Below, piece by piece: positions 1 to 49,295 of a stretch of DNA of 49,295 nt. The stretch comes from a virus. Location: IMG/VR virus record IMGVR_UViG_3300045119_000218, positions 1-49,295 of that record. The stretch is one strand, 5' to 3'. Both the position numbers and the translations under genes were made by a program. Numbering within the stretch: position 1 is the stretch's first letter; every line of letters begins with the position of its first letter. The notes beneath the pieces were generated by a model, which was not told where the DNA came from, did no database searches, and saw only the letters and a program-made list of their open reading frames with translations.

Positions 1-1
1 G

Positions 2-1279
2 CAAACCTACTGCATGGAATTTCCGCCGTCATTTTCGCTGACAGTGGACGGGACAGCGACCACAACAAATTATTCAGGTAATCCCGCGACTCTCACCGGT
101 GGCGCTGTCACTACAACTCTCAGCGGCGACATCCTGATCTCTCTCGCTGGAGGATTTCACAACAACTCTATCTGCGGCCCTCAAGATCCTCGCGGTGCCC
201 TAGGCAATCTGAAATACAAAGGTCTGGGGATGGCAAGGAACAACGACGGCGGCTGCATGGAGTACCAAGTGACGGGAGCTGCGGGATCCTACAGCAACAG
301 TTTCACGAACTGGCAGAACATGGATCAAGGGTTAGTGGTCACTGTCGCATTCAAGGCCAATGCGATGCACATCTCGACGCCGCTGGCGATTCCCGACGGT
401 GCGCTCTCCAACTCCTACAACTACACACTCGGCGCGGCAGGTGCAGCGTCTACAGTGACGTGGTCGGGGACACCTCCTGCGGGACTTTCTCTCAACTCCA
501 GCACCGGCGCGATCACAGGGACGCCTACGGTCAGCAACACTTACTCTTTCAGCGTCTCAGCCAGCGACGGCACTACGACCGACACGCAGACGCTGACGAT
601 GAAGGTCGCGACGTCGGCCAACACGATCACTGTGGTGCAGTCCAAGGCGAACACGGGAAGCCTGAACGGTCCACTCGCTTTCACGAGCAATCCCACTGCA
701 GGCAATACAATCGTTATCTTCGCGTCCAACATTGTCGGCACTTTCTACGACGGTGCGCCTAGTCCCTGCTTCGATACACTCGGCACCGTTTTCAACCGCG
801 TGATCGCGACCGTGATGATCTTCGACTACAACTCGCAGATCTTCATAGGGACCGTACCATCTACCGGCGCTGACTCTGTCAACTGTTCCAGCGGTCAAGG
901 CGGCGCTCAACTCGGCGGAATCATAGAACTCGCGAATGTCCAGAACTTCGGGGATTTTTCTAACGCAACCTTGAACACCACGGGATCTCCGATCTCCTCG
1001 GCATCGCTGACAACACCCGTACCCAATTCCATCGTTCTCTGCATGGGCACTGGCCGCACCTTCGCTACCGCGTTCACGCCACAGTCACCGTTCACCGGCG
1101 TGAGCGGCACGACCAATCTCAACGGATCGTACGACGTCACGACAACCGTCACCGGGTACTCGTGCAGCTACACCATGACGGGCAACAGCGACACGAACTG
1201 GCTCATGCAGTCGATTGCGTTGCGGCCTACGACAGGAGCGGTAGTGCCGCCAGCAACCGGCTACCCAGTGGTCTTTTGA
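2..1279 (+). CDS. Ig-domain adhesin/tail-fibre-like protein, 5' end outside window
   Basis: The frame is open from base 2, so the methionine at base 14 is probably internal and the gene starts to the left of the window. About 425 residues are visible. The middle (about residues 125-205) matches the putative Ig (He_PIG) pattern, with TPPAGLSLNSSTGAITGTP followed by a Tyr/Phe-rich strand and DGTTTDTQTLTM. The segment after it (VVQSKANTG, then AGNTIVIFAS) resembles the protein cut by the right edge of the window, which has VSQSNTNV and SGNIMVIGHS at matching places. No enzyme motif is visible. By position and composition this is a surface-binding fibre or adhesin; that role is inferred. Confidence 0.7.
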   Translation, partial: QTYCMEFPPSFSLTVDGTATTTNYSGNPATLTGGAVTTTLSGDILISLAGGFHNNSICGPQDPRGALGNLKYKGLGMARNNDGGCMEYQVTGAAGSYSNSFTNWQNMDQGLVVTVAFKANAMHISTPLAIPDGALSNSYNYTLGAAGAASTVTWSGTPPAGLSLNSSTGAITGTPTVSNTYSFSVSASDGTTTDTQTLTMKVATSANTITVVQSKANTGSLNGPLAFTSNPTAGNTIVIFASNIVGTFYDGAPSPCFDTLGTVFNRVIATVMIFDYNSQIFIGTVPSTGADSVNCSSGQGGAQLGGIIELANVQNFGDFSNATLNTTGSPISSASLTTPVPNSIVLCMGTGRTFATAFTPQSPFTGVSGTTNLNGSYDVTTTVTGYSCSYTMTGNSDTNWLMQSIALRPTTGAVVPPATGYPVVF

Positions 1280-1302
1280 AAACTATGTAGTTATGGACTA
1301 CC

Positions 1303-1515
1303 ATGCTACCAACGATGAACATGACCGTGACCGCGATCGCGCAGGCAATGCAATGGCTCGTATGGAACGCACCTCTAGTAGTATTGCCGCTGACAGCGGG
1401 ATCGTTTTTCTTTCTCGGTCGGGTCACCAAACGCTGCAAACGTTGCGATAGCATGGATCGGTGGCGGCTGTACTTGAGTCAGGAAGCAGACAAAATAAAG
1501 GGAGAAAAGAAATGA
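1303..1515 (+). CDS. small single-span membrane protein
   Basis: 70 residues. One hydrophobic segment (about residues 8-40, including WLVWNAPLVVLPLTAGSFFFLG) is followed by a basic, Cys-containing tail (RVTKRCKRC) and a charged C-terminus. The stop codon overlaps the next start as ATGA (1512-1515), so the two genes are probably translationally coupled. The start has only a weak ribosome-binding site, and two further ATGs follow within nine codons. Size and topology allow a holin-like role in the lysis end of the late operon, but nothing specific shows this. Confidence 0.55.
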   Translation: MLPTMNMTVTAIAQAMQWLVWNAPLVVLPLTAGSFFFLGRVTKRCKRCDSMDRWRLYLSQEADKIKGEKK

Positions 1516-2126
1516 GACTAAAGAGAATCATCCCGGCCATTCTCATCATGCTGGCGTCGGCGCTGGGGACACTCGCGCAGCACAGCGTCTCGCTCAGTTT
1601 CACCGCGTCGGTCACGGCGGGAGTCACCAGGTACAATTTGTATCGCGCTGTCTGCACTGGCACCGTCACCGGCGGCACATGCAGCGCGGAAGGTCCGTTC
1701 ACAAACATAGGGAACACGACCACGACCAATTTCGTTGACTCGACTGTCGTCGCTGGCGGTCTCTACTCTTACTACGTCACGGCAGTGTGCCCGACCGCGT
1801 GCAATCCCACTGAAAGTGTGGGATCGAATCACGTTGCCGCTGTTGTGCCCAAGGATCCTCCGGCACCGCCCACGGGACTCTCGATCACGACTGTCTCCAG
1901 AAATTCCACTGGTGCCAACACCACGCTCAGTGCCAGCTACACGGCGACACCCAATGTCCGCACCACCTACGCATTCAGATCGGGATCGAGTGTGATCTCG
2001 TCAGGCGCTCAGGTCAACGCGACTGGGACCTACGCTGTGTCCTGGTCGGGAAAGTTGAAACCGGGAACTCCCGTCGTCTTCCAGGTGTGCGACGCTAACA
2101 ACTCGTGCGACAGTAGAACAATTTAA
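1512..2126 (+). CDS. secreted fibronectin type III-like protein
   Basis: 204 residues. I chose the ATG at 1512 because it follows GGAGAAAAGAA and begins a textbook Sec signal peptide (MRLKRIIPAILIMLASALG, then TLAQ). A longer in-frame start at 1461 would bury it. The mature part contains an FN3-like domain (SVSLSFTAS, VTRYNLYRA, GGLYSYYVTAV) similar to the C-terminal domain of the secreted protein at 40807-42249 (VDVAWTAS, VTGYNVYRG, NYCYVVTAF). A second beta-rich segment begins after PPAPPTGLSITTVS. Signal-peptide adhesins are not normal virion components, so the protein may be exported by the infected host. The role is unknown. Confidence 0.7.
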   Translation: MRLKRIIPAILIMLASALGTLAQHSVSLSFTASVTAGVTRYNLYRAVCTGTVTGGTCSAEGPFTNIGNTTTTNFVDSTVVAGGLYSYYVTAVCPTACNPTESVGSNHVAAVVPKDPPAPPTGLSITTVSRNSTGANTTLSASYTATPNVRTTYAFRSGSSVISSGAQVNATGTYAVSWSGKLKPGTPVVFQVCDANNSCDSRTI

Positions 2127-2139
2127 GCGAGGTCCCGTC

Positions 2140-3750
2140 ATGAGAAAGCTGCTACTCCAGCTGTCATTTCTTCTCTTGCTGTGCGCGACGCCAGCACTCG
2201 CGAGCGACGTCTACGTTTCTGACGCCGGTGCTGGCGGCGCTACTGGTGCCGATTGCGCTAACGCTCGCTCCGCAGCGTTCTTCAACAACAGCGCGAACTG
2301 GCCGGGGACTATTGGTCCCGACACCATCGTCCATCTCTGCGGCACGATCGGGACGACAATGTCGATGCAGGGCAGCGGTACCAGCGGACACTTGATCTTC
2401 ATCGTCTACGAGCCGGGAGCAAAGTTGTCTCAAGCGGTGTGTCCTTCCACCGGGTGCTTCAACGGCAATGGGAAAAATTTCTGGACGATGGACGGATTCG
2501 GGACCGGCGACAACTGGACGCTGACATTCACGGCCAACGGCACTATCCAATCCACTGCGAACGGGACCGCGCTCGCGAACCAGAACGCGAACTCTGAACT
2601 CATCAATATCGATAACACGTCCAACGTCACGATCCAGAACATGGCGCTGATAAACGCATACGTACGGACATCGACGACGGATCTCGCGCCGTCGCAACCG
2701 GATCCCACCGCGCTCCACGCACAGGGCGCAAGTAACCTCGTCGTTCACAACTGCCTCGTCCACGACTCGCTCTGGGCAATCTACTTCGGTCTCAGCGCGT
2801 CAAACGTCACCATCGATCACTGCAATATCTACAATTCCGATCACGACATCGTGCCTGCTGTCGTCAATCAGACGCTGAACCTGGTCCTGATCCACCACAA
2901 CCGGATGCACGACTGGTCGAACTGGGATAGCGCACTACCGTCACCCAATAAATATCATCACGACGGCATCCACCTGTTCCAGACCAGTGGCGGCACCTAC
3001 TCCAATGTATACATATACGATAACTACTTCTATGGTGATTCCGGTGCCAACACCACGGCGCATATCTTCAACGAGGGATCGACAGCCGGCACTTCTATCT
3101 GGGTGTTCAATAATATCTTCACCAATATCGCGAGCAGGAGCTGGAGCAATGGGTCACTGTGCTTGACCATCGGCGACCTGGGATCGGCGCACGCGTACAA
3201 CAACACGGTCGTCACGGTCAGCGGTCAGGCGGCATCGCTCGCGAAGATGCAAGGCACCAATGATGACTGGCGCAACAACGTCACTATCTTGAACAATCCT
3301 GGCGGCGGCGGCCCCAGCGTCAATCAGTTCGGCAACACCGCGCCGACATTCGTCACCGGCGGCCTCGACTACAATTTCTACGGGATCAGTCCCACTACCG
3401 GACAGTATTTCGTCAAGACCTGCGGCAGTTCCTGTGCCTTCGTTAATTTCGCAACATGGAAAGGTCTCTTCGCCGTCGGCAGCAATCAGGAGGCGAACTC
3501 GGTCACAGATATCCCCGGGAATTTCGCTATCGATCCCGTCACTGGCGTCCCCGGCACCGGGTCAACGCTGTTGAATCGCGGCGCTAATCTCACAGCTCTG
3601 TGCTCGGGCAATCTCGCGTCGCTCTGCCAGGACATCAACGGTGCGGCGCGGCCTTCATCGGGAGCCTGGACTCCCGGTGCAGTTCAGTCCGGTGCGCCGC
3701 CTCCGCCGACGGTAGCACCACCGACAGGACTGACGACAACACCTCACTAA
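2140..3750 (+). CDS. secreted right-handed beta-helix protein (pectate-lyase-like fold)
   Basis: 536 residues with a Sec signal peptide (MRKLLLQLSFLLLLCATPALA). Residues about 150-390 show the short Val/Ile/Asn-rich coils of a parallel beta-helix: SNVTIQNMALINAY, SNLVVHNCLVHDS, SNVTIDHCNIYNS, LVLIHHNRMHDW, SNVYIYDNYFY, IWVFNNIF. Such folds occur in polysaccharide lyases and tail-spike depolymerases. No catalytic set can be assigned by eye. The C-terminus is Pro/Thr-rich (PPPPTVAPPTGLTTTPH). It starts 13 bases after the FN3 gene. Possible roles are degradation of capsule or plant/soil polysaccharide, or adhesion. The fold call is fairly secure; the substrate is unknown. Confidence 0.75.
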   Translation: MRKLLLQLSFLLLLCATPALASDVYVSDAGAGGATGADCANARSAAFFNNSANWPGTIGPDTIVHLCGTIGTTMSMQGSGTSGHLIFIVYEPGAKLSQAVCPSTGCFNGNGKNFWTMDGFGTGDNWTLTFTANGTIQSTANGTALANQNANSELINIDNTSNVTIQNMALINAYVRTSTTDLAPSQPDPTALHAQGASNLVVHNCLVHDSLWAIYFGLSASNVTIDHCNIYNSDHDIVPAVVNQTLNLVLIHHNRMHDWSNWDSALPSPNKYHHDGIHLFQTSGGTYSNVYIYDNYFYGDSGANTTAHIFNEGSTAGTSIWVFNNIFTNIASRSWSNGSLCLTIGDLGSAHAYNNTVVTVSGQAASLAKMQGTNDDWRNNVTILNNPGGGGPSVNQFGNTAPTFVTGGLDYNFYGISPTTGQYFVKTCGSSCAFVNFATWKGLFAVGSNQEANSVTDIPGNFAIDPVTGVPGTGSTLLNRGANLTALCSGNLASLCQDINGAARPSSGAWTPGAVQSGAPPPPTVAPPTGLTTTPH

Positions 3751-3760
3751 GGGAGACAGC

Positions 3761-4297
3761 ATGGACGCCAACTCTGAAGCGCGGTTACTAGAGGTGAACA
3801 GTGTACTCGCGGGTAAGATCAGGACACTCGCGACGATGCTCGCGCAGGAAGGTATCGAGATCCGCGTCACGCAGGGATTCAGGACGTGGGCGCAGCAGCA
3901 CGCTCTCTACCTCCAGGGCCGCGCCGAGATCTCCGACGTCAATGCGTGTCGCGCTAACTGTGGGATGCCGCCGCTCTCCCAAGGCCAGAACTACCGCGTG
4001 ACCAAGGCCGACGCCGGATACTCGTGGCACAACTACGGTCTCGCCGTCGATGTCGCGCCGTTCAAAAATAACCGCCCGGTGTGGGACGATAAGGATCCAT
4101 CGTGGGACCGCATCGTCATGGTCGGCGAGAGCCTAGGTCTGAGATCGGGACTGGCGTGGGACGACAAGCCTCACTTTGAACTCACAGGGAAATTCGGCGA
4201 GAAACCTCCCGACGACGTCGTCGCGACCTACAAACAAGCGAACGAGCACGGCTCGGGATCGCAGGCCGTGTGGGAGGTTGCAGGGATCGATGCTTGA
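3761..4297 (+). CDS. endolysin, M15-family L-alanyl-D-glutamate peptidase
   Basis: 178 residues. It should cleave the peptide stem of peptidoglycan at lysis. The VanY/M15C pattern is clear: TQGFRTWAQQHALYLQGR near residue 36, the zinc-binding SWHNYGLAVDVAPF (His and Asp ligands) near residue 88, and DDKPHFEL with the final His ligand near residue 136. This is the arrangement of the T5-type endolysin. There is no signal peptide, so a holin or comparable membrane lesion is needed. The start follows GGGAGACAGC. The lipoprotein and a small protein follow at once, forming a lysis cassette. Confidence 0.9.
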   Translation: MDANSEARLLEVNSVLAGKIRTLATMLAQEGIEIRVTQGFRTWAQQHALYLQGRAEISDVNACRANCGMPPLSQGQNYRVTKADAGYSWHNYGLAVDVAPFKNNRPVWDDKDPSWDRIVMVGESLGLRSGLAWDDKPHFELTGKFGEKPPDDVVATYKQANEHGSGSQAVWEVAGIDA

Positions 4298-4331
4298 GGT
4301 GTATGATCTGGCGCACTAGGAGACGATACCA

Positions 4332-4718
4332 ATGAAGAAACTTTCCATCGCAGTCCTCGCATTGGCCCTGATATTTTCTCTCGACGCGTGCGGTCCCAAA
4401 CACGTCAACCATCCCGGTGCCGCGAACACTTTCGATTCCGATAGTTACGACGCGCTGCTGGTGACGGACCAGGTTATCAAGACCACGAAGGATGAACTCG
4501 CCGCTGGAAAGTTCCCCGGCACTCTCGCGGATAAAGTGAGGACGGTGCTGAACGATCTGATTCGCGGCTACAACGTTGCGGACAATGCGTACAAGGAATA
4601 TCACGCGGCGGCACTCGCCGGGACCGCGACCACAGAGCAATCCAATGCCGTCACAAATTCACTGGCACAGATGAAGACTGAGACAGCGGCGCTCGCCGCA
4701 GTAAAGGCAGGGCAATAG
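4332..4718 (+). CDS. small lipoprotein in the lysis cassette
   Basis: 128 residues with a lipoprotein signal: MKKLSIAVLALALIFS, then lipobox LDAC with Cys at residue 20. The mature part is helical and charged (KTTKDELAAGKF, ALAAVKAGQ). It lies directly after the endolysin, preceded by AGGAG nine bases before ATG. That position suits an outer-membrane spanin subunit, but no inner-membrane partner is obvious and the protein is longer than most o-spanins. It may instead be a lipoprotein that blocks receptors or superinfection. Confidence 0.7.
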   Translation: MKKLSIAVLALALIFSLDACGPKHVNHPGAANTFDSDSYDALLVTDQVIKTTKDELAAGKFPGTLADKVRTVLNDLIRGYNVADNAYKEYHAAALAGTATTEQSNAVTNSLAQMKTETAALAAVKAGQ

Positions 4719-4722
4719 AACC

Positions 4723-4962
4723 ATGTCAACGACACCTCCAGTACCGTCACCGTCACCGGCACCGCCGTCGAAACTCCAGAACATTCTCTCCATCATCAAC
4801 TTGGCGCTGCAGGGATTGTCAGCGGTGCCGCAGCTCGCACTGCCCATCGCTATCGAGCAAGCATTCCAGGCGATCCTGACCAAGGCGCTGGCGGCCTACC
4901 AGCAGGAGACGGGACAGCCTATCGATCTGAACAAGATCCCGCAGGAAGATCTCGTTCCTTAA
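4723..4962 (+). CDS. small protein of unknown function, end of late operon
   Basis: 79 residues. A Pro/Ser-rich N-terminus (STTPPVPSPSPAPP) is followed by an amphipathic to hydrophobic helical stretch (NIINLALQ-like region, VPQLALPIAIEQAFQAIL). I do not recognise a family. It starts four bases after the lipoprotein stop. Its TAA overlaps the stop codon of the converging early gene at 4959-4961, so this is the meeting point of the two transcription blocks. A membrane-active lysis role is possible from position only. Confidence 0.6.
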   Translation: MSTTPPVPSPSPAPPSKLQNILSIINLALQGLSAVPQLALPIAIEQAFQAILTKALAAYQQETGQPIDLNKIPQEDLVP

Positions 4963-5156
4963 CGTTTGCGGTTTGCATTGCGCTGCTTGCGATCTTCCCA
5001 GCACCGCTGGCATCGGCTGCCGCGATACAGTGGACGCCCTGGTCCACGCTTCCCACAATACCTCTGACTCCCTGTCGTGCGGCAACCACAGCGCAGGCAG
5101 CGTCCACCCAGGCGGCATCCTTCGCGACGGTGTGCGCGGCTAGGTCTCAGCGTCAT
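4959..5156 (-). CDS. small cysteine-rich zinc-ribbon-like protein
   Basis: 65 residues, start chosen at 5156 because its ATG overlaps the dUTPase stop as ATGA. Cysteines come in a CLRCGC group, a single YC and a CQRC pair near the C-terminus, in a very Arg-rich background (NRKR at the end). The pattern suggests one structural zinc and nucleic-acid contact. There is no HNH or other catalytic signature. It is the last gene of the leftward early block, with its stop overlapping that of the late operon. Confidence 0.6.
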   Translation of the reverse strand: MTLRPSRAHRREGCRLGGRCLRCGCRTTGSQRYCGKRGPGRPLYRGSRCQRCWEDRKQRNANRKR

Positions 5157-5632
5157 GGTTTGGGATCTATCGCAGTTGTGATGTAACCGCCCGTCGATCC
5201 TACCTCTGACGCGCCGCGATGGCTCACGGGCAGATTCTTGCCACGCTTTATAAACTCCCACTTCAGATCCACACTCCGCATCGGGATCACTTGGAACAGC
5301 CGCTCTCCCTTGTGCGCGATCATGACGTCAGTACCTACGTTGTGTGTCAGCGCCATGACCTCGCCGCGATATCCAGGATCGATGACGCCGATATTTATGA
5401 TGAGACCGCGTTTGTAGAACGTCGAAGCGCGGCCTACGACCAGCGCCCACACATCATCTGGCAGCGCGATAGCGACATTGGTGGGGAGTGCCGCGAACGC
5501 GCCGGACTCGATGACCACGTCGCGGGATATTGTCATGTCGAATCCGGCATCATTCGCGTGGGGGCGCTCGGGGGCAAAGTGAGGTTCGTCGTCTCGGAGG
5601 CAGGTCCACTTCGGTGTCAATAGTTCCGTCAC
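5153..5632 (-). CDS. dut: dUTPase (dUTP nucleotidohydrolase)
   Basis: 159 residues. It hydrolyses dUTP to dUMP and pyrophosphate, keeping uracil out of phage DNA and supplying dTMP precursor. All five trimeric dUTPase motifs can be read in order: DAGFDM (motif 1), GRASTFYKRGL (motif 2), GVIDPGYRGEV (motif 3, catalytic Asp), GERLFQVIP (motif 4), and RGASEVGSTG near the C-terminus (motif 5). The start is GTG, with GGAGG six bases upstream. Together with the UDG-like domain on the phage DNA polymerase it points to active control of uracil in DNA. Confidence 0.93.
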   Translation of the reverse strand: MTELLTPKWTCLRDDEPHFAPERPHANDAGFDMTISRDVVIESGAFAALPTNVAIALPDDVWALVVGRASTFYKRGLIINIGVIDPGYRGEVMALTHNVGTDVMIAHKGERLFQVIPMRSVDLKWEFIKRGKNLPVSHRGASEVGSTGGYITTAIDPKP

Positions 5633-5719
5633 TGACTACCTCCAAATAAATTTTGCGCCGGTTTTCCGCTCCCATCCGGCGCTACGTGGGTCACTGACGA
5701 GTAGAGTGAGACCCGTGCG

Positions 5720-5731
5720 GGTATACACACG
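5720..5731. promoter_or_regulatory. GTATAC-type operator-like element upstream of dut
   Basis: GGTATACACACG lies in the 104-base gap between dut and the upstream basic-protein gene. It closely matches GGTATACTCACAC at 20283 and the GTATAC palindrome at the 18.83 kb promoter. No clear -35/-10 pair accompanies this copy. It is listed as a putative regulator-binding site. Confidence 0.35.
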
Positions 5732-5736
5732 TCGAG

Positions 5737-6201
5737 TTACCGGCGCGATTTCTTGGCCTTGGCAGCGGCAATGTTCTTGACGCCAGCTTTCTTTTCTTTC
5801 CGCGCTACCTGTGCCTTGGCGACATCGGTCACGAGGACATACTCGTAGCTCGATTCCACGGTGCATTCCACGATGGTCTCCGCCGGGACCTGCGCCTCCA
5901 GCAACTTCTCTTTACTGATGGTGCTGTTGTGACTGGCGATGGCGCTGACCTTGAGACCGTTCACGAGAACGTGGATCGGCGCTCCCTCTTTCGCGTTCAG
6001 CCCTGCCTTGGCCAGCTCCACGAGAATCTCCTGCGCGATCTCCCTACGCTCGGCGTCGAACTTTTTCGCCAGCGCCTGCGCCTCGTTGTAATCCTTGGAC
6101 AGCTTCAGGATCTTGTTGCTGATCCCGGCGTCCTTGTAGCTGGGGATGATCCCAAGTTCGGTCTTCGCCGCTACGGTTGCTGCGTGTGCATTGGTTGCCA
6201 T
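5737..6201 (-). CDS. basic-tailed protein of unknown function, first gene after promoter P1
   Basis: 154 residues, not recognised. The N-terminal half is helical and charged (KILKLSKDYNEAQALAKKF, AERREIAQEILVEL). The middle is beta-rich with ETIVECTVESSYEYVLV. The C-terminus is strongly basic (ARKEKKAGVKN, AAKAKKSRR), which suggests nucleic-acid binding. It has its own near-consensus sigma70 promoter and a CTCGGAGG ribosome-binding site, so it should be made in quantity early. It may be a DNA-binding or anti-host factor; this is inference. Confidence 0.75.
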   Translation of the reverse strand: MATNAHAATVAAKTELGIIPSYKDAGISNKILKLSKDYNEAQALAKKFDAERREIAQEILVELAKAGLNAKEGAPIHVLVNGLKVSAIASHNSTISKEKLLEAQVPAETIVECTVESSYEYVLVTDVAKAQVARKEKKAGVKNIAAAKAKKSRR

Positions 6202-6243
6202 GATGACTGTCGCCTCCGAGTAGATTTTACTACGACTTTGGGG

Positions 6244-6272
6244 AGTATACGGGAGAATTTCCTAAATGTCAA
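6244..6272 (-). promoter_or_regulatory. near-consensus sigma70 promoter P1
   Basis: Reading the - strand: TTGACA (6272-6267), 17-base spacer, TATACT (6249-6244). The predicted transcript starts about 35 bases before the ATG at 6201. A 24-base block covering the -35 and spacer (6252-6275) is identical to the one at promoter P2 (13684-13707). The -10 sits in AGTATACGG, part of the GTATAC element seen at other early promoters. Confidence 0.85.
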
Positions 6273-6537
6273 TACTCTTGGTGTCTCCGCTCTCATGTCC
6301 CACGCCAGCGTTCTTTCCCTGCGCTCGACGTAGGCTAAAGACTGTGCCAGCTCCGAAGTTGTAAGACGCACGGCTAACGACCTCCATGATTGAGATTGTC
6401 TTATCCATTCCACGATACTCTTTCACCGTCAGATCAGGTTCCGGTGCCGCTACCGATCTCTGCATCCTGACCACTTGGTCGCGCACCTTCATCATCAGTG
6501 CCACTTCCTGTGCCGATAGTTTCCGTTTACTTTTCAA
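6262..6537 (-). CDS. small charged protein following the polymerase gene
   Basis: 91 residues, not recognised. It begins with TTG at 6537, preceded by a G-rich ribosome-binding site, and overlaps the polymerase stop by a few bases, so it is probably coupled to it. The N-terminal half is helical (KLSAQEVALMMKVRDQVV, RMQRSV). Its last codons run into the -35 region of promoter P1. Confidence 0.5.
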   Translation of the reverse strand: MKSKRKLSAQEVALMMKVRDQVVRMQRSVAAPEPDLTVKEYRGMDKTISIMEVVSRASYNFGAGTVFSLRRAQGKNAGVGHESGDTKSIDI

Positions 6538-8242
6538 GATCCCCCCAACTAGATCCCGTCGCGTGATTCACTTCCAGCGGCACCTTCAACTGTGCTGCGA
6601 ATTTCATCAGGTCGCCGATGTCATTCTTGAGCGAGTACCTGTCGGGATCGAATATCCCTTCCACTCCCTCAAACAATAACTCATCGTGTACCTGAATCAG
6701 TGGTTCTACTCTCGCGTCGGTCGTGCGCCACCAGTCCAGCAAATAATCCCAGATCAGTTTCATGCCGCGCTTAATGATCCCCTGCGCCATGCCTTGAATC
6801 TTGTGATTCACCGCCTGTCTTGCCGCTTCCTCCCTGAACCTGGGGATCTCGCTATAGATGTTGGGAAGATATCGGATCCGGCCCCAGTGGTCGCGTACGA
6901 ATCCGTAGCGCCTCGTCTCGCTCGCCGCCCTATCCATGTACCTTTTCACGTCGGGATAGATATCGAACCATGCCGCGATCAACTCATCGCACTCGGCCTC
7001 ACTCTTGGGTTCGGCCCCCAGCTCTCCAGCAAGATCGAACTGCTCTGAGAGACCTTTTCCCGTAATTCCATTGATGATGCCGAAACCAACTCTCTTGGCA
7101 GGGAGTCTATGCTTCGTCTTATCAAGCTGAACAATTGGCACTCCGAACATTCTACTCGCTGTCTGATCGTGAATGTCCTGCCCAGTACGGAAGATGTCCA
7201 ACATAGTCGGATCTTCGCTCTCGTGGGCCATGCAGCGCATCTCAACTCCGCTGTAATCCCAAGTCGCGAGCACACACCCTGGCGGCGCGATAAACCCTCG
7301 GCGAATTTCTCTCCCAAAAATTGAGTGAGCGGGGATAGCGAGTATATTTGGATCGGAAGCTGCGAGCCTCCCGGTAGGGACTCGGGTAACCCGGAAGTTA
7401 GCACGAATGCGTCCATCGGCGGACGCCAGTCGCGGAATAGAATCGCAGTAAGTGCCCTTGAGTTTAGCCACTTCCCGGTGATGCAGGAGCAGGGGGATGA
7501 CGGGGTGTCGCGTACGCAGAACCTGGAGTGCTTTCTCATCGGTCGCCATCCTTTTCCTGGACTTGGTCATGCGCTTGGTGCTGAGGCCGAACCCGGCGAC
7601 ATTACCATAGAGTGATGTCTCCGCGTTGTATAACATCTCCGCTACCTGGTCGCCGCTCGCGAGGTTCAGATCCGGCAGCCCACTCATCTCGCGGACTTGC
7701 GCTTCAACCCGCTCCATCTCGTATGCCAGAAACTTTCCGAACTCGACGAAGTGTTCGCGATCCACCAGGAGACCGTTGCTCTGCATACGCTCAAACATCG
7801 GAAGCGCACCCAGATCGATCTCCTCAGTTTGATCGAGGCCCATGTCGTGATGATTGCGAGCGAGAGCACGATCCACACGGCAAGTAGCGTCAGCGTCACG
7901 CGCAGCATATCTCACCGCCTTTTTCAACGGGATGTCGTCTAAAGTTGTTTCTGGTAAGTCCCCGCAAGCGTCAACGATGATCGCGGTCTCCGCCGGGAGA
8001 TCTTCGCAGACCTTTTTCCAGCGCGTGGCGTAGTCGGTTTCGCTTTCTTCGCCTTCTTTGCTTTTGCTCGTGAGAATGTTGCTGATTCTTCTACCCAGTG
8101 TTTGTCGAGCCATGCCAGCACTCCCTTCAGGTAAGTCTCGCACTTCTTCCTGCGTGCTGCGGAGATCACGTCGTCGTAGCTGTCCATGACCATTGACGCG
8201 TGGCGACGGGCGAGCGGCTTGAGACCTTGCGGCTCGATGCAC
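6527..8242 (-). CDS. DNA polymerase family A, C-terminal part (exo III motif and polymerase domain; -1 frame)
   Basis: This frame carries the polymerase domain and is read from about 8070 leftwards. It completes the protein begun at 9075. Residue numbers count from 8242. The third proofreading motif YAARD is at 112-116. Motif A WDYSGVEMR has D329 and E334. Motif B is R379, K383, F387, then N391. Motif C VHDE is H519-E521. TGRLAASDPN (about 290) is also typical of family A. The frame has no convincing ribosome-binding site of its own (GTG at 8242). Product size when fused is about 850 residues. The residue equivalent to E. coli Tyr766 is Asn, which is unusual. Confidence 0.9.
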   Translation of the reverse strand: MHRAARSQAARPSPRVNGHGQLRRRDLRSTQEEVRDLPEGSAGMARQTLGRRISNILTSKSKEGEESETDYATRWKKVCEDLPAETAIIVDACGDLPETTLDDIPLKKAVRYAARDADATCRVDRALARNHHDMGLDQTEEIDLGALPMFERMQSNGLLVDREHFVEFGKFLAYEMERVEAQVREMSGLPDLNLASGDQVAEMLYNAETSLYGNVAGFGLSTKRMTKSRKRMATDEKALQVLRTRHPVIPLLLHHREVAKLKGTYCDSIPRLASADGRIRANFRVTRVPTGRLAASDPNILAIPAHSIFGREIRRGFIAPPGCVLATWDYSGVEMRCMAHESEDPTMLDIFRTGQDIHDQTASRMFGVPIVQLDKTKHRLPAKRVGFGIINGITGKGLSEQFDLAGELGAEPKSEAECDELIAAWFDIYPDVKRYMDRAASETRRYGFVRDHWGRIRYLPNIYSEIPRFREEAARQAVNHKIQGMAQGIIKRGMKLIWDYLLDWWRTTDARVEPLIQVHDELLFEGVEGIFDPDRYSLKNDIGDLMKFAAQLKVPLEVNHATGSSWGDLEK

Positions 8243-9075
8243 AAGTGGTACGCCCGGATCATGGTGTCGCGAAAGTTGTCGAAGACAATTCCCATTACTC
8301 GCAGCACCGGGATATCGTGCATCGCGTTGTGCAGGACGACCGTCATCTCGTTGAGCGCGATGAAGCTGCCGAGCTGGAATAAAATTTTTGTGTTGGCGGC
8401 GAGAATAACGTAGGCGCGTCCGTCCCGCTGCGTGAAACTCAATCCCCAGGGACGAGCCACGCTGCCTTCGGTGTCGATATAGATCGGGAGTTTGGGATCG
8501 AGCAGCGGCAGCTGGTTCTTGAGCAGGACATAGCGCGGCTTCGGATGCCGGTCCTCGTGACTCACAACCTCCAGCTTCCCCTTAATCATCAGCGCGAACT
8601 GTCTGATGTCGTCCTGGATCAGAGGCAACGCGTCAGGACTGTGTAGTCCTAGCGCGGGATGGTACATCGGCATGAGATCCGCCGTCCTATTTCGGTGCCA
8701 CTGCAGGCCGTGCGCCCACTCCAGATCTATATTCCCGAGGAACTGCCGCGACACTACTCTCCCTAACAGTCCGATGTATTCAGGTTCTACCGCCGCGATC
8801 TCCATCTGCAGCTCGTCGTGGTCGCGCTCGATATCCTCCGGCGTGGGGTCTTCATTGCCGGGAACATGATATTTGACTAGGTTAGTGACATAGACGTCAT
8901 CACGATTGATCCCCTGGCGCATCAGCATATCCGTCAGCAGCGCCCCGGACTTGCCGCGAAAGGGAGCACCCATGAGGTTCTCCGTCTCGCCTGGACCTTC
9001 GCCGATGAGCATCACGCGGCAGGGAACGGGACCTTCGCCGGGGACGTGGCGAGAGTTGTATGGCGTGTTAGGCAC
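7939..9075 (-). CDS. DNA polymerase family A, N-terminal part (UDG-like and 3'-5' exonuclease domains)
   Basis: Residues 15-165 form a family 4 uracil-DNA-glycosylase-like domain (GEGPGETEN at 25, GAPFRGKSGALL at 37, YHPALGLHSP at 138), as on SPO1-type phage polymerases. The iron-sulfur cysteines of family 4 enzymes are absent. Residues 195-300 are a DnaQ-like 3'-5' exonuclease with DTE (201-203) and HNAMHD (249-254). The third exo motif lies in the next frame. After about residue 336 the reading becomes a Lys/Arg-rich tail (AKKAKKAKPTTPRAGKR), which is the out-of-frame continuation. The ATG overlaps the end of the preceding small gene. Confidence 0.88.
   Translation of the reverse strand: MPNTPYNSRHVPGEGPVPCRVMLIGEGPGETENLMGAPFRGKSGALLTDMLMRQGINRDDVYVTNLVKYHVPGNEDPTPEDIERDHDELQMEIAAVEPEYIGLLGRVVSRQFLGNIDLEWAHGLQWHRNRTADLMPMYHPALGLHSPDALPLIQDDIRQFALMIKGKLEVVSHEDRHPKPRYVLLKNQLPLLDPKLPIYIDTEGSVARPWGLSFTQRDGRAYVILAANTKILFQLGSFIALNEMTVVLHNAMHDIPVLRVMGIVFDNFRDTMIRAYHLCIEPQGLKPLARRHASMVMDSYDDVISAARRKKCETYLKGVLAWLDKHWVEESATFSRAKAKKAKKAKPTTPRAGKRSAKISRRRPRSSLTLAGTYQKQL
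8041..8070 (-). other. probable -1 frameshift point in the DNA polymerase gene
   Basis: The coding strand here is A/G-rich (codons GCA AAA GCA AAG AAG GCG AAG AAA). Moving from the upstream frame to the polymerase frame needs a -1 step. A-AAG tetranucleotides are present, which can allow tRNA-Lys to slip. Exo motifs I and II precede this point and motif III follows it in the other frame, so the intact protein must cross here. An assembly or sequencing indel in this tract would look the same. Confidence 0.7.
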
Positions 9076-9334
9076 AGGTGCGACGCTCCGGTAAAATTTT
9101 TAGTGGGTTGAACTCCGACATCGTCAAGGGTCTCATACCCACTTTTCCTCTCACTTCGTTTACTTTTTCTAAGTACTCGGACAGTGAAAGGATTCCGGCC
9201 TCATAAAAATCTCTCGCGACTGTCACCTCAGCCATCGCCTTGTAAGGTAGATAGCTGTCATCTTGTAGTGTCGTCATCCTAGCACCCACATGACTAGTGT
9301 CTGGATCTGATCGCCGCGCTGCTCCTCTCTCCAT
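9068..9334 (-). CDS. small protein of unknown function
   Basis: 88 residues. The N-terminus RRSDPDTSHVGAR resembles the SDPDTSH motif of small phage proteins of unknown role. The middle is helical (MAEVTVARDFYEAGILSL, SEYLEKVNEV). The start is ATG with GGAGG nine bases upstream; an alternative in-frame ATG lies 19 codons later. The end overlaps the polymerase start by eight bases, placing it in the replication operon. Confidence 0.65.
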   Translation of the reverse strand: MERGAARRSDPDTSHVGARMTTLQDDSYLPYKAMAEVTVARDFYEAGILSLSEYLEKVNEVRGKVGMRPLTMSEFNPLKILPERRTCA

Positions 9335-9335
9335 T

Positions 9336-10082
9336 TTATTTCCCCTCCAGCTCCTCGACTATTCTCTTCGCCAGCGTCTTCCCGATCCCGTCGATCTCTC
9401 TCCAGTCCTGCTCCGACGCCATACACATCTCAATGACACTCTTAAATCTCCGCGCTACCGTTCCCGACTTTGTCCAACCAATTCCCACCAGCTCTTTGGC
9501 AACTCGTCTAGCGAGTGTGGGCCGTGTGAGCAATCCACGATCGGGCAGAGGCTCGTCAAAAGCGAGATGAGCGCGATGCTCGTCCCAGGTTTTATTCGTC
9601 CACCAAGAATAGAGGTCGGCGCAAAATCTCGCGGTCTCGACTCGTCCACTGGTCCGACGAGCACGGACCGGAGTCTTTGTCTCGATTGTTGTGATCCAGT
9701 TAGACAAATCGCGGTACATGAATTGACGACCGGAACCATTCCGGCCAAGAGTAACAGGCTGCAGCTTTCGGCCTCGATGATGTACGAGCAACCCAGACTG
9801 GTAATCCACAGTATAGGAGCCTTCGATGACAAGCCACGTACGCGCATAGTTCTCAACGAGGCCAGGAAGTTGATGACCAGCAAATCGCCCGTCCTGTATG
9901 CAAGCAAGTGCGTCCCTCACTTTCTTGATCTCGATCCCTATCGCGATGTCCATGCCGTCGGGACCGTTGCCAGTGAACGCGACATCGGCGTACTCCAAGC
10001 GGCATAACTGATGAGGTACTTTCCATGCCGTGAAATATGTGGTCAGGTCGCCGGACCCTACACGGTTATCAAGTAGCAGCAT
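9336..10082 (-). CDS. ERCC4-type nuclease with C-terminal helix-hairpin-helix
   Basis: 248 residues from the ATG at 10082; a TTG 20 codons upstream is possible. CTCGGAGG lies 13 bases before the ATG. The N-terminal half matches the XPF/ERCC4 nuclease fold: LLLDNRVG at the start, DVAFTGNG, then GIEIKKVRDALACIQDGRF, where E-x-K and the following D replace the usual ERKxxxD. The C-terminus WREIDGIGKTLAKRIVEEL is a helix-hairpin-helix that binds branched or structured DNA. It probably acts on recombination or replication intermediates, beside polymerase and recombinase genes. Confidence 0.8.
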   Translation of the reverse strand: MLLLDNRVGSGDLTTYFTAWKVPHQLCRLEYADVAFTGNGPDGMDIAIGIEIKKVRDALACIQDGRFAGHQLPGLVENYARTWLVIEGSYTVDYQSGLLVHHRGRKLQPVTLGRNGSGRQFMYRDLSNWITTIETKTPVRARRTSGRVETARFCADLYSWWTNKTWDEHRAHLAFDEPLPDRGLLTRPTLARRVAKELVGIGWTKSGTVARRFKSVIEMCMASEQDWREIDGIGKTLAKRIVEELEGK

Positions 10083-10154
10083 GGAAAGGGAATTACCTCC
10101 GAGAAATTTTGCGTGTATTTTCCAAGACACGCGGCTCGGCAAAGGTCACAAGAT

Positions 10155-10493
10155 CTACTGCGATACGGGAGCGCCAAGTCCGAGGCTCAGACTGGACGCG
10201 ACACCGCCGACCACATCGATCACGTCGGCCACACTGAGCGATGTCCCGTCGGCGTGAGTTACCGTCGCGGTGACATTGACGCCGGACTTCAGCACCTTGC
10301 CACCGACCAGGAAACCCGACGCGACAGATCCGGCTGCGGGTGACGCGTCCGGCACTACACTGAGCGAATCGGTCGAGTCGGAAACGATGCTGATGACATC
10401 GTCCGGCTTCCCCGAGGTCGGGTTGCTGTCCGCGTCCAACTCTGTCAGCGCGTACGGCACCTTTTCTGTATCACCAAGTTGAAAATTCGGCAT
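10155..10493 (-). CDS. Ig-like fold phage protein
   Basis: 112 residues, beta-rich. The C-terminal half (ASGFLVGGKVLKSGVNVTAT, DGTSLSVADVIDVV, LGLGAPV) has the look of a bacterial Ig-like (Big2) repeat, and similar small proteins occur in other phages. AGGAGGTAGAAAGA precedes the ATG. It sits between the ERCC4 nuclease and the ATPase, an odd place for a virion decoration protein. Function unknown. Confidence 0.65.
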   Translation of the reverse strand: MPNFQLGDTEKVPYALTELDADSNPTSGKPDDVISIVSDSTDSLSVVPDASPAAGSVASGFLVGGKVLKSGVNVTATVTHADGTSLSVADVIDVVGGVASSLSLGLGAPVSQ

Positions 10494-10505
10494 TCTTTCT
10501 ACCTC

Positions 10506-10727
10506 CTATTGTGGTTTCGGTTTTCCCAGAGTCAGCTTGAGGCTGGACGCTGGTCCAGGAACTTTTGTAAACGTCCGCAGGATCGCGTTGGTCTCGGCGA
10601 TCTCCGCTGCGATCACTTCTCCCGCGTTGTGGATTGCCGCCGCGATCAGTTTGGAATTGTGGAAGTCGCTGCCATCGCCGCCGCGAAACGAGATATACAG
10701 CTCGTTGAAAGATATCCTCTTGCTCAT
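10506..10727 (-). CDS. small protein of unknown function
   Basis: 73 residues. N-terminal SKRISFNELYISFRGGDG, then a helical segment (SKLIAAAIHNAGEVIAAEIA). The ATG overlaps the stop of the ATPase gene as ATGA and has GAGGAGG upstream. It is therefore coupled to the ATPase and might be its partner. No family recognised. Confidence 0.65.
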   Translation of the reverse strand: MSKRISFNELYISFRGGDGSDFHNSKLIAAAIHNAGEVIAAEIAETNAILRTFTKVPGPASSLKLTLGKPKPQ

Positions 10728-11515
10728 TGCCAGTCCTCCTCACTGCTGTCTGGAAACGCGAGCTGTCCCAGTGTCGCGACAGTCGCCATCTCCCCGTTCA
10801 TATCGAAACCGTGCAGCTCCGGTGCTTTGCGGCAATCGGTGACCGTGACGTGGAAGCAGTCGGGATACTTTTCCTCGTCGTTGCGCCAGCACCTGAGCGA
10901 TATCTGTCCCATGAATCCCATGTCGCCGAATCCGGTGCGCTTCACATCGCCGGTGCGCTTGTCGTTGATGTACTCATCTTTCATCTTGTGCAGCAACCAC
11001 ATATTCATGTCGGTGTCGAATGCTTTTCGGATGACCTCGCGAAACTCCGCGTTGACTGGACCGTAGTGGTGCGGCCTGACCTGTTCCAGTTTCCCGAATC
11101 GCGCCAGTCGCAGGATCTCCCACAACTCACTGCCAGTATCAATGATCCCGGTCCGCGCTCCCGATACCAGCATCTCGTCGTAATCCTTCATGATGTTGTC
11201 CCACGCTTCCGACGCGATCCCGGCCACATCAGCTGCCGAAAACTCAGCTCGCAGCTTGGTCGTGTTGACTCTGTGCTCGGCGACCCAGATCTCTTTCTTA
11301 TCCTGGAATTTCTGTACCACGCCGTCCAGTCCCAAGTCTAGCGAGATTATTCCTATAGGTCCCGGCGAAGTTAACGCGAAGTGATCCTTACCGCACTTCT
11401 CCAGCGCATCGATGGTCCCTACGAATCTTCGCTTGCCTTGGGACTCGGCTCTGATGAAGCCGCCGCTGCTGGTGACGATACCATTCCCATTGCTGCCAGT
11501 TTTTCCTTTAGCCAT
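10724..11515 (-). CDS. RecA-fold/AAA ATPase (Sak4-like) with altered P-loop
   Basis: 263 residues. The layout ALEKCGKDHFALTSPGPIGI at about 37-56 corresponds to the Walker A region of phage Sak4-like/AAA proteins (GKTxFALTAPGP in typical members), but the Thr/Ser after Lys is Asp. Walker B is SGARTGIIDTGSELWEIL near residue 118. Sak4-type proteins help single-strand annealing and work with an SSB. The neighbours (PD-(D/E)XK nuclease, probable SSB) fit a recombination module. The start is supported by GGAGGAAAAGGACAA, though it overlaps the upstream gene by 97 bases. Confidence 0.7.
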   Translation of the reverse strand: MAKGKTGSNGNGIVTSSGGFIRAESQGKRRFVGTIDALEKCGKDHFALTSPGPIGIISLDLGLDGVVQKFQDKKEIWVAEHRVNTTKLRAEFSAADVAGIASEAWDNIMKDYDEMLVSGARTGIIDTGSELWEILRLARFGKLEQVRPHHYGPVNAEFREVIRKAFDTDMNMWLLHKMKDEYINDKRTGDVKRTGFGDMGFMGQISLRCWRNDEEKYPDCFHVTVTDCRKAPELHGFDMNGEMATVATLGQLAFPDSSEEDWQ

Positions 11516-11694
11516 TTGTCCTTTTCCTCCGAGGTCATTTTCAAAAGTTCACTCTGCAGGTGTAGTTGCCGGATCCGCGCCGTCGCGTTGATGTCGAGAC
11601 AGATGCCCAGACCGTCGAGCGTTACCTTGCGCCGGACGTACGTCGTGGGATTGGTCGTCGGCACATGCGGCTTTCTCTTGTCTCTACTTCCCAT
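11419..11694 (-). CDS. small protein of unknown function
   Basis: 91 residues. Basic start (GSRDKRKPHVPTTNP), a middle with TLDGLGICLDINATARIR, then a helical charged part and a low-complexity Ala/Ser/Pro tail encoded by the overlap with the ATPase gene. GAGGA lies just before the ATG. The 97-base overlap with the next gene is unusually long; both starts have good ribosome-binding sites. Confidence 0.55.
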   Translation of the reverse strand: MGSRDKRKPHVPTTNPTTYVRRKVTLDGLGICLDINATARIRQLHLQSELLKMTSEEKDKWLKEKLAAMGMVSSPAAAASSEPSPKASEDS

Positions 11695-11851
11695 AATTCC
11701 TCAGTGTCCGCACCGCTACGAACGCCACCGGCAGCGCGATCAGAAACCACCCCACAGTATGCGTAACCATACCCACGCCGCTTGCAAATAGCAGACAGCA
11801 CGCGATGACCACAATCCCCTCGATGCCTTCACGTTTCGCTCGCTCATCCAT
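11684..11851 (-). CDS. tiny two-span membrane protein
   Basis: 55 residues, found by reading the gap between neighbours. Two hydrophobic spans: GIVVIACCLLFASGVGMV and GWFLIALPVAFVAV, with a basic end (RTLRNYGK). The ATG lies eight bases before the end of the nuclease gene (stop 11844-11846), and the TAG lies inside the start of the next gene, so it is locked in the operon. Function unknown. Confidence 0.6.
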   Translation of the reverse strand: MDERAKREGIEGIVVIACCLLFASGVGMVTHTVGWFLIALPVAFVAVRTLRNYGK

Positions 11852-12461
11852 TTAGTCCCAGTCCCCTCGCATGACTCTTGAGCATGGCCCAGTTCTCGTC
11901 GATCTCCTGCCGCGTAAAGCTGATCGAAAACGCTTTCAGTTGCGGTCCCGATTCCCGGTAGTCTCCGTTGACGAAGAACACGTAGAGTTCCGCTGTCGTG
12001 GTCGCGAGCATCTTGCAGTACGCTTTTATCTGCCACAGCCATGACGCGAAATCGTTCGCAAGATCTCTGCGACTGCTTCTCCACGTAGCTTTAAATTCGA
12101 CAACACTCCAAGTGTGCTGGTCGAGCCAGTCCGGCGTCCCCGTGATCCCGTCCAGACAAAGAGATCCGGTCTTTGTATATCGATCTTCGCGCTCAAAATA
12201 AACTCCCCACACTTCACACAATGCAGACTCAATGACCCGTTCAAACGCCCATCCCATTGACGTGAAGTTTCCCATGCGCCTGCGTTCTTCCGAAGACAGT
12301 TCAGAAAACTTTTTGCGCTTGCCCTTGTGCGTGACTTTATTCTGGATATCCCGGATGATTTCACTGACGTGGGTCCCTTCCGCGATTCTCGATCCACCGT
12401 GCGCCCGTGCCAGTTCCTGCGCGTTGCTCAGGTGGTCAGTGGAGAGTTCTAAAATTTTCAT
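11844..12461 (-). CDS. PD-(D/E)XK nuclease (Cas4/RecB-like exonuclease)
   Basis: 205 residues. The nuclease core is at about residues 105-130: GITGTPDWLD supplies the Asp, and SVVEFKATW supplies E-x-K. Helical segments on either side (GWAFERVIESALCEVWG; FASWLWQIKAYCKML) match the RecB/Cas4-like layout. There is no four-cysteine iron-sulfur cluster. With the Sak4-like ATPase and the ssDNA-binding protein it probably resects DNA ends for annealing. Confidence 0.82.
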   Translation of the reverse strand: MKILELSTDHLSNAQELARAHGGSRIAEGTHVSEIIRDIQNKVTHKGKRKKFSELSSEERRRMGNFTSMGWAFERVIESALCEVWGVYFEREDRYTKTGSLCLDGITGTPDWLDQHTWSVVEFKATWRSSRRDLANDFASWLWQIKAYCKMLATTTAELYVFFVNGDYRESGPQLKAFSISFTRQEIDENWAMLKSHARGLGLNG

Positions 12462-12499
12462 TCGATCCTGAATTTACCGCCTAAAAAATTTTACAACTC

Positions 12500-12601
12500 G
12501 CCGGGGAGATTCGCGCCACTCGGAGGTTTGCACTCAGCGGAGTCGTCGTTGTGGGGACGATGCCGTGCAAGTGAAACGCAAGGCCCGATCTTCTCCCCGG
12601 C
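12500..12601. repeat. spaced 10-base inverted repeat in the 12.46-12.68 kb gap
   Basis: GCCGGGGAGA (12500-12509) and TCTCCCCGGC (12592-12601) are exact reverse complements separated by 82 bases. They lie in a 216-base stretch without a confident gene. A 48-codon GTG-started reading exists across it, but it lacks a ribosome-binding site. Confidence 0.5.
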
Positions 12602-12605
12602 AGCA

Positions 12606-12643
12606 TTCACAGTGCCCTTCTCGCCCGAGACCGACACTGTGAA
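12606..12643. repeat. nested hairpin downstream of the ssDNA-binding protein gene
   Basis: TTCACAGTG (12606-12614) pairs exactly with CACTGTGAA (12635-12643). Inside it TCTCG (12619-12623) pairs with CGAGA (12626-12630). For leftward transcripts this lies just after the stop at 12678. No T-run follows, so a factor-independent terminator is not supported. Transcript-end protection, an attenuator or a cruciform site are possible. Confidence 0.5.
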
Positions 12644-12648
12644 AGGTC

Positions 12649-12687
12649 GAGGTTAAAGTTAGAGGTTAACGGTACGGTTACAGTGCC
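12649..12687. repeat. three degenerate 13-base tandem repeats (iteron-like)
   Basis: GAGGTTAAAGTTA, GAGGTTAACGGTA and CGGTTACAGTGCC follow one another at 12649, 12662 and 12675, sharing GGTTA at a constant 13-base period. The last copy overlaps the end of the upstream gene. With the adjacent inverted repeats this could be a protein-binding or origin-type site. Confidence 0.4.
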
Positions 12688-13598
12688 GCGACAGTGGTGC
12701 CGTCGAACTGCCACGGAGCACCTTCCTGCCCGAGGAAGTCGTCGCTGCCGCACAGGTTCAGGATCGGGGAGCGATTCGGGGACTGACCCAGGACGCGGAA
12801 CACCTTCATGCCCAGCATCTTCTTCGTGACTGCGCCGCCCTCGGCCTCCAGGACCTGGAGAATGGCGGCGGCGGCCTCGTCGTCCAGGTCAGCGCCTCCA
12901 TTGGTAGCTGGCGCTGCATTAGCCTTGGCTGCAGGGGCTTTCGACGGGACAGTAGCCAGTTTACCCTTGGCGGCGGGTTTCGTGGATGCAGGAGCCTCCT
13001 GGCCCGATTCCCAGGGGAACTCATTGATCTTGGTGACCAGGAGAATGGTCCTGACCTTGTCGTCATGCGCGGCGAGACCTGCACGCTTCTTCTGGGCGAC
13101 AGCGTTGAGGTGGACATTGGTGCCTTCAAACACTTCAGTGCTCGATCCCGCCTCGTCGATCTTGTCTTCCGGGAATCCCATATCGACGATGGACTTCAGA
13201 AACAGTGCCGCGTTGCAATTATCGTTCAGTCCCGTTTTGTTGCTGCCGACTGCCGCTTCGACGCCGCGACCATCCGCAGTGGGGACCATGTGCTCAAGTT
13301 TTCCCGCGCTGAAATGCTGCTCGGTCTCTTTGCCGTCTTTCTCGACGAAGATGACCTTGAGCGACAGTCCAGGCTCGGTCTGCCCGTTGTAATCGAACGT
13401 GGTGAACAGCGCCGACTGGATCACGACATCGACGTCATCGAGGATCCCGCCCGATTGCTGGTCGCTCGGCTTGAGAGAGATCCTGCGACCTGAGCTGGCC
13501 GGAGTCACTGCCTTTGCTGCTGGAGCTGGTGCAGGTTTGCGTCCGAATGTCGGCTTGCCTGCAGGTACCGCTGCTGTTTGTGCTTTTCCAAACGCCAT
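12678..13598 (-). CDS. probable ssDNA-binding protein of the recombination module
   Basis: 306 residues. A low-complexity Ala/Pro/Lys N-terminus precedes a beta-rich core (about 40-205: RISLKPSDQQSGGILDDVDV, LSLKVIFVEKDG, KVRTILLVTKINEFPW). A second Ala/Pro-rich linker follows, then a C-terminal helical domain (EAAAAILQVLEAEGGAVTKK) resembling a winged helix. I do not recognise the family firmly. Position beside a nuclease and a Sak4-like ATPase, plus a strong dedicated promoter (P2) and AGGAGG site for high expression, suggest an SSB-like role. Confidence 0.65.
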   Translation of the reverse strand: MAFGKAQTAAVPAGKPTFGRKPAPAPAAKAVTPASSGRRISLKPSDQQSGGILDDVDVVIQSALFTTFDYNGQTEPGLSLKVIFVEKDGKETEQHFSAGKLEHMVPTADGRGVEAAVGSNKTGLNDNCNAALFLKSIVDMGFPEDKIDEAGSSTEVFEGTNVHLNAVAQKKRAGLAAHDDKVRTILLVTKINEFPWESGQEAPASTKPAAKGKLATVPSKAPAAKANAAPATNGGADLDDEAAAAILQVLEAEGGAVTKKMLGMKVFRVLGQSPNRSPILNLCGSDDFLGQEGAPWQFDGTTVAAL

Positions 13599-13611
13599 AA
13601 TGTTGCGCCTC

Positions 13612-13809
13612 CTAAAGCGCGAAAGGATATTTCGGAGTGAGTACTAATTTTCTCTGACCTCCGAGTGTGAGAGGCACCTTACAGGAGAATTTCCTAAATG
13701 TCAATACCTGTTGCCGATCCCTCTTTCTCCGCTTCTCCCTGCGGGGCATCGGGTTTTCTGGCGTGCAGACGAAGCGACCATTAGTTGGATTCGTGGGCTG
13801 CTCGCTCAT
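13612..13809 (-). CDS. small basic protein with promoter P2 inside its 3' half
   Basis: 65 residues. Its ATG overlaps the stop of the preceding gene as ATGA. The N-terminal half is very basic (MPRREKRRKRDRQQ) after SEQPTNPTNGRFVCTPE. The last 30 codons coincide with promoter P2 and the leader of the next gene, so only the first part is likely to be under protein-level selection. Function unknown. Confidence 0.45.
   Translation of the reverse strand: MSEQPTNPTNGRFVCTPENPMPRREKRRKRDRQQVLTFRKFSCKVPLTLGGQRKLVLTPKYPFAL
13676..13704 (-). promoter_or_regulatory. sigma70-type promoter P2
   Basis: On the - strand: TTGACA (13704-13699), 17-base spacer, TAAGGT (13681-13676). The -35 and spacer are part of a 24-base block identical to that of P1. 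It should drive the probable ssDNA-binding protein gene, whose ATG is about 80 bases downstream. Confidence 0.75.
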
Positions 13810-13991
13810 CGCTGTTCTCCCTTGGCTTGGCGCTCGGCCTCTCGACGCTTCTTAGCTGCATCTAAGCGACAATGAAAGCAGGTATTAGGTCTGGGTTTCC
13901 CTTTGTCGATATGTTTCTGGTGTCTCGCTTCCATACGTAGGCGGAAACGTTCGTGGCGTTCAATCTGTGCGAAAATAGATTCACGCTTCAT
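13806..13991 (-). CDS. small basic CxxC protein
   Basis: 61 residues. The start at 13991 follows GGGGAGGGG and overlaps the previous stop as ATGA. Highly charged helix (AQIERHERFRLRMEARHQKH), then TCFHCRLDAAKKRREAER with one CxxC (CFHC) preceded by several His, which could form a zinc knuckle. Function unknown. Confidence 0.55.
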   Translation of the reverse strand: MKRESIFAQIERHERFRLRMEARHQKHIDKGKPRPNTCFHCRLDAAKKRREAERQAKGEQR

Positions 13992-14200
13992 CCCCTCCCC
14001 TTTCGCTGGCGCTGGCCGGATTCGCGGGCGGTAAGCGGGCGCACGTCGCTTAGATGTACCCACACTTCAGGGTCATCTGGATTGAGGCGAACGAATAGTC
14101 CGCCATCCGCTTCGCCGCTTACACCGACAACAGCGCGAACAAGAATCCACTCCCCCACGCGAAACTTCGGCCCCGCTTTGGCTTTCTCGCTCCGCTTCAT
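13988..14200 (-). CDS. small SH3/KOW-like protein, paralogue A
   Basis: 70 residues. It shares its first 16 residues (MKRSEKAKAGPKFRVG) and the end motif (RPLTARESG versus RPLTVREAG) with the gene at 14884-15138. The middle (WILVRAVVGVSGEADG, LFVRLNPDDPEVWVH) is beta-rich, as in small SH3-like barrels. Overlaps both neighbours by four bases (ATGA). The shared 5' part is an exact 48-base DNA repeat. Confidence 0.65.
   Translation of the reverse strand: MKRSEKAKAGPKFRVGEWILVRAVVGVSGEADGGLFVRLNPDDPEVWVHLSDVRPLTARESGQRQRKGRG
14153..14200. repeat. 48-base exact direct repeat, copy 1
   Basis: The 48 bases at 14153-14200 are identical to 15091-15138. Each encodes the first 16 residues of one of two paralogous genes. 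The rest of the two genes has diverged strongly. Confidence 0.9.
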
Positions 14201-14391
14201 CGGGTGCTCTCCCTGCCATATCCTCTAAGTATTTCAGAGTCAATTTGCTTGATAGCTCGCCGTAAATCCTTGGCGTATCCACGAACGTATTCTGGGCATG
14301 AATGTTTTGGAGCTAGGTCATCTAAAAGTCTGGCAGTATCGTGTAACACTGCCGCCCAATGCTTTCGCGGAATAGGGATTCGTATGCTCAT
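14197..14391 (-). CDS. small protein of unknown function
   Basis: 64 residues, helical (WAAVLHDTARLLDDLAPKH, VRGYAKDLRRAIKQIDSEIL). The stop overlaps the next start as ATGA. GGAGAG lies about seven bases before the ATG. No family recognised. Upstream of it, 14392-14514 appears free of genes and contains a GCACTT...AAGTGC inverted repeat. Confidence 0.55.
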   Translation of the reverse strand: MSIRIPIPRKHWAAVLHDTARLLDDLAPKHSCPEYVRGYAKDLRRAIKQIDSEILRGYGRESTR

Positions 14392-14514
14392 AGCTCGCTC
14401 TCCTTTGAGCGTGCCACTATTTTATCAAACGTACTTTTGCACTTTCGTAAACACGGGGCGAAAGCTGACGGAACGAAAGCACTTGCACCACTGAAGTGCC
14501 TGACTTGACACGCA

Positions 14515-14733
14515 TTATCGCCAATGTTTATGCGGCCTTTCGCCTCGACATTCAGAAGTGTCGCGAGAAAAAATGTTGAGCGCATTGAAGATAAAACTTC
14601 CATTCCGGTCTCCGAAACAATCTTTCTCGAAGTCCACAACGAGACCGTCACGCGTAACCTGTATAACGTGTCCCTCATGGCCGCCGCGAAAGAACTGGTC
14701 ACGCGGAACGCGAACCAAATCACCGATCCGCAT
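14515..14733 (-). CDS. small KOW/SH3-like protein
   Basis: 72 residues. The pattern MRIGDLVRVPRDQF, HEGHVIQVTRDGLVVDF resembles a KOW or small SH3 barrel, and then the sequence becomes polar. The ATG lies inside the last codons of the preceding 55-residue gene. A longer reading in another frame (14388-14723) looks like a shadow. Function unknown. Confidence 0.55.
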   Translation of the reverse strand: MRIGDLVRVPRDQFFRGGHEGHVIQVTRDGLVVDFEKDCFGDRNGSFIFNALNIFSRDTSECRGERPHKHWR

Positions 14734-14887
14734 AGCCGCGCCCTTTCAGTTCTGTGTAAATCTCATCGAAGGCACGAGCGCGTGACAGCCACACAGCTTT
14801 GTCCAACTGCGTGCGAGCCACACGGGCACATTGCTCTGATTCCCGCATACGCAGAAGCATTTCGAGAACTAGCTTACGGTCGTTCAC
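14720..14887 (-). CDS. tiny helical protein, GTG start
   Basis: 55 residues. GTG at 14887 overlaps the upstream stop as GTGA, with GGAGGAAGCGGAA just before it. The sequence is almost all helical and charged (LVLEMLLRMRESEQCARVAR, LDKAVWLSRARAFDEIY, ELKGRGYADR). Function unknown. Confidence 0.55.
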   Translation of the reverse strand: MNDRKLVLEMLLRMRESEQCARVARTQLDKAVWLSRARAFDEIYTELKGRGYADR

Positions 14888-15138
14888 TTCCGCTTCCTCC
14901 CTCGCGCTGGGCCAGCCTCACGCACCGTCAGCGGGCGCAAATCCGTCTCTCGAATGTTGTCAATCGTGTCCATCTGGTTGTAGTGGGCGAGCTTGTACCA
15001 CCAGCGCAATCCTCGTCCGACGCCCTCCGCTACTTGGTACGAGAACGTCACGCGCAAGTAATAACCGTACCTCCACATCCGCACAACCTGCCCCACGCGA
15101 AACTTCGGCCCCGCTTTGGCTTTCTCGCTCCGCTTCAT
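14884..15138 (-). CDS. small SH3/KOW-like protein, paralogue B
   Basis: 84 residues. Same N-terminus as paralogue A (13988-14200), then an aromatic middle (VVRMWRYGYYLRVTFSYQV, RGLRWWYKLAHYNQM) and DLRPLTVREAGPARGRKRK. Start overlaps the upstream stop as ATGA. A duplication followed by divergence of the middle is the simplest reading. Confidence 0.65.
   Translation of the reverse strand: MKRSEKAKAGPKFRVGQVVRMWRYGYYLRVTFSYQVAEGVGRGLRWWYKLAHYNQMDTIDNIRETDLRPLTVREAGPARGRKRK
15091..15138. repeat. 48-base exact direct repeat, copy 2
   Basis: Identical to 14153-14200; encodes the shared N-terminus of paralogue B. The copies are 938 bases apart and in the same orientation, so recombination between them would delete five small genes. 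Confidence 0.9.
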
Positions 15139-15407
15139 AGCTTTTCCATTCCGATAAATGCTTCATCTACTCGCTTTTGCCACTCGCTGCGCGGAAAATT
15201 TCGGGCGTACAGAAACGCAATCAATTCCCCGGTACTGAATCCACCACGGCAATGACCTGTCACCAAAGCCTCTTGTGGGCGGAATACGGCGCAATAGACT
15301 TCGTAGGCCAGCATCGTTACCACCGTTGGGCAGCGTCCACCGTCAACACGATTCCCTTTGTGGTCGCGCACTTGAACCGGATGCGTTTTGACAGTCTCTT
15401 CGCTCAT
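15135..15407 (-). CDS. small protein of unknown function
   Basis: 90 residues. SEETVKTHPVQVRDHKG start, then a compact part with CPTVVTMLAYEVYCAVF and GELIAFLYARNFPRSEWQKR. ATGA overlaps on both sides. I see no catalytic motif and no membrane span. Confidence 0.6.
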   Translation of the reverse strand: MSEETVKTHPVQVRDHKGNRVDGGRCPTVVTMLAYEVYCAVFRPQEALVTGHCRGGFSTGELIAFLYARNFPRSEWQKRVDEAFIGMEKL

Positions 15408-15607
15408 CGTCCGCTCTTTTTCCGTCTTTGCGCCGCCATCTCACTATGCCGACAAGGCATGCAGATGTGACTGCAAATTCTCCCATCGCTGCGTGATGTG
15501 CTGTGCTTAGCCAGCGTAAACTCTGCGGCCAACAGCCAGTTCGCTCGACGGCGTTCGTAGAAGCTAATCAACGCTTTCACTTCTCTCGCTACTTCAGCAT
15601 CCGTCAT
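15404..15607 (-). CDS. small basic Cys-containing protein
   Basis: 67 residues from the ATG at 15607; a longer reading upstream is out of frame with its neighbour and lacks a ribosome-binding site. Helical N-terminus (TDAEVAREVKALISFYERR), then RICSHICMPCRHSEM, where Cys and His residues could bind zinc, and a basic end (AQRRKKSGR). Coupled by ATGA to the next gene. Confidence 0.5.
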   Translation of the reverse strand: MTDAEVAREVKALISFYERRRANWLLAAEFTLAKHSTSRSDGRICSHICMPCRHSEMAAQRRKKSGR

Positions 15608-15770
15608 CGTCCGCTCTCTTTCTCTGGCTGGCCCTGCGCTGCTGCCAAAGCCGAATCCCAATTTGCACCGCGATAATTTCCATAGGGAGGAGCGCCAACA
15701 ACTTCCCGCATCGCCTGACCTGCCGGCAGAATGGGCCAAAGTACTTATGTCTATCACTCGTCGCACTCAT
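15594..15770 (-). CDS. tiny single-span membrane protein
   Basis: 58 residues from the ATG at 15770, which overlaps the preceding stop as ATGA. One hydrophobic segment (LLALLPMEIIAVQIGIRLW) follows a basic Cys-containing N-terminus (FGPFCRQVRRCGK). The end is Arg/Lys-rich. Function unknown. Confidence 0.45.
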   Translation of the reverse strand: MSATSDRHKYFGPFCRQVRRCGKLLALLPMEIIAVQIGIRLWQQRRASQRKRADDDGC

Positions 15771-15961
15771 CGCCGCCGCCTCGACTCGGTGATCGCGGCT
15801 CGGACTCCGCGCAATCGATCCACCCATCCCTGCACCGTTGCGCGATTCACATCCACCTGCTCGCGTCCGCCGTCATCATCAGCTTCGATGAGAATGGAAT
15901 CGATCACGACAATCACGTCGTCCAGCACATCGTACTTCCTCACCGTCGTCGCCTTCGCCAT
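15767..15961 (-). CDS. small protein of unknown function
   Basis: 64 residues: AKATTVRKYDVLDDVIVVID, then ADDDGGREQVDVNRATVQGW and a basic tail (ITESRRRR). GGAGGAAGAAA precedes the ATG. It follows the small membrane protein at 15974 and is coupled to the next gene by ATGA. Confidence 0.55.
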   Translation of the reverse strand: MAKATTVRKYDVLDDVIVVIDSILIEADDDGGREQVDVNRATVQGWVDRLRGVRAAITESRRRR

Positions 15962-15973
15962 TTTCTTCCTCCC

Positions 15974-16174
15974 TCAGATTTTCTTGAAACTCCGCAGCAG
16001 CACCGCGAACAGCGCCGTGAACGAATTTGTCGCCAGCACCAGTCCCGTCTCTTTCAACTGGTGCCCGGTCACCTGCATCACGACGACGATCATGACGATC
16101 CATACCTGCATCGAGATCACGATTGCTTTCTCGCCGCCTTCGGACTCCAGGAACTCGCGCAAATCTTTTAGCAT
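15974..16174 (-). CDS. small two-span membrane protein
   Basis: 66 residues from the ATG at 16174, two bases after the helicase stop. Two hydrophobic spans: AIVISMQVWIVMIVVVMQV and VLATNSFTALFAVLLRSF. A longer reading that would start inside the helicase gene is unlikely. The topology is holin-like, but the gene lies in the early block. Confidence 0.6.
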   Translation of the reverse strand: MLKDLREFLESEGGEKAIVISMQVWIVMIVVVMQVTGHQLKETGLVLATNSFTALFAVLLRSFKKI

Positions 16175-16176
16175 TT

Positions 16177-18144
16177 TTAGGTCTCCAGTTTGATCGGTCT
16201 CGGCACCATGTTCACGCTCATGAACGATTCCATGAACCAGCGCGGCGCGAAGATCCGCCACTTGGGAATAAACCACTTCGCGTGGTCGTCCACAATGATT
16301 GTTTCGCACGCATCATCTGCCGCTCTCATGCCGCGCCCGGACATCTGCACCAGTGTCTGCATCGCGATGTAGTGCGCGTACGTGGGATCCTCTTTCGTCC
16401 GCGCCGCCATCACTTTGTTCCTGGTGTCCGGGAATGGGACCTTGGCGATGATCTGGTAGCGACACTGGTCGTAGGGAAAGTCAACGCCAGTAGTCATGCT
16501 CGGACTCAGGAGAATAAGCGGTGCCTCGCCACGCTTGAACACCTCCATGATGTCCCGCGCTGTTCTCGTCTCGTGCATCAGCATGTAGTCGCGAAAATTA
16601 GAGTTATCGAAGATATACTTTGCCCTGTCGTAACTCACCGTGTGAATGATACCTTTCCTGTCGCCACGCTCCCTGATGATCGCGTCAATCTTCGCTACCC
16701 ACAGTTTCTTGTCGCCATTGTCCGCGTTCTTATCCATCCTCACTGTGCTCACATGGATCACCGGCCTGCGCTCTTTCGGGAACACTGACGGGAAGTCTAC
16801 GAACTCGACATCGTCGGGCGCGACACCAAGCAGCTCCAGCGTCTTAGGTCTCACCGTGGCGCTGGTAAGGATAACTTTCTTGATCCCGCGAAACAGTGCC
16901 TGCTCCGCGTACGCACCAGGCCACACGGGATCCAGCTGTGCTTCTACTCTGCGCTCCGATCCTGTCCTGACGATATCGACGATCCATTCGCCCTGCATGT
17001 TCCTGATCTTTTCGATCTCAAACAGCAGCTTTTCCATGTCCTTCATATACCGCATCGATGCACGCCAATCGTTGGTCAGTCCCAGCTTCAGCGAACTCTT
17101 CATCTGAGAGATGCGCTGTACCAGACTGATCGCGTGCGGCACTGCCCACATGCGCCACTTCTCCAGGTCGGTCTCATACGCCGGCAGATCATCCGACAGC
17201 AATCGCCGGACCTCGGACTGCTGCAGTTTCGCGCCGACGAACGATCCCAGCTCGTCCACCGCGTCGTGCGCCTCATCCATGACCAGCATCTCAAATGTTC
17301 CCATCGGTTGCTCGGTGGACTGTTTAGTCATGTAGTACGAATAGTTAGTGACAACTAATTTCTCGTTGTTGACGCGCCGGACCTGGTCGAAGTACAGGCA
17401 CCCGCCGTCCATCCGGGAGCATTTCCCGCCGCCACGGCAATACCCGTGATCGCAGTTCACGGTCCTGAATATCTCGCCCTGCTTAGGCTTGCTCTCCAGG
17501 CATTCGTAATTGTTAGCGCCGCGAATATCCACTAGTCCCGAGACGCTGAAATCATCCACCAGTTGCGACTGCAGATTCTTAGTCGCGGTCAAGAAAGCTG
17601 TCCGCAGTCCCGATAGTTTTGCCGCTGCCATGTAGACGAGACTCTTGCCTGCGCCAGTCGGCAGCGCGAGTACAACGAATCGTTTCGGCGAGTCTAGTGC
17701 TCTCAAGACTGCGGCGTCTTGATTGTGTCGCCACTCTGTGAATTTCTCGGGGAGATCGAATGTTGTTGGTGCAGGCAGACCCACAGCAATGTTAGCTGCA
17801 GGGCGAGCAACGACCACACCAGGACAACGCGCAACCACATCTCTCGCTTCGACATCGGTCTTGTTTCCATTTGTCCTCACTCCCCACGCTGTTCCTGAAT
17901 TTACAATCGCATCGACATCGATGTCGCACTCCTCAAGCTGCCGCCGATACTTCCGCACCAATCGCTTTCCCAACGTGATGTCCTCCAGGTCCAGCTCCTC
18001 GGGCGACATCCCGGCCAGTGCCTCGCCGTCATCGCGATCCAATTTACTGAATCCTTCGCCGTCCAGCGATCTCGCGCCATCACACCTCGCCAGGATCGCC
18101 GTCATCGCTTCGACAATGCTCGCAGCTAATTGTCGTTGTCTCAT
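16177..18144 (-). CDS. XPD/DinG-like superfamily 2 helicase
   Basis: 655 residues from the ATG at 18144 (GAGG five bases upstream), not the longer start 14 codons earlier inside its neighbour. Walker A LPTGAGKS is at about 161-168, then five Cys (C215, C231, C236, C242, C249; NCDHGYC and KCSRMDGGC) where XPD and DinG carry their 4Fe-4S cluster. DEAH is at about 290, ILTSATV marks motif III, and QMSGRGMRAADD is motif VI. It should unwind DNA 5' to 3'. No DnaB-type helicase or primase is recognisable in the window, so this may be the main phage helicase. Confidence 0.88.
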   Translation of the reverse strand: MRQRQLAASIVEAMTAILARCDGARSLDGEGFSKLDRDDGEALAGMSPEELDLEDITLGKRLVRKYRRQLEECDIDVDAIVNSGTAWGVRTNGNKTDVEARDVVARCPGVVVARPAANIAVGLPAPTTFDLPEKFTEWRHNQDAAVLRALDSPKRFVVLALPTGAGKSLVYMAAAKLSGLRTAFLTATKNLQSQLVDDFSVSGLVDIRGANNYECLESKPKQGEIFRTVNCDHGYCRGGGKCSRMDGGCLYFDQVRRVNNEKLVVTNYSYYMTKQSTEQPMGTFEMLVMDEAHDAVDELGSFVGAKLQQSEVRRLLSDDLPAYETDLEKWRMWAVPHAISLVQRISQMKSSLKLGLTNDWRASMRYMKDMEKLLFEIEKIRNMQGEWIVDIVRTGSERRVEAQLDPVWPGAYAEQALFRGIKKVILTSATVRPKTLELLGVAPDDVEFVDFPSVFPKERRPVIHVSTVRMDKNADNGDKKLWVAKIDAIIRERGDRKGIIHTVSYDRAKYIFDNSNFRDYMLMHETRTARDIMEVFKRGEAPLILLSPSMTTGVDFPYDQCRYQIIAKVPFPDTRNKVMAARTKEDPTYAHYIAMQTLVQMSGRGMRAADDACETIIVDDHAKWFIPKWRIFAPRWFMESFMSVNMVPRPIKLET

Positions 18145-18145
18145 T

Positions 18146-18772
18146 TCATCCTCGCAGTTTCTTCGCGTGCTCGTACGGGTCCTCAAACAATTCTTTCACC
18201 GTCCTGCTCGGGCGCAAGTCTACTCTCTCGCGTGACATCAGAGCAGAGAATCGTGACTTCAGCTCTTGGTAATAGTGATCCTTGACTTCTCCCGGATCGA
18301 GCATCTTCACGCGCTGATAGGTCTCGTACACCAGTTGTTTCGCTTCGCCCAGCATCCCCTGCGCCGTCAACTGCGTCACCACTTGGTGCAGGCTGTCAAA
18401 ACTTTTAACGAACTCTAAGACGCGCATCTTCTGCTGCGCCACCTCGTCGATGTGGTTGTTGACGTTGTGCTCGGTAATAAAGACCTTGTCCTCGCCCGTC
18501 TTGCGCTCGTCGGCGACGAAGTCCAGAGCAATTCTCAGCGCGAATCTAATGAAGTCCGATTCGGTGCGCCATCCGCGCTCTTGTCCACCTCTACTAGCAA
18601 TCAACATATCGATCTCGCGTTTCCTGTACCCTGCGATCTTGGCGCTGACGTTCATGCTCTGATCGCGGCCATCCTTGACCTCGATACCGCGATAGGGATT
18701 TGCTTTGTTGTCCTGTTTCGGCGCTATGAACGCGGCTAATCCCTTCTTCGCGGCTGTGCTGGTGTTAGACAT
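18146..18772 (-). CDS. ribbon-helix-helix-like DNA-binding protein
   Basis: 208 residues from the ATG at 18772 (AGGAG upstream). After a polar N-terminus, MNVSAKIAGYRKREIDML and WRTESDFIRFALRIALDFV look like the strand and two helices of an RHH/CopG domain. A long helical C-terminal part follows (KMRVLEFVKSFDSLHQVV and more). It is the first gene after promoter P3, which has a palindromic operator over its -10, so it may control its own operon. That link is inferred. The stop is one base before the helicase ATG. Confidence 0.6.
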   Translation of the reverse strand: MSNTSTAAKKGLAAFIAPKQDNKANPYRGIEVKDGRDQSMNVSAKIAGYRKREIDMLIASRGGQERGWRTESDFIRFALRIALDFVADERKTGEDKVFITEHNVNNHIDEVAQQKMRVLEFVKSFDSLHQVVTQLTAQGMLGEAKQLVYETYQRVKMLDPGEVKDHYYQELKSRFSALMSRERVDLRPSRTVKELFEDPYEHAKKLRG

Positions 18773-18828
18773 GGGGTCGATTTCTCCTAACAACGATGAT
18801 TTAAAGGACTTAGGTCCAAAACCGGCCT

Positions 18829-18856
18829 AGTATACGGTATACTTACAAAAAGTCAA
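18829..18856 (-). promoter_or_regulatory. sigma70 promoter P3 with a perfect palindrome over the -10
   Basis: On the - strand: TTGACT (18856-18851), 16-base spacer, TATACT (18834-18829). The 15 bases AGTATACGGTATACT (18829-18843) are a perfect palindrome with 7-base arms around G18836, covering the -10. It is the best operator candidate of the GTATAC group. It drives the RHH-like and helicase genes and probably the chain below. Confidence 0.8.
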
Positions 18857-18918
18857 GTCTATAGTACTTATATATTGATATTAGGGGCCAGGGCGATCCG
18901 CTCCGTGACACAGTGCTT

Positions 18919-19314
18919 CTAGCGGTACACCTTGATCCGGTCCAGGAAGTCCTCCAGGTCCCGTACGGTGTACGGACTGGTCGGTGTATCGACGAACCAA
19001 CCTTCAGGCACGAGACCACGCGCCTCGGCCTTGACCAGTCGCTCGCGCATCTCTTGTGCTTTCCTGTCGCTCATCATGACAACGGCGTCCCACACATCGG
19101 TGCCGCTGGCGTTAAAGATGTGGACGCGATACGGGACCAGTTTTTCTTTCCTTACAACTACTTCATGACACACTGCGCCGCAATCCTTATCCGGGCATTC
19201 TCCCGCCGGCATCAGTTCCCCTGGACCGACACGCATGGACAAGTCGCGCACTTCATTCAGCTGGTCCTCGCGCCACCGCTTACCGCAATTCGCACATTCA
19301 AATCTTTTAGACAT
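18919..19314 (-). CDS. zinc-ribbon protein of unknown function
   Basis: 131 residues, start at 19314 after the leader AAAACTCGGAGG. The N-terminus holds a zinc ribbon: ECANCGKRW, then GECPDKDCGAVCHE. The rest (VPYRVHIFNASGTDVWDAVV, SDRKAQEMRERLVKAEARG, YTVRDLEDFLDRI) is mixed alpha/beta. This is a common type of small phage protein with no known role. The 18773-18918 gap below it contains promoter P3. Confidence 0.7.
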   Translation of the reverse strand: MSKRFECANCGKRWREDQLNEVRDLSMRVGPGELMPAGECPDKDCGAVCHEVVVRKEKLVPYRVHIFNASGTDVWDAVVMMSDRKAQEMRERLVKAEARGLVPEGWFVDTPTSPYTVRDLEDFLDRIKVYR

Positions 19315-19377
19315 GACTACCTCCGAGTTTTGTACGGGCATTCCGCGCTGCCCGTTGCGCTCCGTGACGGTGCGCTT

Positions 19378-19674
19378 CTACTGCGACGCTGGTATTCCGA
19401 CCAGCACCACCTCCTCAAATTGCTCCGGGATCGGATGCACCGACACACGCGTACGCTCCGTTTGTTGGAACAGTTTTTTCGCCTTGATCCTCCCGCCGAA
19501 TGTGCCAGCTTTCCCGGTGCTGTTTTTTGCCGCACGTCCGGCGAGTACGCGCACAATCGAATCGATGTCTATCGTCACCTCAAATGTGCCCGACAGGTCC
19601 GAGTGTGTCACCTCCAGGTCGTGGTTGTACGTGTGCTCAGGATATTTTCCATCTCTGTACCTGGATCCGCACAC
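19378..19674 (-). CDS. small beta-rich protein of unknown function, GTG start
   Basis: 98 residues. Only GTG at 19674 is available after an in-frame stop. HDLEVTHSDLSGTFEVTIDI, GRIKAKKLFQQTERTRVSV and FEEVVLVGIPASQ suggest a beta-rich fold. A 32-residue reading (19637-19735) overlaps its start in another frame and could couple translation into it. Confidence 0.5.
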   Translation of the reverse strand: MCGSRYRDGKYPEHTYNHDLEVTHSDLSGTFEVTIDIDSIVRVLAGRAAKNSTGKAGTFGGRIKAKKLFQQTERTRVSVHPIPEQFEEVVLVGIPASQ

Positions 19675-19735
19675 GCTTAGTTACATCGGCGCGACTCCAC
19701 TGCAGTGTGGTCCGTTGCTTTATTGGTAGCGGCAT
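19637..19735 (-). CDS. possible leader peptide
   Basis: 32 residues, basic (MPLPIKQRTTLQWSRADV start). Its ATG overlaps the preceding stop as TAATG. It ends inside the next gene, so it may serve only to carry ribosomes to the weak GTG start at 19674. Confidence 0.3.
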   Translation of the reverse strand: MPLPIKQRTTLQWSRADVTKRVRIQVQRWKIS

Positions 19736-20001
19736 TAGTCCTGCTCCTCCCACGGCGCTGCGTCATCGGGATTGATCCCGGCCTCCTCCAGGGCATCCTC
19801 ATACTCTTGCTGCGTCGCAAAGTCTCCGGGCAGGATATCGTCCTCGTCCGCATCCCTGTCGAGTCGCTTCTGCGCGTCATCCTCATCCCTGTCAAAGGGC
19901 TTCTGCTTATGCCCTACGAGTCGGGTAGCGGCTGCACGCTCGTCCGCCGGACAACTGTAGTCTGGTTCAGGATAGATTGACCTATCGTAAAGTAAACGCA
20001 T
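19735..20001 (-). CDS. small acidic protein of unknown function
   Basis: 88 residues, rich in Asp and Glu in the second half (DRDEDDAQKRLDRDADEDD, EDALEEAGINPDD). The leader ACTCGGAGG lies 11 bases before this ATG. A second ATG at 20009 in another frame sits closer to it but gives only 31 codons. An acidic DNA-mimic role is conceivable, but nothing else supports it. Confidence 0.5.
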   Translation of the reverse strand: MRLLYDRSIYPEPDYSCPADERAAATRLVGHKQKPFDRDEDDAQKRLDRDADEDDILPGDFATQQEYEDALEEAGINPDDAAPWEEQD

Positions 20002-20063
20002 TGGTACATACTCCTCCGAGTTTAGTTGTGGTGACTTCCACGCGCACCACTGCGTTCAATTCC

Positions 20064-20225
20064 CTACACTTCCTCCCAGCTGACGGGTTCAATATCCTTG
20101 ACACCACACTCCGGGCATTCGGAATTACGTGCACAGCTCCATTCCTCCTCCCATTCCACGTCAGGTCTCACGCGGCAGTCCTGGTGCTGGTATTGAATAA
20201 TAAAACCAGTTTCTTGTGCAGACAT
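20064..20225 (-). CDS. small Cys-containing acidic protein
   Basis: 53 residues, read directly after the leader AAAACTCGGAGGAGGAGAC. MSAQETGFIIQYQHQDCRVR, then WSCARNSECPECGVKDIEP, with four Cys that could form a zinc site (C-x6-C-x2-C plus the earlier Cys), and SWEEV at the end. Function unknown. Confidence 0.6.
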   Translation of the reverse strand: MSAQETGFIIQYQHQDCRVRPDVEWEEEWSCARNSECPECGVKDIEPVSWEEV

Positions 20226-20282
20226 GTCTCCTCCTCCGAGTTTTGACTACCGATGTCGCGCACGAGTACCCGTAAAATGCCC

Positions 20283-20303
20283 GGTATACTCACACACGGT
20301 CAA
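20283..20303 (-). promoter_or_regulatory. putative promoter/operator P4
   Basis: On the - strand TTGACC (20303-20298) is followed by GTGTGTGAGTATACCGG. The downstream -10 is poor (CATTTT with an 18-base spacer). The forward strand GGTATACTCACAC matches the P3 operator half (GGTATACTTAC) and the dut element, so a shared regulator is likely even though the promoter is weak. Confidence 0.45.
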
Positions 20304-20328
20304 TATGGCGCACGAACGGACCTCTAGG

Positions 20329-20499
20329 CTATATCTTCACTCCCCCGGACCGTGCCCAGCGGTACAGTCCTTCGTCGTTCAATATCCACAGTCTCCGCTC
20401 ATCGTCGTTTGCTCGCGGGTTAGTCTCCCGACCTAGAGCACGGGCAATGCAGCGGTCCAGTTCCTCGCGGTGTTCCTTTATGAATTGCTTCAAAGTCAC
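20329..20499 (-). CDS. tiny helical protein, GTG start
   Basis: 56 residues. GTG overlaps the preceding stop as GTGA, inside the repeated element GAGGTGCAATCGTGA, where GAGG acts as ribosome-binding site. Sequence MTLKQFIKEHREELDRCIAR, then RLWILNDEGLYRWARSGGVK. Function unknown. Confidence 0.6.
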   Translation of the reverse strand: MTLKQFIKEHREELDRCIARALGRETNPRANDDERRLWILNDEGLYRWARSGGVKI

Positions 20500-20699
20500 G
20501 ATTGCACCTCGAAAATAGACGAGTAACGTTCACGCATGAGGATAGTAGTTTGCGCGTCAATTCTGATGATGCCGGCATTTTTTAGCAGACCTTGCTCGGA
20601 ACGGAATCCTGTTGTAGCGAGTTTTTCCTCGTGATTCACGAAACGGTAGTAGTCATCGTTTCCCCTAAAAACTTGCCACGGTTTTTCGTTCTTAATCAC
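20496..20699 (-). CDS. small protein of unknown function, GTG start
   Basis: 67 residues. Starts with GTG within GAGGTGCAATCGTGA, the same coupled stop/start element that ends it. KPWQVFRGNDDYYRFVNHEE and GIIRIDAQTTILMRERY are visible; the end FEVQS matches the end of the upstream protein (VEVQS) because both are encoded by the same element. Confidence 0.6.
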   Translation of the reverse strand: MIKNEKPWQVFRGNDDYYRFVNHEEKLATTGFRSEQGLLKNAGIIRIDAQTTILMRERYSSIFEVQS

Positions 20700-20941
20700 G
20701 ATTGCACCTCCACTAGTACCTCATCGTACGCGCTCAATACAGCGTCTAAGTGTTCCTCGTACGATTTGAACGGACCGAGAGGGTATCCACGTTCTGCAGT
20801 GGCGTCTAACGCATCCATTTGAGACTCAATCTCGACAGCGTCGTCTCCCTGCATCCACACACTAGCGCCGTCAGACTTGCGCGTGACAGTTGCACCAATG
20901 TTGCCAATTACTGCACAGTACACGTTACCATTATATATCAC
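20696..20941 (-). CDS. small acidic protein of unknown function, GTG start
   Basis: 81 residues: YNGNVYCAVIGNIGATVTR, then an acidic helical half (GDDAVEIESQMDALDATAE, EEHLDAVLSAYDEVLVEVQ). GTG lies six bases after the leader AAAACTCGGAGG. Function unknown. Confidence 0.65.
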   Translation of the reverse strand: MIYNGNVYCAVIGNIGATVTRKSDGASVWMQGDDAVEIESQMDALDATAERGYPLGPFKSYEEHLDAVLSAYDEVLVEVQS

Positions 20942-21011
20942 TGTCCACCTCCGAGTTTTGAATGTACTTCATTAGGCGCGTCGCAACCGATACGCGCCCG
21001 AGCAGTACACG

Positions 21012-21935
21012 CTAAACTTGTGCTAGCAGTTGTGGCGCAAGTCTCGCAATCTCGTCGAATTTTATGATGTGGCATCCGGCATGGAGAGTTCCATCGGTCT
21101 CTATCCTGTCTACCGAATAGTGGCCAATGTGGAAAGTTTTCCCATTGGGAATGAACTCCACTCCATGTTCCATAACGGTTTTTACCCACACAAGTGCACG
21201 TCTTGCGTGTTCTATCGGTACCTCCGCGCCCATCGTTGTCTCTACCACATCTCCGCGAATCCTCAGCGCAATCGGGCATCCGCGAAAATTGGAATAGATA
21301 ATCTCACCTTGACGCCACCGTTCTAGTTTTTCCGTCTGCTCCTTGATCCGGGCTGTTTCCCGTACGCGCTCTTTTTCCTCGCGTCGTTCCGTGGCCAGTT
21401 TTTCGCGTTTGTTGGCGAATTTTGGCGTCAAGGTTTCGAGTGTGGGCACGTCCGGTACTGGTGGCGCATCCGGTACCGCGAAAAATTGAATGTAGTCGCG
21501 ATACTCTGACGCAGTCTCTACTGCGTATTTGTGACTGTACTCGCGACGCCACGACGAACGCGCACGGGCACACTTCCCGATTGTCTGCTCTATCGTCTCC
21601 ACGTATGCGAAACAATTTTCGAGATGAGTTAGTGGACTCCTATCTGCATCGACGTATGGGACGCTAAACACAGGCAAACCGTGTGGAATTGCGCGACTAA
21701 CTAAACCTTTATGTTTTGATGTGGTAACGCTGTGGTCTCGCGTAGTGAACAAAACCGCACGCTCGCCAGTCTGGTGCGGACCAGTGGAGACGTGGCGAGC
21801 AATCGGGAAGTGTGAACCGTACGAGAAAATGGTGTCACCGTCGAAGTACAGACTATGCGTGGAATTGCGCCCAGTGGATTGCGTCTTGTGTGCCCACAGG
21901 TGTGGTACCTCTCCGTTGCTAAATACGTGTTTCAT
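21012..21935 (-). CDS. conserved-type phage protein of unknown function
   Basis: 307 residues. The N-terminal part (FSNGEVPHLWAHKTQ, NSTHSLYFDGDTIFSYGSHF, PIARHV, AVLFTTRDHSVTTSKH) resembles a protein widespread in unrelated phages and of no known role. A charged coiled-coil-like middle (NKREKLATERREEKERVRET) and a C-terminal beta-rich domain follow. The start follows the AAAACTCGGAGG leader. Confidence 0.65.
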   Translation of the reverse strand: MKHVFSNGEVPHLWAHKTQSTGRNSTHSLYFDGDTIFSYGSHFPIARHVSTGPHQTGERAVLFTTRDHSVTTSKHKGLVSRAIPHGLPVFSVPYVDADRSPLTHLENCFAYVETIEQTIGKCARARSSWRREYSHKYAVETASEYRDYIQFFAVPDAPPVPDVPTLETLTPKFANKREKLATERREEKERVRETARIKEQTEKLERWRQGEIIYSNFRGCPIALRIRGDVVETTMGAEVPIEHARRALVWVKTVMEHGVEFIPNGKTFHIGHYSVDRIETDGTLHAGCHIIKFDEIARLAPQLLAQV

Positions 21936-21972
21936 TGTCCTAACCTCCGAGTTTTGAATTTTGAGTCTACCA

Positions 21973-22095
21973 CTACCGAGACATCCGATTGACCACTAGA
22001 CGAACTGCTGCGACGAACACAAAAAGCAAAATTGCGCCCAGTCCGTCGTCAACGATTGCTGACCACATAACGTGTGCTATGTATCCGGTATCCAT
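21973..22095 (-). CDS. tiny membrane protein
   Basis: 40 residues. ATG overlaps the upstream stop as TGATG (22093-22097). One hydrophobic span, GAILLFVFVAAVRLVV, ends in NRMSR. Function unknown. Confidence 0.5.
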   Translation of the reverse strand: MDTGYIAHVMWSAIVDDGLGAILLFVFVAAVRLVVNRMSR

Positions 22096-22676
22096 CACAT
22101 TGCACCAATGGACAACGCGTCAATTTTGCTGTTTTCCTTGATCCAATACTCCGCGCTAGTTTTCCCTTCCTCGCGTATGTGTTCGAGACCGTAAAAACCC
22201 CAGCACGAGTCTAGGTCATTACCGTCAGAATCTTCGACAATGTACCCGTACACCTGCCCAGTGAGGTACTCGTCGTAGCAGTTAACCTCAGACTTCAGAT
22301 ACTCCGTGACTTTGGCAATGCGTGCCTTGCTAATCCGCCTGCATCCATACTCGCTGCGAATTTTGTCCTTACTGATAACGATGTACCCGACCTGTCCACT
22401 GTCCCACGGGCAGGAAAACGAAGCACAGGATATGCTGATACCACTGTGGTCGTACAGAAACAATGGGAGGATAACCGCTGCATTCTTGTACTCGTCAGAC
22501 TCCTGGAACTCATCCGGCGTGCTAAATTGGTGCTTGTCTCCCAGTCTGTAGCGCCGGTGCCAACAATACATCTCGCCTAGATTGTCCCACTCGCGTGGCG
22601 ATTCTGGATGGCAGTCCTGAACTATCCGCACGGTCAATTCCCCTACCTCAAACCGTTCTATATCGTTATTTTGCAT
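22095..22676 (-). CDS. conserved-type phage protein of unknown function
   Basis: 193 residues. The stretch PESPREWDNLGEMYCWHRRY, then LPLFLYDHSGISISCASFSC and PWDSGQVGYIVISKDKIR belongs to a family I have seen across many phages without a known function. It is the first gene after promoter P5 and uses the AAAACTCGGAGG leader; start chosen at 22676, not the longer reading through the leader. Confidence 0.75.
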   Translation of the reverse strand: MQNNDIERFEVGELTVRIVQDCHPESPREWDNLGEMYCWHRRYRLGDKHQFSTPDEFQESDEYKNAAVILPLFLYDHSGISISCASFSCPWDSGQVGYIVISKDKIRSEYGCRRISKARIAKVTEYLKSEVNCYDEYLTGQVYGYIVEDSDGNDLDSCWGFYGLEHIREEGKTSAEYWIKENSKIDALSIGAM

Positions 22677-22681
22677 CGTAA

Positions 22682-22693
22682 CCTCCGAGTTTT
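22682..22693 (-). promoter_or_regulatory. conserved extended ribosome-binding leader AAAACTCGGAGG
   Basis: The - strand leader AAAACTCGGAGG occurs before six early genes: 22682-22693, 21944-21955, 20948-20959, 20233-20244, 20013-20024 (one base different) and 19320-19331. The core CTCGGAGG also precedes the genes starting at 6201, 11515 and 10082. The GGAGG part is a Shine-Dalgarno sequence; the conserved upstream AAAACTC goes beyond what ribosome binding needs. Confidence 0.7.
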
Positions 22694-22719
22694 GAATTGT
22701 GGGAATGTCTCCCACTAGA

Positions 22720-22749
22720 AGGATAGAACTAGAATTGCCCGAATGTCAA
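22720..22749 (-). promoter_or_regulatory. sigma70-type promoter P5
   Basis: On the - strand: TTGACA (22749-22744), 18-base spacer, TATCCT (22725-22720). The -35 context TATTGACATT and the spacer motif AATTCT match P1 and P2. It is placed just downstream of the regulator gene and should start the 22.7-20.3 kb operon. GGCAATGC, a half-palindrome of the candidate operator, lies next to the -35. Confidence 0.7.
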
Positions 22750-23490
22750 TAGGCAATGCTAACATTTTACAATTAAATCCCCCATTGGCATTGCCACTAG
22801 TAATAGACAGCCGGCATTGCCACTGGTACTACTAATGGTAGTGCCCACTGGCGCTGGTACTGCTACTGTTAATGCCCACTGTTTTTGCCACTGGTTCTGC
22901 TCTTGCGTATCTGGACCAGTAGTGTGTGGAAACTATCGATACTCAATCCAATGTACCTGCTGATGCGCGCCGCGCCATCCAGGGAGACCGACCTGCTACC
23001 ACTGAAAACTCTACTAATCTGTGATGTTGAATAGTTAGTACCGCGAGCTATCTGTACTATGCTAAAACCGTTAACTAATGTTGGCTTGCCAGTAGCGTTA
23101 CCGCGTCGCCTATTGGTATTACTCTTGTGTAACCGTTTACCCATTGGTATTGTCTCCTGGTGCTGCTATTGGTATTGACTACTGGTCAATAGCATTGCCC
23201 ACTGGTAGTGCTAGTGTCAATGCCAGTGGGCAATGCCCAATGCCACTGCCAGTGTCAATACCAGTGGACAATCTCGTCGCGTCGTGCTACAAGGTTTCCG
23301 ACAGACCGAACGGGATTGACGGGGGGCCGTTTTACGGGCGCACAAAAATCGCGCCATTTTCTATTGAGATCGGTCGTACCCTATTGGTATCAGTATTAAG
23401 TAGTAATACCAATAGTGGTACCAATACAGGTACCCAATACCAATGCCCAATACCAAGACCAGGACCGATATCAATACCAAGGCCCGGGAC
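22741..23490. repeat. hexanucleotide-periodic degenerate repeat/control region
   Basis: About 750 bases around the regulator gene carry runs of related six-base words: ATTGCC ACTGGT, AGTGCC, ACTGCT ACTGTT AATGCC on the left; ACTGGT, AGTGCT AGTGTC AATGCC AGTGGG and ACTGCC AGTGTC AATACC in the middle; AATACC AATAGT GGTACC AATACA GGTACC on the right, running into the first codons of terS. Embedded palindromes: GGCATTGCC (22787, 22813), TGGGCAATGCCCA (23227-23239) and TATTGAC/GTCAATA (23173-23191). The gene-free part 23145-23442 is included here. Likely operator array, with origin or packaging site as alternatives. Confidence 0.65.
22869..23144 (-). CDS. Cro/C1-type helix-turn-helix regulator
   Basis: 91 residues. 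A clear XRE-type HTH: FSIVQIARGTNYSTSQISRV, then FSGSRSVSLDGAARISRYIG (about 28-68), where TNYSTSQISRV is the recognition helix region. The N-terminus (SNTNRRRGNATG) and the C-terminus (RTSGKNSGH) are encoded by the hexamer repeats around the gene. AGGAGACAATACC precedes the ATG. It stands between the leftward early promoter P5 and the rightward terminase genes, as a Cro/repressor switch would. It probably binds the palindromes on both sides; this is inferred. Confidence 0.8.
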   Translation of the reverse strand: MGKRLHKSNTNRRRGNATGKPTLVNGFSIVQIARGTNYSTSQISRVFSGSRSVSLDGAARISRYIGLSIDSFHTLLVQIRKSRTSGKNSGH

Positions 23491-24126
23491 AACAGGACCA
23501 AGCGCCGCGCCCGATCCGGTGGCCGCACGACCAGGACCGCCGCGCTACCTGTTGCTCGCCGCCCGTGGGAGATCCTCGATGGCGAGACTGGCCCCAGTTA
23601 CGAATTGTTCAAAGTGTTCCGCGACATGAACCCGATCGAGCGCAGCCTCGCAGCTGTGGCCAAGATATTCGATAAAGGTATGAGTACCGTCGCCAGTCTC
23701 AGCGCCGACTACAACTGGATGGCACGCGCCGCCGCCTGGGACTTCCACATCGAGCAGGCGCGGCTAGAGTTGTCAGAGCAGTATCAGCTGGATATGTTCA
23801 AGCGCCACACCGACGTCTGCATCAGTCTCATCGACAAGGTGAAGCAGCGCCTGGAGAAGATGAAGCCAGCTGAACTGAAGCCTCGCGACGTGGTCCAGTG
23901 GATCGATATCGCGACCAAAATTGAACGCATGAGTCGCGGCGTTGCCAATGACGCTGCCGTCGCGAACTTGACCCAGATCAATGTCCAGGTCGAGAATATG
24001 TCCAGGCTGCCCGATGAGGAACTTGAGCGCATCATCGACGCAGAGAAGAAACGCAAGATGCGGCTGGGTGCAATCGACGTGAAGTCACTAGCGGAAGACA
24101 ATGGAAATCAACGAGGTAAAGATTGA
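23443..24126 (+). CDS. terS: terminase small subunit
   Basis: 227 residues. It should recognise phage DNA and load the large subunit. After a very basic, repeat-encoded N-terminus (NTKTRTDINTKARDNRTK), residues 45-105 have the helical DNA-binding layout of many TerS proteins (RSLAAVAKIFDKGMSTVASL, then NWMARAAAWDFHIEQARLEL). A helical oligomerisation part follows. It is directly upstream of terL with one tiny gene between. The exact start is uncertain because the N-terminal codons lie in the hexamer repeat. Confidence 0.75.
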   Translation: MPNTKTRTDINTKARDNRTKRRARSGGRTTRTAALPVARRPWEILDGETGPSYELFKVFRDMNPIERSLAAVAKIFDKGMSTVASLSADYNWMARAAAWDFHIEQARLELSEQYQLDMFKRHTDVCISLIDKVKQRLEKMKPAELKPRDVVQWIDIATKIERMSRGVANDAAVANLTQINVQVENMSRLPDEELERIIDAEKKRKMRLGAIDVKSLAEDNGNQRGKD

Positions 24127-24280
24127 CGGTGAACTTCTCGTGCTGCACTGTGACAAGTGCGGTGACCGCGTCTATCCGCCTCCGTTCGACACTATCAACA
24201 ACATTCCCATCGAGGAGTTCCCTGTGATGCTTCTGTGTCGCGACTGCATGACTCAGCACCGGCGGAATACCGGGACCTGA
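24101..24280 (+). CDS. tiny zinc-ribbon protein between terS and terL
   Basis: 59 residues. CDKCGDRVY and CRDCMTQH give two CxxC knuckles about 28 residues apart, enough for one zinc ribbon. It overlaps terS by 26 bases, and its TGA overlaps the terL ATG as TGATG, so it is tightly coupled. It may assist packaging or be an unrelated passenger. Confidence 0.65.
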   Translation: MEINEVKIDGELLVLHCDKCGDRVYPPPFDTINNIPIEEFPVMLLCRDCMTQHRRNTGT

Positions 24281-25845
24281 TGCCTAAAGGGATCCCAGGC
24301 GTCACTCGCACTGCCGGTATCGATGTCGCCGCTGCTACCATTCTCCAGGACCGGCGCAAGACTCGCGAGAAACTAACTCTCTACTGCAAAAAGGTGTACG
24401 AGGATTTCCAGTGCCCGTGGCATCTGGAGCTACTCGCGAAATATCTGGAAGCGGTGTCGAAGCGAGATCTCAATCGCCTCATGATCTTCATGCCGCCGCG
24501 CCACGGAAAGTCGCAAATGTGCTCAGTCTTGTGGCCGTCGTGGCATCTGGGACATAACCCGCAAGATCAGATCATTGAGGCCAGCTATTCCGAGTCTCTC
24601 GCAATTTCCTTCTCCCGCGCCTGCCGCGACACGGTGAAGTCGAACCAGTACCAGGAACTGTGGCGTCATCGTTTGAAAACGGAGGGCGCGGTCCGCTGGC
24701 AGATCGCAGGGAAGCGCAATCTTCGCGACAATTACCTCGCCGCCGGTGTCGGCGGTCCGCTGTCCGGTGAAGGCGCTGATCTCCTCATTATCGACGATCC
24801 AATCAAGAACGCTGAACAGGCCATGTCCATTGTCTACCGCGACAAGGTGTGGGAGTGGTACAAACTCGTCGCCCGGACCCGTTTGCAGCCGAAAGCCGCA
24901 GTTGTCCTGATTATGACGCGTTGGCATGAGGATGACCTTGCTGGCCGCCTGTTAAAACTGTCAGAAGAAGATCCATCTGCCGATCAGTGGACAGTGTTGC
25001 GGCTGCCTTCTGAAAATCCTGAAGCGCGAGACGCAATTCCTGACGCCGTTCGCGCTTATACGGCTCTGTGGCCTGATCGATATCCAGAAACAGAATTAGC
25101 AAAGTTGCGAGGTTCTTTGGGGTCACTGGGTTACGCCGCCCTCTATGGTCAACAGCCCAAGAACAAAGAGGGTAACATCATCAAGCGGGACTGGTTCAAA
25201 TTTTATTTGCGCCACGAGCAACCCGAGAAGTTCGACCAGATGATCCAATCGTGGGACATGTCCTTCAAAGATACTCAAGACTCGTCGTTCGTGGTCGGGC
25301 AAGTGTGGGGGCGCATACGCGCCGATAAATTTCTACTGTCACAAGTTCGACGCAGGATGGACTTTCCCGCCACTTGTAAGGCCATTGCGAAACTTTCATC
25401 CGAATGGCCCGAAGCCCACTTGAAACTGGTGGAAGCAAAAGCGAATGGTCCGGCTGTTGTTGCCGCTCTAAAACACGACATATCAGGATTGAAAGAAGTA
25501 GAGCCGCAAGGGTCAAAAGAAGCCCGGTTGTCAGCCGCCAGTCCCGATTTCGAGAGCGGTAACGTCTACGTGCCCGATCCATCTGAACCTCACGCTCGCT
25601 GGGTGCGCGACTACATCGAGGAGTTGTGTACGTTCCCCAATGGTCTAAACGACGACCAGTGCGACGCGACGTCTCAAGCGATCAACCGGCTGCGAGCATA
25701 CCACAGCGCGTTTTTCGATTGGCTGGAGAATAAATACAAGGCGCAGCACCGCGATCCTAAAGGTCAACCCCTCACTCCGGGCGAGGTCTCTACAGTCCAT
25801 CCCGCCGCCGACAATCGCCTCACCCGTCCCACCATAATCAACTGA
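24280..25845 (+). CDS. terL: terminase large subunit
   Basis: 521 residues from ATG 24280, which overlaps the preceding stop; an earlier in-frame ATG at 24235 lies within the zinc-ribbon gene. ATPase: MPPRHGKSQMCSVLWPSWHL is the P-loop region (about 70), and GADLLIIDDPIKN is Walker B (about 167). LIMTRWHEDDLAGRLL is the typical coupling segment. The nuclease domain begins at QSWDMSFKDTQDSSFVV (about 323) with its first Asp. It cuts and translocates DNA into the prohead through the portal. Confidence 0.95.
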   Translation: MPKGIPGVTRTAGIDVAAATILQDRRKTREKLTLYCKKVYEDFQCPWHLELLAKYLEAVSKRDLNRLMIFMPPRHGKSQMCSVLWPSWHLGHNPQDQIIEASYSESLAISFSRACRDTVKSNQYQELWRHRLKTEGAVRWQIAGKRNLRDNYLAAGVGGPLSGEGADLLIIDDPIKNAEQAMSIVYRDKVWEWYKLVARTRLQPKAAVVLIMTRWHEDDLAGRLLKLSEEDPSADQWTVLRLPSENPEARDAIPDAVRAYTALWPDRYPETELAKLRGSLGSLGYAALYGQQPKNKEGNIIKRDWFKFYLRHEQPEKFDQMIQSWDMSFKDTQDSSFVVGQVWGRIRADKFLLSQVRRRMDFPATCKAIAKLSSEWPEAHLKLVEAKANGPAVVAALKHDISGLKEVEPQGSKEARLSAASPDFESGNVYVPDPSEPHARWVRDYIEELCTFPNGLNDDQCDATSQAINRLRAYHSAFFDWLENKYKAQHRDPKGQPLTPGEVSTVHPAADNRLTRPTIIN

Positions 25846-25944
25846 AAAATAATTCTCATTGCATTTCTACCAGTTTACCTGTACCTTGCGCTCCAGGCTG
25901 TCACGGGGCACAACATCTAGTCGTTAGCGTGAGGTAAACAAAAA

Positions 25945-26226
25945 ATGGACTCGGTCATGGCGTTTCTCTCCGCGCACCAGGTGCTGGCAACTGTAGTGAT
26001 CGGTTACGTTTGGAGTTCGTTTATATCCGCGCTGCCGGCCCCTACCGCCGAGTCCAGCGCGTTCTATGTTTTCTGCTTCAAGTTCCTCAACGTGCTCGCG
26101 GCAAATATCGCCAGAGCCAAGGGACCGCAAGTGGAGAACTCTCCCAATTTCCAGGCAGCGGTCAATATCCAGACGACACAAGCTGGCGTTGCTCCGATCA
26201 CAGTGCAGCCCGTTAGTAAATCTTAA
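25945..26226 (+). CDS. small membrane protein between terL and portal
   Basis: 93 residues with two hydrophobic stretches: HQVLATVVIGYVWSSFISAL and AFYVFCFKFLNVLAANIARA, then a polar tail. GAGGTAAACAAAAA precedes the ATG. The 99-base gap before it shows nothing clear. Similar small membrane proteins occur next to terminase in some phages; a holin role is possible but unproven. Confidence 0.6.
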   Translation: MDSVMAFLSAHQVLATVVIGYVWSSFISALPAPTAESSAFYVFCFKFLNVLAANIARAKGPQVENSPNFQAAVNIQTTQAGVAPITVQPVSKS

Positions 26227-26230
26227 TTAG

Positions 26231-27841
26231 ATGGCCGAGACCGACAACACGAGAGCACTCAATGGTGGCGGACGCCTCCAGCAAATCACGTCAGGTATCG
26301 TCTCCCGCGTCTTGAACTCGGCTCGCTACATCATTCCCGGCGTCAATTCAGAGGACTATCTCGGTCCAGGTCAGCCGCAAGTTCCTGTCGCGCCGCCGTC
26401 ATTTCAGCCGCGCCGCATCGACTATCCGATCAGTTACAACTACACGTACATGCCGCGTGCGTACGAGCTGGTCCCGTTCGCACAGATGCGGAGCCTTGCT
26501 GACAGTTGGGATCTCCTCCGCCTCGTGATCGAAACCCGCAAAGATCAAATGGTGCGCCTGCCCTGGCGTCTGCGCCTGAAGGACGATCCCAATGAGAACA
26601 AGAAAAAGAAAACTCGTAACACTAACGGTGGTAGTCCCGATGCCCGAGTCCAAGCACTCACTGATTTCCTTCAGAGTCCCGACGGAGAGAATAGTTTCGC
26701 CACTTGGATGCGAATCATTCTCGAAGACCTGTTCGTCACTGACGCGGTCAGCGTCCTCCCCCGGTGGAAATTCGACGGCACTATTTTCGGGTTCGATGCT
26801 ATCGACGGCGCAACCATTCACCGTAGTATCGATGCACAAGGGCGAACTCCTGTACCACCTTACGTCGCGTACCAACAAATTATCAAAGGACTCCCGACGG
26901 TCGATCTCGCGGCACCGTGCCCGGACCTCAAAATAGATCAACTGGTCTACATGCCGCGCAACAAGCGGACCAATAAGATCTACGGCTACAGTCCGGTCGA
27001 ACAGATCATCATGACGATCAATATCGCGATCCGGCGGCAACTTTTCCAACTGGAGTACTACACCGATGGCTCAGTCCCCGATCTTATCGCGTCGATGCCG
27101 GAAAACGTCTCCACAGATCAGATCGAGCAATTTGAGACATGGTGGAATAGCGTCCTATCCGGGCAGACTGCGGAGCGCCGCAAAGCGAAATTTGTCGAGC
27201 ACGGCACGGAGATTACTCTCCTCAAGGACAAAGAGCTGTTCGACTCGATGGACGATTGGCTCGCTAGAGTGGTCTGCTTCGCATTTTCTATTCCGCCTAC
27301 CGCACTGGTAAAGATGACCAATCGTGCATCGGCGCAGCAAATGAGCGAGGACTCCCGCGCCGAAGGTCTGGAACCTTTAACAGTCTGGTTCGCCGACCTG
27401 ATGAATTTTCTGATCCAGAACTACATCAAGTACAGCGATATCGAATTTGTTTTTGGTAGCGCGACTCGTGAGAAGCCGCTCGAAACTGCTCAGGTCAACG
27501 CAATCTATCTCGATCGCGGCGTCCTCATGGACGATGAAGTCCGCGTCGATCTCGGTTACGAGCCTCTGACGCAAGAGCAGCGCGATCAGATGCTGAACAT
27601 GGGAGTCGGTACTCCCAAACTGCCCTTAAAGCCTCCTGCCGAAGGTGGTGCCGCTGGAACCAGTGCGCCAACACCAACACGCTCAACGCAAACTGGCACC
27701 TCGCGTTCTCGTGGCACCACTGGCGCGGGACGCAAAGATAACAAGGACTCTCGCGCTACCGAAACTAAGAAGCCGCGCATCACGCCGAGAGACAAGGGCG
27801 AGGGCGACGGCAGCAGTCGCGGTCAAGTAGGCACAGTATGA
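26231..27841 (+). CDS. portal protein
   Basis: 536 residues. YELVPFAQMRSLADSWDLLR, then VIETRKDQMVRLPWRLRLKD (about 75-115) is a recognisable portal signature. Also seen: IYGYSPVEQIIMTINIAIRR (about 255) and the stem-region IPPTALVKMTNRASAQQMSE (about 355). The C-terminal 80 residues are low-complexity Thr/Arg/Gly (TPTRSTQTGTSRSRGTTGAG). It lies between terL and the protease, as expected for the dodecameric DNA gate. Confidence 0.92.
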   Translation: MAETDNTRALNGGGRLQQITSGIVSRVLNSARYIIPGVNSEDYLGPGQPQVPVAPPSFQPRRIDYPISYNYTYMPRAYELVPFAQMRSLADSWDLLRLVIETRKDQMVRLPWRLRLKDDPNENKKKKTRNTNGGSPDARVQALTDFLQSPDGENSFATWMRIILEDLFVTDAVSVLPRWKFDGTIFGFDAIDGATIHRSIDAQGRTPVPPYVAYQQIIKGLPTVDLAAPCPDLKIDQLVYMPRNKRTNKIYGYSPVEQIIMTINIAIRRQLFQLEYYTDGSVPDLIASMPENVSTDQIEQFETWWNSVLSGQTAERRKAKFVEHGTEITLLKDKELFDSMDDWLARVVCFAFSIPPTALVKMTNRASAQQMSEDSRAEGLEPLTVWFADLMNFLIQNYIKYSDIEFVFGSATREKPLETAQVNAIYLDRGVLMDDEVRVDLGYEPLTQEQRDQMLNMGVGTPKLPLKPPAEGGAAGTSAPTPTRSTQTGTSRSRGTTGAGRKDNKDSRATETKKPRITPRDKGEGDGSSRGQVGTV

Positions 27842-28185
27842 GAACTAAAACGATCGCACTGATGCCGGGAGTGCAGGCGCAAATCGCGGCGTGCTCCGGT
27901 CACATCACGTCGAGTCTCTTCATCCGGCAGCTCGACACTGACGCGGTCCAGGTCCCGTTCAAGATCTACGCGCCCGACGGCGTCACCGTTCTCGCCGACT
28001 GCAGCAGTGGCGTGAATTTCGTGTTCGACGGTCCGTTCGCGCCGGACTCTGTGTTGGGATTTATCAAAATTCCAGACACTGCTCCGATTTCTAATTTCCG
28101 TCTCACTTTCGACAGCCCCACCGTGGCGAATTTCGTCGCTGGGTATGTCCAAGGTATTCCAGCATCGGGCTACAAAAAACTTTAG
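27838..28185 (+). CDS. small beta-rich head-region protein
   Basis: 115 residues; ATGA overlap with the portal stop. Beta-rich: HITSSLFIRQLDTDAVQVPF, KIYAPDGVTVLADC, GFIKIPDTAPISNFRLTF. I do not recognise the family. It may be a head decoration or an accessory structural protein. Confidence 0.65.
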   Translation: MRTKTIALMPGVQAQIAACSGHITSSLFIRQLDTDAVQVPFKIYAPDGVTVLADCSSGVNFVFDGPFAPDSVLGFIKIPDTAPISNFRLTFDSPTVANFVAGYVQGIPASGYKKL

Positions 28186-28194
28186 GAGGATCGA

Positions 28195-28866
28195 ATGTCT
28201 AACTCAGTGAATGTCGTCGTCACATCAGCGGGAGTCGCGGTTGTAGCGCCGCAAGATTGCGCCGCACTGATCGCGCAACAGGCGCAGGGATCAGATCCAC
28301 CGTCAACAGCGTTCAGCGTCTACTCCGACGCGGCGCTCGCGAATAAAATTGCTGACGTCCCCGCAGGCCAGGGATATCAATTTGTCCCGTCCGGTCTCCC
28401 TGGCGCCAGTGCTATTCCGTCCGGTGCCACCGTCGGGTACCTGAAAGTCGCCACAGGCACTTTCACCTTCACTATCGGCGTCGTCCCCGCCGTGATGGGC
28501 GCAGGCAGTGCTCTCAATTCTCTGCTGTTTGAGGGACCGTCGCAGGAAAGTGTGCAGCAGATCATCACCGTGCTCACGGCACTGGCTATCACTCCCAAGG
28601 CCGGGACCGTGATCCTGAATACCAGTGCGCTCAACAACCTGTTGACGCTCGCCAACCCGATCCCCGGTGTCGATGATCTGAAAAAGTTGCGCCTGCTCGA
28701 CATCACCGGCAAAGCCCACGTCATTACCAATGCGACATCTGGATTCAACGGTAAAGGATCCAGTGGTACTCTTACCTTCGGGACCGCCAAGGGCGATGGT
28801 TGCACTCTCACCGCCTACAACGGCCTCTGGTACATGACGGATGCGATCGGAGTCACCGCAGCGTAA
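28195..28866 (+). CDS. structural protein of unknown function in the head cluster
   Basis: 223 residues, start after AGGAGGATCGA. The N-terminal half is Ala/Gly/Val-rich and beta (VNVVVTSAGVAVVAPQDC, GYLKVATGTFTFTIGVV). The C-terminal part (RLLDITGKAHVITNATSGFN, TLTFGTAKGDGCTLTAYNGL, WYMTD) resembles the end of phage fibre or trimer-tip domains. It might be a head fibre. Confidence 0.6.
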   Translation: MSNSVNVVVTSAGVAVVAPQDCAALIAQQAQGSDPPSTAFSVYSDAALANKIADVPAGQGYQFVPSGLPGASAIPSGATVGYLKVATGTFTFTIGVVPAVMGAGSALNSLLFEGPSQESVQQIITVLTALAITPKAGTVILNTSALNNLLTLANPIPGVDDLKKLRLLDITGKAHVITNATSGFNGKGSSGTLTFGTAKGDGCTLTAYNGLWYMTDAIGVTAA

Positions 28867-28867
28867 C

Positions 28868-29059
28868 GTGAAAGCTAGTCTCAAACTCGTCGAGAACTTT
28901 CGGGATACAGGGTCCGAGGTCTTAGTCATCACCCTGCATCCCGAAACCGAAGCGGACGTCGCGATCGCAGGCGCTGTCCGCGTAGGCGTCCCGCCCGAGG
29001 GCAACATCATCGGCTGGCTCGACTGCACGAAAATAGTTCTGGAAGCAGGGGAGAAATAA
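28868..29059 (+). CDS. small protein in the head cluster, GTG start
   Basis: 63 residues from GTG 28868, one base after the preceding stop; a longer start would overlap the neighbour. KASLKLVENFRDTGSEVLVI, then AIAGAVRVGVPPEGNIIGWL. No family recognised. Confidence 0.5.
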   Translation: MKASLKLVENFRDTGSEVLVITLHPETEADVAIAGAVRVGVPPEGNIIGWLDCTKIVLEAGEK

Positions 29060-29060
29060 C

Positions 29061-29243
29061 ATGGCGGCACCTACCACACTGACATTGACTCTGATCGACG
29101 GCACCACGACAGTCGCCCTGACCATTCCGACACAGCTGACGGCGGAGCAATTTTTCGCGTCACTGCTGGCGAATAAATACGTCGTTGGTCCCACTGGCAC
29201 ATTTTATCCCTCGGTCAACATTCTCAAGGGGGTGCCGAGCTAA
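29061..29243 (+). CDS. small beta-rich protein in the head cluster
   Basis: 60 residues: TTLTLTLIDGTTTVALTIPT, then EQFFASLLANKYVVGPTGTF. GGGGAGAAATAAC precedes the ATG. Function unknown. Confidence 0.6.
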   Translation: MAAPTTLTLTLIDGTTTVALTIPTQLTAEQFFASLLANKYVVGPTGTFYPSVNILKGVPS

Positions 29244-29245
29244 TC

Positions 29246-30598
29246 ATGGCCAATAAAGTGAAAGAACTCTTCGCGCAGATCTTCAAGGTCAACGACGCCG
29301 ATCAGACTGTGTCCGGTTTCCTGGTCGCCGAGCAACCCGACATCGTTGACGAGATTTTCGACTACAACACGTCCAAAGGCTATTTCAAGGCGTGGAACTC
29401 GAAATTCGCGGAAAAGACTGACGGTGAATCCGTCGGCAATCTCCGTTCGATGCACAACAAGATTGCCGCCGGGAAATTCACCTCGATGGAGTACAACGAT
29501 GACGACAAGCGGATTTTCGTTACAGCTAAAGTCGTTGATCTCGACGAGTGGGAAAAGGTGCGTGAAGGTGTCTATACAGGATTCAGCATCGGTGCCAAGT
29601 ACATCCGCAAATGGCGCGATGGAAAATATACCCGATGGACTGGTGATCCCTACGAAGGGTCTCTCGTTGACAACCCTGCTATTCCTGACTGCACATTTGT
29701 CCACAGGATGGCGGACGGAACAGAGCAGGTTTGCAAGTTTGCCGCTCCCGCCGCAAAAGAGAATGCGACCGACCCGCCCGATGATAGCGCGGAAAAGGGC
29801 ATGGGTCGCATCGGACATTTCGCACAGGTCCTCGACAGCATGAATGCCGCGCTCGAAATGGCCGATTACGACCATCAAGCATCAGGTCGCAAGTCCAACG
29901 CGCTCGATCGTCTCCACGCGCACGCCAAGCACATGCACGACGCTTTCGCCGCCTACACGCAAGAGCAGGTGGATGAACAGAAAAAGCAGCACAGCAAGAA
30001 AACAATCTCAGAGGAGGATAGCTTTATGAAGAACAGTGAACTCCGAGAGAAATTCGTCCAAATGCGAAAGCAGGCCGACGACGTTCTCAAGGCGATGGAT
30101 GCAGAAGAAGGCGCTGGTGCCGATCACACCGCCGAAGACTGCAAAGACGCCGATTGCAAGTATCACGGCAAGAGCAAGGGCGTCAGCGGCAGTGGTGGTC
30201 CCGACGAAGGTTCTCACGGTGCTCCGTCAGTCGGCGGCCCGAAAGAATCCGAATCGACGAACGCGTCATGGCCGGGAAAAGCGGCAATGGCGGCAGTAGA
30301 AGACGCGCAGAAGAAATATGACTCGCGTCTCGAAAAGCTGGAGGAACTCGCGCAATCGACCGCAGAACTCGCGCTCAAGATTTCTCAGCAACTGGTCCCC
30401 ACTACCGTCGTCAAGACCGTCACCAAGGGCGCTGAAGTTGCTCCCGAAATCGCCGCCGAGCACGCGGAGAAACTGGCCAAGATCGAGAAACTGAAAGAGA
30501 CCGATCCGACCGCCGCCGCGACCGAAGCGATCAAGCTGGCGCAAGCATCTCCCCGTTTCATGGCTGGAGGATCACGTTTTCTGCCTCCCTCGGCTTAG
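29246..30598 (+). CDS. prohead protease (XkdF-like) fused to scaffold
   Basis: 450 residues. Residues 1-155 match the XkdF-type phage serine protease: VSGFLVAEQPDIVDEIFDY, SVGNLRSMHNKIAAGKFTSM, REGVYTGFSIGAKYIRKW, then EGSLVDNPAIPDCTF. The C-terminal 190 residues are charged and helical (QKKYDSRLEKLEELAQSTAE, AEHAEKLAKIEKLKE), as in scaffolding proteins. It lies directly upstream of the major capsid gene. An internal in-frame start gives the scaffold alone (see 30026-30598). Confidence 0.82.
   Translation: MANKVKELFAQIFKVNDADQTVSGFLVAEQPDIVDEIFDYNTSKGYFKAWNSKFAEKTDGESVGNLRSMHNKIAAGKFTSMEYNDDDKRIFVTAKVVDLDEWEKVREGVYTGFSIGAKYIRKWRDGKYTRWTGDPYEGSLVDNPAIPDCTFVHRMADGTEQVCKFAAPAAKENATDPPDDSAEKGMGRIGHFAQVLDSMNAALEMADYDHQASGRKSNALDRLHAHAKHMHDAFAAYTQEQVDEQKKQHSKKTISEEDSFMKNSELREKFVQMRKQADDVLKAMDAEEGAGADHTAEDCKDADCKYHGKSKGVSGSGGPDEGSHGAPSVGGPKESESTNASWPGKAAMAAVEDAQKKYDSRLEKLEELAQSTAELALKISQQLVPTTVVKTVTKGAEVAPEIAAEHAEKLAKIEKLKETDPTAAATEAIKLAQASPRFMAGGSRFLPPSA
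30026..30598 (+). CDS. nested scaffold protein, internal in-frame start
   Basis: 190 residues from ATG 30026, in the same frame as the protease gene. AGAGGAGG lies eight bases upstream, a stronger ribosome-binding site than that of many neighbours. The protein would hold only the helical scaffold part, beginning MKNSELREKFVQMRKQADDV, with a His/Cys group (ADHTAEDCKDADCKYHGK). The arrangement is like lambda C/Nu3. Confidence 0.65.
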   Translation: MKNSELREKFVQMRKQADDVLKAMDAEEGAGADHTAEDCKDADCKYHGKSKGVSGSGGPDEGSHGAPSVGGPKESESTNASWPGKAAMAAVEDAQKKYDSRLEKLEELAQSTAELALKISQQLVPTTVVKTVTKGAEVAPEIAAEHAEKLAKIEKLKETDPTAAATEAIKLAQASPRFMAGGSRFLPPSA

Positions 30599-30613
30599 GG
30601 CGGCGGGATTTTT
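30583..30613 (+). terminator. weak hairpin terminator before the capsid gene
   Basis: GCCTCCC (30583-30589) pairs with GGGCGGC (30598-30604) with one G-U pair and an eight-base loop. GGGA and then five T (30609-30613) follow. The 5' arm overlaps the end of the scaffold gene. The distance to the T-run makes it weak. Confidence 0.4.
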
Positions 30614-30644
30614 AGTAGTACCGTAGTTGTAATTGCTTCACCCG

Positions 30645-30650
30645 TATAAT
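30645..30650 (+). promoter_or_regulatory. possible capsid-gene promoter (-10 TATAAT)
   Basis: A perfect TATAAT lies 44 bases upstream of the capsid ATG, in a short intergenic gap. No good -35 is present at 16-18 bases (CGTAGT at 17). GAAGGAGGAAAAAGGA is the capsid ribosome-binding site. Confidence 0.35.
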
Positions 30651-30693
30651 CTCAGCCTGGGATTAACGGTCATCTCTGAAGGAGGAAAAAGGA

Positions 30694-32199
30694 ATGAATC
30701 CGAATACCACGGCGCAGACTTTGGAACTTCTCAAAGCCGCGCAGAAATCCCCGATGTCCGTGGCGGAGAAAGCCGGAATCTCCCAGGCTCTAGGTCTCGT
30801 AGCTTACGACTTGGAAGCCGGGGCGAAGCTGCTTTTCCCCGTCATTACACCGTTACGCAATCGCATCCCGCGTGAAGGTGGTGGAATCGGTACCGCGACT
30901 CACTGGAAAGCGGTGCTGGGCATCAACACCACCAATTTGAGCGCCGGTGTGGAAGAAGGAAAGCGCGGCGCGGTTATCTCCATGACGGAACAGGATCGTG
31001 TCGCGGCTTATGCTGGCCTCGGCTACGAGAACAACGTCAGCTTTGAAGCGCAGTACGCGGGGCGCACTTTTGAAGACGCTCGCGCACTCGCAGTGCAGAC
31101 GGGTTTGTGGTCGCTGATGATCGGGGAAGAACTCAACATCCTCGGCGGATTCAGCGGCGCGTCCGGCCTGCTCCTGGGCGTCACGCCGACGCCAGTGGCA
31201 ACGCTCTCGGCAACGGGCGCGATGACCACCGGCACCACGAAAGTGTTCTGCGTCGCACTCACGATGCAGGCACTGCTCAACATCGGTATCGGTGTTGTTC
31301 CCGCTCTGACCGTTCTCCCTGGTCCCACCGTCACGCGCAACAACGCGGATGGAACCACGACCACGACCGGAGCTGGCACCGCGCAAGTCTCCGTCGGATC
31401 CAACACGGTCACGATCGTGAACGGCGTCACCGCTCACGTCGCCGCTGTCAAGGGCGCTGCCGGTTACGCATGGTTCTGCGTCGGTGGACAAACCACTGCC
31501 GCTGCCGCCTTGCTCGCCGCAGTGACCACGATCAACTCTGTCGCGCTGACCGCTGACGGCGTCGGCACCTCCGTCGCGTCAACGTTCGCGACTGACGGCT
31601 CTGCTGACACCACGGTGTACGACGGCATCATTACCCAAGCCCTGGCCGGGACTGGTCTCTACGCAACTCAAGCGACCGGCACCGACGGCGTTGGCACCGG
31701 CCTCACCGCTGACGGCGCTACCGGCATCGTCGAGATCGACGCCGACCTCAAATCGTTCTGGGACAATCGACGTCTGTCTCCGTCGCGCATCCTGCTCTCC
31801 TCGCAGGAAGTCCAGAACATCAATAAGAAAGTTATCGGCAACGGTGGCGCACCGCTCATCCGCTACAACATGGATGCTGGCGGCGGTCACATGGACATCA
31901 CTGCGGCTCAAGCAGTGGGTCAATACCTGAACAAGTTCTCGATGGCGGGAGGCCAGCTCGTGAAGCTGGAGCTGCACCCGAACATGCCGCCGGGGACGAT
32001 TCTCTACATGACGGAGCGGTTGCCCTATCCGCTGCCCCGCGTGACCAACATCCTCCAGATGAAGACGCGTCAGGAGTACTACCAGATCGAATGGCCACTG
32101 CGTACCCGGTTGTATGAGTACGGAGTCTACGTGGACGAAGTTCTGCAAATGTACGCACCGTTTGCATTCGGCGTCCGCACCAACATCGGCAACGCGTAG
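30694..32199 (+). CDS. major capsid protein with large inserted domain
   Basis: 501 residues. The N-terminal part (LRNRIPREGGGIGTATHWKA, FEDARALAVQTGLWSLMIGE) and the C-terminal part (RRLSPSRILLSSQEVQNINK, GTILYMTERLPYPLPRV, YQIEWPLRTRLYEYGVYVDE) look like an HK97-fold capsid protein. Between them, about residues 165-345 form a Gly/Ala/Thr-rich beta domain (TTTTTGAGTAQVSVGSNTVT, GYAWFCVGGQT), probably surface-exposed and Ig/FN3-like. Strong ribosome-binding site. Confidence 0.85.
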   Translation: MNPNTTAQTLELLKAAQKSPMSVAEKAGISQALGLVAYDLEAGAKLLFPVITPLRNRIPREGGGIGTATHWKAVLGINTTNLSAGVEEGKRGAVISMTEQDRVAAYAGLGYENNVSFEAQYAGRTFEDARALAVQTGLWSLMIGEELNILGGFSGASGLLLGVTPTPVATLSATGAMTTGTTKVFCVALTMQALLNIGIGVVPALTVLPGPTVTRNNADGTTTTTGAGTAQVSVGSNTVTIVNGVTAHVAAVKGAAGYAWFCVGGQTTAAAALLAAVTTINSVALTADGVGTSVASTFATDGSADTTVYDGIITQALAGTGLYATQATGTDGVGTGLTADGATGIVEIDADLKSFWDNRRLSPSRILLSSQEVQNINKKVIGNGGAPLIRYNMDAGGGHMDITAAQAVGQYLNKFSMAGGQLVKLELHPNMPPGTILYMTERLPYPLPRVTNILQMKTRQEYYQIEWPLRTRLYEYGVYVDEVLQMYAPFAFGVRTNIGNA

Positions 32200-32228
32200 A
32201 AATTCCAGGGGAGCCGCCTTGGAGTAGC

Positions 32229-32269
32229 GGGACGGGAGTGGGTCACTCGCAGGATTCACTCCCTGTCCC
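32229..32269 (+). other. strong hairpin after the capsid gene
   Basis: GGGACGGGAGTG (32229-32240) pairs with CACTCCCTGTCCC (32257-32269) with a single bulged base; the loop is 16 bases. No T-run follows. It could stabilise the capsid mRNA 3' end or attenuate transcription into the connector gene. Confidence 0.55.
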
Positions 32270-32288
32270 AATCTGGACGGAGAAAGTT

Positions 32289-33173
32289 TTGAACGTCAAC
32301 GATCTCACATCGTTAGCATCCTGCCGGTCCTACCTCTTCGGACCTAGTGCTAACAATAATTCCGACGCGATTCTCGCATCTCTAATCACGTCGCAGTCCA
32401 AAATGTTCTTGTCCCTGACCAATCGCAAAACTTTTGCCCCCACCACGGTCAGTAAAATTTTCGACGGCAACGGGTCGGACATCATGATGATTCCCGATTT
32501 CCCGTTGATATCGGTAGCGTCGCTCAACATCGATGGTGTGAACGTGCCGCCGGGATCTACCACGCCGCCTACATCAGCATCGGGATTTTATTTCTGCGAC
32601 GACGGGCGCATCACACTGGTCGGCGGAGGATTCACCAGGATCGGCGGCGAATACGGTGGCGGTCCCTGGGGCGGCAGCGGCGGGTTCTTCTTCACACGAG
32701 CGCGGAAGAATGTCTTTATCACGTACACGTTTGGATTTCCCGCGATCCCGGTGCTCCTGGAGCAGCAGAACATCCCGATCACGGCACCGTACAACGTTCA
32801 ACCTGCGAACAATTTCTGGCTCTCGGACCAGGGCGTGCAGTACTTCCTCGGCGGCACTCCCTTCGTGCAAGCCTTCAGTGCTCCAGCAGTCGGCCAATAC
32901 TACGTCAATCCCCAGACAGGGCTGTACTCGTTCAACGTCGCCGACGCCGGTCAAGCTATCCAGCTCAGTTACAGTTACTCTGGTGTCCCCGAAGACGTCC
33001 AGCAATGTGTGAACGAAATGGTCGGCTACGTCTACGGCCAGCGCGGCAGCGTCGGCGTCCAGACGGAGACGATCAGCGGAGGGACCCAGGCCAATCGCAC
33101 GCTAAAGTACCCGGACTTTATCGTGCAGACTATCTATTACTACCGGCGTCACTTTAGGGGGCCGTCATCATGA
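32289..33173 (+). CDS. head-tail connector protein with inserted domain
   Basis: 294 residues from TTG 32289, which has GGAG six bases upstream. The GTG at 32238 lies inside the hairpin and would add an unlikely leader. NVNDLTSLASCRSYLF and ASLITSQSKMFLSLTNRKTF at the start, and VPEDVQQCVNEMVGYVYGQR at the end, match gp6/connector-type proteins. The central part (GGGFTRIGGEYGGGPWGGSG, VQPANNFWLSDQGVQYFLGG) is an insertion of unknown role. Confidence 0.7.
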   Translation: MNVNDLTSLASCRSYLFGPSANNNSDAILASLITSQSKMFLSLTNRKTFAPTTVSKIFDGNGSDIMMIPDFPLISVASLNIDGVNVPPGSTTPPTSASGFYFCDDGRITLVGGGFTRIGGEYGGGPWGGSGGFFFTRARKNVFITYTFGFPAIPVLLEQQNIPITAPYNVQPANNFWLSDQGVQYFLGGTPFVQAFSAPAVGQYYVNPQTGLYSFNVADAGQAIQLSYSYSGVPEDVQQCVNEMVGYVYGQRGSVGVQTETISGGTQANRTLKYPDFIVQTIYYYRRHFRGPSS

Positions 33174-33376
33174 ACCTCATTCCATTTGTAATTTCCGTTC
33201 TCGTGTATGCGTTGTTGTTCTGGCTACTGATCTATCTGGTGGACTCGCTGGAGATCCCGGCACCACCTAAGAAAATGATTAAGACCGTCATCATCATCAT
33301 CGCGATCTTAGTGGTCCTCAGCTGGATCGTGGGATGGGTACCGCTGATTTTGCCGCCGTTCAGGAGCGTGCGTTGA
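33170..33376 (+). CDS. small two-span membrane protein
   Basis: 68 residues. Spans IPFVISVLVYALLFWLLIYL and KTVIIIIAILVVLSWIVGW flank EIPAPPKKM. This type of small phage membrane protein is common, but its place inside the head-tail genes is unusual. ATGA overlap with the connector gene. Confidence 0.7.
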   Translation: MNLIPFVISVLVYALLFWLLIYLVDSLEIPAPPKKMIKTVIIIIAILVVLSWIVGWVPLILPPFRSVR

Positions 33377-33852
33377 TTCTCGATGTCCAATTCGAGAACG
33401 AGTTTGAGATCGAGGCGCGGCTCTCGGGCGTCACTCCAGCTATCGTGGACGAAGTCACGCACGCGATCGATTTGCTCTCTCCTGAACTTGCCGCGTTCAT
33501 TGTCACCGAGAAGCTGTCGGGACAAGTGCTCAACAAGATCAGTGGCAAGCTGCAGGAATCGATCGCGCCGCAGGGGACCGTCGTCGCTGACGATTCCATC
33601 ACCGGCAGCGTTCTCCAAGACAGCGACATCGCGAGCTACGGTGTCATTCACGAGTTCGGCGGTCAGATCCCGGCCAGGTTCGGCAACCCGCTGATGCACT
33701 GGATCGGTCGCGACGGCGAAGACGTCTATCGCCACTTCGCGAAAGGGTTTACACTTCCCGAACGCTCGTTCATGCGTGCTGCTCTGGAAGATTTCTCGCC
33801 CCAGGTAGAAGAAGCCATCATCCTCGCGGTGGCTCGCGGAATAGGAGAATGA
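33373..33852 (+). CDS. head-tail joining protein (HK97 gp10-like)
   Basis: 159 residues from TTG 33373, which overlaps the preceding stop as TTGA and follows AGGAG; an ATG at 33334 has no ribosome-binding site. VLNKISGKLQESIAP, then SYGVIHEFGGQIPARFG and ERSFMRAALEDFSPQVEEAI are typical of gp10-like neck proteins that complete the connector. Confidence 0.75.
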   Translation: MILDVQFENEFEIEARLSGVTPAIVDEVTHAIDLLSPELAAFIVTEKLSGQVLNKISGKLQESIAPQGTVVADDSITGSVLQDSDIASYGVIHEFGGQIPARFGNPLMHWIGRDGEDVYRHFAKGFTLPERSFMRAALEDFSPQVEEAIILAVARGIGE

Positions 33853-33854
33853 AA

Positions 33855-34082
33855 ATGTCTGACGAAGGAAAAGTAGTAACCCGCACTGGAATCGGTGGCC
33901 CTGTTGTGAAAGAAGCGATCGCGGCCGGACCGGCGACAGCGTGGTGTGTGATGAAGCGCGAGCGCGGTGTCTGGACCCAGATCGGGCAGCCGCACGGCAC
34001 CGAGGACGAAGCTGTGCTCGCTGCTTCCGCCGCCAAGAGCAAAGACGGCTCGGTCGAATACATGGTGATGCAGAAAGCGTAA
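33855..34082 (+). CDS. small protein in the neck cluster
   Basis: 75 residues from ATG 33855 (GGAG seven bases upstream; ATG 33849 overlaps it too closely). GPATAWCVMKRERGVWTQIG, then EAVLAASAAKSKDGSVEYMV. It is a compact alpha/beta protein with no recognised family. Confidence 0.6.
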   Translation: MSDEGKVVTRTGIGGPVVKEAIAAGPATAWCVMKRERGVWTQIGQPHGTEDEAVLAASAAKSKDGSVEYMVMQKA

Positions 34083-34091
34083 CTTAACTCA

Positions 34092-34586
34092 ATGGGCGTC
34101 ATCGGTCTCACAACTCGCGAAGACATCTACACTGCTTTCTGGAACCTCGTCTCCAGTGACCCGGTCCCCAATACCCCGCCTGGATCCTCGTCCGCGTCCC
34201 CATTCGTGACCAAGTCCAGACTCCTCCGGCATTGGAACCAGGTTCCAGCAGAGCAGCAACCCGCCCTGTTCATGGCGGAAACCACACAAGGTGCTGTCTC
34301 CGATCGCGAGACGATCACAGGTATCCCGTACCGATGGAAACTACGGGCGAAATTATGGCTCTACTCGCAGCGCGGCGCTGATGATACAGTGATCCCCGCC
34401 ATCACGATGAACGTGTTGATTCAAGCCGTCGTGAACGCCATACGAAATCCCGAAATCGGAGAGCCTCAAACGCTCGGCGGTCTCGTTAAGTCTGTCCGAA
34501 TCGGCGATATTTCTACGGATGAAGGCCAGCTCGGCTCGCAGGCTATCTCCGTCGTCCCCGTGGAAATTTTCACGGCGGAACTCTAA
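34092..34586 (+). CDS. probable tail terminator/neck protein
   Basis: 164 residues. TREDIYTAFWNLVSSDPVPN and the C-terminal WKLRAKLWLYSQRGADDTVI, VVNAIRNPEIGEPQTLGGLV, QLGSQAISVVPVEI match the size and layout of tail terminator (gpU-like) proteins. It lies between the gp10-like protein and the tail tube gene, the usual place. Confidence 0.65.
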   Translation: MGVIGLTTREDIYTAFWNLVSSDPVPNTPPGSSSASPFVTKSRLLRHWNQVPAEQQPALFMAETTQGAVSDRETITGIPYRWKLRAKLWLYSQRGADDTVIPAITMNVLIQAVVNAIRNPEIGEPQTLGGLVKSVRIGDISTDEGQLGSQAISVVPVEIFTAEL

Positions 34587-34603
34587 ACAGGAGGAACCAC
34601 ATT

Positions 34604-35590
34604 ATGTTCAGTTTTGGTAGCGGTACGCTGTGGGGGACGCCGGTGGCAGGCAACTTGCCAGCGAATCCCACACCGATCAAGTTCGGCACCCTGCAGTCCG
34701 TCGATCTCGATATCGGTTACGAGATCAAGGAACTGTACGGCATGAATAATTTCCCGGAAGCGATTGCCAGAGGTAAGGGCAAGATCACCGGGAAAGCGAA
34801 ATTCGGTCGCATCAATTCCAATCTCTTTAACCAACTCTTCTTTGCGCAGAACACGACACAGCCGATGGAGCTGGGATCGCGAGATGAAGCTGGCGTCGTC
34901 AACGGCGCTGGCGGCATTCTCACTGCTGGCATCACGGCGGCAGGCACAGGCTACGCTGTCGGCGACGTCATCAACATCGGCGGCGCAGGCACCGGCGGCA
35001 AGGTCCAGGTCGTCACGGTCACTGCTGGCGCTATCACCGCGTTCACGATCGTTGCATCGGGAACCAGTTACGTTGTTGCGTCAGGCGTCGCGACCACTGC
35101 GGCGACTGGCAGCGGCACCGGATTCACGATCGACATCCTCACCGTCAGCTCGGGCGCGAATACCATCACCGTCGCGCACGCTGGCGCTTTCTTCCAGGAC
35201 AACGGCGTCATTTACGCCGCGACCGGAATCCCTCTCATCAAGGTGGGATCGTCTCCCGCTGTCGGGCAGTACACCGTGGCGTCCGGCGTCTACACCTTCA
35301 ACGCTGCTGAAGCTGGCGTCTCGATGCTCATCAGTTATTTCTACCTGGCGGCATCGGGCGTCGGCTACGACCAGACCATCATGAACCAGCTGATGGGTTT
35401 TGAACCCATCTTCACCCTGACGTTCTCGACCACGTTCAATGCTCAACAGTTGAACTGGATTCTGTGGAACTGTGTCAGCTCCAAACTCACTCTCGGCTCG
35501 AAACTGGACGACTTCCTGATTCCAGAAATGGACTTCAGCGCCTTCGCCACTCCCGCTGGCAAGGTGATCGATATCTACGCGTCAGAATAA
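34604..35590 (+). CDS. major tail (tube) protein with inserted beta domain
   Basis: 328 residues. N-terminal IKFGTLQSVDLDIGYEIKEL, GKGKITGKAKFGRINSNLFN and C-terminal PIFTLTFSTTFNAQQLNW, LIPEMDFSAFATPAGKVIDI form the tube domain. Residues about 105-185 are an inserted repeat (AAGTGYAVGDVINIGGAGTG, then GTSYVVASGVATTAATGSGT) that recurs in the tail hub at 43654-47628. AGGAGGAACC upstream fits high expression. Confidence 0.8.
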   Translation: MFSFGSGTLWGTPVAGNLPANPTPIKFGTLQSVDLDIGYEIKELYGMNNFPEAIARGKGKITGKAKFGRINSNLFNQLFFAQNTTQPMELGSRDEAGVVNGAGGILTAGITAAGTGYAVGDVINIGGAGTGGKVQVVTVTAGAITAFTIVASGTSYVVASGVATTAATGSGTGFTIDILTVSSGANTITVAHAGAFFQDNGVIYAATGIPLIKVGSSPAVGQYTVASGVYTFNAAEAGVSMLISYFYLAASGVGYDQTIMNQLMGFEPIFTLTFSTTFNAQQLNWILWNCVSSKLTLGSKLDDFLIPEMDFSAFATPAGKVIDIYASE

Positions 35591-35646
35591 GAAGCGTAGG
35601 TAGGGGGAAGCTGCACCAAGGTCACAACTGAAACTGGCAAAAGAAC

Positions 35647-35701
35647 GGGAAGCTGTGTATAGTGTGAGCCACACCGGGAAGGCACACTAGACCAGCTTCC
35701 C
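35647..35701 (+). terminator. large hairpin after the tail tube gene
   Basis: GGGAAGCTG (35647-35655) pairs exactly with CAGCTTCCC (35693-35701). Within the loop GTGTG (35662-35666) pairs with CACAC (35670-35674). ACTTTTGTTT follows. Another copy of GGGAAGCTG lies at 35605-35613 and could pair instead, giving two alternative structures. Partial terminator after a strongly expressed gene. Confidence 0.5.
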
Positions 35702-35745
35702 ACTTTTGTTTCCACGCCAGATTTCTTCAGTAAAAATTCTGCTCG

Positions 35746-36111
35746 ATGGAGTCCCTCGTGGTTCAAGGAACAAAAATAGAACTAGGCGGCGAAGAGTACA
35801 TCGTCCCCGCGCTCAACTTCCGGCAGCTGCAGGAGTTCAAGACCGAGATCGCTGCGATGCAGAACATGGGATCGAGCGGCGACGCGCTGGCAGAGCTAAT
35901 CATCGTGATCCCGGTCGTGACGGCAGCACTCAAACGCAACTATCCCGACATGAACGAAGAAAAAGTTACCGATCTCCTGGACCTGTCGAACTACCGCAAG
36001 GTATTTGAATCGGTGCTCGGCATCACTGATGAGCTGCGCGATCTCCTGACGTCGCGACTGGCGCAGATAAAGTTGGGGGAAGCGCGGCCCTTGCCGACTC
36101 GGGCGCAGTAG
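35746..36111 (+). CDS. tail assembly chaperone gpG-like
   Basis: 121 residues: GTKIELGGEEYIVPALNFRQ, LQEFKTEIAAM, then NYPDMNEEKVTDLLDLSNYR. Length, and position between the tube and the tape measure, are those of lambda gpG. The start is uncertain (GTG 35758 has GGAG six bases before it). The end contains a G5 run from which ribosomes can slip -1 into the next frame. Confidence 0.8.
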   Translation: MESLVVQGTKIELGGEEYIVPALNFRQLQEFKTEIAAMQNMGSSGDALAELIIVIPVVTAALKRNYPDMNEEKVTDLLDLSNYRKVFESVLGITDELRDLLTSRLAQIKLGEARPLPTRAQ

Positions 36112-36527
36112 AGTGGGCAGTGGTCTATCCGTTGCTCATCACGGCGACGGGCTGGACCTGGGAATACATCGACGAGAACATGACACTGTATCGTCTAGCG
36201 TGTTTCACTCACCACTGGCTCGATTCCCCGCCGGTACACACGGCATTTGCTGGATTCCTCAAAGGCATGGGCGGCAAGTCTAAGCGTCCCCAGGGTGTCG
36301 AGGTGGACGAGATGCCAGCTCACGCCAGGAAGCGCATGGGATTTCCCGACGTCCCGGCACAGCAGCGCGGAACCAGGACAGAGCACATGCCGGACCTGCC
36401 GCCGGAAATGAAAGACGGTCAGGGTTACGACGCGCCGGATCCCAAGAGTCCGATATTCCGCAATCTCATCAGCGGGTTCGGCGAGATCCACTATACTAAG
36501 CATAAAAGTTTAGGTAAGGGTAACTAA
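36078..36527 (+). CDS. frameshift extension of the tail chaperone (gpGT-like)
   Basis: The -1 frame is open without a stop from before the G-run (36075-36079) through to 36527, giving G-SAALADSGAVEWAVVYPLLI and onward. The best slip points are the GGGGG run and an A-AAG just before it (36069-36072). As an independent gene it would need GTG 36120 without a ribosome-binding site, so a gpG-T fusion is preferred. The T part includes WTWEYIDENMTLYRLACFTH and a Pro-rich end. Confidence 0.75.
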   Translation, partial: GSAALADSGAVEWAVVYPLLITATGWTWEYIDENMTLYRLACFTHHWLDSPPVHTAFAGFLKGMGGKSKRPQGVEVDEMPAHARKRMGFPDVPAQQRGTRTEHMPDLPPEMKDGQGYDAPDPKSPIFRNLISGFGEIHYTKHKSLGKGN

Positions 36528-39500
36528 ATGGCCGGCAGCGGCGACAACATACTCCAGTTATTCATCACGGCGAACGTCGAGTCATTGAAGTCGCAGATGG
36601 ATGCTGGTGTCTCCAGTTTTAAGGGCGGCGTCGAGTCCATGAAAGCTGCGGCAGCATCGTTGCCGGACGCGATTGAGACATCGGTAGCGACAGCGGCGGC
36701 AACTTTCATCTCTCTCAATCCCGCGCTCCAGGCTCAAGCCGCAGCGGTGCTCGATCTCAAAGCAGCGTACGCCAGCGCAAAATCGGACATCAAAGAGACC
36801 GAAGATATCATCGCTGAAGCTGGCGGCACCACAGAGGTAACAAGTTCCATTCTCAGAAAGTACGCGGAGGAAACCGCACAGGTCGTGGTCCTGCAGCGTG
36901 CGCTATCCGACGCGACCAAGGAATATGATCGTACCCTTCGCGAACTCCTCAACGCGCAGATACTTTCCGCAGAAGCGTCCAAGGCAGAAGCGGCGGCAAC
37001 GTCTCAAGCCACTGCGGCTGCCGCGACCAATGAAATCACGGATGAAGCGAGAGCACGAGTAAAAGCAAAGTTAGCGGAACTGTCAGCGGCGGATGCAGCG
37101 CGATCGACATCGACAGCGGCGTCACAAGCGGCGGCATCACGCACCACTGCAGCTGCGACAGAGCAAGAGGCGACAGCCGCTAACACTGCGTCAGAAGCCT
37201 ACATCAGACTCGCCAACGCTACCGTCGCCAACGCTCAGGCGCAGGCCGAAGTCCGTGCGATCCTATCCGGCGCGGTAGAGATGACCGGCCTTGAGAGTCA
37301 GTTCACTAATGAACTCGCTCTCGCGCAGGAGAAAGCGGCGGCAACCGCACTGGAACTCGCTGCTGCTACCAAGGCGGTCACTGTCGCAACAGAGGAAGCG
37401 AGCGCGGCACAGTCTACTTTCCGTGGCCGCATTGCCCTGAGCGAATACGGCGTGCGCGGATTCATCTCCGGCATGGTCACGTCGGTCCCGGTCCTGGTCG
37501 GGATCTTCGCGACAGGATTCGCGATCCGGGCTGTCGAAGCGATTCAGAAAACAGAACTAGAGCTGCAGAATCTCTCCATCCTCACTGGGGAAAGTGTCCG
37601 CGATCTCTACGATCTGGGTCAGGCCGCGCAGGCATTCGGTGCCAAGTCTGACGATCTCACCGGCGCGATGCGGCGTCTCGATAAAGTTATCTCTGACGCG
37701 GCTAGTGGCAATGAATCCGCACGTCTGACGCTGCGCGAACTCGGCGTGCAGATGACCGAAATCAATTCAGGAATCGTTCCCAAAACTTCCACAGTCCTGG
37801 CACAGATGTCGGACTACCTGCAGCTCAACGCGGGGAACGCTGAAGTGATGCGAGCTGCGATGCGTGCGTTGGGATCTGACTCGGTCGCACTGGCTGCATT
37901 TCTATCACAGGGCAGCCAGAAAGTTCGCGAGCAGTCCGAACAGTTCGCTCTCACTGGCACCGCGATGGAAAAGAGTGGCGGTGAGGCTCGCAAACTGGCA
38001 CAGCAGCAAGCGGAACTAGGCGCGACCTGGGACCGTATGAAGCTGCCTTTGTTGGAGCTGACTAACACTCTGCTCCCGGCATTCCTCAAAGGTCTCGAAG
38101 CGATCGGCGATGCCGCCACTCTAGGTCTCACACACTTGCCCGATCTGTGGGACAAGGTCCGCGCCGGGATCCAGCTCGCCGTCGATTCCCAGAACGAGTT
38201 CATCCATAACCTCGGCCTAGTGACCGCGAGTAAATTGGGTATCAACGCCGAGGGCGACACTATCGACCTCAAGACGGTGAAAGCGTTTCAACCTCCAGCG
38301 CCTCCGGTCCAGGCGCAGGTCAAAGATACCAAGCCCAAGATTCCCCGCGCTGAAGCCTCGGATCTCCCCGAGTTCCGCGAGGAACTAGCAGAGCGTGAGG
38401 CGGCGTTTGAGGGTTCACGTTCCGCTATGCTCGCGATGGAGTTGGCTTTCTGGGAGAACTTAATCTCCACTGGGCGCGTCAAGGCGCGTGATCTCGTCGC
38501 GGTCCACGCTGAGATAGCCCGTACCGAAATCCAGCTTCGCCGCGAGGTCGTACATGAAGCGGAGAACGAGTCGCGAGACACGATCGCGCTGACGAGAGCT
38601 GGGTCTGACGCGAGAGTAGATGAAGCACAGCGCGGCATGGAACTGGAGCGGCGTCTCCGTGGCAGCGATTCCAGTGAATTTGCCGACGCGCAGAAAGTCT
38701 ATCTGTTGGCAGTGCGCGATCGTGTGGAAGAAACGATCCGGCTGCAGGTCCAGGCGACAGAAGAAAGTGTCGCGCTGGAATCCCGTGGCAGCGCCGGACG
38801 TGTCGCACTGTACCAGTCTGAACTGACGTCACTCAACGCGAGTCTCGCCGCAGCGCAAGCCGCCGTTGCTCGCGAACAGCAGATATGGACTGAGACCGGT
38901 AACGAGCACGCGCATCAGCGGATGCTCATCGAACAGGGCGAGGCGGATTTCATCGTCGGTCAGATCAGTAAAGTCACCAAGGAAGCCAACGCCGCCAGTC
39001 GCGAGCGCACCGCACTGCTGGAGAAAGAAGCCGCTGACGCCGCACGTCTCCACCTGCAGGAGACTATCGGCACCGCTCGCGAGACTATCGGCGACGCCGA
39101 CGTCACCGCACGCGCCCACATTCAGCAGATCGAGCACGACGGTCTGCTCCTGTTCCAGCAGAAGCACACTCTCATCGAACAGATCATCGCGGTCCAGCGT
39201 ACCCAGATCGACGATGCTCTACGTGCTGCGGAAGAAGAAGCCTCGGCTAATCTTGCTCTTGCCAAGACTGTCGAACAGAGAATTGCAGCGGAGCACCAGC
39301 TCGACCAGGTACAGAAGCTACGCGCAGCGGAAATGAAGCGCATCAAGGGAGAGGAGCTGGCCGAAGACAACCGCGTCTCCCAGCAGATGGAGACTAACGC
39401 GTTAAAAGTGGGCAGCGTCATCTCCACTTCGTTCTCCAGTGCGTTCGACAAGATGCTCACGACGCACACGAACTTCGCCGCCGTGATGACCAATTTCTGG

Positions 39501-40109
39501 AACAACATGGTGATCGGATTCGCTCGCATGGGGATCCAGATCTTGGCGGATTGGATCAAGGTTATCGCGGCTCGCGTCGTTGCATGGATCGCGGGAGAAC
39601 AGATCCAAACTGCGGCAGCTCAGTCGGGAGCGTTGCAGCGCAACGGCATCGGAATCGCGGAGACACTGAAATCAATCGGTCGTGCTGCTGCCACTGCCGC
39701 TGCTCACGCGTTCAAATGGGTGATGGAGGTAGTCCCGTTCCCGGCCAACGTCATTCTCGCGCCACTGACCGCTGCAGGCGCGTTCGCATCGGTCCTGGCA
39801 TTCGGTGCCCTTGCCTCCGCCGCCGGTGGTGCTGTTCTCGACAAAGACACTCTCGTCCAGGCTCACGCACGAGAAATGATTCTTCCTGCCAGCATCAGCA
39901 CTGGTCTCCAGAGCGTCATCGCGGGAGGCAGTGTCGGCCCTCAAGGATCCGCGCTCTCCTCATCCGCTGCGGTGCGCGGCAGCACCTTCCACATCAGTCC
40001 CAAGATCACGGTCCACCAGACCGGCGACAGCAGCGGTAGGATGTCTACCGAAGAAATTTCCGCCGCCGTCAGTCTCGGCATCCGAAGGGGGATGATTAAC
40101 CTGACATGA
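36528..40109 (+). CDS. tape measure protein
   Basis: 1193 residues, the longest helical protein in the window, placed after the chaperones. Long Ala/Glu/Thr-rich coiled-coil stretches (residues 1-310 and 620-950), a hydrophobic span (GMVTSVPVLVGIFATGFAIR, about 318), a globular part (EKSGGEARKLAQQQAELGAT) and a C-terminal hydrophobic region with MTNFWNNMVIGFARMGIQIL. At the usual rule of about 0.15 nm per residue the tail would be near 180 nm. ATGA overlap with the next gene. Confidence 0.92.
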   Translation: MAGSGDNILQLFITANVESLKSQMDAGVSSFKGGVESMKAAAASLPDAIETSVATAAATFISLNPALQAQAAAVLDLKAAYASAKSDIKETEDIIAEAGGTTEVTSSILRKYAEETAQVVVLQRALSDATKEYDRTLRELLNAQILSAEASKAEAAATSQATAAAATNEITDEARARVKAKLAELSAADAARSTSTAASQAAASRTTAAATEQEATAANTASEAYIRLANATVANAQAQAEVRAILSGAVEMTGLESQFTNELALAQEKAAATALELAAATKAVTVATEEASAAQSTFRGRIALSEYGVRGFISGMVTSVPVLVGIFATGFAIRAVEAIQKTELELQNLSILTGESVRDLYDLGQAAQAFGAKSDDLTGAMRRLDKVISDAASGNESARLTLRELGVQMTEINSGIVPKTSTVLAQMSDYLQLNAGNAEVMRAAMRALGSDSVALAAFLSQGSQKVREQSEQFALTGTAMEKSGGEARKLAQQQAELGATWDRMKLPLLELTNTLLPAFLKGLEAIGDAATLGLTHLPDLWDKVRAGIQLAVDSQNEFIHNLGLVTASKLGINAEGDTIDLKTVKAFQPPAPPVQAQVKDTKPKIPRAEASDLPEFREELAEREAAFEGSRSAMLAMELAFWENLISTGRVKARDLVAVHAEIARTEIQLRREVVHEAENESRDTIALTRAGSDARVDEAQRGMELERRLRGSDSSEFADAQKVYLLAVRDRVEETIRLQVQATEESVALESRGSAGRVALYQSELTSLNASLAAAQAAVAREQQIWTETGNEHAHQRMLIEQGEADFIVGQISKVTKEANAASRERTALLEKEAADAARLHLQETIGTARETIGDADVTARAHIQQIEHDGLLLFQQKHTLIEQIIAVQRTQIDDALRAAEEEASANLALAKTVEQRIAAEHQLDQVQKLRAAEMKRIKGEELAEDNRVSQQMETNALKVGSVISTSFSSAFDKMLTTHTNFAAVMTNFWNNMVIGFARMGIQILADWIKVIAARVVAWIAGEQIQTAAAQSGALQRNGIGIAETLKSIGRAAATAAAHAFKWVMEVVPFPANVILAPLTAAGAFASVLAFGALASAAGGAVLDKDTLVQAHAREMILPASISTGLQSVIAGGSVGPQGSALSSSAAVRGSTFHISPKITVHQTGDSSGRMSTEEISAAVSLGIRRGMINLT

Positions 40110-40810
40110 GTAACGCTATCTATCCCGCTAAGGTTCGCGGCCTCACATACAGCGTCACCAAGACGCCGGAGTTCTCGACCGTGGTGCAACGCGCAGTCTC
40201 CGCAGCAGAAATCAGAATCCCCAACTGGCAGAATCCCATCTGGCACTGGGACCTGATTTACGATTACCTCTGGGATGATCCCGGCAACATCGCGCCTGGT
40301 CTGACGCAGACCGATCTCCGCACCCTGATGGGATTTTATATGTCGCGCCAGGGAATGTTCGATTCATTCCTCTACTCGGATCCTAACGACAACACAGTCA
40401 CGACGGATGACCAGACACTCCAGGTCGTCGTCAGCGGCGGCACTAGTTACGTCCCAATCCAACGCGCAATGGGTCCGATCGGAGCGCAGTTCTACGAGGA
40501 CGTCACCGATCTCGACGGACCGATCCAGATTTTCGACAACGCAGTGCTGCAGGCTCCGGTTATCAACTACAACATCATCGGTCCCGGCGTCGCACTCGAC
40601 GGATTCAGTTTCGAGGGTCTCGTCGCGCAATGGGTCGGCACTCCCACCGGCCCGATCACGGCCAATTTCGGTTTCTTCTTCCGCGTCAAGTTCGACACCG
40701 ACAAGGTGGACTTTGAAGAGTTCGTGAACAAGCTGTGGACACTGGGCGGCGGTCAGGCGCAATCAAGCAATGCTCTAAAGCTGGTCAGTGCAAGGGTGCC
40801 GTTAGCATGA
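40106..40810 (+). CDS. distal tail protein, DUF2460-like (GTA g12 type)
   Basis: 234 residues. VKTPEFSTVVQ-like strand (YSVTKTPEFSTVVQRAVSA), then NWQNPIWHWDLIYDYLWDD, MGFYMSRQGMFDSFLYSDPN and VPIQRAMGPIGAQFYEDVTD are characteristic of the DUF2460/distal tail family. It connects the tube to the hub. Overlaps its neighbours by four bases at each end. Confidence 0.8.
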   Translation: MSNAIYPAKVRGLTYSVTKTPEFSTVVQRAVSAAEIRIPNWQNPIWHWDLIYDYLWDDPGNIAPGLTQTDLRTLMGFYMSRQGMFDSFLYSDPNDNTVTTDDQTLQVVVSGGTSYVPIQRAMGPIGAQFYEDVTDLDGPIQIFDNAVLQAPVINYNIIGPGVALDGFSFEGLVAQWVGTPTGPITANFGFFFRVKFDTDKVDFEEFVNKLWTLGGGQAQSSNALKLVSARVPLA

Positions 40811-42249
40811 AAATTTTAACTCGCGCAGTGTTGCTCCTGCTGATGATGCTGTTGCCCGGTCTTCTCTACGGGCAGCGCGTCAATAATCTAGTGCCTAATT
40901 TCTCTCCCTCCACCGCGTCGCCGTACACGATCACGGTCAACGGTGACGGGTTCACTCCCGGTGCCACTGTCTTGTGGGAGAGCATCCCACTGAGCACCAC
41001 GTACGTCAGCGCGTATCAGCTCACGGCACTGGTCCCGTGCTGCTTCTCCGTTGACGTCTCGACCGTCCACATCATCGTGCAGCTCTCGGGCGGCCAAACC
41101 TCGATCCCGGTCCTGTTCCAGAACCTGGGCGCACAAGCCCCAATCACATCGACAGTGCCATCGACATTCACCGCAGGAGTTACCACACCGTTAACTGTCA
41201 ACGGTAACTACTTTGTGGCCGGCAGCACAATCACTTTCGATAACATTCCTCAGACGACAACAATGGTGTCGCAGTTCCAGATGACCGCGACTGTTCCCGG
41301 CGGCAACATCGACAGCCGCACCAATCACGTCATCAAGGTGCATTATCCGAAGAATCCGTCGGTGCGCCTGAACCCGCAGACGCTGTCGTTCGGGACGATC
41401 AACACCGGCACCACGTCAACGCTCGATTCCACTCTCAGCAATCTCGCCAGCACCACGCTGACGATCAGTAGCAAAGTGAAATCAGGCGCGGCAGAGTTCT
41501 CGTTCACCGATACCTGCTCCAGCACCGTAGCGCCGTCCGCATCGTGCGTCTTCCATGTCCAGTTCGCGCCGCTGTCCGTGGGCACCTTCGCGGGACAAAT
41601 CGCGGTCACCGACACTGGCGTCGGCTCCCCGCACATCATTTCTTTCAGTGGCGCTGGCACAGGTCCACCTCCTGGCAACGTTCTGCTGTTCTCGCCGTCG
41701 TCGCTCACGTTCCCGACGACAGCGACAGGAGGATCGTCGTCACCGCAAACGATCACGGTTACCAATTCCGGCGCGTCTACCGTCACCATCAGCGGCGTCG
41801 CGCTCACTGGCACTGGGTTAGGCAGCTACAGCATCGCGGATTCATGCACCGGAACTCTAGCGTCACTGGCATCGTGCAACGTCGATGTGACCTTCACTCC
41901 ACTGTCCGCAGGGATCTTGACCGCTGCCGTCCAATTCACCGACACCGGCGTCGGGTCTCCGCAGAACGTTCCGGTTACCGGCACAGGTTCCACGGCGAGT
42001 CACAGCGTTGATGTCGCGTGGACCGCATCAGCATCGAGCGGCGTCACCGGCTACAACGTCTATCGCGGCACCGTCTCTGGCGGCCCCTACACTCAAATCA
42101 ACGGTGCTCTCATCAGCGGCACCACGTACACCGATTTTGCTGTCACCAGCGGACAGAACTACTGCTATGTCGTGACGGCATTCGCTCCGACCGGATATTC
42201 TCCGCAGGAAAGTGTTCATTCAATCGAGAGTTGCGCGACGGTGCCATGA
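40807..42249 (+). CDS. secreted multidomain adhesin (IPT/TIG, ASH-like, FN3) inside the tail-tip genes
   Basis: 480 residues from ATG 40807 (ATGA overlap). Signal peptide MKILTRAVLLLLMMLLPGLL, YGQ. Two IPT/TIG-like domains (YTITVNGDGFTPGATVLWES; TPLTVNGNYFVAGSTITFDN). Two choice-of-anchor D/ASH-like repeats (PQTLSFGTINTGTTST with CSSTVAPSASCVFHVQFAPL; SSLTFPTTATGGSSS with CTGTLASLASCNVDVTFTPL). A C-terminal FN3 domain (VTGYNVYRGTVSGGPYTQI). Such architectures are common in acidobacterial secreted proteins. It sits between the DUF2460-like and DUF2163-like tail genes. Function unknown; host-derived origin is inferred. Confidence 0.78.
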   Translation: MKILTRAVLLLLMMLLPGLLYGQRVNNLVPNFSPSTASPYTITVNGDGFTPGATVLWESIPLSTTYVSAYQLTALVPCCFSVDVSTVHIIVQLSGGQTSIPVLFQNLGAQAPITSTVPSTFTAGVTTPLTVNGNYFVAGSTITFDNIPQTTTMVSQFQMTATVPGGNIDSRTNHVIKVHYPKNPSVRLNPQTLSFGTINTGTTSTLDSTLSNLASTTLTISSKVKSGAAEFSFTDTCSSTVAPSASCVFHVQFAPLSVGTFAGQIAVTDTGVGSPHIISFSGAGTGPPPGNVLLFSPSSLTFPTTATGGSSSPQTITVTNSGASTVTISGVALTGTGLGSYSIADSCTGTLASLASCNVDVTFTPLSAGILTAAVQFTDTGVGSPQNVPVTGTGSTASHSVDVAWTASASSGVTGYNVYRGTVSGGPYTQINGALISGTTYTDFAVTSGQNYCYVVTAFAPTGYSPQESVHSIESCATVP

Positions 42250-43193
42250 GGAAATTTCTTGGCGGTGACGGATCCAACACAACTGCGGCGGTCCTGGCAT
42301 TTCGTCAGGCACGCAATCAATACCTCATGGCGGATCTGGTCCTCATCGGGGAGCTAGAAGACCCTCTCGCGGTGCGTCTCACGTCCTATCCCTCGCCGCT
42401 GCTCTGGTCGCTCTACAGCTCTCCCGATAATCCGTTTCTACCCGCGACCACTACACGCGGCAGGATCACGTCGCAAGAGGGGTTGCAAGTAGACACGCTC
42501 GATTTCTCCTGGTCGCCGCCACTGACGGCATTCGGCACATCACTGGCAACTGCGAACCACTACCAGAAAGCGCAGTCGGGATTCTACGCAAGCAAAAAGT
42601 TTCGTCTCTGGCGTACACTGATGCCGACTCCTGGCGACGCCAATACTTTCGGTGCGTGCATCATGTTCGGCGGCAGGATCCAGGACACCACGATCGAGCG
42701 CGGGAAAATCACCTTTGGCGTCAACTCGTTTCTCGATGTGGTCGATCAGTTGTTGCCGCCTAACGTGATCGAGTGGACCAATACCCTCGCGTCGTACATG
42801 GGAAATATGCCGGTGTTCGCGGACGCTGAAACTACACTGCCGCAATTCACCGTCGTCGCGCCCACATCCAACGGAGTCATCACGGCACAATGCACCGCGC
42901 CCACAGCGAACAAGATTTACGGTGCGAACAAATTCCAGCGCGGATTCATCGCGTTCAACCCCTCGTCATCGCTCGCGGGATACTACGCTACTGTCGCGAC
43001 CAACGTCGATTTCCGCACCGCTGCCGGTGTCCACTACAATCAGTTCACCGTGTATCAGCAGTTCCCCTGGCCGCCAAGCGTGGGCGACACTTTCTACGCG
43101 TCAGTGCAGCCGTCGATGAACCAGCAAGACGCGGTGGCAGCGTCACCGTACGACGCGTTCCGCTGGGTGCCTCAACCGGAAGGTGCAGCTTGA
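42246..43193 (+). CDS. tail hub protein, DUF2163-like (GTA g13 type)
   Basis: 315 residues from ATG 42246, overlapping the adhesin stop as ATGA; a longer reading inside the adhesin gene is rejected. LMADLVLIGELEDPLAVRLT at the start, TTTRGRITSQEGLQVDTLDF, then IQDTTIERGKITFGVNSFLD and FTVYQQFPWPPSVGDTFYAS resemble DUF2163/BR0599-type hub proteins. It precedes NlpC/P60 as in gene transfer agents. Confidence 0.72.
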   Translation: MRKFLGGDGSNTTAAVLAFRQARNQYLMADLVLIGELEDPLAVRLTSYPSPLLWSLYSSPDNPFLPATTTRGRITSQEGLQVDTLDFSWSPPLTAFGTSLATANHYQKAQSGFYASKKFRLWRTLMPTPGDANTFGACIMFGGRIQDTTIERGKITFGVNSFLDVVDQLLPPNVIEWTNTLASYMGNMPVFADAETTLPQFTVVAPTSNGVITAQCTAPTANKIYGANKFQRGFIAFNPSSSLAGYYATVATNVDFRTAAGVHYNQFTVYQQFPWPPSVGDTFYASVQPSMNQQDAVAASPYDAFRWVPQPEGAA

Positions 43194-43657
43194 GAGACAA
43201 AATCATCGCCGAGGCGCGGACCTGGATCGGGACTCCCTACGTCCTGGGCGCGTGCGTCCGTGGGGCTGGTGCCGACTGCGCGACATTTATCTACGGCGTG
43301 CTCCACGCTCTCGGCATGATTAACGACGAGACCATCGGACATTTTAGTCCTGATTGGTTCGCGCACACCGACGAGGAAATCTACCCGCGACGTCTATTGC
43401 GTCACGCGTTCAAGACCGCTGTCGGGATCTCCTACACCACGCTGGAGACTCAGCCTGGGAACATCGTCCTCACCAGGCACTCGACCAGCAGTCGCGTCTT
43501 CAACCACGCTGGTATCGTCGTCAAATGGCCGCACCTGATCCACGCTATCGATCCCTGCATAACGGAAGTGAACGCGACACAGCACTCGATGTGGTGCAAT
43601 CGGGAAGTGGCGGTATTCGATCCCGTCGCCAAGTTTGAACTGGAGCACATCTCGTGA
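43190..43657 (+). CDS. NlpC/P60 cell-wall peptidase of the tail tip (GTA g14 type)
   Basis: 155 residues from TTG 43190, overlapping the previous stop as TTGA, with GGAAGG upstream. IIAEARTWIGTPYVLGACVR, then GAGADCATFIYGVL holds the catalytic Cys. VFNHAGIVVKWPHLIHAI holds the His. This is the NlpC/P60 fold used by tail tips to open peptidoglycan at DNA entry. Confidence 0.88.
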   Translation: MRDKIIAEARTWIGTPYVLGACVRGAGADCATFIYGVLHALGMINDETIGHFSPDWFAHTDEEIYPRRLLRHAFKTAVGISYTTLETQPGNIVLTRHSTSSRVFNHAGIVVKWPHLIHAIDPCITEVNATQHSMWCNREVAVFDPVAKFELEHIS

Positions 43658-46600
43658 TCGGTGGAAAGTCCAACTCGGCGTCCAAGCCCACAGCTCTAGG
43701 TACCATGCTCAATGCCGCGACGTACGGCATGACGAAGCCGACGATCATCGGCACCACACGGTCTACATTGCTCGCGATCTGGGCAGCAAATTTGCGTAAG
43801 GGCGGCAGCCACAAGAAAGCGAAAAAGGGCAAAGGTCCACCCACCTACGTCGAGAACGTGGACTTCCTCGTCGGCAGCAACCCGATCGAGGGAGTGCTGC
43901 AGCTCTGGTCGAACAACACCAATCGCTACACGATGGAGTTCGTGAAGTACACTGTGTCGCCGGGGAATATCCTGACCATTCCCGATTCTCACTTCTACTT
44001 TGTTCTCGGTGTCACGGCCAACGTCGATCTCGTCGGGACCTTCGACGACTACGGAGATCCGGCGTCAGCTACCGGCGTCAATGTCCTGTTCCCGTTCGGA
44101 TTCCCTGGTCCACCCAGCACAGGTACCGGATACAACATCGGAGACACATTCCTCGTCACGGGCGGCGACGGCAACTGCGTCGGTCGCGTTGACGGCGTCA
44201 GCGGCGGCGTCCCCACATCGCTCGCGGTAGATTTCCCTGGTTCCGGTTACGTCGGTGCGAACGGAGTCCCGACCACTACACTCACGGGCGGCGGTACCGG
44301 CCTCCAGGTTGACGTCGCTTTCCTCGGGAAGAAGTTCTACAACAACAGCTACGAGCACCCGCTGTGGAATATCTGGCACCCAGGGCCGAATCTCGTGAAC
44401 ATGAATTACGCACGCCAGTATCCCTGGCTCTTTAACTGGCAGCCGGGATCCAACGTCATCACGTTTCCCTACTATCAGAATTTCCTGGCTCCCGGCAATG
44501 GATTACCTAATGGTACTGGTGTCATCAATGTCTATTACATGCGTCTCACCAGCGCCACCAAGTTCCAACCTCCGATCACGTACAATCGTATGTCGTTTGA
44601 ACAGATCCTGGGCAGCGGGACCGAATATGCCGACGCGGGACTCTCGTCGCAACAGGATCTCCACCCGTGCGACGCGGGACTAGGGTCATCGGACATCGAC
44701 CTCGGCAGCACCGGGATGCTTCCCGACTGGCGCGTGGAAGTTAAAGGTAGCCACTGTATCCATCCTCACGGCGACGCAGACTTCGTGGACATGATCGAAG
44801 ACGCCATGATGTCCGGGCAGCTGCAGGTGTTGTCGCAACTGGGCCTGATCCAGCGCGGCCTCAACTGTAACGACCTCCCCGGCACGATCCAGAAATCGAT
44901 GTACCTGCAGCTGGAACCTACACCCACTGCACAGATCCCGTTCACGCAGGCTAACGGTGTCGGCAATCTCATTCTCAACTTCACGCGCTGGCGCTCGGGC
45001 GGCGGACCTCCCACTATTTTCGACGATGCCGGTGACGCGTTCACCCCGATCATGCTCGGCAGCAACGTTGGCTTCTGGTATGCCAATTCAGTAGGTTTCC
45101 CTATCGGTAATAGAGTGTCCGCGGTGTGGAACAGCGGCGGCGGATTCTCGTTCGACGTCCGCACTTATATTTTCGAGATGGATCCCGGCACCAATGAAGT
45201 CGAGAACACAGCGGTGGCGCAAGGGACTACAGTAGGCGCGGCGGATATTTCTCTCTCGATCACGGTCACGCGCCCCAGCTATATTCTCCTCGCTGTCGAA
45301 TCCCCGTCGGTGAACAACACCAATGTCCCTGTCCACTGGGATAGCGTCATTCCCAACCTCCAACCTGGGACCAATCAACCTCTGCTGTGCAAGCGATTCG
45401 TCGCGGCTGCCGGGACCTACACGGTCAAATTCCATATCGACGCGGCTACGGTCTACAACATCGGCATGATCGCGATGTCCGGCGCACCTTCACCGCTACC
45501 CAAGGCGCTAGGGAACATTCTCGATAACGACACCTTGGAGCTGACGCGCAACCAATGTTGGGCGAACGGTCTGGTCGGCAGCATCGCGATGCGGTCACAG
45601 CGCAAAGCATCAGAGTGGTTGAAGGAATACTACCAGTGCGCCAACGCCGCACCTGTCTGGTCCGGTGACGTGCTCAAAACTATTCCCCGCAGCGAAGTCA
45701 GCGCGGTCGGTGCCGGTGTCATTTTCAATTCCTACTACGCGTCCGGTCCCATCACGACACTGACGCAAGACGATCTCGTCGCGGACAACAAGAAATCTCC
45801 AGTAATCATCAAGCGCAAAGCACAGGTCGATGCCAACAACGTTGACAAGATCCAATTCTGCGATCGCGACAACGACTACAATCACTCGACGGCGTCACAA
45901 CCGGAATCCGCCGCAATCACGTTCGCCGGTCCCAGGCCACTGCCGCCGACACTGCTGGAAGAGATCCAGGACCCGCTGGTAGCTCGCAAGATCCTGGCGA
46001 TCTCGGTGCGCCGTAAAACTCATCTGCTCAATACTTATTCCTTTACCATGACGCAGAAGTGGTCGGGACTTGAGGCGCGAGACCTAATCAAGATTCCCGA
46101 TCCCAACAATTTACTCAGCTACATCGACGTGATCCTCACTAAAGTTGTCGAGAACGAGAATCTCGACCTGGACTGTGAAGCTGAACCTTTCATCTACGGT
46201 CTCAATGCTCCCGACTCCGACGCTATTGGTGTCACTGTCGTCGCGCCGAACAATCCCGATAGCGGTGTTGTTCCCGCTCTCGTCAACACTCCGATATTCC
46301 TAGAGCCGCCGACGGCAATGACCGTGAACGGTGAACAGGAACTCTGGATACCCGTGAGCAACGCCGATCCCAACTACGGCGGATGCTTCGTGTGGGTCTC
46401 GACCGACGGCGGCACATCGTACGGCGCGAATCCGATCGCGACCATCTTCGGCAACGCAGTGACAGGTGTCCTGACACAGTCCTGGCCTGCGGGACTCGAC
46501 CCTGATGTCGTTAACGATCTTAAAGTAGACCTCAGCGAGAGCCTCGGCACACTTGCATCGTTCCCGGTCTCGGACATGAATAATTTTGTCCACCCGTTCT

Positions 46601-47628
46601 ACGTCGAGGGATCCACTACCTGTGGCTACGAGCTGGGCGCGTACTCGACGGCGACACTCACCGGACCTAACGCTTACACGATTCCGGCTAGTCCCAACGG
46701 GATCCGTCGCAACGTCTACCATCAACCGTTGTCGGGATCTGTCTCTCACGCCGCCGGGAAACGTTTCGCATTCCTGGGCGCGGCGTCAGTCGCCAGTCCC
46801 GGTGTCTTCGGCGACGGCAGCGGTGTCGCTAAACTGTTCATGCAGGCGATCTGGATCGGACAGACGCTCAAGTTCAAGTTCCAGGCGTTCAATGCGTTGG
46901 GCGGCGGTATCCAGGATCTTCCCGATTGCACCGCGTACAGTTATGTTCCCGGTGGCTGCGCGATCATTCCCGCGCCGGAAATCGTAACAATTTCAGTGAC
47001 GTCACCGGCGGGAGGGAACTTCACTGTCCCGCACGGGTTACTCGCGACGCCGCTATTCGCGATCGTGCAAATGACCTCGGGCGGCATCATGGTGCTGCAG
47101 CGTCCGCTGTCTGTGGACGGCACCAATGTCTATCTCACGGCGTCGGATGCAGGACTCACCGCGAATGTCTCATTCTTCTACGCTCCCGCTGACGCGTCAG
47201 TACCACTGTCACCGTCCGTCCCCGGCGCGTTCAGTGTTCCACACGGCCTCGCGTCAACGCCCACTCTCGGTATCGTCCAGATGGATTCTCTTGGTGATAT
47301 CTGGAAGGGCGCTACTCCCTACACTTCGACCAATCTCAACCTCGTCGCCAGCTTCGGTCCCATCACCGGGAAAGATTACGCATGGATCACGGCACCACGT
47401 ACGCCAACACTGACGCGTTTCGCATCGATCGCACTGGCCCCTGGAGCTGGCGGCAACTTCAGCGTCCCGCACGGCCTGGGCGCGATCCCCAAACTAATCA
47501 TCGTTCGCATGAGCAGCGGTGGTAACATCTGGCTACAAATCGCAGGCGCAATCTCAGCGGACATCACCAATTTGTTTCTGACGGCATCGGATGCAGGCAT
47601 CACAGGAGAGGCAGAGGTATGGGCATGA
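43654..47628 (+). CDS. large tail-tip/host-recognition protein (GTA g15-like)
   Basis: 1324 residues, GTG start overlapping the peptidase stop as GTGA. The N-terminus is basic (GGSHKKAKKGKGPPTYVENV). A repeat like the one in the tail tube protein lies near residue 150 (GTGYNIGDTFLVTGGDGNCV, GSGYVGANGVPTTTLTGGGT). Middle domains contain LVARKILAISVRRKTHLLN, LIKIPDPNN. The C-terminus has three tandem modules of about 75 residues, each with F-x-VPHGL and IVxMxSxG (NFTVPHGLLATPLFAIVQM, AFSVPHGLASTPTLGIVQM, NFSVPHGLGAIPKLIIVRM), probably receptor-binding. Confidence 0.8.
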   Translation: MIGGKSNSASKPTALGTMLNAATYGMTKPTIIGTTRSTLLAIWAANLRKGGSHKKAKKGKGPPTYVENVDFLVGSNPIEGVLQLWSNNTNRYTMEFVKYTVSPGNILTIPDSHFYFVLGVTANVDLVGTFDDYGDPASATGVNVLFPFGFPGPPSTGTGYNIGDTFLVTGGDGNCVGRVDGVSGGVPTSLAVDFPGSGYVGANGVPTTTLTGGGTGLQVDVAFLGKKFYNNSYEHPLWNIWHPGPNLVNMNYARQYPWLFNWQPGSNVITFPYYQNFLAPGNGLPNGTGVINVYYMRLTSATKFQPPITYNRMSFEQILGSGTEYADAGLSSQQDLHPCDAGLGSSDIDLGSTGMLPDWRVEVKGSHCIHPHGDADFVDMIEDAMMSGQLQVLSQLGLIQRGLNCNDLPGTIQKSMYLQLEPTPTAQIPFTQANGVGNLILNFTRWRSGGGPPTIFDDAGDAFTPIMLGSNVGFWYANSVGFPIGNRVSAVWNSGGGFSFDVRTYIFEMDPGTNEVENTAVAQGTTVGAADISLSITVTRPSYILLAVESPSVNNTNVPVHWDSVIPNLQPGTNQPLLCKRFVAAAGTYTVKFHIDAATVYNIGMIAMSGAPSPLPKALGNILDNDTLELTRNQCWANGLVGSIAMRSQRKASEWLKEYYQCANAAPVWSGDVLKTIPRSEVSAVGAGVIFNSYYASGPITTLTQDDLVADNKKSPVIIKRKAQVDANNVDKIQFCDRDNDYNHSTASQPESAAITFAGPRPLPPTLLEEIQDPLVARKILAISVRRKTHLLNTYSFTMTQKWSGLEARDLIKIPDPNNLLSYIDVILTKVVENENLDLDCEAEPFIYGLNAPDSDAIGVTVVAPNNPDSGVVPALVNTPIFLEPPTAMTVNGEQELWIPVSNADPNYGGCFVWVSTDGGTSYGANPIATIFGNAVTGVLTQSWPAGLDPDVVNDLKVDLSESLGTLASFPVSDMNNFVHPFYVEGSTTCGYELGAYSTATLTGPNAYTIPASPNGIRRNVYHQPLSGSVSHAAGKRFAFLGAASVASPGVFGDGSGVAKLFMQAIWIGQTLKFKFQAFNALGGGIQDLPDCTAYSYVPGGCAIIPAPEIVTISVTSPAGGNFTVPHGLLATPLFAIVQMTSGGIMVLQRPLSVDGTNVYLTASDAGLTANVSFFYAPADASVPLSPSVPGAFSVPHGLASTPTLGIVQMDSLGDIWKGATPYTSTNLNLVASFGPITGKDYAWITAPRTPTLTRFASIALAPGAGGNFSVPHGLGAIPKLIIVRMSSGGNIWLQIAGAISADITNLFLTASDAGITGEAEVWA

Positions 47629-48956
47629 GAAAACTATCTTCGATTTCAATTTTAGGATTGGTACTGCTGCTGACATCGCTAGTGGTATGGGCGCAGCAAC
47701 CGCAAACGACGACCGCACCGATCTACGCAGTCAACGCGAAATACGTCAACGGCGTCGCGCCCGGATACTGGTCCACTCCCGGCAGCGGATTGACGCTGAA
47801 CATTTCCGCTGGCACCGTGTTCTGCCTGGGGACTGTCCGCACCTATTCCAGTGGCACGTTGACGATGGCGAACAACACTACAAACTATGTCTATCTCGAC
47901 ACCACGTCGTTGTGCGTTCCCGCCACCAGCACCTCCACGTTCAACGGGACCACAATCCCATTGGCAGTGGTCGTGACTTCGGGCGGCGTCATCACGTCGG
48001 TTACCGATGACAGGACCACCATGTCCACCTCGATCGGTACCGCTTCCATCGTCGGCGGCACCTGCACGAATCAAGCGGTGACCGCGATCAATACATCAAG
48101 CGTCCCGACCTGCACCACACTGACGTCGGCCTACGTGAACAATTCCATTGCGCTGACCGGGACCGATATCAATACCTCCAATCAAGTCACGGCGACACAT
48201 TTATCTGCCGCGCTCCCGATCAACCAAGGAGGTACAGCAACAACTAGTACACTCACCGGAGTGGTCCGGGGCGGCAACCCTCTCACGGCATCTGAACTGA
48301 GCGGCGATGCAACAACATCGGGATCGAACGCAGTAACCGTGGTCAAGGTCAACGGACTGTCTATCCCCGTCTCGGCCAACTACCTGCGTACCAACGGCAG
48401 CGGTCAATTCGTCGCCGGTGACTATCCCGAGACCAAGATCATTCCCTCCGCCAACTGTCCCAACGCTGTCGCTGGCGCAGGCTGGAGCTACGCAACCTCC
48501 ACCTGGACAGTGGCGTGTCGCGGAGGAACGAATAATATCGGCGGCGCTCTACAGCTCGCACCCTCCAGCGGCGGCGCTGCACAGTTCCGGCTAGAGATCC
48601 CCGCTGACTGGGACTCGGCGTCGCAACCCTACATCCGTATCGAGTACGGATCCGGCGCGAACACATCAGGCACCGTGATCTGGACCGTCGCCAGCGCCTG
48701 CACTAAAGCTGACGGATCCGTCACCGATGACCCATCGTTCAACGCGGAGTCTGCTTTCGGCACCCAGACGATGGCGGCGGCAAACCGCGCCTGGTCCCAG
48801 ACCGGACAATTCACAGCGATCACGAGCGGTAACAACTGCGTCGGCGGCGGCGCGGTCATCATCAAGATGACGCTCTCCGGCACGGCGTCGAGCGCCATCA
48901 ATGCGTATCAAGCCATAGTGACGACGCAAAGGCTTCCAGTGGTACAGGCGAACTAA
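47625..48956 (+). CDS. secreted tail-fibre-like protein
   Basis: 443 residues from ATG 47625 (ATGA overlap; a second ATG at 47619 is possible). Signal peptide MRKLSSISILGLVLLLTSLV, VWAQQ. Thr/Ser/Gly-rich beta sequence; INQGGTATTSTLTGVVRGGN is like the GGTG repeat joints of tail fibres. The C-terminal domain (GGALQLAPSSGGAAQFRLEI, YIRIEYGSGANTSGTVIWTV) is a beta-sandwich type. A Sec signal on a fibre-like protein is unexpected. Confidence 0.75.
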   Translation: MRKLSSISILGLVLLLTSLVVWAQQPQTTTAPIYAVNAKYVNGVAPGYWSTPGSGLTLNISAGTVFCLGTVRTYSSGTLTMANNTTNYVYLDTTSLCVPATSTSTFNGTTIPLAVVVTSGGVITSVTDDRTTMSTSIGTASIVGGTCTNQAVTAINTSSVPTCTTLTSAYVNNSIALTGTDINTSNQVTATHLSAALPINQGGTATTSTLTGVVRGGNPLTASELSGDATTSGSNAVTVVKVNGLSIPVSANYLRTNGSGQFVAGDYPETKIIPSANCPNAVAGAGWSYATSTWTVACRGGTNNIGGALQLAPSSGGAAQFRLEIPADWDSASQPYIRIEYGSGANTSGTVIWTVASACTKADGSVTDDPSFNAESAFGTQTMAAANRAWSQTGQFTAITSGNNCVGGGAVIIKMTLSGTASSAINAYQAIVTTQRLPVVQAN

Positions 48957-48958
48957 CG

Positions 48959-49295
48959 ATGAAAAGAATACTTTGCGGCTTTCTTTTTCTGATTTTTCCA
49001 GCGCTCGCTGCGGCGCAATTCCCCTACCCCTACGATCTTCCCGTCCAGGTGTCGCAATCCAACACCAACGTCTGTGTGATGCAGCGCAACGTGACGTCTG
49101 GAAACATTATGGTGATCGGTCACAGTTGGTTCAGCTCTGGATCGAGTCCCAGCGTCGCCGACACGCGCAGCACCAGCTACACGCAGAAAGTCTACAGCTC
49201 GTCTGGATCCGGTTCCGTCGGCGGAATGATCTACGCGGGTGTGTTGAGTTCTGGTGGATCGAACACGATCACGGTCACGATCAGCGGCGAGTCGT
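48959..49295 (+). CDS. secreted adhesin-like protein, 3' end outside window
   Basis: 112 complete codons are visible, cut by the right edge. Signal peptide MKRILCGFLFLIFPALAAAQ. The following VSQSNTNVCVMQRNVTSGNI, MVIGHSWFSSG and SNTITVTISGES form a module also seen at about residues 205-300 of the gene cut by the left edge. If the molecule is circular these could be one gene, but direct joining shifts the frame. Confidence 0.65.
   Translation, partial: MKRILCGFLFLIFPALAAAQFPYPYDLPVQVSQSNTNVCVMQRNVTSGNIMVIGHSWFSSGSSPSVADTRSTSYTQKVYSSSGSGSVGGMIYAGVLSSGGSNTITVTISGES

Follow-up and report, generated by a model that had tools for sequence, protein, structure and literature searches.

Probable Sec-exported proteins encoded among the tail genes of a likely Acidobacteriota soil phage

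A soil phage which most likely infects Acidobacteriota encodes, among and behind its tail-tip genes, a set of late proteins that very probably leave the host cytoplasm through the Sec system. Within the window, i.e., the whole 49,295-base stretch of DNA analyzed here, which is a complete IMG/VR virus record, five late genes (starting at positions 40807, 47625, 48959, 1512 and 2140) possess Sec signal peptides. As the best explanation, we propose that these are late Sec-exported proteins made with the tail tip and probably acting on surface glycans, a proposal to which we give about an even chance; action on glycans, as the exact function, is rated slightly below this. Acidobacteriota are among the commonest soil bacteria and, to our knowledge, bench knowledge of their phages is almost nil. 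A conserved exported late-operon set would mean that the outside of the dying cell, with its polysaccharide, receptors and debris, belongs to the infection program, and the window supplies concrete proteins for expression and testing.

Late gene order, related loci and host

The rightward late genes begin at about 23.4 kb with terminase, portal, capsid region and tape measure. They lead to a tail tip of GTA-like order, all on the plus strand: a DUF2460 protein resembling the GTA gp12 distal tail protein (40106..40810; Pfam PF09343, E=1.1e-20), a DUF2163-like baseplate hub protein (42246..43193; PF09931, E=7e-5, below the cut-off; 51% identity to its counterpart in the related phage L002), an NlpC/P60-like tail peptidase (43190..43657; PF00877, E=8e-4; PHROG 329, minor tail protein) and a J/megatron-like tail-tip protein (43654..47628; PF13550, E=1.4e-9; PHROG 4271, tail). 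The late gene run crosses the contig ends and reaches a VanY-type endolysin (3761..4297, plus strand; PF02557, E=7.1e-10; PHROG 2649, endolysin). From J to endolysin, each gene has a signal peptide if the gene cut by the contig ends is counted once.

Two of the signal-bearing genes are closely knit into this tail tip. Gene 40807 (40807..42249, plus strand) occupies a cargo slot with the DUF2460 gene on one side and the hub gene on the other and overlaps each of them (40106..40810 and 42246..43193) by four bases, as had been claimed from the sequence alone, and the start of gene 47625 (47625..48956, plus strand) and the 3′ end of the J gene overlap in an ATGA. Since four-base overlaps are found on both sides and no promoter- or terminator-like sites above chance were found in the 39.5–49.3 kb region, these genes appear to be late and tied to the tail. 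Expression of cargo and tail genes together, with translational coupling for 40807 and 47625, is well supported by this gene arrangement; the sequence-only reading had also proposed it, and ATGA coupling and conservation speak for it.

Alignment of two J sequences retrieved 31 loci from IMG/VR. L008 and L018 were excluded because the gene caller had picked the wrong strand. An initial scan of genomes with two J sequences was without hits, and single-protein scans with the hub or the 40807 protein found no relatives, alignments being required. In the genome collection, J-family loci occur in two bacterial records, both Acidobacteria MAGs, one of them within a 638-kb contig; the 40807 repeats are matched at 9 and 28 places in these MAGs. 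Through these related prophages, the window is most likely a soil phage of Acidobacteriota. When the beta-helix, fibre and FN3 proteins were compared by tblastn with 50,697 phage records, none of them was matched, so that no characterized phage can serve as a guide.

The same gene order, which the sequence-only reading had proposed to search for in related phages, is kept together with the signals in L002, whose J protein is 55–57% identical to that of the window. In this phage, a signal-bearing Ig/FN3 protein is encoded between the DUF2460 and hub genes and a signal-bearing fibre directly after J, followed by a signal-bearing FN3 protein, a signal-bearing beta-helix protein and the endolysin. 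Among the J-family loci examined, 13 of 23 encode a signal-bearing protein of at least 180 residues by the rule described below, L004 adding one more by eye.

Signal peptides and their frequency

Signal peptides were called by a home-made rule, requiring a basic start, a nine-residue uncharged core and a small-X-small or lipobox site, together with inspection by eye. A start-codon artefact as the source of the hydrophobic N-termini was ruled out, as 40807 and its orthologues begin exactly in four-base overlaps. In agreement with the earlier claim of clear Sec signals, all five N-termini are classical, with a basic start, an uncharged hydrophobic core and a small-X-small site, mostly followed by Q. 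The rule matched 4 of 1725 shuffled N-termini versus 37 of 345 genes of at least 90 residues in the window and its relatives (22 acidobacterial-type loci). Three proteobacterial phages with related J proteins gave 3 matches among 114, none longer than 187 residues, and six other phages gave 6 among 198, namely short membrane or lysis-type proteins and lambda lom, which was picked up as expected of a known exported protein. The signal rate is thus 10.7% in acidobacterial-type loci versus 3.0% in the six non-acidobacterial phages (Fisher p=0.0014, only a guide as the loci are related). Cysteine is also 2.5 times more frequent in the exported proteins than in the other proteins of the same loci (1.95% versus 0.78%; p 1e-31, with rows that are not independent); on the opposing side, conserved cysteines are found in J as well (8 of 13).

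Collectively, these sequence features make Sec export of these late proteins highly probable. A role outside the cytoplasm would follow from this export, which is supported by conservation, freely varying signals, paired cysteines and ATGA coupling.

Signal-bearing protein families and their possible roles

The 47625 product (443 aa) has a predicted signal peptide, MRKLSSISILGLVLLLTSLVVWA, followed by a mature protein which starts with QQPQTTTAP and comprises a conserved N-terminal domain, an invariant cysteine pair and a variable C-terminal part. It is a fibre-like protein without a Pfam match, which shares a domain with phage tail proteins. A scan with the N-terminal domain found domain and signal in L002, L053, L054 (with near copies L056 and L057), L055, L058, L059 and L060, and an Acidobacteria MAG also has the domain, on contig G002:C60. 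In eight aligned members, all signal-bearing, the Ala at position −1, the QQPQT mature start and Cys67 and Cys97 (window numbering) are invariant, and the hydrophobic core differs from member to member, both in residues and in length. In contrast, cytoplasmic homologues, i.e., record L061 and the tail protein XPP57681.1 of a Syntrophomonadaceae phage, have no signal and neither cysteine, which is the pattern expected if the domain moved to an oxidizing compartment. The AlphaFold model of the 47625 protein has a mean pLDDT of 38.5. SGNH-like stretches noticed by eye in L053–L055 were dropped, Pfam support being absent.

With its conserved N-terminal domain, variable C-terminal part and location after tail-tip or baseplate genes, this family fits a fibre or tailspike layout and departs from the cytoplasmic synthesis without export signal that defines a tail fibre. 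One alternative to export for action on glycans is that 47625, and perhaps 40807, encodes an extracytoplasmic virion part which is exported, trimerizes in the periplasm and attaches to tails at or after lysis through its N-terminal domain. The fibre position directly behind J or baseplate genes, which would equally be expected of a virion part, the fibre-style domain layout, the tail protein annotation of a cytoplasmic relative and the lack of any signal-less fibre-like gene from J to endolysin in the window agree with such a part. However, the same N-terminal domain is found after baseplate-wedge genes in L058 and L059 and after J-type genes in L053 and L060, so that the family crosses tail types and a single tail partner is unlikely; in several of these phages, the gene directly preceding the exported fibre encodes a cytoplasmic fibre-like protein. 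We know of no documented tailed virion assembled with exported parts, and literature searches on signal peptides on tail fibres found nothing like this arrangement. We therefore regard a virion part as unlikely. It is similarly doubtful that, in Acidobacteriota phages, a module of tail-fibre origin has become a Sec-exported protein with disulfide bonds whose attachment to the virion, or action at its side, takes place only once the cell has lysed. If true, some of the adhesion apparatus of a tailed phage would be assembled beyond the cytoplasm. The invariant cysteine pair of the exported family allows fibre maturation in that location to be tested directly.

The 40807 protein (480 aa; predicted signal MKILTRAVLLLLMMLLPGLLYG, mature start QRV) is an IPT/TIG-ASH-FN3 protein. 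The module names proposed earlier stand in part: ASH, Cep192_D4 and HYDIN Ig exceed the Pfam cut-offs in the 40807 protein itself, whereas IPT/TIG does so only in the orthologues L027 and L081, and Pfam gives no match for FN3 in 1512 or for a beta-helix in 2140. Orthologues occupy the same slot in L002, L004, L009 (= L079), L026, L027 and L081, i.e., in seven phages including the window, with identities of 31–62% and a common architecture of signal, IPT/TIG domains, ASH domains and C-terminal FN3. In all seven, the gene begins in a four-base overlap with the preceding one; L009 and L081 have extra signal-bearing genes after it, one encoding a beta-helix protein (PF13229), which also begin in four-base overlaps. 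Elsewhere, the DUF2460-hub slot contains methylase-like genes (L024), another gene (L011) or, in some relatives, nothing. To explain which phages have the slot gene, the J tree requires at least four gains or losses, L012 being scored as a holder for a different signal-bearing gene beside the hub, and five of the seven members of the window's J clade hold it. The distribution of the slot cargo on this tree thus indicates that it is gained and lost yet retained for long.

Such turnover, and the different cargo or none found in this slot in relatives, would also suit surface morons of the lambda lom or N15 cor kind, that is, tail-region cargo which alters the infected-cell surface for superinfection exclusion or adhesion; lom and cor also sit in the tail region. 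As in morons, a signal is present on non-lysis genes which lie among tail genes and are absent from some relatives. The promoter and terminator of their own that morons have were not seen above chance in 39.5–49.3 kb; the overlaps on both sides point to late, tail-tied genes, and membrane-barrel features are absent. This explanation is thus improbable, to about the same degree as a virion part.

The remaining exported proteins are encoded across the contig ends. The stretch 48959..49295 (plus strand) encodes 112 residues including a signal peptide (MKRILCGFLFLIFPALAAA, mature start QFP) and weakly matches an exported L036 protein; its probable 3′ remainder, 2..1279 (plus strand), encodes a putative Ig domain (PF05345, E=2.5e-11) in a frame one base off. 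It looks as if the contig ends cut one gene, with a base or short stretch missing at the join; the signal claimed for 48959 stands. Gene 1512 (1512..2126, plus strand) encodes a 204-residue FN3-like protein whose signal ends in AQ, before HSVSLSF. It shares 74% identity with its L002 counterpart, with 6 of 6 cysteines kept (35% in the signal, 79% in the mature part).

Gene 2140 (2140..3750, plus strand) encodes a putative right-handed beta-helix protein of 536 aa (predicted signal MRKLLLQLSFLLLLCATPALA, mature start SDV). Its sequence gave no match to solved structures. The AlphaFold model, with a mean pLDDT of 59, is of partial confidence and is good only in the region of about residues 20–300; with it, Foldseek gave weak matches, with E down to 3.9e-6 and TM up to about 0.5, the best solved structures being pectate lyase Pel9A, PL6 lyases, lacto-N-biosidase, the adhesin PfbA and phage tailspikes. 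Signal-bearing relatives are present in phages L035, L036 and L037. Among 247 sampled Acidobacteriota genomes, one encodes a homologue (34% identity, 519 residues, signal-bearing), located away from phage genes within an exopolysaccharide cluster with polysaccharide synthesis, deacetylase, glycosyltransferase, acyl-ligase-like and asparagine-synthase-like genes. From the structural matches and this host homologue, 2140 is probably a polysaccharide-active protein. Behind the endolysin, 4332..4718 (plus strand; MKKLSIAVLALALIFSLDA preceding the lipobox cysteine) encodes a probable lipoprotein of the lysis region. The earlier lipoprotein call is probable, with an atypical lipobox (LDAC); a relative in L027, behind the late genes of that phage, has a good one (LCGC).

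Two further explanations are very unlikely. A role as membrane anchors or structural segments, rather than as export signals, for the hydrophobic N-termini is suggested by the apparently anchor-like N-terminus of the L033 beta-helix relative, but is opposed by the small-X-small sites, the freely varying cores beside invariant mature starts, the cysteine pattern and the signal on the host homologue of 2140. That the genes are neutral passengers, i.e., recently acquired host secreted genes without a role, would fit the abundance of similar modules in host genomes, but the mature part of the FN3 protein has a dN/dS of about 0.08 (with dS near saturation) and keeps all its cysteines, and the slot family is stable over its identity range.

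Returning to late exported proteins acting on glycans, the following mechanism can be proposed. Late transcription and coupled translation would yield the exported proteins alongside the tail; the host Sec system would export them, signal peptidase would cleave them, and they would fold outside the cytoplasm with disulfide bonds, which we infer from the paired cysteines. After export, their place would be the periplasm or the cell surface, from which lysis would free them; they probably act in the envelope or exopolysaccharide. The beta-helix protein may be a lyase, hydrolase or epimerase of host exopolysaccharide, its presumed substrate, and the Ig/FN3 and fibre-like proteins may bind glycans or the envelope. 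The benefit would be a loosened polysaccharide matrix and occupied receptors and debris sites, so that new virions do not become trapped on the lysed cell; a polysaccharide-active beta-helix combined with binding modules fits such loosening and blocking. From the conserved arrangement, it appears that phages infecting this phylum act on the outside of the infected cell.

Comparison with known systems

The RcGTA tail tip (gp12 DUF2460, gp13 hub, gp14 peptidase, gp15 megatron) has the same gene order as the window, in which an exported gene is inserted between the gp12-like and gp13-like genes. The beta-helix tailspikes or depolymerases of HK620 and Sf6 resemble 2140 in their right-handed beta-helix, which is predicted for 2140, and in a probable glycan substrate. 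However, they are virion parts without a Sec signal, while 2140 has one and resembles a secreted protein of a host exopolysaccharide cluster.

The earlier statement that no system of this kind had been described was too strong, as lom and cor are exported tail-region genes and PblA/PblB are tail-protein adhesins. In streptococcal phage SM1 and pneumococcal prophages, PblA and PblB are tail-operon proteins serving as surface adhesins; those of S. mitis are tail proteins set free when the lytic cycle permeabilizes the cell, and the one signal peptide, that of pneumococcal PblB, is a prediction (PMC4508584). The likeness to the window thus lies in tail-operon origin, and the difference in the S. 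mitis pair being tail proteins, with a signal predicted for pneumococcal PblB only.

Lambda lom has a Sec signal peptide and lies in the tail region directly downstream of J, but is one gene without J overlap and encodes a small outer-membrane protein rather than an Ig/FN3, beta-helix or fibre-like one. The cor gene of N15 and phi80 encodes an exported lipoprotein between tail-tip and fibre genes, but has fewer than 80 codons and an annotated terminator after it. Cor has a role in exclusion, and T5 Llp is a functional parallel to exported tail-region genes. Compared with lom and cor, what is new here is the number of genes, their architecture, their coupling within the tail-tip operon, and a fibre domain with an export signal and a cysteine pair.

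Cargo of the tail-tip operon

A general cargo site within the tail-tip operon separates the DUF2460 gene from the hub gene; in the window, this slot holds the Sec-exported gene at 40807. Two relatives of the window carry other genes there: two adjacent DNA methylase-like genes in L024 (3397-4717), and a different gene which is not tail-like in L011 (7619-8548). In a third locus (L012, 2548-9105), a protein encoded between the hub and J genes starts with a signal peptide, is 2185 residues long and contains five CHB_HEX_C_1/Fn3_assoc repeats.

Genome form and genes behind the late region

Positions 1 and 49295 of the window apparently adjoin inside one gene, with about one base lost between them, which suggests that the genome is circularly permuted and nearly complete. 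Behind the late genes, a gene pair encoding a probable lipoprotein and a small proline-rich protein is conserved in the window (4332-4962) and in locus L027 (16182-16819), and perhaps belongs to the lysis system. The uracil-DNA-glycosylase (UDG)/exonuclease/DNA polymerase A (PolA) protein of the window (6527-9075, minus strand) is spread over two overlapping frames (7939-9075 and 6527-8242), which may reflect a frameshift, a sequencing error or a true split; in locus L051, a single 916-aa frame (12682-15432, minus strand) holds both UDG and PolA.

Predicted exported proteins in other genomic settings

Locus L037 (3381-8907), from a phage without relation to the window, has a relative of the exported beta-helix protein encoded at 2140 and, in addition, two signal-bearing proteins: one is beta-helix-like (3381), the other weakly matches a minor-tail PHROG (7894). 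The exported fibre domain of the 47625 family was also found in an Acidobacteriota contig (G076:C128:57589-57930, locus L069), where no phage genes were seen nearby; located close to nuo-like and folE-like genes, it is perhaps a domesticated copy.
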